Of a stretch of DNA of 64,000 bases, positions 1-64,000 are shown in pieces. Position numbers and translations under genes: made by a program. The DNA comes from Haloplanus salinarum (lineage in GTDB: Archaea; Halobacteriota; Halobacteria; Halobacteriales; Haloferacaceae). The notes under the pieces were generated by a model that did no database searches, had not been told where the DNA came from, and saw nothing but the letters and a program-made list of their open reading frames with translations. The stretch lies in assembly GCF_024498175.1 (NCBI RefSeq), contig NZ_CP101823.1, forward strand, positions 1,550,001-1,614,000. Reading direction: 5' to 3'. The number at the start of each line of letters is the position of its first letter. Position 1 is the stretch's first letter.

Positions 1-65
1 GCTGATCGCGTCACAAACTAATTCTAGTGATCGTCTAACGGGCGAGCGTCATTGGGGGGACCCAG

Positions 66-887
66 CTACTCGCAGGACTGTTCGTCCGCCATCTGCTGGA
101 GTTCGACGGCTGCCTTCTCGAAGTGTTCCGAGAGGAACGGCGTTCCCGACGTCACCCGCTCCTCAAGGAACGCAACGGCGTCAGTGACCGCATCAGCGTC
201 GCGTTCCGCGGTCGCGACACAGTCGACATACCCGTCGAGTGCCCGACTGAACGCACGCGAGAAGTGGTCGTAGGCGCCGTCGACGCGCTCCATATTGTCG
301 TCGAGCGACTCGACGAGGGCCCGATAGACGGTCGCCGCCGACGCGTACCGCCCATGCTCGCGGTACTCGTTCGCGAGATCGAACCACTGCGTGAAGTCGA
401 TGGGCTCGAAGACGACGTGGTACTCAGGGTTCGTCTCTTCGAACTGCCGGTCGATCGAGGCACGAAGCTCGTCGACCGACTGTCTCGTCGGCTCGCCGAC
501 GTGGGCGAGAAACCGGGCGCGGAGATCCGCATCGGCCGCGAGTTCTTCACGCAGGAACGCGCGGAGTTTGTCGGCGTTGGCGCCGTTAAGTGCGGCGTCG
601 AGTCGATCGCCGTCGTCAGGCGGGGGGTCGTCGACACACCGAAGCAACACGGCGACGACGTGCTTGCACGCTCCCGGCCCATCGTACGGACAATCACACC
701 ACGGGGAAACCCCGTCGGTGGCGAGGTCAACACGGATATCGTACTGACGGCTGCCACTCACGACGGCTGTGACGGTGGTGTCGACGCGGTGAATTTCGTG
801 GATGTGACCCTCGTCACGGTATCCTTCACCGCGTTCGAAGACCGCGTCCGTACAGATGTCTCGAACCGTGTCCTCAGTTACGTCCAT
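66..887 (-). CDS. SWIM zinc-finger domain protein
   Basis: A 273-residue soluble protein. A SWIM-type zinc motif (CxCx(n)CxH) is visible as CDCPYDGPGACKHVVAVLL at about residues 63-81; this motif binds nucleic acid or protein. The C-terminal two thirds is a helical, TPR-like region rich in Asp and Glu. I start it at the ATG at 887 (MDVTEDTVRD) and not 102 nt upstream, because the upstream extension is Ser-rich and unlike an archaeal N-terminus. Similar haloarchaeal proteins are annotated only as SWIM zinc-finger proteins, sometimes next to SWI/SNF helicases. No helicase is seen here, so the role stays open. Confidence 0.85.
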   Translation of the reverse strand: MDVTEDTVRDICTDAVFERGEGYRDEGHIHEIHRVDTTVTAVVSGSRQYDIRVDLATDGVSPWCDCPYDGPGACKHVVAVLLRCVDDPPPDDGDRLDAALNGANADKLRAFLREELAADADLRARFLAHVGEPTRQSVDELRASIDRQFEETNPEYHVVFEPIDFTQWFDLANEYREHGRYASAATVYRALVESLDDNMERVDGAYDHFSRAFSRALDGYVDCVATAERDADAVTDAVAFLEERVTSGTPFLSEHFEKAAVELQQMADEQSCE

Positions 888-1026
888 ATGCGTGGACGAT
901 GGTTCCAGCGCGGACGGGAAAACCGATACGTTGCTCTCGCTTGCGCTCCGGATTGGAACGTCCCCACTCTGAGAGAAGCAACGATACAACCGCAGTACGG
1001 CGGAAATCCGAAGCTTGAATGAAGTC

Positions 1027-1164
1027 CTACTCGGCCGCGAGTTCGTCGTAGATTTCCTCGTACTCGTCGAGGTCCTGCCGGCCGAGGAATCAAATGAGAT
1101 ACCGCCGCGCCTCCTTAGCGGACAACTCCTCCAACCGCTCGGGGTGGTCGCGGTCAGTCGGCAT
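1027..1164 (-). pseudogene. Small third ORF of the TA operon, interrupted by TGA
   Basis: An ATG lies 2 nt past the stop of the TumE-like gene. The frame runs 24 codons (MPTDRDHPERLEELSAKE...), meets a TGA at codon 25 (1092-1090), and continues open for 20 acidic codons (FLGRQDLDEYEEIYDELAAE) to a TAG. The residues after the TGA look protein-like, so this is probably a roughly 45-residue gene in which a TGG became TGA, or a sequencing error. No family is recognised. Confidence 0.45.
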
Positions 1165-1166
1165 CC

Positions 1167-1619
1167 TCACGGTGGATTTGCTGCGCTATTCAGTCGATCC
1201 AGGTCTTCATTCTCGTATGCTGCTCGCCACATCGTATGGACTGCACGACTCACGAGCGACACTTCCGTCACGTCGATACAGGACGGTTTGGCATCAGTCG
1301 TCGTGGCGTCGGGCAGCGGGTGGAAATGGATTTCGGGGGAGTGTGTATTCGGGTGGCGATCGAAGCGCCAGTTGACGCCGTCGCTATCGACGTAGTGGAA
1401 CGAATACATCCCGAGTTCGCTCCATTGGATATCGAGCCGAGCGCTCTCGGCATCGGCGAGCCCATCGCTGAGACTGATCCGCAGTTCCGTGGGAGCGACG
1501 ACATCGTCGTACGCTGTTTCGTCGACAAGCGACTCGAGATCAAGCCAGAGGTCGCGAATCCGCTGGAGTGCCGGAAGATAGATCGGCCCGAACTCGCCGG
1601 CCCGGTCGTCGTCGCTCAT
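1167..1619 (-). CDS. Probable TumE/DUF6516-type toxin
   Basis: A 150-residue protein. Residues 45-100 hold the pattern I associate with the TumE (DUF6516) toxin family: a beta strand, then YSFHYVDSDGVNWRFDRHP and SPEIHFHP, with several His and aromatic residues. This assignment is by eye, from motif layout. The ATG at 1619 overlaps the stop of the upstream HTH gene (ATGA), which indicates translational coupling, and the gene pair has the antitoxin-first order usual for such modules. A longer reading frame upstream is out of register with the HTH gene and is rejected. Confidence 0.55.
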   Translation of the reverse strand: MSDDDRAGEFGPIYLPALQRIRDLWLDLESLVDETAYDDVVAPTELRISLSDGLADAESARLDIQWSELGMYSFHYVDSDGVNWRFDRHPNTHSPEIHFHPLPDATTTDAKPSCIDVTEVSLVSRAVHTMWRAAYENEDLDRLNSAANPP

Positions 1620-2128
1620 ACGGCAAGCTGGTGGCTGGCCTCGTCGTAGGCGAGTGCGGCTTGTGCGACGGCGAGATTCTGCCGGGTCGTCCGCCACGCG
1701 GTGAGGTCGTCCCAGCCTTCCGTCTCGTCGGCATCGAGTTGCCGGGTGAGTTCCTCCGGCGACACCACGTCGTAGCGGTCCTCATAGCGCCGGATTTCGG
1801 CCTTCATGCCTTGAATACTGTCGAGCAACGCCGCCCGATCGACTTCCTCACGCAGTTCGCGGATCCGGGACATCAACACCCGGTCGCTGTTGCGCTTATA
1901 CAGCGTCGTTTGGCCGTCTGGTTCCGTCTCGGCGAACCCTGTATTCACCAGCGTTTTGCAGTGGCGACGCGCCGTTGGCTCGCTTACAAGGGCGCGGTCG
2001 GCGATCTCGGCGGCCGACTGCCCGTCGTGGGTCTGTTCGACGATTTCGTACACCCGCTCGAACGGCGTGGTGTCGTCTTTCCAGTCCGCCTTGACCTGCT
2101 CGTTGACGTCGTCCCATGTCTCGGTCAT
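1616..2128 (-). CDS. DUF7342-type winged-HTH regulator, probable antitoxin
   Basis: A 170-residue protein. The N-terminal winged HTH (about residues 20-75) includes QSAAEIADRALVSEPTARRH and a wing with KTLVNTGFAETEPDGQTTLY. A helical region rich in Arg and Glu follows (REEVDRAALLDSIQGMKAEI), typical of haloarchaeal DUF7342 proteins. It is first in a tightly packed operon and overlaps the TumE-like gene by 4 nt, so it is probably the DNA-binding antitoxin and autorepressor. The start at 2128 (MTETWDDVNEQV) is preferred over an upstream in-frame start because the family begins with this sequence. Confidence 0.7.
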   Translation of the reverse strand: MTETWDDVNEQVKADWKDDTTPFERVYEIVEQTHDGQSAAEIADRALVSEPTARRHCKTLVNTGFAETEPDGQTTLYKRNSDRVLMSRIRELREEVDRAALLDSIQGMKAEIRRYEDRYDVVSPEELTRQLDADETEGWDDLTAWRTTRQNLAVAQAALAYDEASHQLAV

Positions 2129-2205
2129 ACTGTGTGCTACGCAGTCGAGAAACAAATAATTTCCTGAGAAAATTATCTAACGGTAGTCGTTGTGCAGGTG
2201 CGTTG

Positions 2206-2454
2206 TCAGGCCACCTGCTCTGCTAACGTCTCGTGATGCGTCCGAATCGTCGTTGCTGTGACGTTCGCTACGGCCGCGGCCTCGGCCTGTGTCACCCGCT
2301 GGCCGGCCGTGTAGAGACAGGCCGCAGCGAAGCCGGTGGCGTAGTCGACGGCCCGGCAGGTGGCCTGATTTGGGTGCTCAGGACTGCACGTCCCGAATTC
2401 CGTTGGCGCCGCTGACTGCTCGGACTCCGACACTGCTCCGCTCACGATCTTCAT
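2206..2454 (-). CDS. TFB-like second cyclin repeat micro-protein
   Basis: An 82-residue ORF whose last 50 residues resemble the C-terminal half of the second cyclin repeat of archaeal transcription factor B: an alanine-rich helix (DYATGFAAACLYTAG) followed by TQAEAAAVANVTATTIRTHH, the HTH that reads the BRE in TFB. It lacks the zinc ribbon and first repeat, so it cannot act as a normal TFB. It is either a remnant or a small BRE-binding competitor. An A/T-rich stretch about 27 nt upstream fits a leaderless start at 2454. An in-frame ATG at 2466 is the alternative. Confidence 0.6.
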   Translation of the reverse strand: MKIVSGAVSESEQSAAPTEFGTCSPEHPNQATCRAVDYATGFAAACLYTAGQRVTQAEAAAVANVTATTIRTHHETLAEQVA

Positions 2455-2505
2455 GGAGTACCGCATCCCAATCTTTTTGAGGGCTATCTTCCTGCTAGGA
2501 GAGAA

Positions 2506-2525
2506 TCCCGCTGTTTACGGCGGGA
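2506..2525 (+). repeat. IS200/IS605-like end hairpin
   Basis: A 6-bp stem (tcccgc/gcggga) around an 8-nt loop, followed by agtgaat. This resembles the right-end hairpin found just 3' of haloarchaeal tnpB (IS1341-type) genes. Here it lies 100 nt upstream of a tnpB start, so it may be the end of another, lost element. Confidence 0.4.
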
Positions 2526-2623
2526 GTGAATCCGACACTTCCTACGCAGTCCACCGTCGATGACAGACCGGATAGTCCACGCCAATCCGTGTCATTAAAT
2601 AACTGCTTCGACATAGGCTATGT

Positions 2624-2865
2624 ATGGCGATTCAGGTCACGCGCACCTACGTTGGTTCCATCCAGAACTACCGGCAGGTCTGCGATGGCCTCGACTCGCT
2701 CGGGGATTCCGCCTCGAAGATCTGGAACGTCGCACGATGGACAGCCCAACGAGTTTGGGACGCAATCGGTACGATTCCCAACGAAGGTTCGCTTAAATCG
2801 TATATGAAGAACCGCTCGTGCTGGAAAGAGTTGAACGCACAATCCAGTCAGAAAGTCATTGAAGT
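2624..2865 (+). pseudogene. 5' fragment of an IS1341-type tnpB
   Basis: The first 80 codons of a TnpB (OrfB) protein, starting MAIQVTRTYVGSIQNYRQVC and including SLGDSASKIWNVARWTAQRV, the usual haloarchaeal TnpB N-terminus. Reading stops where the IS5-like element begins at about 2866. The roughly 330 residues that hold the RuvC-like catalytic core and zinc finger are absent on the far side of the IS, so the nuclease is dead. Confidence 0.85.
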
Positions 2866-3794
2866 GCTCTGTTGAAGAGCGATCTATTCAGCCGATATCA
2901 CGGGTTTAGAAGGATGAAGACGAGGAATTCGATTCTTGCCTATGGAAGTCGACCTCCTCGACTTCGTTGAGCAGTGTCGTGACCTAGCTAAACAAGCGTT
3001 GGGGAAGCACGCGGGCGAGCCCGCCAGCGGCGGGTTCGCCCGCTGGGTCCACGTTGTTCTGCACTGCTTTCGGCTCGAAGAAGGCCACAGCTACCGTGAA
3101 ACGCCGAATCGGTTGAAGTACTTGACTGAGGTTCGTGACGCCCTCGGCCTAGATCGGGACGACCTGCCGGATTACAGCACGATCTACAAATCTTTTGACC
3201 GGCTGAAAATGTGGGTCTGGCGGGCGCTGCTGCGCGTTTCTGCGCAGCAGCACCCGCAGTCTGGTCACGCCGCTCTCGACAGCACGTTCTTCGACCGTCG
3301 TCGTGCTTCCTCGTACTTCCGCCAGCGATCGGGAAGCACCGTACAGACGCTGAAAGTGACGACATTAACTGATGTGGAATCGCTTGCGGTTCTTGACGTT
3401 CACATCACAGCACGGTGGAAGCACGATACGAAGACCGGACCGCCGGTCGTCCGCCGAAACGCGGACGACCTGCAGTCCGTCGCTGCCGACAACGGCTTCC
3501 AAGACTGGCACACCGAGTACGAGATCGCCGCGTATGACCTTGAGTATCTTGTTCACTATCGTGGATCATCACCGAAATCAGCCCTGAACAACGCGCTCAA
3601 CCGGGCAAACGGCTACTCTCAGCGCTGGATGGCCGAAACGTCGTACTCAACAGCCAAGCGCTCGCTCGGCGACGCCGTGCGAGCGCTCGGCTGGTATCGC
3701 CAGTTTCGTGAAATTGTCCTGATGTTCGCCATCATCAACATAGAATCACTGTGTGAGCCGCTGTAACCGTGGCTCAGCATCTATTCAACAGAGC
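2866..3794 (+). mobile_element. IS5-like insertion sequence, apparently complete
   Basis: About 929 bp bounded by imperfect inverted repeats: gctctgttgaagag at 2866 and the reverse complement of ctattcaacagagc at 3781-3794 (one mismatch over 14). It encloses one intact transposase and has landed in a tnpB gene. I could not recognise a target duplication by eye. Confidence 0.75.
2942..3766 (+). CDS. IS5-family DDE transposase
   Basis: A 274-residue transposase. An N-terminal HTH-like region is followed by a DDE catalytic domain: first Asp in AALDSTFFDRR, second Asp in AADNGFQDW, Glu in MAETSYSTAKRSLG near the C-terminus. Length and layout match haloarchaeal IS5-group transposases. The frame is uninterrupted and both inverted repeats are present, so the element may still be mobile. 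The ATG at 2942 is preferred over the TTG 6 nt upstream. Confidence 0.88.
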   Translation: MEVDLLDFVEQCRDLAKQALGKHAGEPASGGFARWVHVVLHCFRLEEGHSYRETPNRLKYLTEVRDALGLDRDDLPDYSTIYKSFDRLKMWVWRALLRVSAQQHPQSGHAALDSTFFDRRRASSYFRQRSGSTVQTLKVTTLTDVESLAVLDVHITARWKHDTKTGPPVVRRNADDLQSVAADNGFQDWHTEYEIAAYDLEYLVHYRGSSPKSALNNALNRANGYSQRWMAETSYSTAKRSLGDAVRALGWYRQFREIVLMFAIINIESLCEPL

Positions 3795-3803
3795 AAAATA
3801 TTC

Positions 3804-4715
3804 GGCCTTGTTGAAACCCTTGCTGACAAACACGACTGATGAGTAGCACGAGACAGAATGGATTCCCTTCCGAAGTCACGCCTCCTCCAGTTCGTTGAAC
3901 GTGCTATCGTGTTGGCTCGTCGTGCTGTTTCTCGGTTTTCGACTCGCTATTCACGGAAGCGGTTCATGCTCCGCCAAAACGTCGTCTTGCTCTGTCCGAA
4001 GGGTGAAGACAACGACGTACCGCGACCTCGTTGACGAACTCATCGAGATGCCACGCATCCGTGATGCTATCGGCCTCGATTCGATCCCTGCCCCCTCCTC
4101 TGCAAGGCGTTCGACCGCCTGGAGATGGCCGTCTGGCGGGTGTTACTGAACGTCTCACTCGCGGATTTACCACTGAACGGTGTCACCGGTATCGATGCGT
4201 CCGGCTTTGAGCGGGCGCATGCCTCAACTCACTACACGAAGCGAACGAACCTCACCATCCAACAGTTGAAGACCACGCTGTTGGTCGATACAGCGACCAA
4301 CGCCATTCTCGATGTTCACGTGACGACAACGCGGAAACACGATACGCAGATCGCGCCGCAGATAGTGAAACGGAACGGACAGTCCATCTCGGTGTTGACC
4401 GGTGACAAGGGATACGACGATCAGAAACTCCGGCGGCTCACCCATGACCACGATATTCGACCACTCATCAAGCATCGGGAGTTTACCCCTCTCCACAAAT
4501 CGTGGAATGCGCGACTGGACAGCGATCTATACCACAGGCGGAACATGAACGAGACAGTCAACGCGGCGATCAAACAGAAGTTCGGTGCATTCGGTCACGC
4601 CTTTGATGGAAGCAGTTCCGCGAACTCGTCATCAAGTGTATCGTTCACAATCTGGAGCGAAGCCTCACCATTTCACAAGAGGGGGGCGACTGTCCGTGAT
4701 TCCGAGAGGAACTGA
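3804..4715 (+). mobile_element. Decayed second IS5-like element
   Basis: It begins 10 bp after the first IS with ggccttgttgaaaccctt, a terminus-like sequence, and contains a frameshifted DDE transposase. A matching right terminus could not be found before the cupin gene, so the 3' end seems deleted. Confidence 0.6.
3858..4715 (+). pseudogene. IS5-family transposase remnant with frameshifts
   Basis: The N-terminus reads in one frame from 3858 (MDSLPKSRLLQFVERAIVLA), the next part in a second frame (TYRDLVDELIEMPRIRDAIG), and the DDE domain in a third from about 4113: Asp in GIDASGFERAH, Asp in LTGDKGYDD, Glu in MNETVNAAIKQKFG. At least two frameshifts and a scrambled tail after KFGAFGHAFD make it inactive. 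It belongs to a different IS5 subgroup from its neighbour, since the two DDE domains share little outside the motifs. Confidence 0.85.
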
Positions 4716-4845
4716 CTGCTGCATATAGAGGGTGTACTCAGTAGACCGTCGGCTCTGGTTCGGTAGATAGGATCGAACTGGCCGTTCGGAACGACGCAGA
4801 AAGGTCGTACTCAACGGGACTACAGGCGTAGGGTGCGACCTGTCG

Positions 4846-5175
4846 TTACGTTGCCTGAGAGCCTTCGGCGGGTGCGTACATAACCGTGACCACGAACTCG
4901 CCGTCGAAATCGGTGAACTGGTGGTCTGTCCCGGGACGGAGATGGACAACGTCACCCGGCTCGACCGCCACCGACTCGTCGTCGGTCACGAGCGTCGCCT
5001 CGCCCATATCGATACGGTAAATCTCTTCCTCGGCGTGCGCGTGCATCGGGTCCTCGTCGCCCGGCTCAAACCGCATCACTTGGAGGCTGAACGACACTGC
5101 ACGCATCGCTTCGGTTTCCATCTCCCCGTCCTCGGCCAGTTGGTCCGCAATGTCAGTAACGTTGATTTTATCCAC
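4846..5175 (-). CDS. Small single-domain cupin protein
   Basis: A 109-residue cupin with a clear double-stranded beta-helix. Motif 1 is visible in GDEDPMHAHAEEEIYRIDMG (metal-binding His/His and a Glu) and motif 2 in PGDVVHLRPGTDHQF (His). Such stand-alone cupins bind a metal and often a small ligand; the substrate cannot be told from sequence. It starts with GTG at 5175. An upstream A/T box (acatatacc on the minus strand, 5205-5197) sits about 25 nt before the start, which fits a leaderless transcript. Confidence 0.85.
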   Translation of the reverse strand: MDKINVTDIADQLAEDGEMETEAMRAVSFSLQVMRFEPGDEDPMHAHAEEEIYRIDMGEATLVTDDESVAVEPGDVVHLRPGTDHQFTDFDGEFVVTVMYAPAEGSQAT

Positions 5176-5196
5176 GATTTACATATGTGGGTGCCG

Positions 5197-5205
5197 GGTA
5201 TATGT
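5197..5205 (-). promoter_or_regulatory. TATA-like box of the cupin gene
   Basis: acatatacc on the minus strand, centred about 26 nt before the GTG start at 5175. This is the spacing expected for a haloarchaeal leaderless promoter. Confidence 0.4.
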
Positions 5206-5503
5206 GCTTCGTTCCTTGCTCGAAAAAATGAGCTTCCGGACGCGCACCGTGGGAGATACGCGCCCTCTATGCAGCACGGCCCGTGAAATCTACCCCGAGG
5301 CTGTCAGGAACCTCGTGCCGAATGTAGAGGATAAGTTCAGCACAGCCCGTTCATGTATTTCGCTGGTTCAGTGAGTCTGCGTAATCACTCTGTGCGGAAT
5401 ATCAAACTGTGAGTACCATCGTTCAATACGGAGTTGGCAGTGGAAGTTCGCTGATCGGTTCATTAAGATTGAGGTAGATGGATTGAACCAGTGGATCGCT
5501 CCG
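5206..5503. other. Intergenic, with a short IS-end relic
   Basis: No gene seen. Positions about 5315-5376 (gtgccgaatgtagagg..., gttcagcac, ending ggttcagtgag) resemble short stretches at 7955-8007, 27628-27690 and 43372-43432 (minus). All look like leftover ends of one IS family. Confidence 0.35.
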
Positions 5504-7513
5504 CTACGAGTCGTCGATTTCGTCGTCGTTCACCATCGCGTTGTTCATTCCGGAGCCGTCGTTGTGACGGCACTGTTCGGTGTAGAAATTCAGGTTGAAC
5601 GTCGCGGAGTCGGTCTGGATTTCGTTCCCGTGGTCGGTGGGAACCCACCATGCGAACGCGACCGAGGCCGTCGTCTCGGCCGGGAAGCACCCCTGCGAGC
5701 CAGTTCCACCACCCTGCTCGGCCGGAATGGTGCCCGGTAGTGTAACGCCGGTGCCGCTGCTCAGTTCGTTGAGTACAGAACGGAGCGATCCGCGGACTAC
5801 AAACGACTCGCCGTCGTTCTGATAGTTGTTGCCGTCGTCAACCCAAGCGGCGGCTTCGACAGCGTCCAGAAGCTCAACATCGGCGCATTGGTCCGGTTCC
5901 GGTTCCGGTTCGGGATCCGGATCGCCGCCGATCGGACAGATTCCAGCGGGTGCTTCGAAGACTCGGTATTCGTTAGTGTCAGCGTCCATAATCAAGAGCG
6001 CCTCGAAATCGTACGTCACAGGGTCGCAGACGAGTGCTTCGACCCGGAATCCGGTTCCCGTGGCGAAGTCGGAGATGTACTCACCGGTGTCGGCGAAGAC
6101 CCGGATGACACCTCCATTCGCGTCCGACGGGTTGTTGCCCAGATAGAGCGTCTTTCGACCGTCCATATCGCCCCCGACGGCGATTCCACTGTTGTTGTCG
6201 AACAGATCGCCGGCGGCGTTGACTTCCGGCGTAATCCTGTTCGCTACCGTCCCATCGGTGTTAATTTGCACCGTTTCCTGCGACGCGTCCGACGACCACC
6301 AGATGGTGTCGTCGCGCCTATCGTAAGCGACGCCGTCCGCAGGCCAGCCGGTGGTATCGGATGGGGCACTGAATTCGTTGGAAACGTCGCCACTGTCGAG
6401 GGTCTCGGTCACCGTCAAATCGCCGAGGTCGATGAGCAGGAACGGGTCGCCGTCGTACGTCGCCCATAGTTCCTGTCGGTCGGGGTCCCAGTCGACCCCA
6501 CTAATCGTGTCGGTGCCTTCGCCGGGCAGACTACTGGGAAGCGTTTTGCTCGCAACGAGAGTGGCCGATCCATTCGGAGCGGTGGGAGGTTCCCAGATAT
6601 CGACGACGTCCGAGCTGAAACCTCGTGGCGTGATGACATACGTACCGGTAAAGGTCATTCCGACACCGGTCCCGTTGCTCAAGCTCACCGTTCCCAAGTT
6701 GTCACCCGGTGCCGCTGCCGCGGTCCCCGTCATCGCTCCCGCGCTGGCGACGCCCGCCGCCCCGGCACCGGCTGTCTTCAGGAGGCTTTTCCGAGTGATT
6801 CTGTCACCTTCGATCGCTTCTCCGACCGTTTCGACCACCTCTTGTCGGGTGTCAGTGTCCAGCAGCGAGGATGCCGACGCACCACCCACCGCGGCCAGCG
6901 GCAGCATCGACGCCTCGTCCGGGTCATCCTCTTCGGGTTCGGTCGTGCCGTTTTCGGCACACGAGACGAGTTCGCCCTGCAGCCAGATGTAGCCGGGGTT
7001 GTCACAGAGCGTGAAGTCGAAAGTTACCTCGCCGAAGTCACCCGGCTTCACGTCCGACAGGTCGATCACCGGCTGGGCGAGATCCTCGGCGTCCGTGCCG
7101 TCGGGACAGCTCGTGTTGCCAGCCGAGTTGGTCTGTGTATTCGCGAGGAACTGATCCGGATCGTCGACCGCGATGAGCCACGCGTCGTTCGACGGGAGTC
7201 CCGTGTAGTCGTCGGAAACGGGCGCGTCGGTCGGACCGCCGGTCGAGCCAGGGGGTCCGTCCCACATGACGACGTCCACGTCGTCGTCCGGAGAGTCCGT
7301 ATCCCCCCCGTCTTCGTCCGTCGACCAGTCCGAGTAGTGAGCCGAATAGGCAGCCTTCATATCGAGCGTTCCGGCCATCAGCCGGTTATTTTCGAACGTT
7401 TCCTGATCACTGAAGTACGCGCTCGTCCCCAATCCAGCGCCCGCCGACGCGACCCCGATCGTACCGAGTGCAGCCAGTGCCTTTCGCCGCGAAAGCTCGA
7501 AGTCGTCTTGCAT
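5504..7513 (-). CDS. SipW-type exported protein with inserted beta-propeller
   Basis: A 669-residue secreted protein. Residues 1-40 form a SipW/TasA-type signal region with a twin-Arg motif (SRRKALAALG), an Ala/Gly-rich core and SAYFSDQETF. Residues 41-200 hold the first half of the haloarchaeal TasA-like fold (SDVKPGDFGEVTFDFTLCDN). Its second half resumes at about 543 (VELLDAVEAAAWVDDG) and ends with VPTDHGNEIQTDSATFNLNF and FYTEQCRHNDG. Between them about 340 residues are inserted: a hydrophobic stretch after RITRKSLLK (about 238-268), then NHL-like beta-propeller repeats (DWDPDRQELWATYDGD; YDRRDDTIWWSSDA), closed by a PEPEPEPD linker. It probably sits on the cell surface. No SipW peptidase gene is nearby. 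Confidence 0.85.
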   Translation of the reverse strand: MQDDFELSRRKALAALGTIGVASAGAGLGTSAYFSDQETFENNRLMAGTLDMKAAYSAHYSDWSTDEDGGDTDSPDDDVDVVMWDGPPGSTGGPTDAPVSDDYTGLPSNDAWLIAVDDPDQFLANTQTNSAGNTSCPDGTDAEDLAQPVIDLSDVKPGDFGEVTFDFTLCDNPGYIWLQGELVSCAENGTTEPEEDDPDEASMLPLAAVGGASASSLLDTDTRQEVVETVGEAIEGDRITRKSLLKTAGAGAAGVASAGAMTGTAAAAPGDNLGTVSLSNGTGVGMTFTGTYVITPRGFSSDVVDIWEPPTAPNGSATLVASKTLPSSLPGEGTDTISGVDWDPDRQELWATYDGDPFLLIDLGDLTVTETLDSGDVSNEFSAPSDTTGWPADGVAYDRRDDTIWWSSDASQETVQINTDGTVANRITPEVNAAGDLFDNNSGIAVGGDMDGRKTLYLGNNPSDANGGVIRVFADTGEYISDFATGTGFRVEALVCDPVTYDFEALLIMDADTNEYRVFEAPAGICPIGGDPDPEPEPEPDQCADVELLDAVEAAAWVDDGNNYQNDGESFVVRGSLRSVLNELSSGTGVTLPGTIPAEQGGGTGSQGCFPAETTASVAFAWWVPTDHGNEIQTDSATFNLNFYTEQCRHNDGSGMNNAMVNDDEIDDS

Positions 7514-7574
7514 GGTTGCTTTCCACTGATGAGGTGGAATACTGTGTTACACGCAACTAACATCCATTAGTTAA

Positions 7575-7620
7575 CTCCCTTTTATTGCATTTAAATTCTG
7601 TATAAATTATTCTAATCGCT
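7575..7620 (-). promoter_or_regulatory. AT-rich promoter region of the SipW-type gene
   Basis: An unusually A/T-rich stretch (tgcatttaaattctgtataa) 60-110 nt upstream of the ATG at 7513. It contains two TATA-like boxes on the minus strand and implies a leader of some tens of nt. Confidence 0.4.
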
Positions 7621-8064
7621 GGTTAATGGGCCAATATACTCGGTATGACTTCTATGCTCTGACCTTCACTTCGGACGCTGGCGAGCCGAACAATCCTGCA
7701 TGGGGGATCCATCCAGGTTGGGTTCAGCCGATCACATAGACGTTCTGCTCGGTTAAATTGCAGGCGCAGTCCGTTTACTGGAGTAGCTATCTCCACTCGG
7801 TAGCTATCGGTGTACTAATACGTTATCAGATGATGTTGCACTGACGACGACGAGGAATCTACTGCGGCCTGAATCTGGTCATCCCCTACACCGCTGAATT
7901 AGGTCGTATTGATGCTCTCCGTAGCTCTCAATCGGGAACTTCATTATGACAGATTCGCACGCTGTATTCAGCACGGCTTCCTGAATCTATCACTGATTGA
8001 AGGTTTCAATAGGTAGCGTTGCGATAAGGAACGAGGCGGTCAAAAGTTTGAGTGGTCTATGCTC
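7621..8064. other. Intergenic, no gene seen
   Basis: No coding frame with haloarchaeal character. Positions about 7955-8007 (tattcagcacggcttcctga ... gaaggtttcaat) match an IS-end relic also seen near 43.4 kb on the other strand. Just before repeat copy A, the minus strand reads ATGCCTTCG, as at the start of the ribbon-helix-helix gene at 18927, but soon reaches a stop. A lost copy of that gene may once have stood here. Confidence 0.4.
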
Positions 8065-8435
8065 GAAGGCATACAGGATACTATGTGATCACAGAATACG
8101 GTGTATTTCGCACCCTCCGATTTCGACCGTCTCAAGCCCAGCAAGGGGCTCCGTTCACCGACCGAGCGCCTGCAGCGCCCATCGCCGATTTCTCGGTCCT
8201 AATCGCACGACAGTGGCGGGATAATCGTCGGTGTCACCGTCTCTGAGTGCACTGCCGTTAATTTCGTTCGGTCACTGAACGATTCCGATCGACGGCGGGT
8301 TCGTCCTCTGGTTCGCTACCGCTACGGCGTGGTGCACGGCCGCTAATCGTTGGCCCATTGAACGTCCCCCGATCACGGTCGACTGTCTCCAGCAAATCGG
8401 GAGTTGGTGGACCTCGGTTACGGGAACTCCGCACT
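8065..8435 (-). repeat. Dispersed repeat, copy A
   Basis: About 370 bp similar to copy B at 18920-19317 and, in its distal half, to copy C at 51089-51261. Shared blocks include gaaggcatacag, ggatcacagaatac-like, gagcgcctgcagcgcccatc, ttcgttcggtcactgaacga and ttcgctaccgctacggcgtg. No open frame is preserved across all copies, so it is treated as non-coding. Confidence 0.7.
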
Positions 8436-8610
8436 GCCGTTGGGGACCGGACCGACCACGGTGGGAACACGTGATTTCGTCGGCGTGTGAGTTCAGGGAC
8501 TATAACGACGATCGAGACAGCGGGTCTGCCACGAGCGGTCCCGAATTCGCCCCAGTGGCAGAACGATTTCCGAGAGGGAGAACCCCGAAAGGGTAGCGGG
8601 ACTTCCCGCC

Positions 8611-10848
8611 TCAGAACAGCCGTTCGAGGAGGCCACGGTCGCGGTGTTTCTCCGCAAGCAGGACCGAACACTTCACGTCGTCGATAACGTCCAATACGAT
8701 CGATCCGGAGACGAGGCGGCGAAGGAGCCCTTCTTCGGTCGCACCGAGGAGCAGAAGCGTCGCATCGTCCGCAGCGTTCTGGATAGCCGTCTCTACATCT
8801 CCGGATTTAACGAGCAGGTCAGCGTCCTCCAACCCGTTGTCTACTGCCCACTCTCTGAGGAACTGCTCGCCTGCTTCGCGGTCCTCCGCGACGTTGAGCA
8901 AGGTCACCTCGGCGTCGAACTCCGAGCGGAGGTATCTCGCGATGGTGGCCGAGAGCTCCGAATCCGGGCCGCCGGCCGTCGGGAGTAGAACCCGCGAGGG
9001 ATCGAACCCACGGTCGCGGAGAATCAGGAAGTCACAGGGGACTGCCTCGGTGAGTTCGTCGATCGCCGACTCCGCTCGCCCGGGTGAGCCATGCGAATCA
9101 GGTCCCCAACCCATGACGACGAGGTCGGCCGTGTGGGTTCGGGCCGCATCGAAAATGGCCTCGTAGGATTTGTGCGACAGGATGGTGTGTGTCTCGACGT
9201 CGACGCCGAACGTTTCGGCGTCTTCGCGGGCGTTGTCGAGCAGGTGTTGTGAACTCTCGTCTATGTCGTCGGATCGGTCGGCGGCGGCCGCCAGCGCCGT
9301 CTGGTCGGGCACCGTGATGATGTGGGTGGCGACGACGGTGCCACCGCGCTGTTTGGCGATGGCACTGGCGAGCGTGATGAGTTCCTGCTCGTGTGCGGGA
9401 TTGGCCAATGGCACCATCACGCGGTACTCCCCGCCATCAGGCTGAACACCGGTAGCTGCGCTAACGGCAGCGTCGGGCATCTCTTCGGACCGTGAGATGA
9501 TGTGCTTCGAGAGGATTCCCTGTTTTTCCGTTCGGGTTCGAGCATAGAAGAAATACCACAGTATCGCCGCGATTGCGATGCCGAACGACAGTATCAGTGC
9601 GTCACTGGCGACGAAGATCAGTAGCGCAAAAGAAAGCACGACGCCTAAGATGGGCAGCAGCGGGTACAACGGAACGACGAAATCTGGGGTGTACTCCTCG
9701 GGAGCGACGTAGCGCATCACGATGAGCGCCAAATTCAGCAGGCCGTAGATGATGAGGTGCAATCCCGATGCGGCCCCGGACAGCAGCGTCAAGTCGCCGA
9801 TGACGATGAACAAGAGAATGAGCCCGCCAGTGATGCCGATAGCGCGGTAGGGGGTTCCGAACCGCTCGTGGATTTCGTTGAGTGCCGGCGTGACGATACG
9901 GTCACGGCCCATCGCGAAGTTGATCCGCGAGGAGGCGAGGATGGAGGCGTTCGCGCTGGAGGCCGTCGCAAGGAGGCCACCGAACAGCAATGCACCGCCC
10001 ATCACGGCACCCTGAATGTAATCGCCCACTTCGACGACGGCGATGGGGTTCTCGGCATTCGAGCTGATGATATCCGCGATGAATCCCGGGGGGACGGCCG
10101 CGCTCATAATCACCAGGACAAACGCGTAGATGACTGTCACGATTACGACGCTACCGATGACCGCCCGCGGAAGGTTCTTGCCGGGATCTTTGATCTCCTC
10201 GGCGACGCTCGTGATCTGGACGAAGCCGAGATAGGAGACGAAAATGAGGCCCGTCGTCTCCAAGGTGGTGACCACGTCCGTCGCGGCCGGAAGGTTCGAC
10301 GGTTCGGCTCGGAGCGTCCCGAGGAACGTGAACACGGTGAGGATCGCGACCAACAGGGCGACGATGACGTTCTGGAGTCGCCCGGTCTCCTTCGCGCCCA
10401 CGTAGTTGACGAGAATGAAGAATGCACCACCGACGAGCGCGATTATCTTCACGACGGTGATCGATACCGGGCCGGCACCGACACTGCCCGAGAGACCGAA
10501 GATGCGGGCGATGTACCGACCGAACCCGACCATGTAGAACGCGCTGGCGAACGCCAGCCCGAGCCAGTTGGCCCAGCCAGCGATCGACCCGAACATCGGC
10601 CCCAGCGCGTGGTTGACGTAGTAGTAGGCCCCGCCCGATCGGGGCATCGCGGTGCCGAGTTCGCTGGCCGACAGCGCCGTGAACATGGCGATGACGCCGC
10701 CCAAGACGAACGCCACGGACGCCAGCGACCCGGCCTTGAGGATGGCCTCGCCCGGCAGAACGAAGATACCCGCGCCGATCATCGTCCCGACGCCGATGGT
10801 CAGCGCCGCGAGCGGTCCGAGGTCCTTGGCGAGTTCTTCCTCGCTCAT
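8611..10848 (-). CDS. APC-family transporter fused to two UspA domains
   Basis: A 745-residue protein. Residues about 10-435 are an amino acid/polyamine/organocation permease of some 12 membrane helices, beginning with the signature GVGTMIGAGIFVLPGEA. Two cytoplasmic universal-stress-protein domains follow (about 473-605 and 616-740), with ATP-binding-type glycine patterns such as VVMGWGPDSHG and LLLGATEEG. Haloarchaeal APC-USP fusions of this kind are known as amino-acid or cation permeases under nucleotide control; the substrate is not known here. The start codon overlaps the stop of the upstream USP gene (ATGA), so the two are translated together. Confidence 0.92.
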   Translation of the reverse strand: MSEEELAKDLGPLAALTIGVGTMIGAGIFVLPGEAILKAGSLASVAFVLGGVIAMFTALSASELGTAMPRSGGAYYYVNHALGPMFGSIAGWANWLGLAFASAFYMVGFGRYIARIFGLSGSVGAGPVSITVVKIIALVGGAFFILVNYVGAKETGRLQNVIVALLVAILTVFTFLGTLRAEPSNLPAATDVVTTLETTGLIFVSYLGFVQITSVAEEIKDPGKNLPRAVIGSVVIVTVIYAFVLVIMSAAVPPGFIADIISSNAENPIAVVEVGDYIQGAVMGGALLFGGLLATASSANASILASSRINFAMGRDRIVTPALNEIHERFGTPYRAIGITGGLILLFIVIGDLTLLSGAASGLHLIIYGLLNLALIVMRYVAPEEYTPDFVVPLYPLLPILGVVLSFALLIFVASDALILSFGIAIAAILWYFFYARTRTEKQGILSKHIISRSEEMPDAAVSAATGVQPDGGEYRVMVPLANPAHEQELITLASAIAKQRGGTVVATHIITVPDQTALAAAADRSDDIDESSQHLLDNAREDAETFGVDVETHTILSHKSYEAIFDAARTHTADLVVMGWGPDSHGSPGRAESAIDELTEAVPCDFLILRDRGFDPSRVLLPTAGGPDSELSATIARYLRSEFDAEVTLLNVAEDREAGEQFLREWAVDNGLEDADLLVKSGDVETAIQNAADDATLLLLGATEEGLLRRLVSGSIVLDVIDDVKCSVLLAEKHRDRGLLERLF

Positions 10849-11276
10849 GTCTCGCCCTCACTGGGGAGGGCGATGACCGGGCGATCTGCTCCGGTCACCA
10901 GTTTCAGCGAAACGTCGCCGGAGAGAAACTGCATGAGTCGGTTCCCGCCGCGGGAGCGAAACGCGATGGCACTGGCATCGACCTCGTCGGCCGCTTCGAA
11001 GATTTTGGCGGCCACGTCCCGTCCGTAGGCAGTGCGTTCGTCGGCGTTAGGGAACACCGACCGGACGGCGGCGTACGATTCCGCGGCCAAGTCCTCGGAC
11101 TGCTCGACCGGAGTCTTGTCCGGCACGCCACCCCCCTTCTCTACGACGTGAAGGGCGGTCACGTGGGCCGGCCCGTAGGGTTCGAGCGCGGTTGCCGTCG
11201 CTAACGCGTCGGCTTCGTGAGCGACGGGAAGAAGCACGTGGGTGAGGATGTCTTCGTCGTCGGACTCACTGCTCAT
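10845..11276 (-). CDS. Universal stress protein (UspA family)
   Basis: A 143-residue single-domain USP: THVLLPVAHEADALATATAL at the N-terminus, VTALHVVEKGGG for the second strand, and a glycine-rich C-terminal loop (FRSRGGNRLMQFLSGDVSLK) before PVIALPSE. It is first in a two-gene operon with the APC-USP transporter and overlaps it by 4 nt. It probably pairs with, or competes against, the USP domains of the transporter. It diverges from the KhtT/KhtU-like genes across a 162-bp spacer. Confidence 0.9.
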   Translation of the reverse strand: MSSESDDEDILTHVLLPVAHEADALATATALEPYGPAHVTALHVVEKGGGVPDKTPVEQSEDLAAESYAAVRSVFPNADERTAYGRDVAAKIFEAADEVDASAIAFRSRGGNRLMQFLSGDVSLKLVTGADRPVIALPSEGET

Positions 11277-11406
11277 ACTGGGTGATTCTTGTACTATCTG
11301 TTAAGAGTATGTATCCCGTCCCGGATAGCGTACGGGGAGACGCCAGTCTATCCCGTCCGGCGACACCGACAGAGCGCCCAGTCTGGTTCTCAGGGTGCGC
11401 TCGGCC

Positions 11407-11416
11407 CTTTTAATAC
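11407..11416 (+). promoter_or_regulatory. TATA-like box ahead of the KhtT-like gene
   Basis: ttttaatacg, centred about 28 nt before the ATG at 11439, fits a leaderless haloarchaeal promoter and supports that start over the more upstream frame opening. Confidence 0.5.
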
Positions 11417-11438
11417 GCTTCCTAAACACGAGTCCAGT

Positions 11439-11939
11439 ATGACCGTCTACGAGAGTGACCTTCCCGGTGTCGGGAAGAAATTCGAAATCGAAATCGGGGA
11501 CGAAGAGCGACTCGTCATCGTCACGCACAACACTGGCAAACGGGAAGTGTTTCTCAAGACCTCTGAGGGTGCTGACTCCGAGAAACTGTTCGAACTCCCC
11601 GACCGCCTAGCTCGTACTGTCGGGACTATTCTGGAAGGCGCGTACTTCCAGCCGGTGCAATCCGAACAGGTCGAGACGATGCTCGCAGAGGGGACGTTCC
11701 TAGAGTGGTACAACGTCGAAGATGGATCGGAGATTGCCGGCCACACACTAGCAGACGCGCGTGTCCGTGAGCGGACGGGTGTGTCGGTTGCCGCCATCGA
11801 ACGAGCCGGGTCCGTCGTGCCATCACCACAGGCGGATACGGTTATCGAGGTTGGTGACACACTCGTGGTCATCGGCTCTCAGGAGGATTTGAACGAGTTC
11901 GATGTACTCGTCTCCAACGACGCGGGTACTCCCGAGTGA
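11439..11939 (+). CDS. KhtT-like regulatory subunit with TrkA-C domain
   Basis: A 166-residue soluble protein. The N-terminal half is short and beta-rich (DLPGVGKKFEIEIGDEERL), as in KhtT-like proteins. The C-terminal half (about residues 80-160) is an RCK_C/TrkA_C ligand-binding domain ending DTLVVIGSQEDLNEF. In Bacillus, KhtT binds c-di-AMP and controls the KhtU K+/H+ antiporter. The same pairing here (an antiporter gene starts 32 nt downstream), with a diadenylate cyclase gene converging on it, suggests the same control, although the ligand is inferred. Confidence 0.85.
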   Translation: MTVYESDLPGVGKKFEIEIGDEERLVIVTHNTGKREVFLKTSEGADSEKLFELPDRLARTVGTILEGAYFQPVQSEQVETMLAEGTFLEWYNVEDGSEIAGHTLADARVRERTGVSVAAIERAGSVVPSPQADTVIEVGDTLVVIGSQEDLNEFDVLVSNDAGTPE

Positions 11940-11971
11940 CTCCATGGCGAACGAACTGGAGGTGACGTGGC

Positions 11972-13201
11972 GTGGCGAGTGAGGTGGCGCTTTTCGAACT
12001 CGGGGTGTTGTTTGCCGCGGCTGCACTCGTCGGTGGTATCGCCAGTCACCTCCGTCAGTCGGTCATCCCGTTTTATATTGCAACGGGCATCCTGCTCGGT
12101 CCGTTCGTCATCGGCCGACTCACCCCCTACGCGCTCGAAGCGACCGAGTTCGTCGAACTGGGTGCTGAACTCGGCATCGTGTTTTTGTTGTTCTTTCTCG
12201 GACTCGAGTTCAACCTCAACCGCCTGCTAGCCAATCGGAGTCGTATCGGCAAGGCCGGGACGGTCGACCTCGTCGTCAACTTCGGGGGTGGGATGGTACT
12301 TGGATTCGTCCTCTTTCGGGCGTTCCTGCCAGCGTTTCTGGTAGCGGGAATCGTCTACATTTCCTCATCAGCCATCATCACGAAGTCCCTCATTGACCTC
12401 GGGTGGATCGCCAACGACGAGGCCGAGCCGATGCTTGGCACGCTCGTCTACGAGGACCTCGTAATCGCGGTGTACCTCGTCGTCGCCTCGGCACTGTTGC
12501 TGGGGGGTGGCGATCTCGGAGCCGCTGTTCAGTCGATCGGGGTCGCACTGGGCGTCATTCTCGTCTTGTTGGCAGTCGTGTGGTTCGGGACGCCGTTCTT
12601 CCAGCGAGTACTCGACGCTGACTCGCACGAATTTATCGTCCTTCGAGCCGTCGGAATCACCGTCCTCGCTGCCGGTGCAGCACTCGCGCTCGGCGTCAGT
12701 GAAGCGGTCGCCGCCTTCTTCATCGGAATGGCCTTCTCCTCGACCGAGCACATCGAGCAACTGGAGCGGCTCCTCGAGCCGATTCGTGACCTCTTCGCTG
12801 CGGTCTTTTTCGTCTGGATCGGTCTCGTGACCGACCCGCTGGTGTTCGCTGGCGTTCTCACGCTCATCCTCGTTGCGGTCGTGGTAACAGTCCCGACGAA
12901 GCTGGTGAGCGGGTATCTCGGCGGTCGGATATACGACCTGGATATCCGTCAGTCGACGCGGGTTGGACTCGGAATGACTACCCGAGGCGAGTTCTCGCTC
13001 ATCATCGCGACGCTGGCACTATCCGGTTCGGGAACCACGCTGACTGAGACGGTCGCCCAGACGATCTATGCATTTGCCGTCGGCTACGTCCTAGTCATGA
13101 GTATCGTCGGAACGATGCTGATGCAGTATTCGACTCCGATCGAGGGGGCTATTGTCCCACGACTTTCGAAGGTTTTCTCCGATTCTTCGGTTGAGAATTG
13201 A
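11972..13201 (+). CDS. KhtU/KefB-like cation:proton antiporter (CPA2)
   Basis: A 409-residue membrane protein with about 12 helices and the sodium/hydrogen exchanger fold of the CPA2 group. Family landmarks are LGAELGIVFLLFFLGLEFNL, SSSAIITKSLIDLGW and LVYEDLVIAVYL (conserved acidic residue), and TTRGEFSLIIATLAL near the C-terminus. Unlike KefB/KefC it lacks a C-terminal TrkA-N domain; that role is taken by the separate KhtT-like protein. It starts at GTG 11972, 7 nt after a good Shine-Dalgarno (ggaggtga). Likely role: K+ (or Na+) efflux. Confidence 0.88.
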   Translation: MASEVALFELGVLFAAAALVGGIASHLRQSVIPFYIATGILLGPFVIGRLTPYALEATEFVELGAELGIVFLLFFLGLEFNLNRLLANRSRIGKAGTVDLVVNFGGGMVLGFVLFRAFLPAFLVAGIVYISSSAIITKSLIDLGWIANDEAEPMLGTLVYEDLVIAVYLVVASALLLGGGDLGAAVQSIGVALGVILVLLAVVWFGTPFFQRVLDADSHEFIVLRAVGITVLAAGAALALGVSEAVAAFFIGMAFSSTEHIEQLERLLEPIRDLFAAVFFVWIGLVTDPLVFAGVLTLILVAVVVTVPTKLVSGYLGGRIYDLDIRQSTRVGLGMTTRGEFSLIIATLALSGSGTTLTETVAQTIYAFAVGYVLVMSIVGTMLMQYSTPIEGAIVPRLSKVFSDSSVEN

Positions 13202-13219
13202 TCGGAAGTATCCACTATT

Positions 13220-13771
13220 TCACTCCGATGGGCGCCACACACCACCTAATTCGTTGCGCTTGTAGTCCTCGTAATTCCCATCCTGAAAAATCGACACGCG
13301 GCCATTTTCCTCGCTGAGTGTGACAGCCGCGACCACCTCTGAACGAACCGAGACCTCGATGGCGCTCAGATGCTTCGTCCCCATCCAGTCGGCATACTCG
13401 ATCGTATTGCCCTCCCCGACGTCACTCTGGCTTTTGATCCGGACCATCTGCTCTTGGATGGTACCGTCCGTGCTGATGATAACGGCACCATCGCGTGTGA
13501 ACGCAACCGTACGTGCCGCCTCAACGAATCTATCCAGATCTTCCGATACGACTCGACAGGTTTCGGTTGGCCATCTATTCTCGCCCAGCGAGTCAGCATA
13601 TGCTCCGGAGTGGACTCCAGTTACGATAACGAAATACGATCCTGGACCGCGGACGTGCTCTTCCTCCCACCGGTCGAAGCGAAGGCTGATGTCCTCGACC
13701 GCATACATCAGAAAATCAGTCAGCTCTCTCACTGTGGTGTACTCGACTCGTAACGGATCCGGATCTGCCAT
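13220..13771 (-). CDS. dacZ: Diadenylate cyclase, DacZ type
   Basis: A 183-residue DAC-domain protein that makes cyclic di-AMP from two ATP. The DGA motif is visible in FTRDGAVIISTDGTIQEQMV (residues 94-96), and the second, normally RHR-like, motif is WMGTKHLSAIEVSVRSE (131-134), where Lys replaces the usual Arg. The C-terminus keeps AVTLSEENGRVSIFQDG. Haloferax DacZ is the known relative. It converges with the KhtT/KhtU pair (18-bp gap). c-di-AMP is an established regulator of K+ transport, which fits the gene set. Whether the Lys variant is fully active is untested. Confidence 0.85.
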   Translation of the reverse strand: MADPDPLRVEYTTVRELTDFLMYAVEDISLRFDRWEEEHVRGPGSYFVIVTGVHSGAYADSLGENRWPTETCRVVSEDLDRFVEAARTVAFTRDGAVIISTDGTIQEQMVRIKSQSDVGEGNTIEYADWMGTKHLSAIEVSVRSEVVAAVTLSEENGRVSIFQDGNYEDYKRNELGGVWRPSE

Positions 13772-14004
13772 TGGAGTTCGTGTCCAACGTTCATTGGGCT
13801 GGTGTAATAAGACCGCCCGGTCACGGATTCACACCGGGGTCACTCCCGTTTCATCGGGAATTTTCGGGTACCGTAGCGCCTTTACCCCGTCTAGTAGGGG
13901 CGTACCGCACTCGGATGGGAACCGTTAGAATCGTGATAGAGGTTATCGTTAGCTTGGATTCGTGGAAGACAGGTCGGTCGACCACCGGAATCGACGTGCG
14001 GGTG

Positions 14005-14658
14005 CTACCCGCGCATGAGATTCAATACCTCGTCAACGACACCGGATTCGACGGCGAGGATGTAGCGCTCGCCCGGCTCTAGAATCGTATCGGCTCCCGC
14101 GAGCGCTTCACGCTCTGCGGTCGAGATTAGGAGGCTGCCCGTTGGAAGGGCAACCTCGTCGAGACGTCGCCCCGCAACGGGTGACGATTCGGCGACAGTT
14201 ACCTCGATGATGTCGAGGTCGGCGGTCGGGTAGATCAGTGTTCGGATTTCCTCACCGGTGAGCATATCCGCCGCGTGGTCGCCGCCAAGATGCTGTGGCA
14301 GAACGGTTGCATCAACCACCTCGCCGTATTCGTGACCGGTCTGCGTCTCGGCGCGGGCGAGCGTTCGAACTGATGGAGCGAGTTGTTGAGCCTCCATACA
14401 GATTGCCAGATTCGTTCCCGTCTCGTCGGTGAGTGCCGCGATAGCATCAGCTCGGTTCAGGTCTGTCTGTTTCAGGATCGAGGGGCGCGTGGCATCGCCA
14501 TGGATGACGGGACCGAGGTAAGCATCCGACAGTTCTTCGACACGCTCCGCGTCGGATTCGATCAACACCACCTCGTGGCCTTGGTCCGTGAGGTTCTCGG
14601 CCGTCTGTAGGCCAACCCGTCCCCCACCGGCGATTACGAACCGTTTGGTCTCGGTCAT
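14005..14658 (-). CDS. TrkA-family K+ uptake regulator (RCK_N + RCK_C)
   Basis: A 217-residue protein with an N-terminal Rossmann NAD(H)-binding domain (FVIAGGGRVGLQTAENLTDQ; acidic end of the second strand in VVLIESD) and a C-terminal TrkA_C domain (ADLDIIEVTVAESSPVAG). Alone it has no membrane part and would gate a separate transporter. It is transcribed divergently from the APC transporter at 14872, whose operon carries a closely similar TrkA at 16332. The two TrkA proteins share the same GGGRVG loop and a near-identical VDEVLNLMRG/ADEVMNLMRG end, so they look like paralogues. Confidence 0.9.
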   Translation of the reverse strand: MTETKRFVIAGGGRVGLQTAENLTDQGHEVVLIESDAERVEELSDAYLGPVIHGDATRPSILKQTDLNRADAIAALTDETGTNLAICMEAQQLAPSVRTLARAETQTGHEYGEVVDATVLPQHLGGDHAADMLTGEEIRTLIYPTADLDIIEVTVAESSPVAGRRLDEVALPTGSLLISTAEREALAGADTILEPGERYILAVESGVVDEVLNLMRG

Positions 14659-14871
14659 AGTTTGCTACTTCGGACCGCGTTGGTTTCAACGGTCGCCTCG
14701 ATTCTTTCGTCTCTGGAACGCGGCTGCCGGGCGCCATCGAGAACTCTTGTAAGGACTTATCAAATGCCAGTGCAATTCCTGCACTAGAGGAACTCACCCC
14801 GGTAATAAAGTGAGTCACACGGATCACCGGAAGCGTACGATGTACAACGAGCGAAACGGCGGTTGGGAGTA
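14659..14871. promoter_or_regulatory. Divergent promoter region with a small hairpin
   Basis: 213 bp between divergent trkA and APC genes. It holds an inverted repeat (agtgca, attcc, tgcact, near 14768-14784) and an A/T-poor core, so the promoters are not clear by eye. Confidence 0.35.
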
Positions 14872-16326
14872 ATGGGCGGGAGTCAGACTCGCGCTCCAGA
14901 GGCCGAACTCGGGCTGCTCGACGCGACGATGATCGGGATGGGGGCGATGATCGGAGCCGGCATTTTCGTTTTGACGGGGTTGGCTGCCGAGATCGCTGGC
15001 CCGGCCGCGATTCTCGTCTTCGCCCTGAACGGGGTCGTCACCGCGTTCACCGGTCTTTCGTATGCCGAACTCGCTGCCTCGATCCCCAAAAGCGGCGGCG
15101 GGTACGCCTTCGTCCGGGAGATCTTCGACGACCTCTCCTCGTTCATCATGGGCTGGATGCTCTGGTTCGCCTATATGATCGCGGGGGCCCTGTACGCGCT
15201 CGGTTTCGCGCCGAACTTCCTCGAATTGCTGCACGTCTATGGGATCGTCCCACCGCCGGGGCAGGTGGGTGCTGTCGCGCTGCCGGTCATCGATGCGGCG
15301 GTACCACTCGCCTTCCTGCTGGCGTTCGTGGCGGTCCTCGGGCTGGTGGCACTCAACGCCGTCTCGACGGCTGCCAGCGGTAGCGTCGAGACGATCTTTA
15401 CGATCATCAAGGTGAGCATCTTGGTAGTGTTCGTCGCGTTCGGGCTCGCCTCGCCGATGTTCTCCAGCGCCGAGTTCCAGCCACTGTTCCCCGGAGGCAG
15501 CGGGGCGGCCGCGATACTCCCAGCGATGGGGCTCACGTTCATCGCCTTCGAGGGATACGACCTCATCACCACCGTCACCGAGGAGGTCAAGAATCCACGT
15601 GAGAACATTCCGAAAGCGATCTTCTTGAGCCTCATCGTGACCGTGATTGTCTACTTGGCGGTCGTGACAGTCGCTATTGCAACGCTTGGAGCCGACGGAC
15701 TCGCCGATGCCGGCGAGGCGGGGATCGCCGCGGCGGCGACGTCGTTCATGCCGACCGGACTGCCGATCATCCAGAACGGGGGCGCGCTCATCGTCTTCGG
15801 GGCGGTCTTTTCGACACTGACTGCGCTGAACGCGGTCGTGATTGCCTCTTCGCGGGTGGCGTTCTCGATGGGACGCGAAGGACAGTTGTTGCCCTCGTTC
15901 GGTCAACTGCACCACCGCTACGGGACGCCGTTCGTGGCAATCCTCGCCAGCGCGGTGGTCATGCTCGGGTCGGTGGCGTTGCCGACCCAGAGCGCCGGCA
16001 ACATGTCGAGTCTGTTCTTCCTGCTCTCGTTTATCATCGTCAACGTCGCCGTGATCAGGCTTCGCCGCGAGCGTCCGAATATGAACCGCCCCTACGAGAT
16101 GCCGTTCTACCCGGCACCCCCGCTGATCGGCGTCGCTCTCAACCTGATCTTGGCCGGAGTGCTCGTAGAGTACCTGATCCGGACGGATCCACTGGCGCTG
16201 GTCCTCAGCGCGGCATGGATCCTGCTCGGAGGGATCGCCTACTTCGCACTCAACCGACTGCGAGCGCAACCGAATCGTGGCCCGACAGACGCCGACACCG
16301 AAATGACACCGGAGGCTGAAGACTGA
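14872..16326 (+). CDS. APC-family amino acid/cation permease
   Basis: A 484-residue membrane protein with about 12 helices. The N-terminal APC signature GMGAMIGAGIFVLTGLA follows an ELGLLDATMI lead-in, and FEGYDLITTVTEEVKNPREN is the conserved loop after helix 6. It lacks the C-terminal USP domains of the permease at 8611. The following gene is a TrkA protein 6 nt downstream, so substrate flux is probably gated by an NAD/nucleotide-binding RCK subunit. ATG at 14872 is chosen over the TTG three codons earlier because it is preceded by gggag at a proper distance. Confidence 0.9.
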   Translation: MGGSQTRAPEAELGLLDATMIGMGAMIGAGIFVLTGLAAEIAGPAAILVFALNGVVTAFTGLSYAELAASIPKSGGGYAFVREIFDDLSSFIMGWMLWFAYMIAGALYALGFAPNFLELLHVYGIVPPPGQVGAVALPVIDAAVPLAFLLAFVAVLGLVALNAVSTAASGSVETIFTIIKVSILVVFVAFGLASPMFSSAEFQPLFPGGSGAAAILPAMGLTFIAFEGYDLITTVTEEVKNPRENIPKAIFLSLIVTVIVYLAVVTVAIATLGADGLADAGEAGIAAAATSFMPTGLPIIQNGGALIVFGAVFSTLTALNAVVIASSRVAFSMGREGQLLPSFGQLHHRYGTPFVAILASAVVMLGSVALPTQSAGNMSSLFFLLSFIIVNVAVIRLRRERPNMNRPYEMPFYPAPPLIGVALNLILAGVLVEYLIRTDPLALVLSAAWILLGGIAYFALNRLRAQPNRGPTDADTEMTPEAED

Positions 16327-16331
16327 AACAC

Positions 16332-16985
16332 ATGACCAGCAATCTCGACATCATCGTCGCTGGCGGCGGGCGAGTCGGCTTCCAGACAGCCGAGATACTT
16401 GCCAACCGTGGCCACGACGTAACAATCATCGAACGCGACGAGGGAATTGTCTCGGAAATCGCCGACGAGTGGATCGCGACCGTCATCCAAGGCGATGCGA
16501 CCAACCCCGACATCATCGAACAGGCTGGCATCGAGCGAGCCGACGCGATCGCGGCCCTCACGGGTGAAACCGGGTTGAATCTCGCGGTTTGTCTGGCCGC
16601 TTCGGAGTTGAATCCCGGAATTCGGACGATAGTTCGCATCGAACGGGCGGCCGGTACGGCCTACACCCGGTTCGTCGACGCGGTGCTCTTTCCCGAGCGG
16701 GCCGGCGCGCGCGTGGCGGCAAACGAGATCGTCGGCAGCGATGTCCAGACGCTGGCAGACGTGACCGGCGACCTCGACATTATGCTCGTTCGCGTCGCAG
16801 AGGGGGCCCCGGCCGCCGGCAAACAACTGACTGAAGTCCGATTTCCGGCCGGAACGTTAGTTGTTTCCGATGACGACGGCCATCGAATCGCCCGCCCCGA
16901 CACGACGTTGACCCCCGGCAACCGTTACGTCGTTGCCGTCGAACCGGACGTTGCCGACGAAGTGATGAATCTGATGAGGGGGTGA
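16332..16985 (+). CDS. TrkA-family regulator, partner of the APC permease
   Basis: A 217-residue RCK_N/RCK_C protein: IIVAGGGRVGFQTAEILANR with the acidic residue in VTIIERDEG, and a TrkA_C half ending NRYVVAVEPDVADEVMNLMR. It follows the APC permease by 6 nt and is surely in the same operon, which suggests a transporter/regulator complex at the membrane. It is a paralogue of the divergent TrkA at 14005. Most TrkA proteins act on TrkH, but no trkH is in this window. Confidence 0.9.
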   Translation: MTSNLDIIVAGGGRVGFQTAEILANRGHDVTIIERDEGIVSEIADEWIATVIQGDATNPDIIEQAGIERADAIAALTGETGLNLAVCLAASELNPGIRTIVRIERAAGTAYTRFVDAVLFPERAGARVAANEIVGSDVQTLADVTGDLDIMLVRVAEGAPAAGKQLTEVRFPAGTLVVSDDDGHRIARPDTTLTPGNRYVVAVEPDVADEVMNLMRG

Positions 16986-16999
16986 CGAACTCCAGCCGG

Positions 17000-18685
17000 T
17001 CAGCTCTCGGACTCGATCGGTGAGAGATCAAACTGTTTTCTAAACTGTTGTATCGCTTCGTCGGAGCCGACGAGGACGATGTGCTCGGTCCCCTTGAACT
17101 CCCGCTGTGGGTCAACCGTGGTGGTGAGCCCGGATTCGTCTTCGATGGCGATGACGCGACACCCCGTCTTTTCGTAGATGCCTGACTCGGCAAGTGTCGA
17201 CCCCGAAATCGGTGTTGCTGGGGCGCGGAGGAGCCGAATCTGGCTCGCTGGTGCGAGGACGTCCTCGTCGCGGAGTTCCCTGGCGACCATTCGAGCACTC
17301 ACCCGTGGAACGGACAGCACGTAGTCCGCGCCAGCACTCAGCGCCTTCCGGGTCGCACCGGTATCACTCACTCGGGCGAGAATCTCGATATCGCCATTCA
17401 GCGACCGTGCTAACACTGTTGTCAGTAGTGTTGCAGAATCATCCGGAAGTCCGATAATAATTGCACCGGCAGTTTCGATCCCTGCCTCTTTCAAGATTTC
17501 GTCCGATCTGGAGTCGCCGACGACGTCCACGCCCTCGCGGTCTTCGATATCGACGGTCACGACATCGATTTCCTCCTCGGACATAAACTCCCGTGCGGCT
17601 TCACCGACTTCTCCCTGTCCGGCAACGATGATGCGCTCGTGGGCCCGGAGCATGCGGGACGGCTGAGTGAAGTCACTGAACGCCTCCAACGCATCGTGTG
17701 CGCCTGTGAGGAGCAGTACCGTATTCGAGCGGATGACTGCGTCCGGATCGGGAGGGAGCTGTAGTTCCCCATGGATCCATGCACCGATGATGTTAGCTCC
17801 CGTTTCTTCTCTGATTTTCGAGTTGCGGATTCGTGTTCCGATCAGTCGGTTTCCCTGCTGAATCGGTACCTCTGTAACTTCTAATTCACCCCCGAGCTTG
17901 ATCGTATCCGTCAACTCCGATCTGAACGAAGAGACTGCTTTCTCGGCGAGTCGCTGTCCGAGCACTCCATGCGGGGACAAGACGGTATCCGCACCCGTAT
18001 CTAACAAGATGTCTCGCATATCACTGTCGTCGGTCAGCGTAATGATGTCGATATCCGAATCGAGTGACCGTATAGTCAGGATCGTGTCGACGGTTGCATC
18101 CCCAGTATCCGTGATGACTGCTCGTGCCGTCTCGATGCTGGCTCGCTCGAATGCCGACGCGTCCTGTGGAGAGCCGTGAATGACTGAATACCCGTCGTCG
18201 GACAGTTCCTTGGCGTTCTCTTCGGACGAGGAAATCAAGACGTATTCGATATCGAGTTCCCTGAGTTCATCGAGGAGTACGGCGGAGTCACGCCGGTATT
18301 CACAGATGATGACGTGGTCGGATTTGGGAGAGAGCCGGTTGTCGAGGTTGACTTCGGCCCCCGTGAACAACGGGATGATGATGAGCCTGAGTGTGAAGAA
18401 CCCGATCGCGATACCGGAGATCTGCGTTCCAGCAACGAACAAGAACATCAGCGGATGACTCCACAGCCCGGAGTCCTGTCCGTATCCGGTCGTGGTCATC
18501 GTCTGGACGACGAACTCGAACGAAGCGAATATCGACTGATGGACGCCCTCCAACCGTGCCAGTGCAACGTTGTACGTGACCGTGTACACGGCAATCAGTG
18601 CAGCTAGCCCGGTGAGATAATAGACGACAATCCGATCCCGACGAGAGAGCTGAATATCGGACAGGCGTTCTGGAAGATCAGGCAT
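17000..18685 (-). CDS. Two-TM K+ channel with tandem RCK domains
   Basis: A 561-residue protein. Two membrane helices (about 19-40 and 82-104) flank a pore loop with the K+ selectivity filter TTTGYGQD (64-69 for TTTGYG). Two RCK units follow: the first Rossmann domain begins HVIICEYRRDSAVLLDEL, the second HERIIVAGQGEVGEAAREF, and each is followed by a TrkA_C-type domain (PIQQGNRLIGTRIRN; ATPISGSTLAESGIYEKTG). The first Rossmann loop has lost the canonical GxGxxG. Two RCK units on one chain, as in BK and GsuK, would make a gating ring from four subunits. It ends 15 bp from the convergent TrkA gene. Confidence 0.92.
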   Translation of the reverse strand: MPDLPERLSDIQLSRRDRIVVYYLTGLAALIAVYTVTYNVALARLEGVHQSIFASFEFVVQTMTTTGYGQDSGLWSHPLMFLFVAGTQISGIAIGFFTLRLIIIPLFTGAEVNLDNRLSPKSDHVIICEYRRDSAVLLDELRELDIEYVLISSSEENAKELSDDGYSVIHGSPQDASAFERASIETARAVITDTGDATVDTILTIRSLDSDIDIITLTDDSDMRDILLDTGADTVLSPHGVLGQRLAEKAVSSFRSELTDTIKLGGELEVTEVPIQQGNRLIGTRIRNSKIREETGANIIGAWIHGELQLPPDPDAVIRSNTVLLLTGAHDALEAFSDFTQPSRMLRAHERIIVAGQGEVGEAAREFMSEEEIDVVTVDIEDREGVDVVGDSRSDEILKEAGIETAGAIIIGLPDDSATLLTTVLARSLNGDIEILARVSDTGATRKALSAGADYVLSVPRVSARMVARELRDEDVLAPASQIRLLRAPATPISGSTLAESGIYEKTGCRVIAIEDESGLTTTVDPQREFKGTEHIVLVGSDEAIQQFRKQFDLSPIESES

Positions 18686-18696
18686 TGGTAGGTCGC

Positions 18697-18927
18697 CTAC
18701 GCCGATTCCTCGTCGATGCGCTCGCGTCCGCGCTCGTTGATCTTGTCGGCGATGTTTCGCACGTCGCTCTCGGTGAGTTCGCTCTCGCTTGTGAGTTCGT
18801 CCATCACTTCGAGCGCGTCGATCTTCTCTTGGATGGCCTGTCGCGTGACCTCACTCCAGTTGATCTCCGGGTGCTCCTCCATCCGTTCTTTGAGGTCGTC
18901 GTCCACGTTGACCGTGAGCGAAGGCAT
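18697..18927 (-). CDS. Orphan ribbon-helix-helix protein (antitoxin-like)
   Basis: A 76-residue protein. The first 40 residues are a CopG/ribbon-helix-helix fold (MPSLTVNVDDDLKERMEEHP; INWSEVTRQAIQEKI), typical of VapB-type antitoxins, followed by an acidic helical tail (SESELTESDVRNIADKINER). No PIN-domain toxin follows; the next gene, 11 nt on, is the RCK channel, so this protein may now regulate the channel or be a surviving antitoxin. A longer in-frame reading frame reaching 19245 is rejected, because that part lies in the dispersed repeat. Confidence 0.8.
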   Translation of the reverse strand: MPSLTVNVDDDLKERMEEHPEINWSEVTRQAIQEKIDALEVMDELTSESELTESDVRNIADKINERGRERIDEESA

Positions 18928-19317
18928 ACAGAAACCTATTGGATCACAGAATACTGTGTTTTTGGTGTGTCCCGTACCCCTCGATTTCGACCGTCGCAGT
19001 CCCAGCAAGGGAGTTCGTTCGCCTATCGACTGAGCGCCTGCAGCGCCCATCGCCGAATTCTCGAGCATAATCGCACGACAACGGCGGGTGGGGCGCCGGA
19101 ACCATCGGCTCCGAGTGCACCGCCGTTGATTTCGTTCGGTCACTGAACGAGTCCGAACAACGGCGGGTTCGTCCCGTGGTTCGCTACCGCTACGGCGTGG
19201 CTCGTGGCCGCTAATCATTGGGTCGTTGATGTCTCTCGGCTGCAATCAACTGGACCCCAGCAGCATCGAGAGCTGGGAGTGGTTGGTCACGAGACACCGT
19301 ACTATTGCTGATTGAGA
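18920..19317 (-). repeat. Dispersed repeat, copy B
   Basis: About 400 bp immediately upstream of the ribbon-helix-helix gene, overlapping its first codons. It matches copy A (8065-8435) over its length and copy C (51089-51261) over the distal 170 bp, up to ctgattgaga. It presumably includes the native promoter of the ribbon-helix-helix gene. Confidence 0.7.
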
Positions 19318-19516
19318 CTTCTGACGAATCGTATCGAAGAAATTCCCGGTGCCCTACGCCGATAGTATCGTGAAAACGAAGTAATCGGATCGTGATTCGG
19401 TCGTGGGATCGACTGGCAGTTGGTAATTATGGACGCTCGATTTCGTCTACTTGACTGCTAGCGAGGTGCATATCTGCAGTATATGACTCTCAAAAATACG
19501 ATTGGCGCAACGCTGT
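19318..19516. other. Intergenic, no gene seen
   Basis: 199 bp with no coding frame; the sequence from 19470 (atctgcagtatatgactctc) is A/T-richer than its surroundings. Confidence 0.3.
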
Positions 19517-19864
19517 CTAAACACGTGTCCTGATTGTTTCCCACGAGACCCGGCTGTACAGCACACCAACGACGACAGTACCAGTCATGAATCCGCCAAT
19601 CCACTGAACAATACCACTATAGGCAAACAGCGGTAGCGCAAGGAGTGCGATAAAAGCCAGCGATAACCGGAGGACTTCGCGCCCCTCAACAGCGAGATAG
19701 ACCGTTCCAGCAATCATGAGTCCGATTCCTACTGCAACGAGCAGCGACGTAACGCCGACTGTATCTCGGAATGCAAGACCAACAATTGCTAAGAGGAGAC
19801 CAATCAGGACAATGCTCGACTCAGAGAGTGTCGGTGTCTTCCAGTTCTTCTGGAGGGCGTCCAC
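19517..19864 (-). CDS. Four-TM hypothetical membrane protein
   Basis: 115 residues with about four hydrophobic helices: SIVLIGLLLAIVGLAF, TSLLVAVGIGLMIAGTVYLA, LSLAFIALLALPLFAYSGIV and GGFMTGTVVVGVLYSRV. The N-terminus is short and polar (MDALQKNWKTPTLSE). I do not recognise the family. It lies just downstream of another small membrane gene read in the same direction (15-nt gap), so they may be cotranscribed. Confidence 0.7.
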   Translation of the reverse strand: MDALQKNWKTPTLSESSIVLIGLLLAIVGLAFRDTVGVTSLLVAVGIGLMIAGTVYLAVEGREVLRLSLAFIALLALPLFAYSGIVQWIGGFMTGTVVVGVLYSRVSWETIRTRV

Positions 19865-19879
19865 GACCCGTATTTCAAA

Positions 19880-20128
19880 TCACAAACGCAAGGGGTTACT
19901 GGTATGCAGTCCGCACACGCCGAGTTGTTGGATCAGCGGGGAGTGTCTGAAAAAAAGCGAGGCTACGACGAAGACGGCGGCAAACGTGAGGTGGTGTAGG
20001 AGACGGTCCGCTTCGTGTGCGTGACCGAGGCTCACCACGACGGGACCGAGGAGGAGCCACACCGCGACGAGCACGAACGCCGTGGCCCGTACCCGACCGT
20101 CTGTAACGAGGCCCCCGACGAGGAGCAT
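19880..20128 (-). CDS. Small His-containing membrane protein
   Basis: 82 residues with two or three hydrophobic segments (ATAFVLVAVWLLLGPVVVSL; FAAVFVVASLFF) and a polar loop HAHEADRLLHHL between them. The protein-like sequence continues upstream of the ATG (RIAGRGLDVAALA) until a stop, but no earlier start codon is in frame. A non-standard start or an N-terminal truncation is therefore possible. Family not recognised. Confidence 0.5.
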   Translation of the reverse strand: MLLVGGLVTDGRVRATAFVLVAVWLLLGPVVVSLGHAHEADRLLHHLTFAAVFVVASLFFRHSPLIQQLGVCGLHTSNPLRL

Positions 20129-20359
20129 AGCGAGCGCGGCGACGTCGAGGCCGCGGCCGGCGATCCGGATCCGTGACAGCCACCCAATCCGAGATATCGC
20201 TGCGGAATTTCGTTACGGTTCCTCAGGCGGAACTACCCACGACCTCGCGACCTGACCGTCTGATCCGTCGGCGTCAGCGCACGGGAGCGATGACCCGTGG
20301 GATGCCCGGTGACAGCAACGAATCCCGACCGAACCCTACGATGGCGACCCGCACCGCAC

Positions 20360-20371
20360 AGGGTTTATAAT
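20360..20371 (+). promoter_or_regulatory. TATA-like box, agggtttataat
   Basis: A clear tttataa box centred about 27 nt before the GTG at 20393. It indicates a leaderless transcript and selects that start. Confidence 0.55.
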
Positions 20372-20392
20372 GCGTCACACGAAGCCCGGGAC

Positions 20393-20761
20393 GTGCCCTC
20401 CATCCGCGACGTTCGAACCCGACTCCTCACCCCGGAGAATGTAGGTATCACCGTCGCTATTGTCCTCTCGGTCGTCGGCGCGTACGTGATCCAACTCCGT
20501 GTCAGTACGGGCGTCGCCGCGTTCTTCGGGCTGATCGTTCTCGGCGTCTCGACGCCGACGACGCTCACGTCACACGGCCTGTTGGGGACACGGTTCGCCT
20601 CCGCGGTCGTCCGCACGGGCGCCGCGTGTACCGCCACCTTCGTCGTCTACGTCGGGTTGTTGATCGTCGTTTCCGGACGGGACGGGAGTCTCCTCGATGC
20701 TGCGGTGGCGTTTACCCTGACCGCACTCGCGGCCGAGGCTGCCGCTCGCAGAGTAGATTGA
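20393..20761 (+). CDS. Small membrane protein, four TM
   Basis: 122 residues from the GTG at 20393: a polar lead (VPSIRDVRTRLLTPENV), then hydrophobic segments GITVAIVLSVVGAYVIQL, VAAFFGLIVLGVSTPTTL, AACTATFVVYVGLLIVV and AVAFTLTALAAEAAA. The upstream extension in frame is Arg/Pro-rich and not protein-like. The leaderless promoter fixes the start. No family recognised. Confidence 0.65.
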   Translation: MPSIRDVRTRLLTPENVGITVAIVLSVVGAYVIQLRVSTGVAAFFGLIVLGVSTPTTLTSHGLLGTRFASAVVRTGAACTATFVVYVGLLIVVSGRDGSLLDAAVAFTLTALAAEAAARRVD

Positions 20762-20825
20762 GGATCGGATATGCGAGCGGCAGACATCACTCTCATACTG
20801 TTGGATTGCCATACTCGCGACCGAA

Positions 20826-21809
20826 ATGAAACTCCCCGTGGGAATCACGACCCTCCACCTCTCACGAAAGAGCGTGTACCTGCTGGTCCTGGCGGTCGCC
20901 CTCGTCGGGGCCGGTGGGTACAGCTACGTCCAGCAAGGACAGGCGGTCGACGACGCCGTCACCGTCCAGGCGACGGTCGACAGCGCACAAGTGGAGCGGA
21001 TAGATAGCCGGCGAAGCATCGATTACGAACCGGAGATCGAGTACACGTACGAGTATCAAGGCGAGACGTACACGAGCGAGCAGGTGTTCCCCGGGCCGAC
21101 GATCCGAACCTATTCGGACCGGTCGAACGCGCAGTCCATCGTTCGGTCGTACGAGCCTGGGACGACGGTTCGGGCGTACGTGCGGCCATCGGAGCCGAGC
21201 AACGCGTTCCTGATCAGGGAGCGGACCCCGTGGCCGGCGCGAGCGGTTGCCATCGGGGGCGTCCTGCTGTGTATCGTCGTACTCGCCGGACTGGGGGCGA
21301 AACGGCCGGGCCGACACGAGCTCCGCCCGGAGCGCGAGGTGCGGTCGCCGCCGTCCCGAACGTGGGTCGAACGCAACGACGAGCGGCTTCGTCGGCTGTC
21401 GAAATGGGCACTCCTCGTCTGCTTCGTGGCGTTCTGGCTCTCGATGGTCGGGTTGGCGTTCGGCATCCTGAGCCTCAGCGAGGGGTCGGCACGGCCGGTC
21501 GAGGCCGACCTCCTCGGACCGGTCGGCATCCCGCTGCTCGCGGCGGCCGGGTTCTGGGTCGGCATGATCCTCTCGCTGTGTCTGTACGGCGTCCAGTCGT
21601 TCAGTCGGTACCGACGGCTTCGGCGGCGGCTCCCAGAGCCGCGGCCGCCGAGTCCGTTCACACACCCGAATCGGCTGGTTACGATACTCGGGACGGCTAG
21701 CGACGAGTTACCCGAGTACGGACGGCGCGTCCGCGTGACCGGCTGGGCGTTCCTGATCACCACCGGGATGACCGCCGTCCTCGTACAACTCCTCTATACG
21801 GCGAGCTGA
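20826..21809 (+). CDS. DUF3592-type membrane protein
   Basis: 327 residues. A first TM (KSVYLLVLAVALVGAGGYSY) leads to an extracellular domain of the DUF3592 type, with YEPEIEYTYEYQGETYTSEQ followed by VRSYEPGTTVRAYVRPSEP. A second TM (AVAIGGVLLCIVVLAGLG), a basic loop, and three further C-terminal TMs follow. DUF3592 proteins have no known reaction. It runs in the same direction as the small membrane gene ending 64 nt upstream. Confidence 0.8.
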   Translation: MKLPVGITTLHLSRKSVYLLVLAVALVGAGGYSYVQQGQAVDDAVTVQATVDSAQVERIDSRRSIDYEPEIEYTYEYQGETYTSEQVFPGPTIRTYSDRSNAQSIVRSYEPGTTVRAYVRPSEPSNAFLIRERTPWPARAVAIGGVLLCIVVLAGLGAKRPGRHELRPEREVRSPPSRTWVERNDERLRRLSKWALLVCFVAFWLSMVGLAFGILSLSEGSARPVEADLLGPVGIPLLAAAGFWVGMILSLCLYGVQSFSRYRRLRRRLPEPRPPSPFTHPNRLVTILGTASDELPEYGRRVRVTGWAFLITTGMTAVLVQLLYTAS

Positions 21810-21884
21810 GACGCATCTGGGCGGCCGTCTCCCGTGGATTCGAGCCGGATCGAACAGTCATCCGAACGGTGTGGCCCCGTCGAT

Positions 21885-22253
21885 TCAGGACCGCCGGTGA
21901 GCGGCGGTCGCCGACAGGAGCAGGAACGCGAGCAGCCCGAGTTGCCACGCGACGACGCCGATCACCGCCGAGCTGGACAGTCCGGCGTACTCGCTGAGCG
22001 CCAACGGCCCGACGCTCACCCCGAACAGTCCGACTGCGTAACCGACCCTGTCTGTGCGGTCGGTGAACTTGACGTGCGTCCCGAGAAGGGGGATGTCGAA
22101 CGCGAGGTAGAAATACGACGCCCCGGCGTAGGTTGCTGCCGTGGCGAGTGCCGGGAACCAATCCGGAAGGAGAAAATAGTAGACGACGGCACCGCTCACC
22201 GCCCCGAACAGGCCGGCGACGGGGAGTGCTACCTTGGGTGCGCGTTCGGTCAT
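21885..22253 (-). CDS. Four-TM hypothetical membrane protein
   Basis: 122 residues from the ATG at 22253 (MTERAPKVALPVAGLFGAVS). Hydrophobic segments: LPVAGLFGAVSGAVVYYFLL, LATAATYAGASYFYLAF, VGYAVGLFGVSVGPLAL and AVIGVVAWQLGLLAFLLLSA. A loop with GTHVKFTDRTDRVG separates the second and third. Family not recognised. It lies 40 nt downstream of another membrane micro-gene in the same direction, probably one transcript. Confidence 0.7.
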   Translation of the reverse strand: MTERAPKVALPVAGLFGAVSGAVVYYFLLPDWFPALATAATYAGASYFYLAFDIPLLGTHVKFTDRTDRVGYAVGLFGVSVGPLALSEYAGLSSSAVIGVVAWQLGLLAFLLLSATAAHRRS

Positions 22254-22293
22254 GGTTCGAAGGTGGGCGGTTCGACACGTCGGCTGCTCCCGC

Positions 22294-22503
22294 TCAGTAC
22301 GGGTTCCATACGTACACCACCCCCGCGTACAGGATGCCACTTACCGCTCCGACCGAGAGAGCCTCGACACCTGTTCTCCCGGTGAGCAAAAACGCTGTCA
22401 CCGAAACGACGACGAACCAGAGCGACCCGTGAACCATGGATTGCTGCTCCCGTGACAGCGCTTCCGACCAGCTGGTGATGGGAGTCCAGTTGCCAGCCAG
22501 CAT
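22294..22503 (-). CDS. Two-TM micro-protein
   Basis: 69 residues: a short polar N-terminus (WTPITSWSEALSREQQSMVH), then two hydrophobic helices (GSLWFVVVSVTAFLLTG; ALSVGAVSGILYAGVVYVW). It probably forms an operon with the gene at 21885-22253. No homologue recognised. Confidence 0.55.
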   Translation of the reverse strand: MLAGNWTPITSWSEALSREQQSMVHGSLWFVVVSVTAFLLTGRTGVEALSVGAVSGILYAGVVYVWNPY

Positions 22504-23066
22504 CAGTCAGGAACGCCCCCGATTTATCGACCACGTCGCTAACGTACCGGGTCCCCTGCCTCGCGGAGCAGTGGCGACGACTGCGACAGCAGTCCGTGTC
22601 TTCGCGCCGCTTGAACGGGCGGGGTCCTCGCCAGCGGTGACCATACTCGAACGTCCGGCTGACCGTGAATAAATGCGGGCTCCTGTTTCCACGCGAGAAA
22701 CCGGCGCCGAGCCGAGACATACCGCTACGGTTCGGTCACTCGATCGCTGTCGCGTTTCGGGCCGCGAAATACGCCCCCGCACTTATTCCATGTCGTCGAT
22801 GTGTAGTTGTCCGTGCGAGACGTGCATACGTCACCGGTAGCGTTCGTCACCCTCGGCTGGCTGTACAGTATCGCTGTATCGTTTCGTGCCCCTGTCGCAG
22901 GTGTGGAGATCCCCTTCACGGACGACGCGTCTCTCGGTGCGCGTTCGAGTAACGATTCCGCCACGCGGTCGTGCGTTCGACCGATGTCGCGCGTTACGCT
23001 CGACTCATACGTCGCCCACCAAAACGGATCCGTACGCGGCTTCGAGCGTCCCGAATCACGGAATCC
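22504..23066. other. Intergenic, no supported gene
   Basis: 563 bp. Several frames are open but they read as Arg/Ser/Pro-rich shadows, with no hydrophobic pattern or motif. It presumably holds the divergent promoters of the genes at 22503 (minus) and 23067 (plus). Confidence 0.4.
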
Positions 23067-24413
23067 ATGCGTCTGATCGGGGATCGTAGAGTACTCGTGG
23101 GGACGGTCTGTGTCGAGACCGTCGCCGCGGTAGCCGCCCTGTCGTACGGACACCTCTCGCTGCTAGCCGTCGCCGTCCTGTACTGGATCGACCTGCTCTT
23201 TCTGACGCTCCGAACGATGGTCCAACAGTTGCTCTCGCGGCCCGAGACGGACCGTCGTTCGACCCTTTTTCAGCGTCCGTTCCGGCTCCTAGCCCACAAG
23301 CGTGGGTCGGTCACCGTGACTGACCGCCTTCCTGATATCTATCTGCGAAGCGTTCCAGGGGTCTGGGGAGCGGCGTTCATACTGACCCTTTCGGCGACCA
23401 CGACGGCGTACGTCGCGGCTGTCGACGTCCCCGGAGAACTGTGGCGTTCGCCGGCCACACCGCTTTTAGTCTGTGGTGGGCTCGTCGCAGCGGCGACGAA
23501 ATCGTGGCTGGCGCTGAAATCGTACGTGGCCTCTGGGAAACACGAGGTCAACCCCGCCTCCGCGGTCACTCCCCGGAAACGGATACTGGTGTTCGCCGTC
23601 TACGGTGGATCGTTGTGGCTCGCCTCGGAGTGGACGCTCAGGACACTCTCACAGGAAGGCCCGGAGACCGCAAGCGCCGGGATGACGATTTCTGCGGCCG
23701 TGCTGATCGTGTCGCGTTTCGCGTACGGCTGGTACGTGTCGCGTGTTCCTCCCGACGACGAGGGGACAGCCGCCACGTCCGAGTTTAGTGACGGAGCGGG
23801 GCCCCAAGAACGGTCGAATCCCCGCGTAAAGCGGGACACGTCCGTCCCGTCGCTGCCGCCGGTTCCGGACGGAGAACCGCGGGAGACGATGGCGCCGGTT
23901 CGCGCGTCTATCCTCGCCGCAGCGGTCGTGAACGCGATGACGACCGGCGGTGTCGTCGACGACCGCTTCGGGCACTGGAGACAGTTCATGATCCGGGTGG
24001 GTGTAGCGGGGGTGATGGTCGTCGCCGTTCTTGCCCTGTTGGACGGTGCTATCGTCGTGTCCGCGGCCTTGGCCGCTATTCTCTTCGGTCCGGTTTGTGC
24101 TCTCTCGACGATGAGTGCGGTACATATGCTGTTGGCGCTCGGTGGCGTCGAATACGAATTTTACGAGTCCGAGGTGGTGGCGTACGACCGATACCTCGGA
24201 CGACCACAGTGGACGGCGTCGTACGACGGCGTCCGGAACGTCTCGGTCGAGCGTGGGCTGTTCGGAAGCCCGCTCTGGCTTGATGCCGGAACGGTGTTTT
24301 TCGATCGGATTTCGAGCTCCACGGACGGCGACTCCGTGCAGGACCCGAGGTCGTCGGTCGCATTCGTTCCGGACCCCGAGCGTGCCGGTGAACTGCTCAG
24401 ATCCCGTTCGTGA
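23067..24413 (+). CDS. DUF6498-like membrane protein with PH-like C-terminus
   Basis: 448 residues from the ATG at 23067. The N-terminal part has several TM segments with an aromatic/acidic motif LYWIDLLFLTLRTM like the DUF6498 family. A hydrophilic linker (about 240-300) separates it from a second TM pair (VGVAGVMVVAVLALLDGAIV; LAAILFGPVCALSTMSAV). The C-terminal 90 residues (VEYEFYESEVVAYDRYLGRP to FVPDPERAGELL) look like a bacterial PH (bPH2/YdbT) fold. Function unknown. The upstream frame extension is basic and rejected. Confidence 0.7.
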   Translation: MRLIGDRRVLVGTVCVETVAAVAALSYGHLSLLAVAVLYWIDLLFLTLRTMVQQLLSRPETDRRSTLFQRPFRLLAHKRGSVTVTDRLPDIYLRSVPGVWGAAFILTLSATTTAYVAAVDVPGELWRSPATPLLVCGGLVAAATKSWLALKSYVASGKHEVNPASAVTPRKRILVFAVYGGSLWLASEWTLRTLSQEGPETASAGMTISAAVLIVSRFAYGWYVSRVPPDDEGTAATSEFSDGAGPQERSNPRVKRDTSVPSLPPVPDGEPRETMAPVRASILAAAVVNAMTTGGVVDDRFGHWRQFMIRVGVAGVMVVAVLALLDGAIVVSAALAAILFGPVCALSTMSAVHMLLALGGVEYEFYESEVVAYDRYLGRPQWTASYDGVRNVSVERGLFGSPLWLDAGTVFFDRISSSTDGDSVQDPRSSVAFVPDPERAGELLRSRS

Positions 24414-24504
24414 CGAGCCGTAACGACTTCAGCGTGGTCGTCGCTGCTCGGCGAGTGCAACCGGCTGCTAATCTTGAAGTGTCGTAGCCGTGTAGCGGTA
24501 TCGT

Positions 24505-24729
24505 GTGAGTACGGATGTCGTCCCTCGACTCCGAGCGTATCTGGACAGGCTCTCGCGGGTGACGCTGCTACTCGGTGGGGCGTTTCTCATCATTGCCGAG
24601 GTAATCGGCAGTGTACGGGTTTGCACGGCCGGGGAGTCCTGTCCGCCCGTCGTCACTCCGGAGGCGGCCGTGACTGCGACGTTCGGAGCCGTTCTCCTCT
24701 ACGTCTCACGCCGATTCCAGCCGGCGTAG
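24505..24729 (+). CDS. Two-TM micro-protein
   Basis: 74 residues from GTG 24505: a polar amphipathic start (MSTDVVPRLRAYLDRLSR), TM1 (VTLLLGGAFLIIAEVIGSV), a loop with two Cys (CTAGESC) that could form a disulfide outside the cell, and TM2 (AVTATFGAVLLYVS). No family recognised. Confidence 0.55.
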   Translation: MSTDVVPRLRAYLDRLSRVTLLLGGAFLIIAEVIGSVRVCTAGESCPPVVTPEAAVTATFGAVLLYVSRRFQPA

Positions 24730-24760
24730 CGATCACCGCACCCGTGGACGCGACTCGTCA

Positions 24761-25246
24761 GTGTCCGGGGATTCACACGGATCGCTGCGTTCGTCGAACC
24801 AACGGAGCAGTTCCCAACCCCACGACCGCCACGCTGATCGCTTGTTGTTGCCCTCCACACGACCCGTCGGCCGGCCACGAGAGGTACTCGCCATTGCGAA
24901 GCGATACCACAGGCGTGAACGACCGCTGAGTGCGCTGATAGTCGTCCTCGCCGCGGCTGGATTCCTCGGCACGTTCGTCGCGACGTCGCTGGCACCTGCA
25001 GTCGTCGGGGGACTGCCGATGGTCGTCGCACGTGCCCCGATTGTCACCGGGGGACTGAGCGGCCTTCTCGCGATGCTCTGGCTATCGAGCATCGGCTCTC
25101 TCCAAGGCTACGGAATCAGTGCGATCCTAGCGCTCTACACGGCTATCGGCGGGAGCATCGCGCTCATCGGAATGTTCGCCGAGCGAGCTGTCGAGCGTCT
25201 AGAACGTCAGTCCGCCGTGTGTTGCGACGGATCGGTCCCGTATTGA
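24761..25246 (+). CDS. Hypothetical membrane protein, three TM
   Basis: 161 residues as read from GTG 24761, but the first 40 residues are Ser/Arg-rich and poorly protein-like. A TTG at about 24842 or a later start near AIAKRYHRRERPLS is plausible. Hydrophobic segments: LSALIVVLAAAGFLGTFVA, VTGGLSGLLAMLWLSSIG, GYGISAILALYTAIGGSIAL. The C-terminus is polar with two Cys. It converges with the Sensor-family gene (12-bp gap). Confidence 0.5.
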   Translation: MSGDSHGSLRSSNQRSSSQPHDRHADRLLLPSTRPVGRPREVLAIAKRYHRRERPLSALIVVLAAAGFLGTFVATSLAPAVVGGLPMVVARAPIVTGGLSGLLAMLWLSSIGSLQGYGISAILALYTAIGGSIALIGMFAERAVERLERQSAVCCDGSVPY

Positions 25247-25258
25247 GACGGAGAACGA

Positions 25259-25972
25259 TCACTCCGACTGGAAAGTGAGTAGGCGCTCGGTCAGTCCGGC
25301 GAGTAGCCAAGCGCCCAGGTTGACTGCGTGCAGGCCTGCGAGACAGACGACGACACCGACCGCTGACGCGGCCAGCGCCTCCGGAAGCGTATTGATGCTG
25401 GCTCCGACCACAGACCCGGCGTCGACGGACAACCACCCGACTCCGATGGTGCCACGGAGGCCTGTGAAGTCGTATCCGACACCGGGTATCCAGTAGACGA
25501 AGGGCGTGGCAGCGAGCGTGAACCCAATCGAAAACACGACGGTAATGGCAACGAACAACGGAATACCGACGACGAACGATGCCAACCCGAACGCGACGAG
25601 CAGGTAGTTTCGGGGGGTGGTTGCGACGGTTTTCGGATACTCCGTCACCGACAGTTCGCGAGGGTCGGCGAGGGTGACGGACACGTCACGCCTGCGGAGT
25701 CGGCTCAAGAGCTCCGCTTCGACAACCCCGATGCAGCCGCCGAGCGCGAGAACACCGACCAGTATCGGGAGTCCGACGACCATCGGAACCAGTCCCACCC
25801 CCAGGCTGAGGCCGGTTACCAAGACCGTGAAGTATACGATGCCGAGCGGAAACCGGGCGAGCAGATACGCTAGGTTCGCGTAGGTCTCACGACGAAAGCC
25901 GACGCCGAAGAGACGGTTCGCGAGTGACCATCCGCCAGCTGCTGCAGTATCGAACTGTTGACTCCGAGTCAT
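25259..25972 (-). CDS. Sensor-domain (putative sensor family) membrane protein
   Basis: 237 residues with four to five membrane helices in the arrangement of the Pfam Sensor family (usually the N-terminal input domain of bacterial and haloarchaeal kinases): paired helices FPLGIVYFTVLVTGLSLGVG and VVGLPILVGVLALGGCIG, a cytosolic loop, a second pair, and the motif DFTGLRGTIGVG. Here it is a stand-alone protein, 105 bp from and divergent to the PAS kinase at 26078. It may supply an input to that kinase, though this is inferred only from position. Confidence 0.75.
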   Translation of the reverse strand: MTRSQQFDTAAAGGWSLANRLFGVGFRRETYANLAYLLARFPLGIVYFTVLVTGLSLGVGLVPMVVGLPILVGVLALGGCIGVVEAELLSRLRRRDVSVTLADPRELSVTEYPKTVATTPRNYLLVAFGLASFVVGIPLFVAITVVFSIGFTLAATPFVYWIPGVGYDFTGLRGTIGVGWLSVDAGSVVGASINTLPEALAASAVGVVVCLAGLHAVNLGAWLLAGLTERLLTFQSE

Positions 25973-26077
25973 GTCATAGTGATAGTCTGTCTAGTGTATC
26001 AACCGCCGGTCACTGTTCCACTCTCTGAAACACCTCCGTTCGAAATACATACACGTGTAGTGGACACAGTACGACTA

Positions 26078-27514
26078 ATGGAAGACGATACGACTCCTCG
26101 AGAGAACGACCAACGTGGGCATGGCTGGTATCGGACGCTCGTTGAGGAGGTGAACGATCTCGCGACAGTCGTCGATACCGACGGGACGATAACCTACGTC
26201 AGTCCGGCCGTCACACGGATTCTCGGCTACGACCCCGACGAATTGATCGGTCACGAAGGATACGAGTTCGTCCATCCCGAGGATCGAGAACGTAACGCCG
26301 ACGCGCTGGAGACCGTTCTCTCGGACCCATCCGAATCCGAGACGGTCGAAGTCCGCTTCCGCCACGCCGACGGCTCGTGGCGCTGGATCGAAGCCACGGT
26401 GCGGAATCGACTCGACGACGACGTCATCGACGGGATTCTGCTTAGCAGTCGTGATATCACCGAGCGGAAGGAGTACGAGCTCGAATTCCAAGAGCTCGCC
26501 GAAGAGTACGAGGCCCTCTTGAACAACGTGGAGGATGCCATCTTTCTCATCAATGTGGAAGAAGACGGGGATACTGTCCGATTCGAATTCGAACGCCTCA
26601 GTCCCTCTTACGAGCACCAAACCGGCATTACGACCGAGGAAGTACAAGGTCAGACTCCACGAGAGATATTCGGTGAGGAGCAAGGAACCGAGTTAGAAGC
26701 GAACTACCACCGCTGTGTCAACGCTGGCGAACCGATCTCGTATCAAGAGGAACTCCGGGTCGGCGAAGGAGCACGCTTCTGGCAGACGAAACTTGCGCCG
26801 GTAGTCTCCGATGGTGGGATAACTCGCCTCGTTGGGGTCACTCGGAACGTGACTGAACGCGTCGAACGGGAGCGACAATTACGCCAGCAAAACGAGCGTC
26901 TCGAGGAGTTTGCGAGTGTTATTTCTCACGATTTGCGCAACCCACTCAACGTCGCACGGGGTCGTGCAACGCTCCTCGCAGAGCAAACGGAAAGCGATCA
27001 TCTCGATCCACTCCTGCAGGCGCTCGACCGGATGGAGGCAATCGTCGAGGACACGTTGACGCTTGCTCGCCAAGGCGACACGATAAGCGAAACGGAGTCG
27101 GTCAGTTTGACTGACCTCGTCGGGAAGTGCTGGGCGACAGTAGACACGGCCGACGCAACCATCGAGATCGTCGACGAGATGACCTTCCAAGGCGATCCAG
27201 GGCGGTTACGACACGTGTTCGAGAACCTGTTCCGGAACGCCGTTGAACACGGTGGGTCGGACGTAGCCGTCCGTGTCGGATCTCACAATGAAACGGGAAT
27301 CTACGTCGAAGACGATGGACCAGGAATTCCAGTCGAACAGCGTGACGAAGTGTTCGAACCGGGGCAGTCCTCGGCACAGGGCGGTACTGGTTTCGGGTTG
27401 ACCATCGTAAAACGAATCGTGGAAGCCCACGGCTGGGAGCTGTCTGTACTCGATGGAACTGATGGTGGGGCACGATTTGAGTTTGAGATGGCTGAACAGG
27501 GGGAGTTCGCGTGA
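26078..27514 (+). CDS. Soluble PAS-PAS histidine kinase
   Basis: 478 residues, no TM segments. PAS 1 (about 15-125) begins RTLVEEVNDLATVVDTDG and is closed by a PAC motif (GILLSSRDITERKEY). PAS 2 (about 140-260) ends VGVTRNVTERVERER. HisKA has the phospho-acceptor His near 283 (VISHDLRNPLNVARG). HATPase_c has an N-box (ENLFRNAVEHGG), G1 (VEDDGPGIPVEQ) and G2 (GGTGFGLTIVKRIVEAHGWE). ATG at 26078 removes a 40-residue upstream extension that lacks family character. No response regulator is adjacent; haloarchaeal kinases of this type often act on unlinked regulators. Confidence 0.92.
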   Translation: MEDDTTPRENDQRGHGWYRTLVEEVNDLATVVDTDGTITYVSPAVTRILGYDPDELIGHEGYEFVHPEDRERNADALETVLSDPSESETVEVRFRHADGSWRWIEATVRNRLDDDVIDGILLSSRDITERKEYELEFQELAEEYEALLNNVEDAIFLINVEEDGDTVRFEFERLSPSYEHQTGITTEEVQGQTPREIFGEEQGTELEANYHRCVNAGEPISYQEELRVGEGARFWQTKLAPVVSDGGITRLVGVTRNVTERVERERQLRQQNERLEEFASVISHDLRNPLNVARGRATLLAEQTESDHLDPLLQALDRMEAIVEDTLTLARQGDTISETESVSLTDLVGKCWATVDTADATIEIVDEMTFQGDPGRLRHVFENLFRNAVEHGGSDVAVRVGSHNETGIYVEDDGPGIPVEQRDEVFEPGQSSAQGGTGFGLTIVKRIVEAHGWELSVLDGTDGGARFEFEMAEQGEFA

Positions 27515-28145
27515 GTGTGTAGACTATACGTCGAAAAGTGCGACTCAATCACTGAACGTAGCGTCCCCGACATGAGCGCGCTGTATGCAGCACCAACTTG
27601 CCGAACTACCCGACAGCCGTCGTAGTCGTGTGCGAGATACGGAAGATGGGTTCAGCACGAAGTCCGTGGTTGTTTCAGCATAAAGCTGGTGAATCAACTG
27701 TACAGCCCGCTGTTCACCGTTCACGATACCGTTCGAACATCTGTCTACTGGCTCCGAGAGCGCGGCCACCGACGGTCAGTATCCGAGCTGCTGTTGCTGT
27801 GAAGCCACTACTGACAGAGAGTTACCATCCAACCACGACTGCTGTCACGAGTAACCTCAAAACCCGATCAGTCGATGTGAGAGACGTGTGAAATTCCACA
27901 GCGCTCACCCCCTTGCTTTTCATTTTGGTGTAAAACATCTCGGGCTCCTCTGTTCGACTGCCCGATTCGGATTTCTCCCCTTCATTTTCGCAGGCTACTC
28001 CGAGAGCCGATCACCTCAGCGTACATCCCGAGACACGCCTGTTCGGCGCGGCATCGGTTGCCAACGATCCCTGTATTGCGACGGAGCCGCCTAGGCCTGT
28101 TACAAACGGCTCCGAACTGTCCCCCACACCGAGAATCCACATCCG
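27515..28145. other. Intergenic, possible gene relics
   Basis: 631 bp without a supported gene. Positions about 27628-27690 match an IS-end relic (gtgcgagatacgg ... gttcagcac). From about 27673 a plus-strand frame reads KLVNQLYSPLFTVHDTVRTS to a stop, which looks like the tail of an enzyme, but I cannot name it. From 27900 to 28140 I see nothing definite. Confidence 0.35.
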
Positions 28146-28964
28146 CTAGAGGTCGGCAGTCTTGAACCGGAGGTAGCCCAGCGCGACGGGAACGAACGTC
28201 CACGCGAGTAGCAGTCCAAGGGCGGCCGGCCAAGCGACATACGCGACGCCACTGTCGACGTACCGACCGGCCCGATCCACGGCGAACCCAGTCCGGACGA
28301 GCAGGTCGAAGGACTCACTCGGTGCCGCGAGGCGGACGAAGAGAGCCCAGCCGGGCATGTCGTTCGTGACTGCCGTGTCGAACCGATGGAGGATCAACAG
28401 CACCGCCGTATGGAGGTCTTCCCAGAGGACGACCGACACTAGATACGCACCGATAGTACCGACGGTCACGCGTCGACCAGTCGCTGTCGATAACGAGACG
28501 CCGACTGCCAGCCCGACGAACGCCACCCCGTACAGTACCGTTACACCGACGAACCACGGCAGCCACGGCCACGGCACGCTCCCGTTAGCGAGGACGGTGG
28601 CTACGCCGCCGGCGAGACAGAGCGCGAGCGCTGTCGGCACGACGAAAACGACACTCCGCCCGACGAATTTGCCGACGGCCACGTCCCGGCGGGAGTGTGG
28701 GACGGAGAGTGCGAGTCGGAGTTGTCCACCGGTTCGCTCCGCGAGGATCGACTTGTACCCGAGCAAGAGCGCAACGAGCGGAGTCGTCACCGCGACGACC
28801 CCGGTGAGGCTATCGATATACGTCGGGAACGAGCCGTCGTCGAGCACGAATTCGACGGCGGCGACGCCGACGAACAGGAGGATCTGAACCCCGCCGACGA
28901 TCCAGATGCCGACTGACTGGCTGGCGGCACGAACGTCCCGGAGGGCGACGTCGCGCCACGTCAC
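28146..28964 (-). CDS. ABC-2 type permease, second subunit
   Basis: 272 residues from GTG 28964 (VTWRDVALRDVRAASQSV). Six TM segments in the ABC-2 layout, with the loop YKSILAERTGGQLRLALSVP that is conserved in haloarchaeal NosY-like permeases. The GTG overlaps the stop of the preceding permease (GTGA). Its C-terminus has LGYLRFKTADL. It is paralogous to that permease, so the pair probably makes a heterodimeric membrane part for the ATPase at 29764. The substrate is unknown. Confidence 0.88.
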   Translation of the reverse strand: MTWRDVALRDVRAASQSVGIWIVGGVQILLFVGVAAVEFVLDDGSFPTYIDSLTGVVAVTTPLVALLLGYKSILAERTGGQLRLALSVPHSRRDVAVGKFVGRSVVFVVPTALALCLAGGVATVLANGSVPWPWLPWFVGVTVLYGVAFVGLAVGVSLSTATGRRVTVGTIGAYLVSVVLWEDLHTAVLLILHRFDTAVTNDMPGWALFVRLAAPSESFDLLVRTGFAVDRAGRYVDSGVAYVAWPAALGLLLAWTFVPVALGYLRFKTADL

Positions 28965-29767
28965 GCGAGGTCCCTCCACTCGAACCGGAGTACCGCTACC
29001 GACAGTGGACCGAGGAGCCAGCCGACGAAGACCGGAAGTGCCAGCGCCGGCCCGTCGTACCACGTGCCAGCCCCCCGATCGCTCGCAGCCAAGGCGGTAA
29101 CGAGCGTCTCGAAGGCGCTCCCGGGGTCGAGTTGGGCGCTAACCCGAACCGCGGTACGGATCGGCCCGTCGGTGACCCCCGCTGCCACCAGACCAGCTTC
29201 GGTCCCCGCAGTGACGGGGTCCCAGACGATAACCAGTACGAAGAGTGCGGCGACGCCGAGAACGAGTGCCCGGCGGTTCGTCGCGACCAGCGCGGATGCT
29301 GCAACGCCGATCCCGACCCAGATGGCGCCGTGGGCGACGCACAGGAGGACGAACGCCAGCAAGCGGAGGGGCTGCAGCGTTCCGAACGGGTAGACGACCA
29401 GGACACCCGCAATCACCATCCCGACGGCGATGGCGGCTCCCAGCACGCCTGCTCGGCCGACGAATCGTCCGAGTACGAGTGTCGACCGACCGTGTGGCAT
29501 CGAAAGCGCGAGCCGCAACGCGCCGGATTCGTGTTCGCGGGCGATGGCGCCGTATCCGAACAACACGCCGATAGGAGCCAGTAACGCCCCGAGCCACCCA
29601 CCGACGAAGGCGCCGAACCGACTCGTCGTGATCGGCGGGGTGCCGACGACGGGGTAGACGTACGCCGCGATGGACACGACGCCGATCAGGCCGACGAGCG
29701 CGGCCTTCGGGAGTCGGGCATCGAGTACTACTCGCCAGTCCCGACGGGCGATCACGCGCCACGTCAC
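28961..29767 (-). CDS. ABC-2 type permease, first subunit
   Basis: 268 residues from GTG 29767 (VTWRVIARRDWRVVLDARLP). Six TM segments; the loop YGAIAREHESGALRLALSMP and the following RSTLVLGRFVGR match its paralogue downstream. GTGA overlaps join it on both sides, to the ATPase and to the second permease. The longer N-terminal frame (Arg-rich) belongs to the out-of-frame end of the ATPase gene and is rejected. Confidence 0.88.
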   Translation of the reverse strand: MTWRVIARRDWRVVLDARLPKAALVGLIGVVSIAAYVYPVVGTPPITTSRFGAFVGGWLGALLAPIGVLFGYGAIAREHESGALRLALSMPHGRSTLVLGRFVGRAGVLGAAIAVGMVIAGVLVVYPFGTLQPLRLLAFVLLCVAHGAIWVGIGVAASALVATNRRALVLGVAALFVLVIVWDPVTAGTEAGLVAAGVTDGPIRTAVRVSAQLDPGSAFETLVTALAASDRGAGTWYDGPALALPVFVGWLLGPLSVAVLRFEWRDLA

Positions 29768-30675
29768 ACCCGGTCGCCTCCGGTGAACTCGACGAACATA
29801 TCCTCGAGCGACGCCTCCTCGGTGCGAAAGTTGACGACCCCGACGCCGGCGTCGTGGAGTTCGACCAGCGCGTCCATCTTCGCATCGTTCGTACACGTCG
29901 CCTCGATGGTGCCGTCGCGCTCGACCGCCGTCTCGACGCCCTCGACCCGCCCGACCGCGTCGAGGGTTTCGTCGTCGACCCGGTCGGGCGTGATGACCAG
30001 CTTCGTCCCGCCGCCGATCGCTTCACGCAACCCGGCGATGGTGTCGGTCGCGATCAGCCGACCGTTCTGGAGGATGCCAACTCGGTCACAGACCGCCTCG
30101 ACCTGCTCGAGGACGTGACTCGAGAAGAAGATGGTCGCCCCGCGGTCGGCCTCCTCGCGGAGGATGGTCCGCATCTCCGCGGCGCCGTTCGGATCGAGCC
30201 CGGTCGTCGGCTCGTCGAGGACGAGCAGGTCCGGCTCCCCGACGAGCGCCATCGCGAGCGCGAGCCGCTGACGCATCCCCTTCGAGTAGTCCGTCGCCGA
30301 GCGGGCGGCGTCGTCACGGAGTCCGACACGGGAGAGGACGTCGGCGGGGTCCTCGTCGACGTCTTTCGACCGGATCGCGTATTCGACGTGGTCGCGGCCC
30401 GAGAGTCCATCGAACGGGGCGTACCCTTCCGGCAAGACGCCGATACGTTCGCGGACTGCGACGCCGTCGTCCCGACAGTCGTGGCCGAACACCGACAGTG
30501 TGCCGTCGGTCGGCGCGACGAATCCGAGCAGGATGTCGATGAACGTCGACTTGCCCGCGCCGTTCGGTCCGAGGAAGCCGAACGTCTCGCCGGCCTCGAC
30601 GGTCAGATCGACGCGGTCGAGAGCGAGCACGTCGCCGTAGCGCTTCGAGAGGTCCGTGGCGCTAATGACGGTCAC
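29764..30675 (-). CDS. ABC transporter ATPase
   Basis: 303 residues from GTG 30675 (VTVISATDLSKRYGDVLALD). Walker A is GPNGAGKST, the Q-loop region is GVLPEGYAPFDGLSG, the signature reads DYSKGMRQRLALAMALVG, Walker B is LLVLDEPTTGLDP, and the H-loop is SSHVLEQVEAVCDR. A C-terminal domain of about 80 residues follows, as in drug- or copper-type (NosF/CcmA-like) exporters. It is the first gene of the three-gene operon. The 69-residue upstream extension in frame is not family-like. Confidence 0.92.
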   Translation of the reverse strand: MTVISATDLSKRYGDVLALDRVDLTVEAGETFGFLGPNGAGKSTFIDILLGFVAPTDGTLSVFGHDCRDDGVAVRERIGVLPEGYAPFDGLSGRDHVEYAIRSKDVDEDPADVLSRVGLRDDAARSATDYSKGMRQRLALAMALVGEPDLLVLDEPTTGLDPNGAAEMRTILREEADRGATIFFSSHVLEQVEAVCDRVGILQNGRLIATDTIAGLREAIGGGTKLVITPDRVDDETLDAVGRVEGVETAVERDGTIEATCTNDAKMDALVELHDAGVGVVNFRTEEASLEDMFVEFTGGDRV

Positions 30676-30806
30676 AGGACGTTGGGACGGGATGGCGGCC
30701 GATGAATACCCCGTGGAGGTTTCAGAGTCGGCAACACCGACACCATTGTTTGGTCGGATCTGTTGGGGGCCACGAGTACCGATTCGGGGTCGATCGGCCG
30801 TCGTCG

Positions 30807-31235
30807 CTATGCCGCGTGCGACCGGAGCGCTTGGCCGGCACGCCAGAGAAGGGTGGCAAACAGCGGAAGCAGCGCCGCACACATACTGAGCGTCAGCGTC
30901 TTCGGGACGATCCAGGGCGTCACGAACGCCATCCCGACCCCGACGAACGGGCCAACGGACACGGTGATCGTCGTGCCCACGAGCAGCCGTCGCTGGCTGT
31001 CGTCGAACTCGATGCCGTACCCACCCGTCGGCGGAATCAACAGCCCGAGCGGGAGGAGAAACAGACCGGCCCAGACGACGAGCGACAGCGAGAGGAGCGC
31101 AACCGCCGGACCGAACAGCCCTCCCGTGCCCGGCGATGGCAGCCTCACGAGCGCCCGGTAGCCGAAAGCTGCCAGTCCTGCGCCGACCGCCGCCACCGGC
31201 AGCTGGAGGGGGCCCAGTACGCGATATCCGTTCAC
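30807..31235 (-). CDS. Four-TM hypothetical membrane protein
   Basis: 142 residues from GTG 31235 (VNGYRVLGPLQLPVAAVG). Hydrophobic segments at VAAVGAGLAAFGYRALV, GPAVALLSLSLVVWAGLFLL, TTITVSVGPFVGVGMAFV and LTLSMCAALLPLFATLLW. A GYGIEFDDSQRRLLV loop lies between the second and third. It runs in the same direction as the ABC operon and ends 131 nt upstream of it. Family not recognised. Confidence 0.65.
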   Translation of the reverse strand: MNGYRVLGPLQLPVAAVGAGLAAFGYRALVRLPSPGTGGLFGPAVALLSLSLVVWAGLFLLPLGLLIPPTGGYGIEFDDSQRRLLVGTTITVSVGPFVGVGMAFVTPWIVPKTLTLSMCAALLPLFATLLWRAGQALRSHAA

Positions 31236-31412
31236 GAGTTCCCCATAGTCCGATGTTTCAAAAGCTGTCGACGCGGCGTTTCGTGGCCTGCAACAGCGTC
31301 GTGACGTGGCGTCCCCGCAGCGAGCGGAACGCGAACGACGGGCCCACGCGGGGGTTTCCGAACGAGAAACGCTGGACGACGTTTCTCACGTCCCACTCTC
31401 GACACACCACGT

Positions 31413-32150
31413 ATGGCCCTCCAGTTAGGCAAAGCGATCGGGCGTGGTGCCCGACGCTCGCTTTCGGTCAGTGGCATCGTCGCGCTCGTACTGATGATCT
31501 GTTATCAGGTCCTCTTCGTCGGGTCATTCAACGCGGTCATCGTGGACACGCTCCCATCGGAGGTTCGATCCGGCGACGCCGGGATCGGCTTCGCGCTCCC
31601 GCTATCGACCGAGGTTGCAGCCGGGGTGGCCGTCGTCGCGCTGTTGCTCGGCATCGGCATCTTTCTCGTGACCGCACGGCTGTTGGCACGTGACCTCTCC
31701 GATCTCTCGTCGCTCCCCGGGAATCTGTTCACCCGGCGTCTCGGCCGTGCGTTCCTGTCCGCGCTCGTCGTCAGCGTCGTTCTCGGAGTGGCGATCCCGA
31801 TCGGGTTCGCGTTCCTCCTCGTTCCCGGTCTGTTCCTCGCCGTGAGTCTCCAGTTCGCGGTGTTTGCCGTCGCCGTCGAAGACACGGGTCCGATCGAGGC
31901 GTTCCGTCGAAGTTGGGGCCTGGCGAGTGGGAACCGCTGGCGGCTGCTCGCACTCGTCGTTCTGTTCGGTGTCATCGGCGCTATCGGTGGGGCGGTCGGA
32001 TCGGTGTTCGCCTTCGTCTCGCCGTCCGCCGGCCAACTCGCCTCGCTCGTCATCAATTCGGTGCTCGTCATCCTCATGTACGGCATCATCGCCGACTCGT
32101 TCGTGCAGCTGCGCGGTGGATCGGCGTCCGCCACGAGTTCGCTCGCCTGA
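31413..32150 (+). CDS. Haloarchaeal DUF7847-like multi-TM protein
   Basis: 245 residues with about six TM segments. The central part has LVPGLFLAVSLQFAVFAVAV then EDTGPIEAFRRSWGLASGNR, the cytosolic motif typical of the DUF7847/DUF4013-like family of haloarchaeal membrane proteins (assignment by motif, not by search). An ALQLGKAIGRGARRSLS amphipathic N-terminus is also usual for the group. No biochemical role is known. It diverges from the gene at 30807. Confidence 0.75.
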   Translation: MALQLGKAIGRGARRSLSVSGIVALVLMICYQVLFVGSFNAVIVDTLPSEVRSGDAGIGFALPLSTEVAAGVAVVALLLGIGIFLVTARLLARDLSDLSSLPGNLFTRRLGRAFLSALVVSVVLGVAIPIGFAFLLVPGLFLAVSLQFAVFAVAVEDTGPIEAFRRSWGLASGNRWRLLALVVLFGVIGAIGGAVGSVFAFVSPSAGQLASLVINSVLVILMYGIIADSFVQLRGGSASATSSLA

Positions 32151-32393
32151 GGCGGATTTGTACCGCCGTCCCGGCAGTTTCGGACGGTGAGACAGGACTG
32201 AATCACGGATACTGCCGCGTATCTAAACTCTTCGTGAAACCTCTCCGCATCATCTGGCGGGAAAGCGGGCTTAGCGACTCGTCGCCCGGTACCCGCTCTG
32301 ATGTGACATATTCGAACGTATTCACAGTCAGCCCGTTGCTGACTGCGAAATACGGTTTGAGCATTCAATAGCCGGTGAAGGAGTCGTATCGAT

Positions 32394-33359
32394 ATGCAAA
32401 CTCGACTGCTCGTTGCCACAGCCACAGCGTTCTGTCTCGTTGCACTCGCCGGTTGTTCACAGCCCGCCGGTTCGCTCTCGATGGACTCGCTCAACGACAC
32501 GGAACTGGCCGACCACGCCAGTAGGGCCGTCTCCGAGGATGAACTAGCGGAGGAACACGAACGCGGCCCGCAGCCACACGTTCTCAGTCGGGCCGTCGAT
32601 AACGAATCCGCGACGGTCGCTGCGACGGACCCGCCCCACAAAAACAATTCGACGGTATACCGGACGGGCGACCGGTTCTACACCCTTTCGTACACGACTG
32701 TAGGCACGACGAGCGGGCGGGAACTGACCTACGGATTCGATGGAAACGCGACTACGGACGAGGCCGATCGGAACGGGTGGGCAACCGTCGCGTACGACGA
32801 CTTGCCGCCGGTCGACAGGGCGATGCTTCGGACGCCCCTGTCGGTGATAACGGCAGAGGAAGGCAGTCGGTCAAGCATCAAGGAGAGGCGAACGTACAGT
32901 CCAGCCGAACTCAACCGGTCGGTCATCGCCGACCAGCAGTACGATGCGATCAGATACGATGGAACGTTGGTCGAAGTCGATGTCGCGTCGAGCGAACCAC
33001 GCTCTCTGACCGTCTATCGGTACCAACCGAGACCCGTTGCGACGACCGCTGACGCGTACGCCGCATGTCTGCAGGACGAGTATGTGTTCGAGTTGTCGGG
33101 GCTCGATCCGAACACGCGAGAGGTTGTGAACGAGGCGGCCGACGGAACGTACCGCGCGGAGAACACCAGCGACACGGCGTTTCGATCCCTCGTTGAGACG
33201 TTCCACAGCCACACGGCGGTTTCAGCGAACACCGCGTCCGGGTCGTGGGTTACCCGATACGAGGGGCGACTCTACTGGGTCAAGCTTCGGTACACCGGCT
33301 TCGAATCCGACCGGGACTCCCGTCCGCGGGTGCGAGCCCCGGCGGCTGTCTGTTCGTGA
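32394..33359 (+). CDS. Haloarchaeal lipoprotein
   Basis: 321 residues. A 20-residue signal peptide ends in a lipobox, LVALAGC, with the lipidation Cys at 21, so the mature protein is anchored outside the membrane. The body is hydrophilic and beta-rich with recurring YDG/YRY strands (YDAIRYDGTLVEVDVASSE; PRSLTVYRYQPRP) and a C-terminal TRYEGRLYWVKLRYTGF. It resembles the many single-lipobox proteins of haloarchaea without assigned function. Confidence 0.8.
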   Translation: MQTRLLVATATAFCLVALAGCSQPAGSLSMDSLNDTELADHASRAVSEDELAEEHERGPQPHVLSRAVDNESATVAATDPPHKNNSTVYRTGDRFYTLSYTTVGTTSGRELTYGFDGNATTDEADRNGWATVAYDDLPPVDRAMLRTPLSVITAEEGSRSSIKERRTYSPAELNRSVIADQQYDAIRYDGTLVEVDVASSEPRSLTVYRYQPRPVATTADAYAACLQDEYVFELSGLDPNTREVVNEAADGTYRAENTSDTAFRSLVETFHSHTAVSANTASGSWVTRYEGRLYWVKLRYTGFESDRDSRPRVRAPAAVCS

Positions 33360-33386
33360 CCGGGGAGTGTTCGGTCGGAGGGAGTG

Positions 33387-33767
33387 TCAACTGCGTCCGA
33401 GACGGCCACGGCGTCGATACAGGTAGCACGTCAGGAGAGGAACCGAAACGAGCAATAGCGGCGAGAAGACGGCAGCCCCGAGATGTGCGAGGCCGCCGAG
33501 GCTCCACGCGATACTCGGCGACCAGTGCTCGTCGTCACCGAGTGCTCGAACGTCTGCGAGCAGGCACACAAAAACGACGAGGGCCACGAAGATACCGCCC
33601 CAGAACGAAGCCACTGCGAGGACGAACGACGCGATGCCAGTAGCGACGTTCGGATCACCGCCGGACGAGGACACGACAATAAACGTCCGCGAACCGAAGT
33701 CGGAGAGGAGCGTCGCCACCGCAACGAGGGGGAACAGGGCGACACCGTACCACCACGAACTCGACAT
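33387..33767 (-). CDS. Four-TM hypothetical membrane protein
   Basis: 126 residues from ATG 33767 (MSSSWWYGVALFPLVAVATL). Four hydrophobic segments, the last ending in a basic stop-transfer tail YLYRRRGRLGRS. The helix order and this tail resemble haloarchaeal SHOCT-less DUF-type membrane proteins, but I cannot name a family. It converges with the lipoprotein gene (27-bp gap). The MITE-like element begins 78 bp upstream of its start. Confidence 0.65.
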   Translation of the reverse strand: MSSSWWYGVALFPLVAVATLLSDFGSRTFIVVSSSGGDPNVATGIASFVLAVASFWGGIFVALVVFVCLLADVRALGDDEHWSPSIAWSLGGLAHLGAAVFSPLLLVSVPLLTCYLYRRRGRLGRS

Positions 33768-33844
33768 CGTGTTAATCGAGGAAGAAATAGTAGTCACACA
33801 GAGAGGCGTCGTGTCTCAGGAACATTAGTAGTGTAGAGTGCGTT

Positions 33845-34013
33845 CTATAGTAGCGATTGATACTGTTTATTGTAAGTCATTACCGGTGGTTCGCCGAGAC
33901 GGTCCGGCGAACCACCGGCAACCAGTTACAATAATCCGTATGAAACTGTTTGCACAGCCGACCGTACGCAGTACTGCGATCGGCTGTGTAATGACTTTCA
34001 ATCGCTACTATAG
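33845..34013. mobile_element. MITE-like element with perfect 16-bp inverted ends
   Basis: 169 bp flanked by ctatagtagcgattga and its exact reverse complement (33998-34013). Inside are two strong palindromes: ccggtggttcgccg/cggcgaaccaccgg (about 33882-33917), and a second around acagccga...tcggctgt (about 33955-33988). There is no coding frame. The first 85 bp or so of the interior recur at 57757-57843. Confidence 0.75.
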
Positions 34014-34036
34014 CTTCTTTCATCCGAGAGTCCTCG

Positions 34037-34474
34037 CTACGTACGACTCCGTGGGTCGGCGACACCATCGCGACCCCTCCGTTCGGCCAGCCAGCCGCCG
34101 AAGCGACCGGCGAGCGCTCCGGAGAGGGCCACTATTACGAACATGAGGCCGCCGAACGCGAGTGCCATCCCGACGCTGGCCGCTTGGAACCAGGGCGGGT
34201 TCGGGATGTTCGTGATCGCCCGAAGCAGTTCGGTCAGCGCCCAGAGAGTCGGTATTCCACCGATAAGCGCGGCTCGTATTCCGGTCGCGGTGCTGTTCCC
34301 GCCGCGTCGCTTGATCAGATACCCGGCGAATACGCTCCCGACGAGGACCGCTCCGAGGGTTATGTTTTCCGGGGATCGCCACACTTCGAGCGCGGTGAAG
34401 GGGAGTGCGAGTAGCCCACCGACGAGTGCGTACGTCCACGTCTCGGTCAACTGGAGGGGACCAATCCGAACCAC
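34037..34474 (-). CDS. DUF5518-type membrane protein
   Basis: 145 residues from GTG 34474 (VVRIGPLQLTETWTYALVGG). Four TM segments with the small-residue-rich VGSVFAGYLIKRRGG, GIRAALIGGIPTLWAL and FGGLMFVIVALSGALAGRFG characteristic of DUF5518, a haloarchaeal membrane family of unknown role. A strong TATA-like box (tttttatatatag on the minus strand) centred about 24 nt upstream supports a leaderless transcript from here, not the TTG 54 nt upstream that lies beyond the box. Confidence 0.75.
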   Translation of the reverse strand: MVRIGPLQLTETWTYALVGGLLALPFTALEVWRSPENITLGAVLVGSVFAGYLIKRRGGNSTATGIRAALIGGIPTLWALTELLRAITNIPNPPWFQAASVGMALAFGGLMFVIVALSGALAGRFGGWLAERRGRDGVADPRSRT

Positions 34475-34490
34475 GTCGGGATATCTGTCG

Positions 34491-34503
34491 CTATATATAA
34501 AAA
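34491..34503 (-). promoter_or_regulatory. TATA-like box of the DUF5518 gene
   Basis: tttttatatatag on the minus strand, about 24 nt (centre) before GTG 34474; the clearest such box in this part of the window. Confidence 0.55.
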
Positions 34504-34636
34504 CCCCGTCACGGTGTTGCTCGGCCAAAGAGTGGCGTTCGGTGCATTACGAACGGTCTCCGTCCTCGGACGGTCGGAATACACTGGCTTCCGCTCTATG
34601 GGTCGTACTCGTCTTTTGCGGTTGGGTGTCGGCCAG

Positions 34637-36298
34637 TTACCGTACCGAATCGTAGAGCCGGATCGTTACGAGACTACCTTCGGGGTCGTTCTCCCGAAAC
34701 TGGATCTCCCCTCCTAACTGAGTGACTGCCCAGTTGACGAACCAGAGTCCGATACCCTGGCCGTGGTCGAGTTGTGTCTCGGTTCCGGCAGCGAGCATCT
34801 CTCGTTCCCGCTCGGGAATCCCTGGTCCGTTATCCGCGACGGAGAGTTCGACCGTCCCGTCCGACACCTCCCGAACACTGAGTTCGACGCGGGGCACGTC
34901 CGCAGTCGTGTGTTCGAGTGAATTTTCCACCAGCTCGAAAAGCACCTGTCGGAGTACGGCTCGATGAGAGGAGATAGTCACCTCGGCGGGGTGGACGAGC
35001 GAGATGTCGGCCGATTCGTTCTCGGATCGGAACTGATCCACGACAGTACTGGCTACGTCAGTCAGATCGACCGATTCCGGTGAATCGGTACTCTCGGTCA
35101 TGACTGCCTCCGCCTCTCTGACCTTGTTACTCAGTTCGAGAAGGTCGGTCGCGCGCTCTCGAATGCCGGTCCGTAGCTCCTCGTCGTCGACGTGGTCGGC
35201 GTACGCGAGCACGACGTCCAAGTCGTTCCGCACGTTGTGTCGGAGGATACGATTGAGAACCGTGAGTCGCTGTTCTCTGGTCTCTCGGTCGGTGATGTCT
35301 CGGAAGAGCACGGTTCTGGCGACGGGATTACCCTCATCGTTGGTCGTGGCTTCCTCGACCGCGGAGACGCTAAATTGGAACTGTCGACGCCCTTCGGACG
35401 TCCGAAGTGCGACTGTTCCCGTCGCACCTGTGTGGAATTCGGTCCCTTCGAGTCCGTCGATGACAGACTGAACCGGTTCCCCGATCATCCCCTCCGTGGA
35501 ACCGTCGAACAACTCTGCCGCCGTCTCGTTAATATCGAGGACGTGATCGTCCCAGTCGAGGACGACGAGCGCTTCTTGGAGGGTTTCGACTACGCGTGTC
35601 CGTGCGACGTAGTCGGCTTTCGGGAACCCGGTCAGTACTGGGTACCGTCGTATCGCAGCGGTCAGAAAAGCGCCCGACAGGAGCAGACCGAGCGTCGTGC
35701 CGCCGATCAGTGAGGTATTGGACTCCGCAACGGAGAGCAGGCTCGGAGCCGCAACGCCGGCAGTCAGTACGGTTATCTGTGTGCTCGACACCCGAGGATG
35801 ACCCCAACTGAGATCGATCAGTAGATACGTCGCATACAGGGCATACAGGAACAACAGAAAGCCGTACAGGATCGTCCATCCGAGCGCGAGTCCGAGTATC
35901 GGTCCGACGACCGTTTTGGAGGCATCACTAGCGAGAGCGACCGCACCGATCACCACCGGTAACACGATGCCAGACAGCAGCACGATCCGCTTCCGTGTCG
36001 CCATGATTCCGCGGCCGGCATAGCTGAGTGCATAGGCGATCCAAGCCACGGGGAGAAACAGTAGGGCACCGAATTGCACTACGTCGAAAAGCGACTCGAG
36101 GAAGCGCACGGTCGCCACGCCGACGACCGTGGCCCCAAGCGACGAGGCTGCCCAGACAGTTAGCGTGATCGAGAGTACGAGAAACGGTTCCGCACTGGGC
36201 TGGTCTCTGGACCGGGAAGCTCGCCAAGTTGTCCAACACAAAAGGGCGGACGCCAGAGCCTTGAGTACCAGCGTAGTCAGTGTAGTACCGGAAATCAT
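34637..36298 (-). CDS. 7TM-PAS histidine kinase (kinase-1, intact copy)
   Basis: 553 residues. Residues 1-215 are a histidine-kinase N-terminal seven-TM region (LFLPVAWIAYALSYAGRG; VVIGAVALASDASKTVVG). A PAS domain follows (about 230-340), then a HisKA with His near 353 (RILRHNVRNDLDVVLAYADH), an N-box (ELVENSLEHT), G1 (VADNGPGIPERE) and G2 (GQGIGLWFVNWAVTQLGGEI). A truncated, divergent copy of its first 140 residues lies at 60282-60713. The upstream spacer is also shared with that locus in inverted order. Ligand and partner unknown. Confidence 0.92.
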   Translation of the reverse strand: MISGTTLTTLVLKALASALLCWTTWRASRSRDQPSAEPFLVLSITLTVWAASSLGATVVGVATVRFLESLFDVVQFGALLFLPVAWIAYALSYAGRGIMATRKRIVLLSGIVLPVVIGAVALASDASKTVVGPILGLALGWTILYGFLLFLYALYATYLLIDLSWGHPRVSSTQITVLTAGVAAPSLLSVAESNTSLIGGTTLGLLLSGAFLTAAIRRYPVLTGFPKADYVARTRVVETLQEALVVLDWDDHVLDINETAAELFDGSTEGMIGEPVQSVIDGLEGTEFHTGATGTVALRTSEGRRQFQFSVSAVEEATTNDEGNPVARTVLFRDITDRETREQRLTVLNRILRHNVRNDLDVVLAYADHVDDEELRTGIRERATDLLELSNKVREAEAVMTESTDSPESVDLTDVASTVVDQFRSENESADISLVHPAEVTISSHRAVLRQVLFELVENSLEHTTADVPRVELSVREVSDGTVELSVADNGPGIPEREREMLAAGTETQLDHGQGIGLWFVNWAVTQLGGEIQFRENDPEGSLVTIRLYDSVR

Positions 36299-36769
36299 CG
36301 TTCCATATCTCGGACAGCGATTTGGATGTTATGTCGACTGAATACAGCGATGGCTACTCGATTCGGTCTCGAAATCGGAAGGCCGATGCACGGAGCGATG
36401 CACGATTAGCGACGAACGCGTTTGGGGAGTTGGGGACCTAGCTCACCCGCTGGGGGACGGAGCGGGCATAGTGACGATGAGTCCCGAAATTAATGGATGG
36501 AGCCCCTGTGTTTCACTATCGGAAACTGACGCCCTGAAGCGGTTCGTATCGCTTCGAAGTGTGTCGAACAGATGAGACGCCACTATCGAGGAGGTTCCCA
36601 TCCAACGGGGGGTGAACGCCCGGCGTGGACTGAACTCGGTGGCGCTTAGGGATAACTGGCCGAGGGTGTAGATGTCGCCCCGGACGAAGCCGTGGACGCT
36701 ACCGGCGTCCCGGGAGCACGGATCGACGATCGGAGCCGGTCCTAATAGTTCCCTCACAAATACTACTGA
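36299..36769. other. Spacer shared with locus B (inverted)
   Basis: 471 bp between divergent kinase-1 and the kinase-2 relic. The reverse complement of about 36340-36500 aligns by eye with 60072-60230, e.g. tcacccgctgggggac at 36443-36458 against gtcccccagcgggtga at 60121. The equivalent spacer in locus B is 473 bp. It should hold the promoters of both original kinases. Confidence 0.7.
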
Positions 36770-37243
36770 ATGGACCGTAAGGGCGTTCTACCGGAGAGAT
36801 CCGCTCGCGATACGGGTGAAGCTCTTTGCTGTCTCGTTGCTCATTACCGCCGTTATCGTCGCTGGGGGACGGCGATCGTCAGTCGGGTCTTCGATCCAGT
36901 CACGAACGAACAGTTGGCCCCGGTCGAAGCCAACGCGGAACTCGAGGCGGAGAGTCTCGCCAGATGGTTCGAGGGTGAACAGGAGTCGGGTTCTTGCTGA
37001 GCAGGGGGGGTGATCCTCTTCGGTCCAATCACCTCGATCAGACGACGGTCACGTCAGGCGAAAGCAGTCGCCGAAGTGGACCTGACGGCGGAAATTCCGG
37101 ACGAAAACCGAATCGGGGAGGTCGGGGAGCTCGGAACCAGTCCCCTCGGAACGTGTGTATAGCGAAACGACGACGGCACGACGGTCAATATTACGCTCGC
37201 CGATGTCACCGACCAAACTGAGAACGGGGACCGAGTGGGATAG
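36770..37243 (+). pseudogene. Relic of kinase-2 (copy of 57892-59808)
   Basis: Begins MDRKGVLPERSARDTG, shifts frame to KLFAVSLLITAVIVAGG, shifts again to NEQLAPVEANAELEAESLAR, and stops after WFEGEQES. It then resumes with FGPITSIRRRSRQAKAVAEV and LTAEIPDENRIGEVGELGTS (HAMP region), reaches a TAG, and ends with DDGTTVNITLADVTDQTENG. Each piece matches the intact kinase at 57892-59808 in order, with the sensor domain and the whole HisKA/HATPase core deleted. It cannot be functional. Confidence 0.88.
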
Positions 37244-37357
37244 CACCAGTAGCTGAGACCCGTCGGGAGTCGGCTCCTCGTCGTCGATCGATCGCGTCCG
37301 TCGCTGAAAGGGGCGCGACGATTTTTAATATCCGGGAATGGGGCTCGTCATCCGTCA

Positions 37358-37691
37358 CTACGACTGCTCGGCCGCTCCGAACTGCACGACGAGTTTCTCG
37401 GCTGTGAGTGCATAGATTGTCATCTCTCGACCCTTTACCGAGTACCACGTGTCGATCGGTTCGACGAGGTCGTTCTCTTCGAGGCGCCGCAAGTAATGAT
37501 GGACGTTCTGTATCGACTCTCTCCGCGATCTCGGAGGTCGTCTTCGGGTCGCCGTCCAGCGCCCCCAGAATCGACCTCCGAACGCGTCCCCGCGACCGAG
37601 CGACCGTGACCGCCTCACCGGTCGGGAGAGATGAAGCCTGCACGACTGCACGTTCAAGCCACGCCGCTGAGGGGGACGGGTTCGGATACAA
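37358..37691 (-). pseudogene. Relic of the wHTH gene (copy of 57397-57744)
   Basis: One frame gives ILGALDGDPKTTSEIAERVD, the next SIQNVHHYLRRLEENDLVEP and IDTWYSVKGREMTIYALTAE, matching the intact wHTH at 57397-57744 almost residue for residue. The frame change lies where the intact gene has a tandem gtcgatac gtcgatac and this copy has a single unit, an 8-bp slippage deletion. The N-terminus is also divergent. Confidence 0.88.
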
Positions 37692-37788
37692 CTACCCGAA
37701 AATCACACCTCATTTGCGGCTGACGCCCGATCACCGACGATGCGTCCGAAATTATATACACGACCTATCACAACCAATCAGTAGCTGT

Positions 37789-39555
37789 ATGTCACCCTAC
37801 GGGATTTCTCTCTCCCACTCACTACTTGGTGCCGCCGCTTTATTGATCGCAGCTGCACTCACTCGATCGGCGTGTAATCGACGAAGCAGGCCTGGAGCCA
37901 GAGCGCTAGCTACTGTCGGGGGTTTGCTCACGCTCGGTAGTATCGCTTTCATAATTATGTTCGTCTACCCGGCACGGTATCAAGGACAATGGATCGTCAC
38001 GTTGTACAACACCTCCGGGTTCGTCGCTGTGTTCGCGTTCCTGTTCGCTATCAGGTTTACCGGGCGCGGCCAGTGGCTCACGCGGTCGGTTCGAACGCTC
38101 TTGATATCGCTGCCGATTATATTGCTGGTAGTAAGTTTCCTCCCGTTCGAACTGGGTGTCGAGACGACATCGCAGGCGGGTCTCCTCGCTCAGCGCGTAA
38201 TCGGACTCGTCTCGGATGTCCTTACTCCGCTGTACGCTATCGCTGCCGCCATCCTTCTCTGGGCGGCAATCTCTCGAGATGCCGTGCCGTATGGACAGGG
38301 GCTCTTACCGGCTGGGTCACTTCTCGTGTTGGCCCTGGCTCCGATCCTGTCGTCGGTATTTGCCCACTCGGAGCGGATCTTTCCTGTCGTCCTGCTCCTT
38401 GCAGGCGGCGGGCTCTTGACCACGCTGCGCTGGTACCGGCCGTTGGAACAGCTTCCGGTTGCCCGGCCGGTAGTCCAGAGTCGTATCGTCGATGAGTTGT
38501 CGGAACCGGTCGTGGCGATCGACCGTAAGGACAGGGTGGTCGACCTCAACACTGCCGCCGAAGACACGTTCGGCTGCGAGCAGGCGGCCGTGGTCGGACG
38601 ACCCGTTCAACGTATCTTCGACGATGCGGTGCTGGCACACGAGGAGCGACAACTGATTCGAGTGAGCGATGGAGTCCTGACCGTCGTTCCGGAGGTTGTT
38701 GACGACACCGACGGCGTTCCTCTCGGCACGGTACTGCTGTTCAGAGACGCGACCGACCAGCGGCTCCGCGAGCGGCAAACGCGCATGTTGACCGATCTCC
38801 TCTCCGAAGTGATCGGCGTCCAGCTCGACGAAATCGCAAGGCTCGCATCGTCGGTTGAAGAACAGGATGGTTGTAACACCCCCGGAGTCGCGCCGAACGA
38901 CGCGCGGGCCGACCCCGAGGGTGTGGGCGAACGAATCCGGACACGTAGCGACCTCCTGCTCACAGTCGGGCAGCGTGCAAGAGAGATGGAACAAGCGCTC
39001 GCCGGGACTTCCTTGGAAGAATCTAGCGACCTGCTGACAGGGATGCGGACTGCCGCGGCGCGCAGTTCGATACAGGCAGACGAACACGCCATCCAAGCGA
39101 CCGGAGAGTCGTACACCGTCGCAGTCCCGCAGCCGCTCTTGATTGCGGGGTTCGCGGCCGTTTTCGACACTGTCACGATCCGGAATCGTTCGGTGACCAT
39201 CTCGTTCGAGGCCGACATCGGAGGGTGGGGCGCACGCAACGGATCGGTCGCTAGCACCGAGTCGGGTACCGAATCCGATGCGGGCGCATCGAACCGCCAG
39301 CCGGATCCGCAACTGGCCGTTATGGCAGCCGACGGTCACGGATACGACGGAATCGTATACGTCGATATACGAACGGACTCCCGCGACGAGGAGGCCGATC
39401 CGGTGTCGGAACCCACCGCGGAACATCCCGCAGCGAAGCTGCTCTCGTTGATTGCCATCGATGCTGGCGGGAACGTGGGTGTCGACGGAACCCCGTGGGA
39501 GCATCTCCGCTTGGCGCTTCCCGCACGCAAGCCCCGGTTCGAGGGTGAGCGATGA
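37789..39555 (+). CDS. Kinase-like 7TM-PAS protein lacking the catalytic His
   Basis: 588 residues from ATG 37789. A seven-TM histidine-kinase N-terminus (about 1-215) and a PAS domain (RIVDELSEPVVAIDRKDRVV, about 230-340) match the layout of kinase-1 and of the next gene. Where the H-box should be (LLRHNLRN) this protein has LLSEVIGVQLDEI. The N-box and G1 box are absent, and the G2 region is reduced to LLSLIAIDAGGNVGVDG. The reading frame is long and clean, so it is probably a maintained receptor or pseudokinase. It overlaps the intact kinase downstream by 4 nt (ATGA). Confidence 0.8.
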   Translation: MSPYGISLSHSLLGAAALLIAAALTRSACNRRSRPGARALATVGGLLTLGSIAFIIMFVYPARYQGQWIVTLYNTSGFVAVFAFLFAIRFTGRGQWLTRSVRTLLISLPIILLVVSFLPFELGVETTSQAGLLAQRVIGLVSDVLTPLYAIAAAILLWAAISRDAVPYGQGLLPAGSLLVLALAPILSSVFAHSERIFPVVLLLAGGGLLTTLRWYRPLEQLPVARPVVQSRIVDELSEPVVAIDRKDRVVDLNTAAEDTFGCEQAAVVGRPVQRIFDDAVLAHEERQLIRVSDGVLTVVPEVVDDTDGVPLGTVLLFRDATDQRLRERQTRMLTDLLSEVIGVQLDEIARLASSVEEQDGCNTPGVAPNDARADPEGVGERIRTRSDLLLTVGQRAREMEQALAGTSLEESSDLLTGMRTAAARSSIQADEHAIQATGESYTVAVPQPLLIAGFAAVFDTVTIRNRSVTISFEADIGGWGARNGSVASTESGTESDAGASNRQPDPQLAVMAADGHGYDGIVYVDIRTDSRDEEADPVSEPTAEHPAAKLLSLIAIDAGGNVGVDGTPWEHLRLALPARKPRFEGER

Positions 39556-41180
39556 TCGACCCGCTCGTCGTCGCCGATGTCCTGCTCGTCGTGACCCTGG
39601 TCACGGCCGGAATCACGGCCGTCACCCGTCGACCGGAACTCGGGACGACCGGTCTCGGTATCACTGCCGGATGTCTCGCCGTGGTCGCCGTCCTTGACGT
39701 GGCCGTCCGGCTGAGAGTCGTTGATATCGAGACGCTGTTCAGCGGTGTGAGAGTCGCCCTGTTTGGGGCGTCGATATCCTGGTTGTGGTTCGCAGTCGAA
39801 CACACCGGTCGCGGTCCAGAACTCACGCGCAAGCGACTTTTCGGTGGCACCGGGACGGCTGTCGCCCTCGTGTTCGCGACGCAACTGCCGGTATCAGTGA
39901 TCCAGGACGCCTCGGTGGCCATCATCAATATCTCGGCAACGTACGGGAGTGTCGCGGGGACCTTTCTGCTCTCACAGGCGACACTCAAGCGCAAATTGGT
40001 CCCTCTGTGGCAAGGCGTTCTCCTTCCAATCAGCGGTAGCAGTCTCGTTATGGTCGGGTTCGCCGCCTCACTCACACCCCTGCAAGACAGTGTCGTCCAG
40101 AACCTCATCTTGGCCACCGTCCTCGGCTCTGGAGTGCCATTGGCGGCGAGCGTGTTCACCGAAGCAGCCGAAGACACCACGAAACAGGCACGGTTGGCCC
40201 GCGGCGTGGTTCTCGAAGAAGTTTCGGAAGCCGTGATCGTAACGGATACGCGTGGAAATATTATTTATACGAACGAAACCGCGAGGCAGGTGTTTCTCGG
40301 GACACAGTCCCGAGACGCCTTCGGACGTGATTTCGAGTCGCTCATCGGGGTTGGACCCGATGAACTCCGCGATGCTCCCGTCGACCGTGAACTGACGACC
40401 GAAATCGGGCGCCGATGGTTCGAGATGACACACAGCCCGATGACGGAACGGAACGGTGACCGGACCGGGGACATCTACATCTTCCGTGACGTTACAGCGC
40501 GGCGGAGCAACCAGCAACGGAGAAACGTCCTCGTGAGGCTCTTGCGTCACAACCTCCGTAACAAAGTAGACGTGATCCGTGCCAACGCGGAACTCCTCGA
40601 TGACCAGCCGGAACGTGGTAAACAGATCGCGAATTCGGCCAGAGAGCTCGCGACGGTGAGCGAAACCGTCACCGAGATGGACCAACTCCTCTCCCAAGAA
40701 CACATCGACCGGGAACGGATCGAAATAGGGGAACTCATCGGGAAGGTAGGAGAACAGACCGCCGACGATTTCGGAGGGACCGTGACCGTCGACGCGGAGC
40801 CGGTAACGCTGTACACCAGTCGTGAGGCCGTCCGGACCGTTGTAGCCGAACTCGTCAGCAACGGCATGAAACACGCCGAGATGGATGAACCACCTGTTCG
40901 CATCTCAGTTCGTGCATCCGCCGAACACGCGGTGGTTACGATCGAAGACGAGGGACCAGGCATCCCCGAACAGGAGTACGCAGTGCTCGGATCTGTCGAA
41001 CAGTCACAGCTTCGTCATGGTCGGGGACTGGGCATCTGGATGGTGCAGTGGATCGTCACCCGACTCGGTGGTACGCTCTCGTTCGACGCCGACAGCTCCG
41101 GAACCGTTGTAACTGTTCAACTTCCACGCGGTGAGGGCGAACGTGACGCTCGATCCAACCCCCATCCCACACAAGACTGA
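39552..41180 (+). CDS. 7TM-PAS histidine kinase, coupled to the pseudokinase
   Basis: 542 residues. A seven-TM N-terminus (about 1-205) includes FGASISWLWFAVEHTGRGPE. PAS (about 215-320: LEEVSEAVIVTDTRGNIIYT) is followed by HisKA with His near 333 (RLLRHNLRNKVDVIRANAEL), an N-box (ELVSNGMKHAEM), G1 (EDEGPGIPEQEYA) and G2 (RHGRGLGIWMVQWIVTRLGG). Its ATG sits inside the stop of the upstream pseudokinase gene (ATGA), so the two proteins are made together and could form a heterodimer. Confidence 0.93.
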   Translation: MIDPLVVADVLLVVTLVTAGITAVTRRPELGTTGLGITAGCLAVVAVLDVAVRLRVVDIETLFSGVRVALFGASISWLWFAVEHTGRGPELTRKRLFGGTGTAVALVFATQLPVSVIQDASVAIINISATYGSVAGTFLLSQATLKRKLVPLWQGVLLPISGSSLVMVGFAASLTPLQDSVVQNLILATVLGSGVPLAASVFTEAAEDTTKQARLARGVVLEEVSEAVIVTDTRGNIIYTNETARQVFLGTQSRDAFGRDFESLIGVGPDELRDAPVDRELTTEIGRRWFEMTHSPMTERNGDRTGDIYIFRDVTARRSNQQRRNVLVRLLRHNLRNKVDVIRANAELLDDQPERGKQIANSARELATVSETVTEMDQLLSQEHIDRERIEIGELIGKVGEQTADDFGGTVTVDAEPVTLYTSREAVRTVVAELVSNGMKHAEMDEPPVRISVRASAEHAVVTIEDEGPGIPEQEYAVLGSVEQSQLRHGRGLGIWMVQWIVTRLGGTLSFDADSSGTVVTVQLPRGEGERDARSNPHPTQD

Positions 41181-41382
41181 TATCCAACGGTTAGGTCGGC
41201 ATATTAATTCATGATCGCGTCGATATTAGATCGAAACAGCTCGGAAACGCACGTATTAGCGGCTGACGACTGAACTTCCGTTTGTCGAGCCGTCGTATCG
41301 TTGTGAACGAAAATTCCATTTCAATTACAAACGCCGCTGGACGACCGAGGATACCTAGCGCCGCTCAGGCTTTGGGCTATCG

Positions 41383-41624
41383 ATGTTGCTTATGAGTCTC
41401 TGGATGGGGCAGGCTGCTCTTCCCGAATCAAGGACCGTATCGCTGGCTATCGGTATTTCGGCAGTCACGTTAGCATTCTTCCGCGGTGGGCTACTCTCGG
41501 GGTACTTCGAACCGGAAGCGATTCCCGACGAAAAACGAGTCCTCTACCGAGTCGTATCCTTGTGACGATGCTCGTTGTCGGCGTGACGGCCTTTCTATCG
41601 ATACTTGCGCTGCAGTACCGTTGA
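41383..41624 (+). CDS. Small membrane protein, possibly frameshifted
   Basis: From ATG 41383 a 60-residue frame reads MLLMSLWMGQAALPESRTVS, a TM segment, then YFEPEAIPDEKRVLYRVVS. It stops at 41563-41565. A GTG overlapping that stop (GTGA) opens a 20-residue frame that is one TM segment (VTMLVVGVTAFLSILALQYR). Either a single two-TM protein is broken by a frameshift, or the tail is a separate micro-peptide. No family recognised. Confidence 0.45.
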
Positions 41625-41629
41625 TATAT

Positions 41630-41857
41630 ATGCGCCATCCATTGCGACTACTGAAACCGTTCGGGGGGTACATACAGGTCGGCGAACAGAAACCCCATAT
41701 GAAATATAGGGGTCTGCTCGTCACCCTCTGGATGGTTGGCTCATTTGCTGTCGGCGCAGTGATATTTTCACCACTGAATGGGATAGCACTTTCTTTTTCG
41801 ACCACGTTCGTATTCTGGGCCTTACTCGAATTGCGGGACATGAGGGGGCCTCAGTGA
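41630..41857 (+). CDS. Two-TM micro-protein
   Basis: 75 residues from ATG 41630, 5 nt after the preceding small frame: a basic start (MRHPLRLLKPFGGYIQVG), then TM helices YRGLLVTLWMVGSFAVGAVI and LSFSTTFVFWALLEL. An in-frame ATG at 41699 is an alternative start. Probably cotranscribed with the preceding ORF. Role unknown. Confidence 0.5.
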   Translation: MRHPLRLLKPFGGYIQVGEQKPHMKYRGLLVTLWMVGSFAVGAVIFSPLNGIALSFSTTFVFWALLELRDMRGPQ

Positions 41858-42150
41858 AGCAGGAGCAAAATCTCAAAGAGCCAACTGTTGGTATCCGGCT
41901 GAAGTCTTCTATTGGTGTTCCACCTCATCGCGTTTCAGGGAGCGTTCAATATCGTGACGAGGGGCCATCTCCCGAACGGACCTACCGGTGCATGACGAAT
42001 ACAAAACACGGGGCAGGACTCGCCCGAAAACGTTCGAACCAGCAAAACCTCGTCCTGTAGTGGTCAGGTATGGTAGTTGGCCACAGTATGGCTTCAATCA
42101 CCCATTAAGTCAAAGACAAAAATATACAGTAGCCAACGCTCACAGGCACT

Positions 42151-42633
42151 GTGATTCCGTATTCGTCCGTCGGAGAGTTCGCGACGACGCTGTTGCAGTA
42201 TCTGGCAGTACTCGGCGTTGTTGCCCTCGGGTGTCTCCCGTCACTCACGGTGTCGGACTTTCGTGCCCGACTCGATAGCTGGCCAACTGACCGATTCCCG
42301 GTGAACTATTTGCTACTGGTCGGGGTTATCGCACTCGGTCAGGGGGTCGCCATCGTTGCTGGCTGGCAGGTGCTTCACGTCGGGTCCACGCAGAGCGATC
42401 CGCAGTTTCGGGAATTTCGACTCGTCGCGGTGCTCATAGCCTATCCAATAGCGGTGTGGGGCCTTGGAACGATAGGTGTTCGTCTGTATTGTTGGCAACG
42501 ATCGATGGAGCAGTGGTTGACGCTTCGGACTATCGCCGGCCTCGGAGTCGCTGCTGGGATGTACATTGTAACGCTCATCGGAGCAGCAATCGTCCTCTTT
42601 ATAGCCGCGCTCTTTTTCGCGTTACCGACCTGA
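42151..42633 (+). CDS. Four-TM hypothetical membrane protein
   Basis: 160 residues from GTG 42151 (VIPYSSVGEFATTLLQYLAV). Hydrophobic segments at LLQYLAVLGVVALGCL, YLLLVGVIALGQGVAIVAG, LVAVLIAYPIAVWGLGTIG and AAGMYIVTLIGAAIVLFIAA. It resembles haloarchaeal membrane proteins with no assigned role. The surrounding DNA is full of remnants, yet this frame is clean. Confidence 0.65.
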   Translation: MIPYSSVGEFATTLLQYLAVLGVVALGCLPSLTVSDFRARLDSWPTDRFPVNYLLLVGVIALGQGVAIVAGWQVLHVGSTQSDPQFREFRLVAVLIAYPIAVWGLGTIGVRLYCWQRSMEQWLTLRTIAGLGVAAGMYIVTLIGAAIVLFIAALFFALPT

Positions 42634-42704
42634 AACCGCCGGTTCGGACTTCACGATAGTTCTTCGGGTCAAGGATGTCCGAACATACGACCCCGTGACA
42701 GGAG

Positions 42705-42971
42705 GTGAAACGTATCGTGGTAGACGGCGAGGAACGATTCTATCTGAGTTCGAAGACGCCCATCTACGATATCGGTACCCATTCGGATCCGGACGACCCC
42801 GTTGCCATCTTTGGGGTTGCAAGCGACATCACCGAGCGCAAGGAACGTGCGCAGGAAATCACTCGCCTGAACCACCTCCATCAAACCGTCCTCTCGAATA
42901 TCCGGGAAACTGTCGTCGTCACCGACGACGACGGCCAGTTCACGTACATCTGCCCGGAACTTCTACTATGA
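42705..42971 (+). pseudogene. PAS-domain fragment of a sensor protein
   Basis: 89 codons: the end of one PAS/PAC unit (FYLSSKTPIYDIGTHSDPDD; GVASDITERKERAQEITRL) and the start of the next (VLSNIRETVVVTDDDGQFTY, ICPE), cut off abruptly at 42971. Both the rest of the protein upstream and any kinase or regulator core downstream are missing. The sequence just after the break (gctgaatacagcgcgcgaat) resembles IS-end relics elsewhere in the window. Confidence 0.75.
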
Positions 42972-43596
42972 GGTCTGCTGAATACAGCGCGCGAATACAG
43001 CACGACGACGTTTCCCGATCGAGTTCACTCACTACGGATTGTGCGGTTGTGCTATTTCCCCGTCAAATGCGCTGCTCGTGACGAGCGTTTCATACCCGAA
43101 TGCCAAAGGTCAACCGTCGCTCTCCCGTACCGTCAGTTAGTGAGCGAGTCACAAGACACGTCCGCGAGGCCAAAAATATCAGTTGCAGTGGTAGACGAGT
43201 CACACACGAACGAAATCCCCGACAATATTGACTCGGAACTGTATACGACAACGAGACCGGAGTCATCGTTGGTCGAGTTCGATGCTGATCCCGACGGTGA
43301 GCTGGCAGAGGCACTCAGGCGGAACGGGTTCGACGTGTGAACTAATCCACTAGTGATCGCCCGTTCTGTTGAAACCCTCACTGAGCGCTATGTTTGAGGA
43401 GCTGTGCTGAACAGAGGACGCGTATCTCGTACAACGCCTCCTCAAGATAGTGCGACTGGATGGTCACTACAAAATGTTCAAATCCCGAATTACCTGGACG
43501 ACAGCCACCCAATAATAACCGGAGAATGCGGTCCGTCTCAATCACTCGTTCAAAGACAAGGTACGGTGGCTCGTCGATATGATCGACCGATCGAAC
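42972..43596. other. Remnant-bearing region, no intact gene
   Basis: 625 bp. A plus-strand frame ending at 43340 (VVDESHTNEIPDNIDSELYT; DPDGELAEALRRNGFDV) looks protein-like but is unrecognised. Positions 43372-43432 on the minus strand carry the IS-end relic seen at 5315, 7955 and 27628, ending in agggtttcaac. Confidence 0.4.
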
Positions 43597-43934
43597 CTGT
43601 TGGTTAGTGGATTCGCGCTGTACACCGGTGGGTTCCCCGGTGTCGCCCTCGCTCACTCTCCGCCAGTGCCGATCGGTGCCTTGTTCGTGTTCGGTGCTGG
43701 CAGTGGTCCGGTAACGCCGACGCTATTTGCGGGCCGGAGTATGCTTGCGCCCGACAACCTCCGCGCTGGCGTGATGAGTTTCCGGACGACGACCATCGGC
43801 ATCAGCCAGGTCGTCGGACCGGTGGCGTTCACACTCGCCGGCGGTGCCATCGGGTACCAATCGACGCTTCTCGGTGCCAGGTCGGGGCCACCCTCTTCAC
43901 TGCCGTGCTCGCGATAGTTCCCCTCGAGCCCTGA
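43597..43934 (+). pseudogene. MFS transporter C-terminal remnant
   Basis: About 110 codons of the last helices of a major-facilitator protein: LFVFGAGSGPVTPTLFAGRS, LAPDNLRAGVMSFRTTTIGI and SQVVGPVAFTLAGGAIGYQS. A frameshift near 43880 is followed by VGATLFTAVLAIVPLEP and a stop. The roughly 280 N-terminal residues are missing. Confidence 0.8.
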
Positions 43935-44214
43935 ACCGGCATGTGGCTGGCAGCCAGTCACATTGCTTGCCGTTCTTCTCGCCCGAGAGTTCGCGGGACA
44001 GTGTGCGCCGCCACTTGGAGTCTCGTCTGGTGTGCTGATACAGGGTTTCTCAAACGAGTTTCACCACGTATGTTGTTTCTATCAGTAGGCGTCGCCCCAC
44101 GTTACCGAAACGACCGGTTACGGTCGCCATCCGCATCCGCACCCTTGGCAGGAGGTGAATTTCAGTTCACAGAGACGATAAGTGGGATGGAGGCCTCCAT
44201 TCGTGTGAAGCGAG
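43935..44214. other. Intergenic
   Basis: 280 bp with no gene seen; tcacagagacgataagtg at about 44167-44184 may hold the promoter of the FMN reductase gene. Confidence 0.3.
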
Positions 44215-44796
44215 ATGACCCGAGATACCCAGGTAGTGGCCGTCTGTGGAAGTTTAGCCGCCGAGAGCGTGACTCGCGTCGCGCTTCGGGAGACCTTACA
44301 GGCAGCACAGGCCGCGGGTGCACAGACCACGCTCGTCGATCTCCGGGAGTACGACCTCCCGACGTTCGACGCCGACAATCAGGATGCCGGTGACGCCCCG
44401 GCACTGCGAGCCCAGTTGCGGCAGGCAGATGCGATCGTGCTGGGAACGCCGATGTACCATGGCTCGTTCAGCTCCCCGCTCAAGACGGCACTGGATTATA
44501 GCGGCTTCGACGAGTTCGAGGACACGACTGTGGGGTTGTTGGCCGTCTCCGGCGGGTCCTTCCCGACGACCGCGCTGGAGCATCTTCGATCGGTGGCCCG
44601 AGCACTCGACGCGTGGCCGCTGCCTCTCGACGTAGCCATTCCCGACTCATACGAACAGGTCGTCGATGGCGAACTCGTCGAGGAGTCACTGCGAGAGCGA
44701 GTCGACGAACTCGGCACGAAACTCGTCGAGTACGCCGACGTTGCACAGTACCCTGCCACCGCATCCACCTGCCAAGCCCAGCCCCACGCAGATTAA
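44215..44796 (+). CDS. NADPH-dependent FMN reductase family protein
   Basis: 193 residues with a flavodoxin-like fold: VVAVCGSLAAESVTRVALRE at the first strand/phosphate loop, ADAIVLGTPMYHGSFSSPLK (the GTPxYHGSxS flavin-binding loop), LDYSGFDEFEDTTVGLLAVS and GGSFPTTALEHLRSVARALD. It is like SsuE/azoreductase-type enzymes that reduce FMN or quinones with NAD(P)H. A broken HxlR-type regulator follows 5 nt downstream, and HxlR proteins often control such reductases. Confidence 0.9.
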   Translation: MTRDTQVVAVCGSLAAESVTRVALRETLQAAQAAGAQTTLVDLREYDLPTFDADNQDAGDAPALRAQLRQADAIVLGTPMYHGSFSSPLKTALDYSGFDEFEDTTVGLLAVSGGSFPTTALEHLRSVARALDAWPLPLDVAIPDSYEQVVDGELVEESLRERVDELGTKLVEYADVAQYPATASTCQAQPHAD

Positions 44797-44801
44797 CACT
44801 C

Positions 44802-45182
44802 GTGTCAACCACGACCACTCGTCGAGAGGAAGTACGGTCGAAAAACGTCGAAGCGTGCCCAGTCGTCCAGACGCTGGAGGCCGTTGGGACGCCCTGACGG
44901 CTCCAGATCCTGTACGCGCTCCGTGACCCGGAACTGCGGTTCGACGAGCTCAAACGCGCCACCGGTGGCCGATCGAAGACCGTGTCCGACGCGCTCGATG
45001 TCCTCTCGGAAAACGATCTCATCACGCGACGAACCGAGGAGGCAGCCCCTATCGCCGTCTACTATCGGCTCACCGAGAAGGGCGAGACACTCGTCAGCCG
45101 ACTCGACGACGTGAGCCAGTGGGCCGTCGAGTGGATGGACGCCGTGGACGATCCCGACGACTTCAGGAGGCGGCTCCGGTAA
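44802..45182 (+). pseudogene. HxlR-type regulator with in-frame TGA
   Basis: From GTG 44802 the frame reads EACPVVQTLEAVGTP, meets TGA at 44895-44897, and continues in the same frame RLQILYALRDPELRFDELKR, TVSDALDVLSENDLITRRTE to a stop at 45182. This is a full-length HxlR winged HTH (about 126 residues) in which the TGA replaces the Trp of the usual GTPWRL motif: a single TGG-to-TGA change. The usual redox-sensing Cys (EACPV) is present. It is inactive unless the TGA is a sequencing error or is read through. Confidence 0.85.
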
Positions 45183-45273
45183 TACCGAAGGAACGCTGAC
45201 AGCGCACCGTCACCGCCGGTTCGTCTCTCGAGAACCCGAGAATTATCTGGGTGGGTACAGAACGGTTGGATGT

Positions 45274-46182
45274 ATGACGGGGGCGAGTGGCGAGTTCCCG
45301 GCTGAAATCGATCCACAGGACGCGTTTCAGTTGTTCAGCCATGAGTTGCGCCTCGAAATCCTGTTCGCCCTCTGGGAGGCCCCGGAATATGCGCTGGCCT
45401 TTTCGGAGATTCAGGACGCTGTCGATGAACGGGATTCGGGCAAATTCACCTACCATCTCGAACAACTCACCGAGCAATTCGTCAAAGAGATCGAGGGACG
45501 GTACGTCCTTCAGTACGCTGGGCATCGCGTCATCGACGCCATCCAGAGCGGTGTCTTCCACACGTCGCCGACGGTCTCTCCTGTCGAAGCACCCGGAGCC
45601 TGTACGCGCTGTGGGACGACCCCTCTTTTCGAATATGACGAGCATCTCGCGACCGTTTCCTGCCCGGACTGTGAGACCAAACGCATCGAATATCCGTTCG
45701 ATCCCGGTGGATTCCAGGGTCGGTCGATCGAAGAGGCAATCGAGACGTTCGACCGCCGGACAACGTACAAGTGGCGACTGGCTTCGAGTGGCGTCTGTTT
45801 CGTCTGTGCTGGTCGCGTGTCCGTTACATACACCCAGACCGCTGCCGACATCGAAACCAACGACCGCTACCGTACTTTCTTCGCCGCTGATCACCCCGCC
45901 CTCTTCCATCTCAGCTGTCAGAACTGTAGCTTCTACAGCTACATTCCGGTTGGTATCCGTCTCTTAGATAATCCGGTTGTGGGTGGCCAACTTGCTACGA
46001 GCGGACTCGATACGACCGACCAGTTTCTCTGGGAGTTTCCCTTCGTTACAGACGGGGAATGCGTCACCGTCCAGAGTCGTGACCCATGGGAGGTCACCGT
46101 CGAAGCACCGACACCCAACGGCAAACTCGCTGTCACGCTCGATGCGGACGCCACCGTCCAGTCCGTCACGCTCGAACCGTGA
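45274..46182 (+). CDS. ArsR-type wHTH with zinc-binding C-terminal domain
   Basis: 302 residues. An N-terminal ArsR-like winged HTH (about 15-95: FQLFSHELRLEILFALWEAP; GKFTYHLEQLTEQFVKEIEG) is followed by a haloarchaeal Cys-rich domain (DUF7351-like) with paired CxxC motifs at CTRCGTT, CPDCETK, CFVCAG and CQNCSFY, probably two zinc sites. This architecture is common in haloarchaea and is read as a transcription regulator whose effector is unknown. Confidence 0.88.
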   Translation: MTGASGEFPAEIDPQDAFQLFSHELRLEILFALWEAPEYALAFSEIQDAVDERDSGKFTYHLEQLTEQFVKEIEGRYVLQYAGHRVIDAIQSGVFHTSPTVSPVEAPGACTRCGTTPLFEYDEHLATVSCPDCETKRIEYPFDPGGFQGRSIEEAIETFDRRTTYKWRLASSGVCFVCAGRVSVTYTQTAADIETNDRYRTFFAADHPALFHLSCQNCSFYSYIPVGIRLLDNPVVGGQLATSGLDTTDQFLWEFPFVTDGECVTVQSRDPWEVTVEAPTPNGKLAVTLDADATVQSVTLEP

Positions 46183-46340
46183 CCGAGCGCGCCAGGTATT
46201 GTGCATGATACCTAGCCTCTTGTATTCTACCTGAAAGATTAGGCGGGGCGCTCGGTAGGTCTACGTGGTATGTGCGACCCAGCGATTCACCACCGTATCG
46301 GCACTCGAACCAGCAACTACGGCAACCACTCCGGAGGAAC

Positions 46341-47108
46341 GTGGCGACGGGAAAACTCGTAGATGGCACGTGGGTAGAGGCTCCCGAGCGCGGACACGAC
46401 GATCGGGGATTCGACGCGTGGATCGGTCGGACGAACGGAGACGGTGAGCCCGAGTATCCGGCTGAACCGGATCGATACCACCTGTACGTTTCTCGGGCGT
46501 GCCCGTGGGCACACCGTGTAGCACTTACGCGCCGTCTGAAAGGACTCGAAGACGTGATTTCGGCCGATATCGTCGATCCGCTCCGCCGAGACAACGGCTG
46601 GGAATTCACCCCATCGAAACGGACCTGCACACCGGACTCGGTACACGGATTCGAGTATCTCCGCGAGATTCACACGCAAGCTGATCCGGGATACACGGGA
46701 CGTGTGACCGTCCCTGTCCTCTACGATACTGCCACCGAAACCATCGTCAACAACGAGTCTGCCGATATCGCTCGGATGCTCGACGAGGCCTTCGACGCCG
46801 ACGCCACCAACGATGTTGATCTGTCTCCCCCACACAAACGAGGCGAAATTGACGCGATCATCGAGTCGATCCACGACGACATCAACCCGGGTGTGTACAA
46901 AGCCGGGTTCGCGGACACACGAGATGGGTACGAGACAGCTGTCCGAAATCCCTTCGACGCGCTCGAACAGTGGGATAGTGTCCTCGGAGTTCGCCGATTT
47001 CTCGCCGGCGACCAACCGACACTTGCCGATGTGTTCCTGTTCCCGACGCTCTATCGCTTCGGCGCCGAACTCCGCTCGGAGCGATTTCTCGATGGGAGCC
47101 CTGGTTGA
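46341..47108 (+). CDS. GST-type glutathionyl-hydroquinone reductase, C-terminally truncated
   Basis: 255 residues from GTG 46341, which has ggagg 3 nt before it. The fold is the omega-class/ECM4 (YqjG) type: the catalytic Cys in YVSRACPWAHRVALTRRLKG, the cis-Pro/ligand region GRVTVPVLYDTATETIVNNE, SADIARML, and the helical domain ending LAGDQPTLADVFLFPTLYRF. Family members run about 50-60 residues further; here the sequence leaves the family at GAELRSERFLDG and stops, 62 nt before the KaiC-like gene. The thioredoxin half is complete, so activity is uncertain. Confidence 0.8.
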   Translation: MATGKLVDGTWVEAPERGHDDRGFDAWIGRTNGDGEPEYPAEPDRYHLYVSRACPWAHRVALTRRLKGLEDVISADIVDPLRRDNGWEFTPSKRTCTPDSVHGFEYLREIHTQADPGYTGRVTVPVLYDTATETIVNNESADIARMLDEAFDADATNDVDLSPPHKRGEIDAIIESIHDDINPGVYKAGFADTRDGYETAVRNPFDALEQWDSVLGVRRFLAGDQPTLADVFLFPTLYRFGAELRSERFLDGSPG

Positions 47109-47170
47109 CGCCGGCGATAACTCTGGATCGAGTGCGAAGACACATATGGCGTCAGAGTCCCAGTTCATAC

Positions 47171-48637
47171 ATGAGCGAAACGAATAATAAGGGCCAAGAG
47201 CGGGTCGTAACCGGCATTCCGGGCGTGGACGATATTCTCGGCGGCGGCTATCTCCCCGAGTCCGCCACGCTCGTGCGAGGCGAACCCGGCTCTGGTAAGT
47301 CGATCTTTTCGTTACACTTTCTCGCTGCTGGTCTGGATACGGACGAGACCGGGCTGTACATCAACCTTGGCGAACCGGAGGACTACATTCGGGATACTGC
47401 CCGGCACTTCGGCTTCGCTATAGATGCGATCGAATTCCTCAACCTCTCTGCCTCCGGCGACCAGTTTCAGGGCGAGGAGACGTACACCCTGTTCGAGTCC
47501 GGTGAAGTGGAAACGCCCTCGCTCGTCGAGAGCATTCGCGCGGAGATCCAGGAGATCAACCCGGATCGGGTCGTGGTGGATCCGGTCACCGAATTCCGGT
47601 ATCTCGCCCCCGACGAACACCAGTTCCGATCTCAGATCCTGGGCCTGATCAACTTTCTCAAAAGCGAGGGCGCGACGGTCCTGCTCACTTCACAAGCTGC
47701 CGCGTCGATGCCCGACGACGATCTGCAGTTTCTCGTCGATGCCGTCATAAACGTGAAAGCGGAGGCGGATCGTCGAACGATCCACGTCTCGAAGTTCCGT
47801 GGCTCCTCCGTCCGATCCGGTCACCACACGCTCCGGATCACCGACGATGGCATGCGAGTGTGGCCACGACTCGATCCCAACCGCCACGAGCGTGAGCACA
47901 ATTCGACCAAACTCTCCTCGGGTGTTCCGGCACTGGACTCACTGTTGTCGGGTGGCCTCACCACTGGAACGATCACGTTTCTGAGCGGGCCGACAGGGGT
48001 CGGCAAGACAACGACTGGCCTCCAGTTCATGAAAGAGGCCGCAGGCAGAGGCCAGCGCTCGGTCCTATACAGCTTCGAAGAAGACCACAACACCCTCTTC
48101 GAGCGCGCGGAAGCCGTCAACATCCCGGTGACCGAAATGATCGACCGAGGGACGCTCAACGTAGAGGTGATCGGCCCCGAAGAACTCACGGTCGACGAGT
48201 TCACCCACCACATCCGATCGGAAGTCGAAGACAAAGACGCCGAAATCGTGATGATTGACGGGACCAGCGGGTTCGAGCAGTCGCTACGCGGCGTCGACGA
48301 AGACCCGATGCGGGACCTCGTCAAGGTCGGTCGCTACCTCCGCAACATGGGCGTGACCGGACTGGTGACGAACGAAGTCCACAACATCACCGGTGAGTTC
48401 CGCGCGACCGACCAAGGCATGAGCTATCTCGCTGACAGCATCGTCGTCCTACGCCATGTCGAATACAAGGGCTCGCTCCGGAAGGTGATCGGCGTCCTCA
48501 AGATGCGCACCAGCCAGTACGAAAACCAGCTCCGGGAACTGGAAATCACCGAACACGGCCTGCGGGTCGGGGACTCGCTGCCCGAACTCCGGGGGATTCT
48601 CACCGGCACACCGACCTGGGATGATGATGGAGACTGA
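47171..48637 (+). CDS. KaiC-like double-domain ATPase
   Basis: 488 residues with two RecA-like KaiC domains. Domain 1: Walker A GEPGSGKS (37-44), Walker B around PDRVVVDPVTEF. Domain 2: Walker A GPTGVGKT (273-280), Walker B AEIVMIDGTSGFE. Domain 1 keeps the glutamate in NLGEPEDY and domain 2 in YSFEEDHNTL. These archaeal KaiC homologues are signalling ATPases without a KaiA/KaiB clock. The gene lies 23 nt upstream of a multi-PAS kinase in the same direction, and such a KaiC/kinase neighbourhood recurs in haloarchaea. A longer N-terminus is rejected. Confidence 0.93.
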   Translation: MSETNNKGQERVVTGIPGVDDILGGGYLPESATLVRGEPGSGKSIFSLHFLAAGLDTDETGLYINLGEPEDYIRDTARHFGFAIDAIEFLNLSASGDQFQGEETYTLFESGEVETPSLVESIRAEIQEINPDRVVVDPVTEFRYLAPDEHQFRSQILGLINFLKSEGATVLLTSQAAASMPDDDLQFLVDAVINVKAEADRRTIHVSKFRGSSVRSGHHTLRITDDGMRVWPRLDPNRHEREHNSTKLSSGVPALDSLLSGGLTTGTITFLSGPTGVGKTTTGLQFMKEAAGRGQRSVLYSFEEDHNTLFERAEAVNIPVTEMIDRGTLNVEVIGPEELTVDEFTHHIRSEVEDKDAEIVMIDGTSGFEQSLRGVDEDPMRDLVKVGRYLRNMGVTGLVTNEVHNITGEFRATDQGMSYLADSIVVLRHVEYKGSLRKVIGVLKMRTSQYENQLRELEITEHGLRVGDSLPELRGILTGTPTWDDDGD

Positions 48638-48660
48638 GTCACGGACGGGAGTGGATAGCA

Positions 48661-50850
48661 ATGGCGATGACTCCTGAAGCGGTACACGACTCCCCGGCCC
48701 GGGTCCTCCCGCTCATCGCGGATTCGGCCAATCGCCAGTTGCTCGAGAGATGGATCGACGACCACCCCTCCTACGAATCCGTGGACTTCTCGGGGGACAT
48801 CGAGGACGCCGACTTCGATGTCTGTATCCTCGACAAGGGGGCGTTCCAGGAACACCTCGATGCGCTCCGTGCGAAGAAGACGGCGGCGGCCCCCGTTTTG
48901 CTTCCGTATCTCCTGTTGCTTCCGGAGTCCGGGGCGGATATCATCGAGTCGGATGCCGGTCAGCTAGCCGACAACGTGGTCACGGAAACGATCGACGAGA
49001 TCGTCTCCCTGCCGATCCAGCAGGCCGAACTCAACTGGCGACTCGAGGCGTTGCTCCGACTCCGGAATCAGTCGCTCACCTTGCGAGAACGAGAGCACGA
49101 GCTCGAACGCCAAGTCGATCTCTTCGAGAAGGCGCAGGATATTGCGGACGTCGGAGCGTGGGAGTACGACGTCGAGGCTGAAGAGGGCTGGTGGACCGAC
49201 GAGGTTCGCCGCATCCATGCGCTCCCGGACGACACGACGCCGTCCCCGGAGCTGAGCCTTCAACATTTTCACCCCGAGGACCGACCGATCGTCGAAGATG
49301 CGTTCGAGACGGCTATCGAGGAGTGTGAGCCGTACGATATCGAAGTCCGACTCATCGATGCGGATGACAACCGGCGATGGGTTCGAACGAGGGGTGAACC
49401 CCAGTACGAAGACGGGAAACTGGCCCGCATTCGAGGGACGATGCAGGACATCACCGAGCGCAAGGAGCGCGAACTCGACCTCCAGCGCATCAAGCAAGCG
49501 GTCGAAGCCGCTGGCCACGCGATCCTTATCACCGACCCCAAGGGGAGAATCGAGTACGTCAACTCGGGCTTTGAGGAGACGACCGGCTTCACCCAGGCAG
49601 AGGTCGTCGGTAAGACACCGCACGTGTTGAACTCCGGTGAGATGCCGGATGGGTATTTCGAGGAGTTCTGGAACACCATCCTCTCCGGAGAGGTGTGGGC
49701 AGAGGAAATCGTCAACCGTCGGAAGAACGGGGAGACGTACACGGCGATGCAGACGGTCGCACCCGTCATCGACGGTGACCAGACTCACGCGTTCGTGGCA
49801 GTCCAAGACGACATTACGGAACGCAAAGAGCGAGAGAAGACACTCGAACGGCGGACCCAAGCGATCGACGAAGCGCCAGTCGGCATCACCATCACCGATC
49901 CGGAACGGGAGGACAACCCGATGATCTACGTCAACGATGCGTTCGTAGACCTGACGGGCTACCCGCGTGAGGAGGTGATCGGGGAGAACTGTCGATTCCT
50001 CCAAGGCGAGGGTACCGACCCGGACAAAGTTGCCGAAATTCGGGAAGCGATCGACGCAGCGGAACCGATATCGATCGACCTCAAAAATTATCGCAAGAAC
50101 GGAACGATGTTCTGGAACCACCTCGAAATTGCACCCGTACGGGACGATGCAGGTGCTGTCGTCAACTTCATCGGATTCCAACAGGATGTCACCGGACGCA
50201 AGGAGCGCCAACGACAGTTAGAAGTTCTCGATCGAGTGTTACGCCACAACCTGCGCAACGATATGAACGTGATCCGAGGACGAGCCGAGACGATCCACGC
50301 CGAGACGTCGGGCGAGGTTGCAGCATCCGCCGAGACGATCGCGGACACGAGCGATCGACTGATCCGACTGGCAGAGAAAGAACGTCAGATAACGGAATTG
50401 CTTCGGGAGGATCCGACACGCGACCAAATCGAGGTACGTGATCGTCTCGAGGACGTCGTTTCGAGCGTCGGTTCGGAGCACTCGGACGCGACGATTGCCG
50501 TTGAATGTCCTGACGACGTAACTGTCGAGGCGATACCACAGTTTGGGCAGGCGATCGAAGAACTCGTTACGAACGCGATCATCCACAGCGACTCGCCGTC
50601 GCCCGAAGTCACTGTTACCGTCACCCGGACTGACGAGACGGTTCGTATGGCAATAGCCGACAGCGGGCCACGCATCCCCGAGATGGAACGGGACTTATTG
50701 GAAGACCAAGCGGAACAAACACCGCTGTACCACAGGAGCGGTCTCGGGTTGTGGCTCGTGAAGTTAATCACCGCCCGGTCGGGCGGTACCATCACGGTTG
50801 AGGAGAATTCGCCAGCCGGCAACATCGTCAGAATAGAGCTATCACGGTGA
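48661..50850 (+). CDS. Receiver-like, three-PAS histidine kinase
   Basis: 729 residues, soluble. Residues about 10-135 form a receiver-like domain (FDVCILDKGAFQEHLDALRA) whose last part is degenerate. Three PAS/PAC units follow: the first from about 160 (QDIADVGAWEYDVEAEEGWW), the second from about 280 (AGHAILITDPKGRIEYVNSG), and the third from about 400 with the LOV-like GENCRFLQGEGTDPDKVAEI. In that motif the Cys fits the flavin-binding GxNCRFLQ of blue-light LOV domains. HisKA has His near 529 (RVLRHNLRNDMNVIRGRAET), with N-box ELVTNAIIHSD and G2 RSGLGLWLVKLITARSGG. It is cotranscribed with the KaiC-like gene. Confidence 0.9.
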   Translation: MAMTPEAVHDSPARVLPLIADSANRQLLERWIDDHPSYESVDFSGDIEDADFDVCILDKGAFQEHLDALRAKKTAAAPVLLPYLLLLPESGADIIESDAGQLADNVVTETIDEIVSLPIQQAELNWRLEALLRLRNQSLTLREREHELERQVDLFEKAQDIADVGAWEYDVEAEEGWWTDEVRRIHALPDDTTPSPELSLQHFHPEDRPIVEDAFETAIEECEPYDIEVRLIDADDNRRWVRTRGEPQYEDGKLARIRGTMQDITERKERELDLQRIKQAVEAAGHAILITDPKGRIEYVNSGFEETTGFTQAEVVGKTPHVLNSGEMPDGYFEEFWNTILSGEVWAEEIVNRRKNGETYTAMQTVAPVIDGDQTHAFVAVQDDITERKEREKTLERRTQAIDEAPVGITITDPEREDNPMIYVNDAFVDLTGYPREEVIGENCRFLQGEGTDPDKVAEIREAIDAAEPISIDLKNYRKNGTMFWNHLEIAPVRDDAGAVVNFIGFQQDVTGRKERQRQLEVLDRVLRHNLRNDMNVIRGRAETIHAETSGEVAASAETIADTSDRLIRLAEKERQITELLREDPTRDQIEVRDRLEDVVSSVGSEHSDATIAVECPDDVTVEAIPQFGQAIEELVTNAIIHSDSPSPEVTVTVTRTDETVRMAIADSGPRIPEMERDLLEDQAEQTPLYHRSGLGLWLVKLITARSGGTITVEENSPAGNIVRIELSR

Positions 50851-51088
50851 CAGTTCCGTCCGGACTCGGGGGGTACGAAATAGTATCGTCATCGCCGACG
50901 GATACGTCTTCGCGGCAACGAGCGGCGGTGAAGTTCGCGCGATCACCGCTGAACGGGAGAGTGGCTTCCATCGAAGTTCGCGTCCGACCGAGTCGCTCTC
51001 CGGAGAGAACGGGATCGCACGACAGCGGCGGGCTGAACGTCGACGTCGTCGCCACTGGAGACACTGGTGGTGCTTTCGTTTCGCTACT
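50851..51088. other. Intergenic, no gene seen
   Basis: 238 bp downstream of the multi-PAS kinase with only shadow frames. Confidence 0.3.
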
Positions 51089-51261
51089 GACCGATTCCGA
51101 ACGACGGCGGGTTCGTCCCGTAGTTCGCTGCCGCTACGGCGTGGCGCAGGGCTGCTAATTGTTGGATCGCTGGGTTCTCTCGGCTGCAATCAACTGGGCC
51201 CCCGCAGTTTCGAGAGCTGGCAGTGGTTGGTTACGAGACGCCGTCCTGTCGCTGATTGAGG
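51089..51261 (-). repeat. Dispersed repeat, copy C (partial)
   Basis: About 173 bp matching the distal half of copies A and B: ccgattccgaacgacggcgg, gttcgtcccgtagttcgctg, ctctcggctgcaatcaactg, ending cgctgattgagga. The half of the repeat that adjoins the ribbon-helix-helix gene is absent. Confidence 0.65.
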
Positions 51262-51630
51262 ATGCCGACGAAGTGTCTCAGGGCTATCCTCCGTGCCCCA
51301 CTCCGATAGCACACTGAGAGCGCTGGATCCCGTCCGTGATTGGATCGCCAAATCTACCGGGAGTTCTCGGCTACGGCGCGACGAAGAGCGTGAATATCAC
51401 CCACCGACCGTAGGCTCCCACCTCGTCTCCGTGCGCCGGATCGAGGTTCTTTACTCCGTGACGATGTGGCCGGCGTGGAGCGCAGTCCCGAGCGTATCGA
51501 TTCGTTGTCCGTCTTCGTATCCGCCGACGCTCTCCGGAGAACGCGCTCCGATCCACGGTTGGCGACGAGCGTGACCGTCGGTTCTTCCCCCCGCGGGTCC
51601 GTTCTTCCGGGCAACCGCAGAATAGAGGCA
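51262..51630. other. Intergenic, no gene seen
   Basis: 369 bp; frames on both strands are short and Arg/Ser-rich with no recognisable motif. Confidence 0.35.
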
Positions 51631-52073
51631 TCACGACGCCCGTCGCCGAACGAGGTAGACGAGGAGAAAGGCGGCTGCGACGGCGAGTACGGGTGATTCG
51701 TACGGACGATCGTGGAACGTCAGAATCGATGCTGCCACGACGAGCGCACCGGCAATCACCGCGTAGCCGAGATTGGGGTCGGCCACGCTTCGTCCATCGG
51801 CGGGCTCCGTGCGGACGACCAGTTCGCCACGTTCGAGCCGGTACAGCGTTCGATCGAATCGAGAAGGAATCCGTGCCAGTGCGGAAAGCGATTGGCGTCC
51901 GCCCACGTCTCCTCGATGATCGTGTCGAGGTCGCTCTCGATCAGTCCCTGCTCGACGAGGAACGAGCGCACGACCGCGAGGAAGTCGAACTCCGGATCGA
52001 ACCGTCCGGTACGCTCTGCGGGAACTCGAAGACGAGGATTTGATGACCTCCCGGATTTCATTCGCCGACGCAC
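51631..52073 (-). pseudogene. 3' remnant of an ABC1/UbiB-type kinase
   Basis: Upstream frame: FDPEFDFLAVVRSFLVEQGL, IESDLDTIIEETWADANRFP. After a frameshift near 51900: LARIPSRFDRTLYRLERGEL, VVRTEPADGRSV, then the two C-terminal TM helices YAVIAGALVVAASILTFHD and VLAVAAAFLLVYLVRRR. This is the C-terminal quarter of a UbiB/AarF atypical kinase. The kinase core is absent and the frame is broken. Confidence 0.8.
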
Positions 52074-52111
52074 GACAGCGTGTCTACTCGCTCACGACCG
52101 CCGAGTCGTAG
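52010..52111 (+). pseudogene. C-terminal fragment of a winged-HTH regulator
   Basis: 34 codons, YALRELEDEDLMTSRISFAD then ARQRVYSLTTAES and a TAG, the recognition-wing end of a PadR/MarR-like HTH. No N-terminal part is present upstream, where the antisense UbiB remnant begins. Confidence 0.6.
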
Positions 52112-52227
52112 GGATGCGAACGGGGAGGGTGCCAGCTCCGTCGATTGCGGTCGATCGTACTGCCGGCTGGATATCGATACGGGGACGCACCCCTCGGGGA
52201 GACCAGTCGCCGGAAAGAGTGACAGTA

Positions 52228-52899
52228 TCAGTGATCGTGTCCGCCGCGGGTGAACTGCCCGGAGAACGCCCGCTGGACGACTTCGGGGAGGGCCGGGTGG
52301 ATATGAATACTCTCGCGGATGTCCTGTACGGTTCCGGTGCCGGCCGTCATCGCGACGACGACTTCCTGCACGAGCGTTGAGGCGTCGGGGCCGACGATGT
52401 GGCAACCGAGTATTTCCCCGTCGAGGTCGACGAGCACCTTCACGAAGCCTTCGGCTTTCATCGCGTCGCCGCGGGCGGTCTCCTCGTATCGGTAGGTGTT
52501 GGTCGCGTAGTCCCGCCCGGCGGCTCGCAGGTCGCTCTCGCTGGCGCCGACGCCAGCCACTTCCGGCGAGGCGAACACCGCGAAGGGCATCGCGCTGTAA
52601 TCGACCGCTTCGAGGTCGCTCCCGAAGATGTTTCGTGCGACGGTCCGTGCTTCGTGGTTGGCGTTGTGTTTCAGCAGGTACTCGCCGACGATGTCACCCA
52701 GCGCCCACACGCCGTCGGCGGCCGTCCGCAGGTACTCGTCGGTTTCGACGAACCCCTGCTCGTCGGTTTCGACCCCCGTGGCATCGAGGTTCAGCGTATC
52801 GGCGTTCGACACCCGTCCGGCGGCGATCAGTAACTCGTCACCCGTCGCGGTCACGCCCGGCTCGTCGTCGACTCGACCGGGTTGTTCGTGCGTTGGAGG
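52228..52899 (-). pseudogene. C-terminal half of a dihydrolipoamide-dehydrogenase-type flavoprotein
   Basis: About 220 codons: the end of the NAD domain (TATGDELLIAAGRVSNADTL), the FAD-contacting GVWALGDIVGEYLLKHNANH, the dimerisation domain (FASPEVAGVGASESDLRAAG; GEILGCHIVGPDASTLVQEV) and the catalytic His-Pro near the end (IHIHPALPEVVQRAF). The N-terminal half with the FAD GxGxxG and redox-active CxxxxC is missing; the frame meets a stop just upstream at about 52902. A GTG at 52854 could start a truncated product. Confidence 0.85.
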
Positions 52900-53199
52900 T
52901 TACGATCACGGGGCCAGCACTCCCGATAGCATCCGCCCTGACGCTCGGTGGCGTCGTCGTTTCCGGTGTCGTTCGGCGGAGTCAGCGTCCGAACGGCGTC
53001 CCCGGCAACTCGAAACGGGGAACCACGGGACGCTAACCCGATGTTTCCGAGTCAGAGTCAGGTGGGGAATAATAAACACGCGTCGGATCCAAGAGGCACG
53101 TATGAGTCGCGTCCGACTTCGCTCCCACCGGAGGCGTCTTCACCGGCTCCCGAGGCTGGTGGTCCCGCGACGGTCGTACGGGAGGACGACGGGGGACCG

Positions 53200-54393
53200 A
53201 TGACCGACGAATGTACTGCGGCGATCCCATTGGAGGCGTTTCCGGATCCCGTGCTCGCCTATGCCGTAGACGGTGGTGAGGCCCGCATCACGACGACGAA
53301 CGAGGCCTTCGAGCGGCGGTTCGGGGATACTTCGTCCGACGCGCACGTCTCGACGGTATTCGAGCGATTTAGTCACCGTACTGCGACCGGCGACCGGGAT
53401 CCGATAACCCACGTCGTTCGGGGTGATCGTGTCGGGATCTATCTCGACGGGAACGGGAATCGAGGGGCGTTTTTCCTGCGGGTGGTCCCCTCGGACGAGG
53501 ACGCCGGATATCTCGTCTTTTCGGACCTACAGCAGTGTCCCGCTATCGAGGAGATGCCCGCCGTCGACCAAGTCAGCAGCGTGATCAGCCACGATCTCCG
53601 TAACCCGCTCGACGTCGCCAAGGCACACCTCCAAGCGGCGCGGGAAACAGGGGAGCCGGAACACTTCGAGTCGGTCGCCGACGCGCACGATCGGATGGAA
53701 CGGATCATTCGCGACGTCCTCACTCTCACACGGGGGGACGCCGTCGTGGACCCGTCGGAACGAGTCTCGATCGAAACTGCGGCGACGGACGCGTGGCAAT
53801 CGGTCGATACTGGGGGCGCAGTGCTGGAACTCGTCGGATCACTCCCGACCGTCACCGCCGACTCCGACCGCGTTCGACGGCTGTTCGAGAATCTGTTCCG
53901 GAACGCGGTGAAGCACAACGCCACCGATAGCCGGAGACAGTACGGCGACAGCGGGGAGCATGGCTCCACGAGCCATCGGTCGCAGACCCCCGATGACGGC
54001 ACGGAGCATGACTCTGCGGCCATCCCGACGCAGTCCGAGGGTTCGGTGACAGACGACTCGGACACACCCTCGCCGAACACACGCGAGCACGGGGGAAAGC
54101 GGCGTCCGGGACCCCGAGAGCAGTCCCCTGGCGACGGGACGACTCCCGAGAAGAGCGTGACGATCACTGTAGGATCGTTAGGGGACGGGTTCTACGTCGC
54201 CGACGATGGCAGGGGTATCCCCACAGGGGAACGGGAGACGGTTTTCAAGCCGGGATACTCGACGATGGCCGGTGGAACCGGACTCGGTCTCGCGATCGTC
54301 GAACGGATCATCGTCGCACACGACTGGAACATAACCCTCACTGCAGCCGACTGTGGTGGGGCACGGTTCGAGATCCGATTCGAACACCGATGA
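53200..54393 (+). CDS. PAS histidine kinase with hydrophilic insert in the ATPase domain
   Basis: 397 residues from ATG 53200 (MTDECTAAIPLEAFPDPVLA). A PAS-like domain (about 10-115) is followed by HisKA with His near 131 (SVISHDLRNPLDVAKAHLQA) and HATPase_c with N-box NLFRNAVKHNATD, G1 VADDGRGIPTGE and G2 GGTGLGLAIVERIIVAHDWN. Between the N-box and the strand before G1 there is a roughly 75-residue Ser/Thr/His/Asp-rich insert (about 243-320) without predicted structure. It is soluble. The gene for a Bat-type activator follows 22 nt downstream. The upstream 84-codon extension is rejected as Pro/Ser-rich. Confidence 0.88.
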   Translation: MTDECTAAIPLEAFPDPVLAYAVDGGEARITTTNEAFERRFGDTSSDAHVSTVFERFSHRTATGDRDPITHVVRGDRVGIYLDGNGNRGAFFLRVVPSDEDAGYLVFSDLQQCPAIEEMPAVDQVSSVISHDLRNPLDVAKAHLQAARETGEPEHFESVADAHDRMERIIRDVLTLTRGDAVVDPSERVSIETAATDAWQSVDTGGAVLELVGSLPTVTADSDRVRRLFENLFRNAVKHNATDSRRQYGDSGEHGSTSHRSQTPDDGTEHDSAAIPTQSEGSVTDDSDTPSPNTREHGGKRRPGPREQSPGDGTTPEKSVTITVGSLGDGFYVADDGRGIPTGERETVFKPGYSTMAGGTGLGLAIVERIIVAHDWNITLTAADCGGARFEIRFEHR

Positions 54394-54414
54394 CGGAACC
54401 TGCAACGAGGACTG

Positions 54415-55998
54415 GTGGGGAACGAAGGGACGAACGCGGTGGTTCGAGCCATGGATGATCGGCTGGAACGGGCGCCGGTCGGCGTCCTCGAGGCCTCGAC
54501 CGATGGGACCGTCTTGGACAGCAACGAGCGCGCCCGGACACTGATCGACGCCGCTGATCCGGCTGGAGCCACGCTCGCCGAGGTGTTTCCCCGGTCCGTC
54601 GACGGCACCCTCGTGACCGCGTTCGAGGGTGAGTCGGTCACTGAGATGGAATTCGAGGAGTATTATCCAGGGCCCGACAGGTGGTTCGCCGTCTCCATCG
54701 TTGCGCTCGATGAGGGAGGGGCGGTCTATCTCCGAGACGTGACCGAGAGGCGGCGCGAGAGGCGGTCTCTCGAACGGCTACGACAGGAGCGCAAACGGAC
54801 GGAGCTCATCGACGACGTGCGTTCGGATATCCTCGCGGCACTCGTCAACGCGACCTCTCGTGAGGAAATCGCCGAAACGATCTGTCGAGGGCTCGGTGAG
54901 ACCGACCTCTACGAGTTCGCTTGGGTTGGAGAACGCGACGTGGGAGGCGACGACCTCGCCGTCCGCGCCGTTGCGGGTGAGACCGGCGATATCTTCGGCG
55001 CCGTTCGTGACGCGGTCGGCGATGAGACGGTGACGACGCCCGAAGAGCGCGCAGTCAGGAGCGGTCAACTGCAGGCTGTCCAGCCACTCACCGACAGTGC
55101 CGCGGTTCCTAAATCGGTCCGGAGGGCCGGCTTTGCCGACGGCGTCCAGTCGGCACTGCACATTCCGGTCGTATACGGGCCGAACGTCCACGGAGTCGTC
55201 GGCGTCTATGCGAGTGGCACCGAGGCGTTCTCCGAACGGGAGCGGGCTAGCTTCGAGACGCTGGGGGAGGTCGCTGGGTTCGCAATCACTGCCGTTCGGA
55301 ATCGGAATCTGCTGCTTTCGGACAGCGTCGCAGAGATCACCTTCGAACTCGGTGACGGCTCGCTGCTGGCGCGACTGAGTCGGACGCTCGACTCGACGCT
55401 GAAGCTCGAAGGGATGGTTCCACAGGCCGACGACGCGTTGCTCTGTTTCGTCTCGGTCGAAGGCGACGGAATCGGGCGTATCGACCGGGAGACCGAGAGG
55501 ATGGAACCGATCGATCGGACACGAGTTATCGACGAATCCGAGTCCGGTGGGACCGTCGAACTCACCATCCGCGGCTCGACGCCGTTGCTGGCCATCTCCT
55601 CGCTCGGAGGTACCGTTCGGCGTGCCAGCTTCGACGATGGAGCGGGACGTCTCGTCGTGGACCTTCCCCCGGACGGTGACGTCCGCCGTATCGTGGATAC
55701 GGTGGGTCGGGAGTACGACGCGGAGTTCGTCTCGAAGACGGAGCGGAAACGCTCCGTGACGACCGCCCGTGAGTTCCGCGACGAACTGGACGACCGGCTG
55801 ACACAGCGACAACGGGTCGTCCTGCAAACCGCATATTTCGCCGACTACTTCGAGTCACCTCGTGGAAGCACGGCCGAAGAAGTCGCTGCCTCACTGGATA
55901 TCACCGGGTCGACGTTGCTCCATCACCTGCGTGCCGCCCAGCGGAAGCTTCTGGATGCCTATCTCGACGGACAGGGGCGGACATCCGAGAGCGGATGA
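54415..55998 (+). CDS. Bat-type transcription activator (PAS-GAF-HTH_10)
   Basis: 527 residues from GTG 54415 (ATG 54451 is an alternative that starts right at the PAS). PAS: ERAPVGVLEASTDGTVLDSN to VYLRDVTERRRERRS. GAF (about 145-300): ETICRGLGETDLYEFAWVGE, SALHIPVVYGPNVHGVVGVY. Then comes the bacterioopsin-activator (BAT) middle region (about 305-455), and a C-terminal HTH_10: LTQRQRVVLQTAYFADYFES and VAASLDITGSTLLHHLRAAQ. It is a DNA-binding sensor-regulator. It sits 22 nt behind a PAS kinase, so both may belong to one pathway, although it has no receiver domain. Confidence 0.9.
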   Translation: MGNEGTNAVVRAMDDRLERAPVGVLEASTDGTVLDSNERARTLIDAADPAGATLAEVFPRSVDGTLVTAFEGESVTEMEFEEYYPGPDRWFAVSIVALDEGGAVYLRDVTERRRERRSLERLRQERKRTELIDDVRSDILAALVNATSREEIAETICRGLGETDLYEFAWVGERDVGGDDLAVRAVAGETGDIFGAVRDAVGDETVTTPEERAVRSGQLQAVQPLTDSAAVPKSVRRAGFADGVQSALHIPVVYGPNVHGVVGVYASGTEAFSERERASFETLGEVAGFAITAVRNRNLLLSDSVAEITFELGDGSLLARLSRTLDSTLKLEGMVPQADDALLCFVSVEGDGIGRIDRETERMEPIDRTRVIDESESGGTVELTIRGSTPLLAISSLGGTVRRASFDDGAGRLVVDLPPDGDVRRIVDTVGREYDAEFVSKTERKRSVTTAREFRDELDDRLTQRQRVVLQTAYFADYFESPRGSTAEEVAASLDITGSTLLHHLRAAQRKLLDAYLDGQGRTSESG

Positions 55999-56112
55999 CG
56001 GTGCCGACACTCACCGCACAGCGCCCCTCCGAACAGGTACCACGGTTTTCCGGGTCGGGCGTCGAATCCGCACCTCGTCGAAAGCACCGGCCGTCCGTCA
56101 CGCCACCGGCCG

Positions 56113-56691
56113 TCACATCTCCCCGCGATCGATTTCGTCGAACTGAGCGAGGATCTCGTCGTCGGTCAACAGTCGTCTGGCTCGGGTTTCGAGTCGCTCC
56201 GCCTGCTCCGCCACCGCGACGAACCGTTCGTGCTCGCGGTGCGTCTCGGAGTCCAGTTCGGCTTCGAGCACCGCTCGCTTGGCCTCGGCACTGAAATACG
56301 CCCCGAGCGTTTCGTACGCGAGGATCCGTCGCTGTTGATCGATAACCGCGCGAACGTCCTCGCGGTCGACCGGCTTGCAGAGATAATCGTCGAACGGCAT
56401 ATCGAGTACTTCGATTCCGGGATCGACCGCGGTTACCATGACCACCCGTCCGTCGTACCCACGCGCAACCAGTTCCGACAGCACGTCGTCACCCGACATC
56501 CCCGGCATGTGGCGATCCAGAAGGACGATATCGACCGGCGTATCCGCGACTGCCGACAGCGCGGCCTCCCCGCTGTACACCGTCTCGACGTCACAGTAGC
56601 CTCGCAGCCGTAGCGCATACGCGTCTGCAACCTCCTGTTCGTCGTCGACGACGAGCGTATGCACGTCCGCCGCGCTATCGTTTCCGGACAT
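56113..56691 (-). CDS. Response regulator with HalX domain
   Basis: 192 residues from ATG 56691. Receiver: acidic pair in TLVVDDEQEVADAYALRLRG, phospho-acceptor Asp in VDIVLLDRHMPGMSGDDVLS, Thr/Ser switch in VVMVTAVDPG, and Lys in YLCKPVDREDV. The C-terminal 75 residues are a HalX domain (YETLGAYFSAEAKRAVLEAE, a helical output of unknown target). It is the only stand-alone response regulator in the window despite eight kinases, so it may serve several of them. It is divergent from a wHTH gene. Confidence 0.92.
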   Translation of the reverse strand: MSGNDSAADVHTLVVDDEQEVADAYALRLRGYCDVETVYSGEAALSAVADTPVDIVLLDRHMPGMSGDDVLSELVARGYDGRVVMVTAVDPGIEVLDMPFDDYLCKPVDREDVRAVIDQQRRILAYETLGAYFSAEAKRAVLEAELDSETHREHERFVAVAEQAERLETRARRLLTDDEILAQFDEIDRGEM

Positions 56692-56842
56692 CTGTTTCGA
56701 TTGCGTACGTGGTGTCGAGGCTGCAGCCACATAACTGGTCATCTTCTCCGAGCAACGCCATCTGCACTCCTAGAGTCCCGAGTGCCGTGCGGTCTGCATG
56801 CTTGCCCCCGATATCCAGTACGAACGGCGTGCTCCTAGGAGT
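56692..56842. promoter_or_regulatory. Divergent control region with palindrome ctcctaggag
   Basis: 151 bp between the HalX regulator and the wHTH gene. A perfect 10-bp palindrome ctcctaggag (56832-56841) abuts the ATG at 56843 and may serve as operator and as ribosome binding site; a related half-site actcctagag lies at about 56766. Confidence 0.4.
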
Positions 56843-57190
56843 ATGTCCGTCAACCCGACCCAGAAGTCGAAACGACACTCCGATTGGACGGCAGATGTCG
56901 ATCTCTCGGCGACCGAACTGTTCGAACTCTTCGGGGACGAATACACGCGCCGTGTGTACGAGACGATCACGGAGCAGCCACGAAGCGGCCGTGCCGTCGC
57001 CGAGGCAGCGGACGTCTCGCGGGCAACGGCATACCGCCGCCTCAACGACCTTCGTGATGCGGGCCTCGTTCGCACTGAGATGATGATCTGTGACGACGGC
57101 CATCACAAGGAACGGTTCGAGCCCGTGGCTACGTCGGTCTCTCTCTCCCTCGGCGATGGAATCGGAGCCACGGTCGACGTCGGAGACTGA
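56843..57190 (+). CDS. ArsR-type winged-HTH regulator
   Basis: 115 residues from ATG 56843. The winged HTH spans most of the chain: TELFELFGDEYTRRVYETIT, EQPRSGRAVAEAADVSRATA, YRRLNDLRDAGLVRTEMMIC, and then a beta-rich tail (HHKERFEPVATSVSLSLGDG) as in haloarchaeal proteins of this subfamily. It is divergent from the HalX response regulator and is probably linked with it functionally. A 15-codon upstream extension is rejected because of the regulatory palindrome there. Confidence 0.85.
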   Translation: MSVNPTQKSKRHSDWTADVDLSATELFELFGDEYTRRVYETITEQPRSGRAVAEAADVSRATAYRRLNDLRDAGLVRTEMMICDDGHHKERFEPVATSVSLSLGDGIGATVDVGD

Positions 57191-57396
57191 CGCCGTGGGT
57201 CACCGATCGAGTCGAAACACCACGACCGGCCGCCGGCCCGGGACCGTGGATCCACCGAAGAAACTGAAAAACCATCCCGATAGGACCCGCGGTCGACGAG
57301 GCGGAGTGCATATACCTAGAATGCCTCTATCGGTCGAGTCCGTATTGATAGCCCTCGGTTACAGAGAGATTCGGTACGAGAACACGGATAGGGACG

Positions 57397-57744
57397 ATGA
57401 CGAGTGCTTTCCCACACCAGAGTCACGTCGAGTACAGTCCTCACGATCGAGCGGACTTCACCGTCTCCAGTGATTCGCAGGTCGATGCCCTCCAAGCGCT
57501 GTCGTCGGGGACGGCACAAGCGATTTTGGGGGCGCTGGAGGGCGAACCGAAGACGACCTCCGAGATCGCGGAGAGTGTCGATACGTCGATACAGAACGTC
57601 CACCACCATCTGCGACGCCTCGAGGAAAACGACCTCGTCAAGCCGATCGATACGTGGTACTCGGTCAAGGGCAGAGAGATGACCGTCTATGCGCTTACCG
57701 CCGAGAAACTCGTGGTAACGTTCGAGGCCGCCGAGCAATCGTAG
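57397..57744 (+). CDS. ArsR-like wHTH regulator (intact copy of the duplicated gene)
   Basis: 115 residues: LSSGTAQAILGALEGEPKTT, SEIAESVDTSIQNVHHHLRR, LEENDLVKPIDTWYSVKGRE, MTVYALTAEKLVVTFEAAEQ. A decayed copy lies at 37358-37691. It converges on kinase-2 with a hairpin repeat in between (the decayed locus lacks this hairpin). A TATA-like gcatataccta at about 57306 gives a leader of some 60 nt. Conservation of the DTWYSVKGREM motif groups it with haloarchaeal regulators located beside sensor kinases or transport genes. Confidence 0.88.
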   Translation: MTSAFPHQSHVEYSPHDRADFTVSSDSQVDALQALSSGTAQAILGALEGEPKTTSEIAESVDTSIQNVHHHLRRLEENDLVKPIDTWYSVKGREMTVYALTAEKLVVTFEAAEQS

Positions 57745-57756
57745 TGACGCCGACGA

Positions 57757-57843
57757 CTGATACTGTTTATCGTAAGTCATTACCGGTGGTTCGCCGAGAC
57801 GGTCCGGCGAACCACCGGTAACCAGTTACAATAATCCGTATGA
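57757..57843. repeat. Hairpin repeat shared with the 33.8-kb MITE
   Basis: About 87 bp, tgatactgtttatcgtaagt to aataatccgtatga, nearly identical to the first half of the MITE interior (differences at only a few positions). It includes a perfect 17-bp stem (ttaccggtggttcgccg and its complement) around an 8-nt loop. The 16-bp ends of the MITE are absent here. It lies between two convergent genes and could also act as a two-way terminator. Confidence 0.75.
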
Positions 57844-57891
57844 GCGGCCGATCGACGAGGCGTCGGCCAACGAAGGGTCGAGCGAGTGGCG

Positions 57892-59808
57892 CTATCTCGC
57901 CCGGTTCCCGTTCTCGGTTCGCTCCGTGAGATCGGCGAGCGTTATTTCGACTGTCGTGCCGTCCTCGGTTTCGAACGAGAGATCACCGTCTAGCGCATCG
58001 ATACCCCACTTGAGTTGCCAGAGTCCGAGTCCACGCCCGTGTTGGAGGGAACTCTCGGTTCCGGCCGCCAGCGATTCGAGTTCGGCCACTGGAATACCGG
58101 GGCCGTCGTCGCTGATAGCGATTCTGTACCCGTCGGCTGTCGACGTTATCGAGACAGTGACACTCGACTCCGCGTATCCGACGGCATTTTCCAACGGACT
58201 CGTGAGTGCCGTTCGCAGTATCTCGGCGTCGGTTCGGAGCGTCGCCGTCGGCGGAAACTCCGTGTTGACAGTGACGTCGTCGGATGCGGTCCGGGAGAGC
58301 AGCTCGGAAACCACAACGGTGATATCGACCGTCGCCGGATCGGGGTCGCGAGCCATCAGACGGTCGATCCGTCGGGCGCGAGTGCCGATCGACGCCAGCC
58401 GATCCGTCGCTGCCAAGACGGCCTCGGCGTCGTCGCCCTCCGTTCGGTCGGCCAGCTGCTCCGCGTGGCTTCTGATAACGTCGAGCCGATTCCTGAGGTT
58501 GTGTCTGAGCAGTCGGTTGAACACCTCCAGGCGTTGTTCGCGCTGCTCGCGTTCCTCGACGAACCGCTCCAGGTCGTCACGCATATCCGCCATCGCCGTT
58601 CCGACGGGCCCCGGGATCTCTTCGTCGAGAGCCGTATCGTCGAACTCTCGACGGGCGATCTTTTCGGCCTGTTCGGTGATCGTTTCGATATACGCCTTCG
58701 TTCTGTGGAGGCTGGTTCTCAGCTGTCCGACCTCGTCGATCCGGTTGCCGTCCGGAATCTCCGCCGTCAGGTCACCTTCGGCGATCGCTTCCGCCTGACG
58801 CGACAGCCGCCTGATCGAACTGATCGGACCGAAGTGAATCATCCCGCTGATCAACAAGAAGCCGACAGCGGTGAGTCCGATCAGCACCGTCAAGTCGGTC
58901 TGGACCTGGTCGGTCACGGCGAGTGCCGTCGATGTGGGAACTTCCTTGACGACGACCCAGTTGACACCGTCGCTCGGGACGCTGTGGTATCCCCGCACCT
59001 CCGTGTCGTCCAGTTCGGCACCGCTGATCGGCGCGAACTGGTTCGGTCGCTCCTCGATCCGGGATTCGACCTCGGTAACGGTGGCCTCGCCCTTGTACGG
59101 ATGAAACTCGTTTGGACTGTTCTTCTCGAACATGACGTACCCACTCACGCCGCCGAGAACGACGGTACTCGTGTCGTTGGTCGCGTCGGCCGCCGCCGCG
59201 ACCCGAGTGCTGGGATGGTACTCGCCGATCAACACGTGATCGCCATCACGCGTCGGTGAGGCGATCGCCACGGACATGTTACCCTGGTCCAGGTAGACCC
59301 ACGAGACGAGCGTCTCCGTCGGGCTGTCGAACCGGAACGCAACCTCCTCGCCGGAGGCAGTTTGCCCCCAGTCGATCGCGGTCGCAGCCAGCGGCTCGCC
59401 GGCTAGCCCGTCACTGCTCGCGACGATCCGCTCCGTCGTGCCGTTCGACGGCTGCTCCGTCGGCCGCTCGACGACGTGGAGGCTAACGAGTTCGTCCGAC
59501 GTTCGGTTGAGTTCCCTGTCGAGGGTGGTTTCGGTTCGTGTCCGGTTCGACGGATCGATGCCTCGATGTGAGGACAGGAGCCGAATCGACTCCTGTTCGC
59601 CCTCGAACCACCGGGCGAGACTCTCCGCCTCGAGTTCCGCGTTGGCTTCCACGGAGTCTAACTGTTCTTCCGTGACCCGATCGGACACTTGTCCTGCGAT
59701 CGCCGACCCGCCAGCGACGATCACGGCAGTAATGAGCAACGAGACAGCAAAGAGCTTCACCGCGTATCGTGAGCGGATGCCCGCCGGCAGAAGTTCCTTG
59801 CTGTCCAT
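57892..59808 (-). CDS. Cache-HAMP histidine kinase (kinase-2, intact copy)
   Basis: 638 residues. TM1 (VKLFAVSLLITAVIVAGGSA) is followed by an extracellular sensor domain of about 280 residues, dCache-like (VASSDGLAGEPLAATAIDWG; HSVPSDGVNWVVVKEVPTST), then TM2 (LTVLIGLTAVGFLLISGMIH) and HAMP (GPISSIRRLSRQAEAIAEGD). HisKA has His near 435 (NRLLRHNLRNRLDVIRSHAE), and HATPase has G1 SDDGPGIPVAEL and G2 QHGRGLGLWQLKWGIDALDG. The N-box is weak (LTSPLENAVGYAES). A shredded copy lies at 36770-37243. The upstream 473-bp spacer is shared with that locus. Confidence 0.92.
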   Translation of the reverse strand: MDSKELLPAGIRSRYAVKLFAVSLLITAVIVAGGSAIAGQVSDRVTEEQLDSVEANAELEAESLARWFEGEQESIRLLSSHRGIDPSNRTRTETTLDRELNRTSDELVSLHVVERPTEQPSNGTTERIVASSDGLAGEPLAATAIDWGQTASGEEVAFRFDSPTETLVSWVYLDQGNMSVAIASPTRDGDHVLIGEYHPSTRVAAAADATNDTSTVVLGGVSGYVMFEKNSPNEFHPYKGEATVTEVESRIEERPNQFAPISGAELDDTEVRGYHSVPSDGVNWVVVKEVPTSTALAVTDQVQTDLTVLIGLTAVGFLLISGMIHFGPISSIRRLSRQAEAIAEGDLTAEIPDGNRIDEVGQLRTSLHRTKAYIETITEQAEKIARREFDDTALDEEIPGPVGTAMADMRDDLERFVEEREQREQRLEVFNRLLRHNLRNRLDVIRSHAEQLADRTEGDDAEAVLAATDRLASIGTRARRIDRLMARDPDPATVDITVVVSELLSRTASDDVTVNTEFPPTATLRTDAEILRTALTSPLENAVGYAESSVTVSITSTADGYRIAISDDGPGIPVAELESLAAGTESSLQHGRGLGLWQLKWGIDALDGDLSFETEDGTTVEITLADLTERTENGNRAR

Positions 59809-60281
59809 TCGAGGCCAATTTCTTCGAGCACGCTAATAAGAAACACGCCTGTTTGCCGAGGCGTACTCGCTGGAATCCGGGAGTACCTCTGCCTTCGTCC
59901 GGACCGCCCACCGTCCCATCGGTGAGCCACTCCGAAGGGGTACTGAACTCGGACCATCCACGCGTTCGCCCCGCCGGTGGCTGGATCCAGTTCCGTGACG
60001 GCGTCCACCCCCATCGGACACCTCTGGGCGAGACGGACCGTTTCGAGATGGAGTTTCCGGGAGTGATACGGAGGGGTTCCATCTATTAGTTTCGGGAGCC
60101 ACGGTCCCTACGCCCGCCCAGTCCCCCAGCGGGTGATCGGCGTCCCCGGCCCTCCAAACACGTTCGTCGCTACTCGTGCGTTGCCCCGTGTATCGGCCCG
60201 CTGACGTCGGAAATCGAACCGAGCAGCAACCACCGTATCCAACCGCGACAACGGCCAACTCGTAGGCCGAGGCGTCGAACG
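59809..60281. other. Spacer shared with locus A (inverted)
   Basis: 473 bp between kinase-2 and the kinase-1 relic. The block 60072-60230 aligns by eye with the reverse complement of 36340-36500. On the minus strand cttattag lies about 25-30 nt upstream of kinase-2 and cctaatag lies at the same place upstream of the kinase-2 relic, a likely conserved promoter element. Confidence 0.65.
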
Positions 60282-60713
60282 GTGGTTCCCGTGCTGACGC
60301 TGGTGCGCACTGCTCCGGCATCCGTCCTGTTGTCATGGACGTCTTGGAGGGCCTACCGATCCGGAGCGCAGCCCAACGCGGACCCGTTTCTGTTGCTGGT
60401 CACCACGCTGACTCTCCGGGCCGTCCTCTCGCTTGAGGCCACGGCGATAGAGGTAGCGACCGTTGGTTTCCTCGAGCCGTTCTTCGACGTAGCGCGACTC
60501 GGCACCGTGTCGTTGCTGCCCGTGGCTTGGATCGTCTACGCACTCAGCTATGCCGGCCGCGGAGCCGTGGGAACACGGGGGCGGCTCGTATCCCTGTCCG
60601 GTATCGTCTTGCCGGTAGTGATCAGTGCCATCGCCCTCGCCAGTGATGCCTCCGAAGCGGTCGTCGGCCGAGTGCCTCGGTGCTTGCCCCCGGGCCGGTT
60701 TACGGTTCCGTAA
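60282..60713 (+). pseudogene. 5' relic of kinase-1 (copy of 34637-36298)
   Basis: 143 codons matching the seven-TM N-terminus of kinase-1: LLSWTSWRAYRSGAQPNADP against LLCWTTWRASRSRDQPSAEP, LLPVAWIVYALSYAGRGAVG, LSGIVLPVVISAIALASDAS. It leaves the family after EAVVGR and soon stops; PAS, HisKA and HATPase are all missing. A short TM protein could be made, but signalling is lost. Confidence 0.88.
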
Positions 60714-60875
60714 GCCGACGGGACGACACGGTACGGGTTCCCACCTCGTGAGAACACGCTAGCACCACTTTAGTGACGCTCTTTTACAGTCGGTTGTGGA
60801 CGTGACCGCTGTGTCACGGTTTTCCTGCCGCACGCCGATAGGAAATCCGGCAAAAGGGACACACCGTAGAAAGAA

Positions 60876-63449
60876 ATGGTACTGAGCATGTTCGGGACGT
60901 TGCAGGGACTCTACGTGGTGGTGTTCAGTCTCGCTGGCCTCGTCTGTCTCGGCGCGCTGCTCGGCGTTCGGACGCTGTCTCACGCCGACATCCGGCGTGG
61001 GCTTGCCGGGTTGTTTCTGTTGAACGGGGTCTGGGCCCTCCTGATGGCGATACGACTGCTGTTGCCGACGCTGTCGAGCAAGCGTGTCGTGTATCTGTTT
61101 GGATTGATCGCCGGCATCGGGACCGTCTTCGCGTGGCTCTACTTCGCCTCGGCCTACAGCGGCCGCCAATACCACCGATCACGATCCCTGCGGCTCGTTG
61201 CCGTCGCCGTGTTCTCCTCGATCGTCCTGATAAAGGTTACCAACCCGATCCACGGAGCCTACATGCAGATGCGAATCGTCACGGAACCGTTCCACCACGC
61301 CCGCGTCACGCACTTCGCGCCTCACTGGTTGGTGACTGGGTTCTCGTACACCGTCTCCGGACTGGGGTTCTGGTTTCTCTTCGATTCGTTCGCCGACGCC
61401 GATACCCGTCCGACCGCGCTGTATCTGCTCGTCTCGGTGACTGCACTGCCGCTCGTTCCGTACATCGCAGCCTACTACCACGAAGGGCCGGTGCTCCTGT
61501 TGAACTACGAGCCGATCGGCATCGCTATCTTCGCACTCGGCGTGTTCTGGTACGCACGCGGCGAGTTCACTCGCCTCAGTAATCCCGACCAGTCGTCCAT
61601 CGCCGAGAGTATCTCGGAGGGCGTACTCATCTTGGACGATCAAGGGACCGTCGTCAACTACAACGACAGCGCGGCCTCCGTTCTCGAAAACGGGCCCGTC
61701 CAAGGCCAGTCACTCGACGACGTCGACGCGGAACTGGCGAGCCTGGATAGCGGCGAAACGACCATCCTTTCACGGTCGGTGAGCGACCAGAGTGCCAAGT
61801 TCGAATGCCACCGGGAGGACATCGAGGCCGAGACTGCCTCGGAAGCCATCACGCTCACCGACGTGAGCCAGATCGTTCACCTGGAAGACGTCGCCCGGTT
61901 GTTTCGTGAGCTCAACAAAGTACTCATCCAGAACGGGGATCCGGACGAGTTCACCACGCTCGTCCCGGAGAAGCTGTCGACCATCGACGCGTACCGGATG
62001 GTCTGGCTGTGCGCCCCGACGGACGACGAGACCGGCTACGTCGCTGGCCAACCGGACGGGTACGTCCACCGCCAGCGCAGCGACATCGACAGCCCCGACC
62101 CGGTGGGCAGGGCGGCCGACACCGGTGACATACACGTCGCCGACGTCGATCCGAACAGCGATGAGGGGTGGGAAGCCGCGGCTGCCGACCGAGGTATCAC
62201 GGCGTGTCTGGCGGTCCCGTTGCACTTTCCCACCGGCAGGGAGTACGTACTCGGGGTCTACACGACGGCACTGGACGGGGTCAGCGAAGCCGAGATCGAG
62301 TTGTTCCGAGACATCTCCGAGGCGGTTCCGAACACGGTGGCGGCCATCACGGCCCATCAAGAAGCGAAGGAGTACCAGAAAGCAGTCGAACACGCCGGAT
62401 ACGCGATTTTCATCACCGACATCGACGGCGTAATCCGCCACGTCAACCCGGCCTTCGAAGAGATCACGGGGTATACGGCCGACGAAGCGATCGGGAAGAC
62501 ACCGCGTATCCTCAAATCCGGCGAGATGGACGAGGAGTACTACGAGCGACTCTGGGAGACCGTTCTCGGTGGCGAGGTGTTCTCGGACGAGATCATCAAC
62601 AAGACGAAAAGCGGGGACCGGTACCTCGCCCACCAGACGGCCGCACCGGTCACCGACGAGACCGGAGAACCGATCGCGTTCGTCGCCATCCAGGTGGAAC
62701 TGACGGAGGATATCGTCAGAAAACAGCGCCTGTCGGTCTTGAACCGGCTACTCAGACACAACCTCCGGAACAAACTGAACGTGATTTCCCTCCAGATGGC
62801 GCGACTCGAGGACCTCTACAAGTCCTCGAGTGATGCCAGCGAACGGGACACACAGGCCCGTCAAGTCGTCCAAGAGGTCCAGCGCGTGACCGAGGAGATC
62901 ATGACTCGCTCGGAGAAAGCGCACGAAATCGAGCAGATCTTCGATCGCCTCGACGCGACGGGGGAGTGTATGCCGCTGGCGTCGGCCACGAAGTCGGTCC
63001 GAAGAACGCTGTCCGACACCGAGGCGACCACGACGCTCGACGTCGCCGAGAATCTCGACTGCTACGAGATCACCCCCGAGATTCTGACGATCGTGGACGA
63101 ACTGATAACGAATGCCGTCAAACACAACACGAGTTCCGACCCGACGGTACACGTCGCTGTAACACTCAGCGACGACAGCGAGGTTCGGTTCTCGGTGAGC
63201 GATAACGGCCCCGGGCTATCCGCTCAGGAACAGCACATACTGACGGAGGGGGAGGAAACGCAACTCAACCACAGTAGTGGGCTCGGCCTCTGGATGGTCA
63301 CGTGGATCGTGACGTACTGTGGCGGAATGGTGGCGGCCGAGGTCGACGAGGAGGGGACGACGATCGACGTCTTACTCCCGGTGTGGCCCACGGAAGGTGG
63401 GCGGGAGCGTTCGAGGGTGGGTTCCCCGACCGACGGCGGTCGGGAGTGA
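60876..63449 (+). CDS. 7TM-PAS-GAF-PAS histidine kinase
   Basis: 857 residues, the largest kinase here. Seven TM segments (about 1-225) include FAWLYFASAYSGRQYHRSRS. A PAS (about 235-330: SISEGVLILDDQGTVVNYND), a GAF (about 345-500: SADTGD-like loop, ITACLAVPLHFPTGREYVLG) and a second PAS with PAC (about 505-615: HAGYAIFITDIDGVIRHVNP) follow. HisKA has His near 628 (NRLLRHNLRNKLNVISLQMA), the N-box is ELITNAVKHNTS, G1 is SDNGPGLSAQEQ and G2 is SSGLGLWMVTWIVTYCGGMV. ATG 60876 and ATG 60888 are both possible starts. No partner regulator is adjacent. Confidence 0.93.
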   Translation: MVLSMFGTLQGLYVVVFSLAGLVCLGALLGVRTLSHADIRRGLAGLFLLNGVWALLMAIRLLLPTLSSKRVVYLFGLIAGIGTVFAWLYFASAYSGRQYHRSRSLRLVAVAVFSSIVLIKVTNPIHGAYMQMRIVTEPFHHARVTHFAPHWLVTGFSYTVSGLGFWFLFDSFADADTRPTALYLLVSVTALPLVPYIAAYYHEGPVLLLNYEPIGIAIFALGVFWYARGEFTRLSNPDQSSIAESISEGVLILDDQGTVVNYNDSAASVLENGPVQGQSLDDVDAELASLDSGETTILSRSVSDQSAKFECHREDIEAETASEAITLTDVSQIVHLEDVARLFRELNKVLIQNGDPDEFTTLVPEKLSTIDAYRMVWLCAPTDDETGYVAGQPDGYVHRQRSDIDSPDPVGRAADTGDIHVADVDPNSDEGWEAAAADRGITACLAVPLHFPTGREYVLGVYTTALDGVSEAEIELFRDISEAVPNTVAAITAHQEAKEYQKAVEHAGYAIFITDIDGVIRHVNPAFEEITGYTADEAIGKTPRILKSGEMDEEYYERLWETVLGGEVFSDEIINKTKSGDRYLAHQTAAPVTDETGEPIAFVAIQVELTEDIVRKQRLSVLNRLLRHNLRNKLNVISLQMARLEDLYKSSSDASERDTQARQVVQEVQRVTEEIMTRSEKAHEIEQIFDRLDATGECMPLASATKSVRRTLSDTEATTTLDVAENLDCYEITPEILTIVDELITNAVKHNTSSDPTVHVAVTLSDDSEVRFSVSDNGPGLSAQEQHILTEGEETQLNHSSGLGLWMVTWIVTYCGGMVAAEVDEEGTTIDVLLPVWPTEGGRERSRVGSPTDGGRE

Positions 63450-63609
63450 CCCCCCGCGTGGGCAACCCCGAACGTCGTCCCGATTTCGGTCTCCGTATTT
63501 AACGCGCTACTCCTGCCGGGCGTCGACGACACCGGGAGAGCTGTTCCTTGAGGCGTGTTCTCGACCGAAGGAACGCCGCCCTCAAGACAACGTGGCGTGA
63601 AGTAGTGGG
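63450..63609. promoter_or_regulatory. Intergenic with a TATA-like box
   Basis: 160 bp; ccgtatttaacgcg near 63494-63507 is TATA-like but lies over 100 nt before the next start. Confidence 0.3.
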
Positions 63610-63855
63610 ATGGATCACGACCGAATTCACGCGCGCCGACCGGCCCACGACCCCGGTCGGTGGTCGACGGGGACTGTCGAGTCGATCACGGACCGCGACG
63701 GTCACTGCATCGTGACCGTCGAAACCGAGGAGGGGGGCGGGACCGAACTCGTTGTCACGGCCGCGATCCGTGAGCTCGTTCTCTCACGGATGGATATCGG
63801 CGAGGGAGAGTCGGCCGTCGGCGAACGGATCTGGTATCGGGAGCGTGGTGGGTGA
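63610..63855 (+). CDS. Small haloarchaeal conserved protein
   Basis: 81 residues. A beta-rich core (STGTVESITDRDGHCIVTVE; GTELVVTAAIRELVLSRMDI) ends with GESAVGERIWYRERGG. I have the impression of a short haloarchaeal family (DUF7861-like) with this VGERxWYR ending, but its role is unknown. There are no TM segments or metal motifs. Acidic, soluble. Confidence 0.65.
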   Translation: MDHDRIHARRPAHDPGRWSTGTVESITDRDGHCIVTVETEEGGGTELVVTAAIRELVLSRMDIGEGESAVGERIWYRERGG

Positions 63856-63913
63856 GCGGGGTCAGTAGGCCACCAGATTGATACACGGTTTCCGATCGCC
63901 GTGCCCCGTGTGC

Positions 63914-64000
63914 TCAGCCTGAGTCCGGTCCGTCTGCGGGTCGCGTATACCAGAGCGCCCAGAGGATCAACACGCCTTGCAGAGGGAGCCGGCCCCAGCG
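63914..64000 (-). CDS. C-terminus of a membrane protein, cut by the window end
   Basis: The last 28 codons of a minus-strand gene: RWGRLPLQGVLILWALWYTR then PADGPDSG and TGA. A TM helix followed by a short polar tail; the rest lies beyond the window, so no family can be given. Confidence 0.55.
   Translation of the reverse strand, partial: RWGRLPLQGVLILWALWYTRPADGPDSG

Follow-up and report, generated by a model that had tools for sequence, protein, structure and literature searches.

How does a genome come to hold the same signalling genes twice, in mirror order, with each copy retaining what the other has lost? This question is raised by a 64,000-nucleotide stretch of Haloplanus salinarum DNA (NZ_CP101823.1, positions 1,550,001 to 1,614,000), hereafter the window, in which locus A (34.6-37.6 kb) and locus B (57.4-60.7 kb) form such a pair. 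An earlier note on this DNA proposed an inverted duplication, after which selection kept one of each gene. In contrast, we consider it probable (at about 0.82) that A and B are two lineages of one seven-gene two-component cluster, joined by interspecies transfer and not by duplication in place. The cluster comprises a histidine kinase (HK), a Bat-like regulator, a REC-HalX response regulator, two wHTH proteins, kinase-2 and kinase-1. A mirror-image pair made of parts from different species is easily misread as duplication followed by subfunctionalisation.

Two homologous loci with complementary losses

Comparison of A with the minus strand of B by BLASTN gave a match of 573 bits over 1.1 kb at 72.6% identity, together with blocks at 83%, 79% and 78%, and since 50 Markov-shuffled controls reached at most 31.9 bits, chance similarity is ruled out. 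The homologues lie on opposite strands, and kinase-1, spacer, kinase-2 and wHTH follow one another in mirror order, as had been noted before. The two kinases are transcribed divergently from a common intergenic region of ~470 bp, and the lengths first given for it, 471 bp at A and 473 bp at B, agree with the start codons that set them. At A this region probably carries the promoters of both kinases. Kinase-1 is complete only at A, and kinase-2 and the wHTH are complete only at B, such that the inactivation of the two loci is complementary (Table 1). The description of B in the earlier note stands, with kinase-2 and the wHTH intact and kinase-1 cut short; by our comparison the homologous part of the latter runs to ~130 codons. 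Its description of A, with an intact kinase-1, kinase-2 in scraps and a frameshifted wHTH, has to be amended, as the 5' end of the wHTH is deleted too. The three genes that it took as the unit are indeed homologous at A and B, but the homologous unit is larger, B being contiguous with a four-gene block, here termed block Q.

Gene conversion between A and B was rejected, as piecewise comparison revealed no stretch with raised A-B identity. An inversion of the A-B interval was likewise rejected as the cause of the mirror order, as segment X (37.6-42.7 kb) retains the orientation relative to flank P that it has in the relative G001.

Table 1. Features of loci A and B and their surroundings (window positions)
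Feature	Position	Strand	Remarks
Flank P, ABC-transporter ATPase and membrane protein genes	27982..33847		Beside A only; 90.8% to G001, 92.9% to G004
Kinase-1, intact, locus A	34637..36298	-	HisKA_7TM - PAS - HATPase_c histidine kinase, 553 aa; Pfam
471-bp intergenic region, locus A	36299..36769		85% to G001 spacer
Kinase-2 pseudogene, locus A	36770..37283	+	5', middle and 3' pieces; two ~0.7 kb deletions, frameshifts
wHTH pseudogene, locus A	37353..37575	-	Lacks its first ~41 codons; frameshift from an 8-bp slippage deletion
Deletion junction, locus A	37575..37576		G001 has ~7.5 kb between these two bases
PAS-HisKA-HATPase histidine kinase, block Q gene 1	53039..54393	+	Pfam; block at B only
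Bat-like regulator PAS-GAF-BAT-HTH_10, block Q	54415..55998	+	Pfam
Response regulator REC-HalX, block Q	56113..56742	-	Pfam
Second wHTH protein (wHTH2; HTH_20/TrmB-like), block Q	56798..57190	+	Pfam
wHTH, intact, locus B	57397..57744	+	HTH_20, ArsR-like, 115 aa; Pfam; dN/dS 0.12-0.22
Kinase-2, intact, locus B	57892..59808	-	HAMP - HATPase_c histidine kinase, 638 aa; Pfam; dN/dS 0.14-0.17
473-bp intergenic region, kinase-2 to kinase-1 fragment, locus B	59809..60281		Set by start codons
Kinase-1 fragment, locus B	60282..60713	+	In-frame homology over codons 9-132, then truncated
Separate multidomain kinase gene and upstream region	60734..63453	+	Abuts truncation; no homology to cluster; G010 orthologue (84%) at other place

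Predicted functions

Both kinase-1 and kinase-2 combine an open frame with a HATPase_c domain and a sensor or HAMP part in Pfam, and we class them as histidine kinases; NCBIfam has no specific name for either. The wHTH of B is ArsR-like, with HTH_20/HTH_5 at 51.6 bits against a cut-off of 27, and does not reach the NCBIfam metalloregulator cut-off. Haloarchaeal signalling typically involves components of this kind, with membrane sensor kinases beside REC-HalX and Bat/wHTH proteins (PMC5847659). The membrane kinase-1 and the HAMP kinase-2 are predicted to sense signals and to act with the HalX and Bat/wHTH proteins, and gene order suggests a place for the regulators downstream of both kinases.

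A third relative of kinase-1, 57% identical, lies ~12.6 kb past the window (L040 9569-14235; G000 C1:1623569-1628238, G000 being this genome). The membrane-protein gene of 31.4-32.2 kb has a copy beside it, in an arrangement as in flank P.

The undivided cluster in related genomes

A search for genomes with a single undivided locus had been suggested, and three Haloplanus relatives carry one (G001, G004 and G010, the last being Haloplanus ruber R35), in the order HK, Bat-like regulator, REC-HalX, wHTH2, wHTH, kinase-2, kinase-1. Flank P comes next after kinase-1 in these clusters, directly beyond it in G001 and G004, and P and Q bracket one single locus in all three genomes. Relative to this arrangement, B (53.04-60.7 kb) holds all but kinase-1, and A holds only kinase-1 and the far flank.

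At A, ~7.5 kb of the G001 sequence is gone, namely the 5' part of the wHTH, the HK-Bat-HalX-wHTH2 block and 3.1 kb more: window positions 37163-37575 align with G001 1310638-1310208, and positions 37576-42725 with G001 1302708-1297554. With block Q and the start of the wHTH both absent, A is a decayed copy minus the whole left part of the cluster. G001 is also the reference for the two internal deletions of ~0.7 kb in kinase-2 of A.

Block Q (53.04-57.19 kb), in turn, lies beside B only and is single-copy in the genome. Its nucleotide identity to five relatives is 81-83%, and no relative stands clearly closer to B and Q than the others do; ordinary genes of the genus are mostly 79-90% identical, a baseline taken from this genome at 2.30 Mb because a stretch at 800-810 kb was swamped by repeats. 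Kinase-2 of B is 87-89% identical to those of G001, G004 and G010 in amino acids. The borders of B lie near 53021 on the left and within ~40 bp on the right, at 60694-60734, where the match of the kinase-1 fragment to A fades into unrelated sequence. No donor lineage for B was found among the relatives compared, nor an empty site, the G010 orthologue of the gene at 60.7-63.5 kb having another location and different neighbours.

The two kinases need not be linked, as the earlier note had suspected. Copies of kinase-2 occur in Halorubrum halodurans (86% identity), on a plasmid of Halorientalis marina (83%) and elsewhere, and neither a close kinase-1 nor a wHTH was detected next to them in the flanks examined; G005 and G006 carry kinase-1 without an intact kinase-2. 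Of the eight loci of the Haloplanus clade, four have a broken kinase-2 (A, G005, G006C1 and G006C3), two a broken wHTH and one, B, a broken kinase-1. G006 holds two kinase-1 genes in intact form but none of kinase-2 from this clade; a 52% relative is retained. The broken kinase-2 of G006C3 adjoins an IS605-type TnpB gene; in G006 (L032 11478-12638), kinase-2 stops after codon 553, directly followed on the opposite strand by a gene of the TnpB/IS605 OrfB type.

In G004, flank P is 93% identical to the window and kinase-1 only 80%, and identity falls sharply at one point (34585/34587). This step is likely an interspecies recombination breakpoint and another sign of exchange.

Repeats and surroundings

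The window looks like a variable region, with many kinase genes and repeats and a G+C content of 61%, compared with 62-72% for seven stretches elsewhere in this genome. A near-palindromic repeat of 90 nt lies at 33854-33943 and again at 57754-57843, with arms of 40 nt that are 83% complementary; the two sites are 97% identical. Dozens of copies occur in this genome, G001, G003 and G006, with few in G010 and none found in three other genera, and the element looks like a MITE of Haloplanus. Adjoining it at 33941-34010 is a 70-nt repeat, of which six more identical copies lie elsewhere in the genome, and both fall within a 163-bp insertion relative to G001, G004 and G006. A further dispersed repeat of 200-600 bp, with copies 65-83% alike, is present at 8159-8361, 19027-19369 and 51014-51313 and many times in Haloplanus genomes.

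Decay, timing and selection

All the surviving genes tested, namely kinase-1 at A (dN/dS 0.16-0.26) and the wHTH and kinase-2 at B, are under purifying selection. The kinase-1 fragment of B has a dN/dS of 0.31-0.44 to relatives, where intact copies span 0.11-0.55, and its 124 codons contain no frameshift, which indicates that constraint lasted until recently. In the tree of the kinase-2/wHTH scraps, the end branch of A (0.083) has roughly double the length of its counterparts in G001 (0.038) and G006C3 (0.044), which indicates that decay of the A scraps covers much of that branch. Plausibly, the decay of A came before the truncation of B.

One intact copy of each gene is left, as the earlier note had observed; that these form one functional set split over ~23 kb is a prediction. 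That selection, through dosage or cross-talk, kept exactly one of each gene once the copies had met would be compatible with a meeting by transfer, and both this outcome and the purifying selection on the survivors are in keeping with it. However, such selection is unnecessary, since kinase-2 is broken at half of the eight loci, more often than the wHTH or kinase-1, and G006 has lost it outright while keeping two copies of kinase-1. The complementarity seen here amounts to a few deletion events, and for this reason carries little statistical weight and is weak evidence for selection. We regard this explanation as possible but rather unlikely.

Another reading sees in the seven-gene cluster a mobile signalling module that a cell cannot hold in two full versions, divergent copies being trimmed to one set whenever they meet; this strikes us as unlikely. 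If it were true, G006 would be a second instance, with an A-type locus that lacks the wHTH and Q and a divergent locus that supplies both.

Phylogeny of the two loci

Duplication within the genome would make A and B sisters. In the kinase-1 tree, A groups instead with G001, G006C3 and G005 (support 100/99 for the 5' part and 100/100 for the full gene) and the B fragment falls outside. In the scraps tree, A groups with G001 and G006C3 (91/97). The AU test rejects A and B as sisters for kinase-1 (p=1.7e-5) and for the kinase-2/wHTH scraps (p=5.6e-4), so they are not each other's closest relatives, as two copies left by reciprocal loss should be. All of these trees contain few sequences, and the kinase-1 tree that includes B has ~400 columns; B takes no firm position among the Haloplanus copies. 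The origin by duplication within this genome therefore fails, and the comparison with relatives points to separate acquisitions, the very outcome that the earlier note had set against its own proposal.

The clade that contains A also contradicts the species tree, for which the rpoB region served as a stand-in: rpoB joins this genome to G010 (100/100), and a clade of G000, G001, G006 and G005 is rejected. Accordingly, the lineage of A has moved between species, and A is a xenologue, its clade uniting it with other species in conflict with the species tree. The dS values agree, with kinase-1 of A at 0.21 to G006C3, 0.23 to G001 and 0.54 to G010, and the rpoB dS between this genome and G006 (0.38) is above the first of these. 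Between A and B the kinase-1 dS is 0.53, equal to between-species distances. The rpoB dN/dS values of G005 and G013 were left out as a frame artefact.

None of the gene trees of kinase-1, kinase-2 and Q agrees with rpoB, and in part they also conflict among themselves; for example, Q pairs G001 with G006C1 and kinase-2 pairs G001 with G006C3. Such conflict is expected from exchange and argues against an ancient duplication before Haloplanus diversified, whose paralogues were long kept and then lost singly in most species. While at least two related loci do occur in some genomes (G001, G004 and G006), no genome was found with a complete A-type plus a complete B-type copy, and P and Q lie on either side of one locus in the undivided clusters; we thus consider an ancient duplication improbable. 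A duplication within this lineage with later reciprocal loss, for which the inverted orientation, similar spacer lengths and complementary losses might speak, is very improbable indeed, as kinase-1 of A is 91-93% identical in amino acids to that of G001 and G006C3 and 88% to that of G005, as its 5' part is only 74% identical to B in nucleotides, and as the AU test, under the models used, rejects the pairing in two separate parts of the locus.

Discussion

We believe that A and B are xenologues: they are not sisters, and interspecies transfer would be the route by which they came together. In the model that we propose, A and its flanks would derive from the lineage common to G001, G006 and G005. 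At A, a deletion of ~7.5 kb would have taken the start of the wHTH together with the HK-Bat-HalX-wHTH2 block, and kinase-2 would have fallen to additional deletions and to frameshifts. B is a divergent copy, whose homology ends inside kinase-1 where an unrelated gene starts. The outcome is one intact copy per gene, with kinase-1 at A and the other six at B. Haloplanus thereby offers full, split and kinase-2-less natural variants of a defined signalling cluster, which could be used to ask which two-component parts truly depend on each other.

Reciprocal gene loss after duplication is known from whole-genome duplications. As in that process, each of A and B retains what the other has lost; unlike in that process, the two do not stem from a duplication in this genome. 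A closer parallel is found in the transcription factors of E. coli, among which xenologous paralogues, that is, regulators gained via transfer instead of duplication, have been described (PMC2395238). Here too there are two homologous sets, and the trees place them with other species and not with each other, whereas the present case concerns a whole archaeal multi-gene cluster of which both copies are partly destroyed in a complementary manner. Similarly, the domain types and the style of neighbourhood match those in a census of haloarchaeal two-component clusters with HisKA_7TM kinases, REC-HalX proteins and Bat-type regulators (PMC5847659). In contrast to the tandem duplication of near-identical neighbours in that census, A and B are diverged, inverted and about 20-23 kb apart. 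The pair is a clean example of a known process, the ordinary shuffling of genes.
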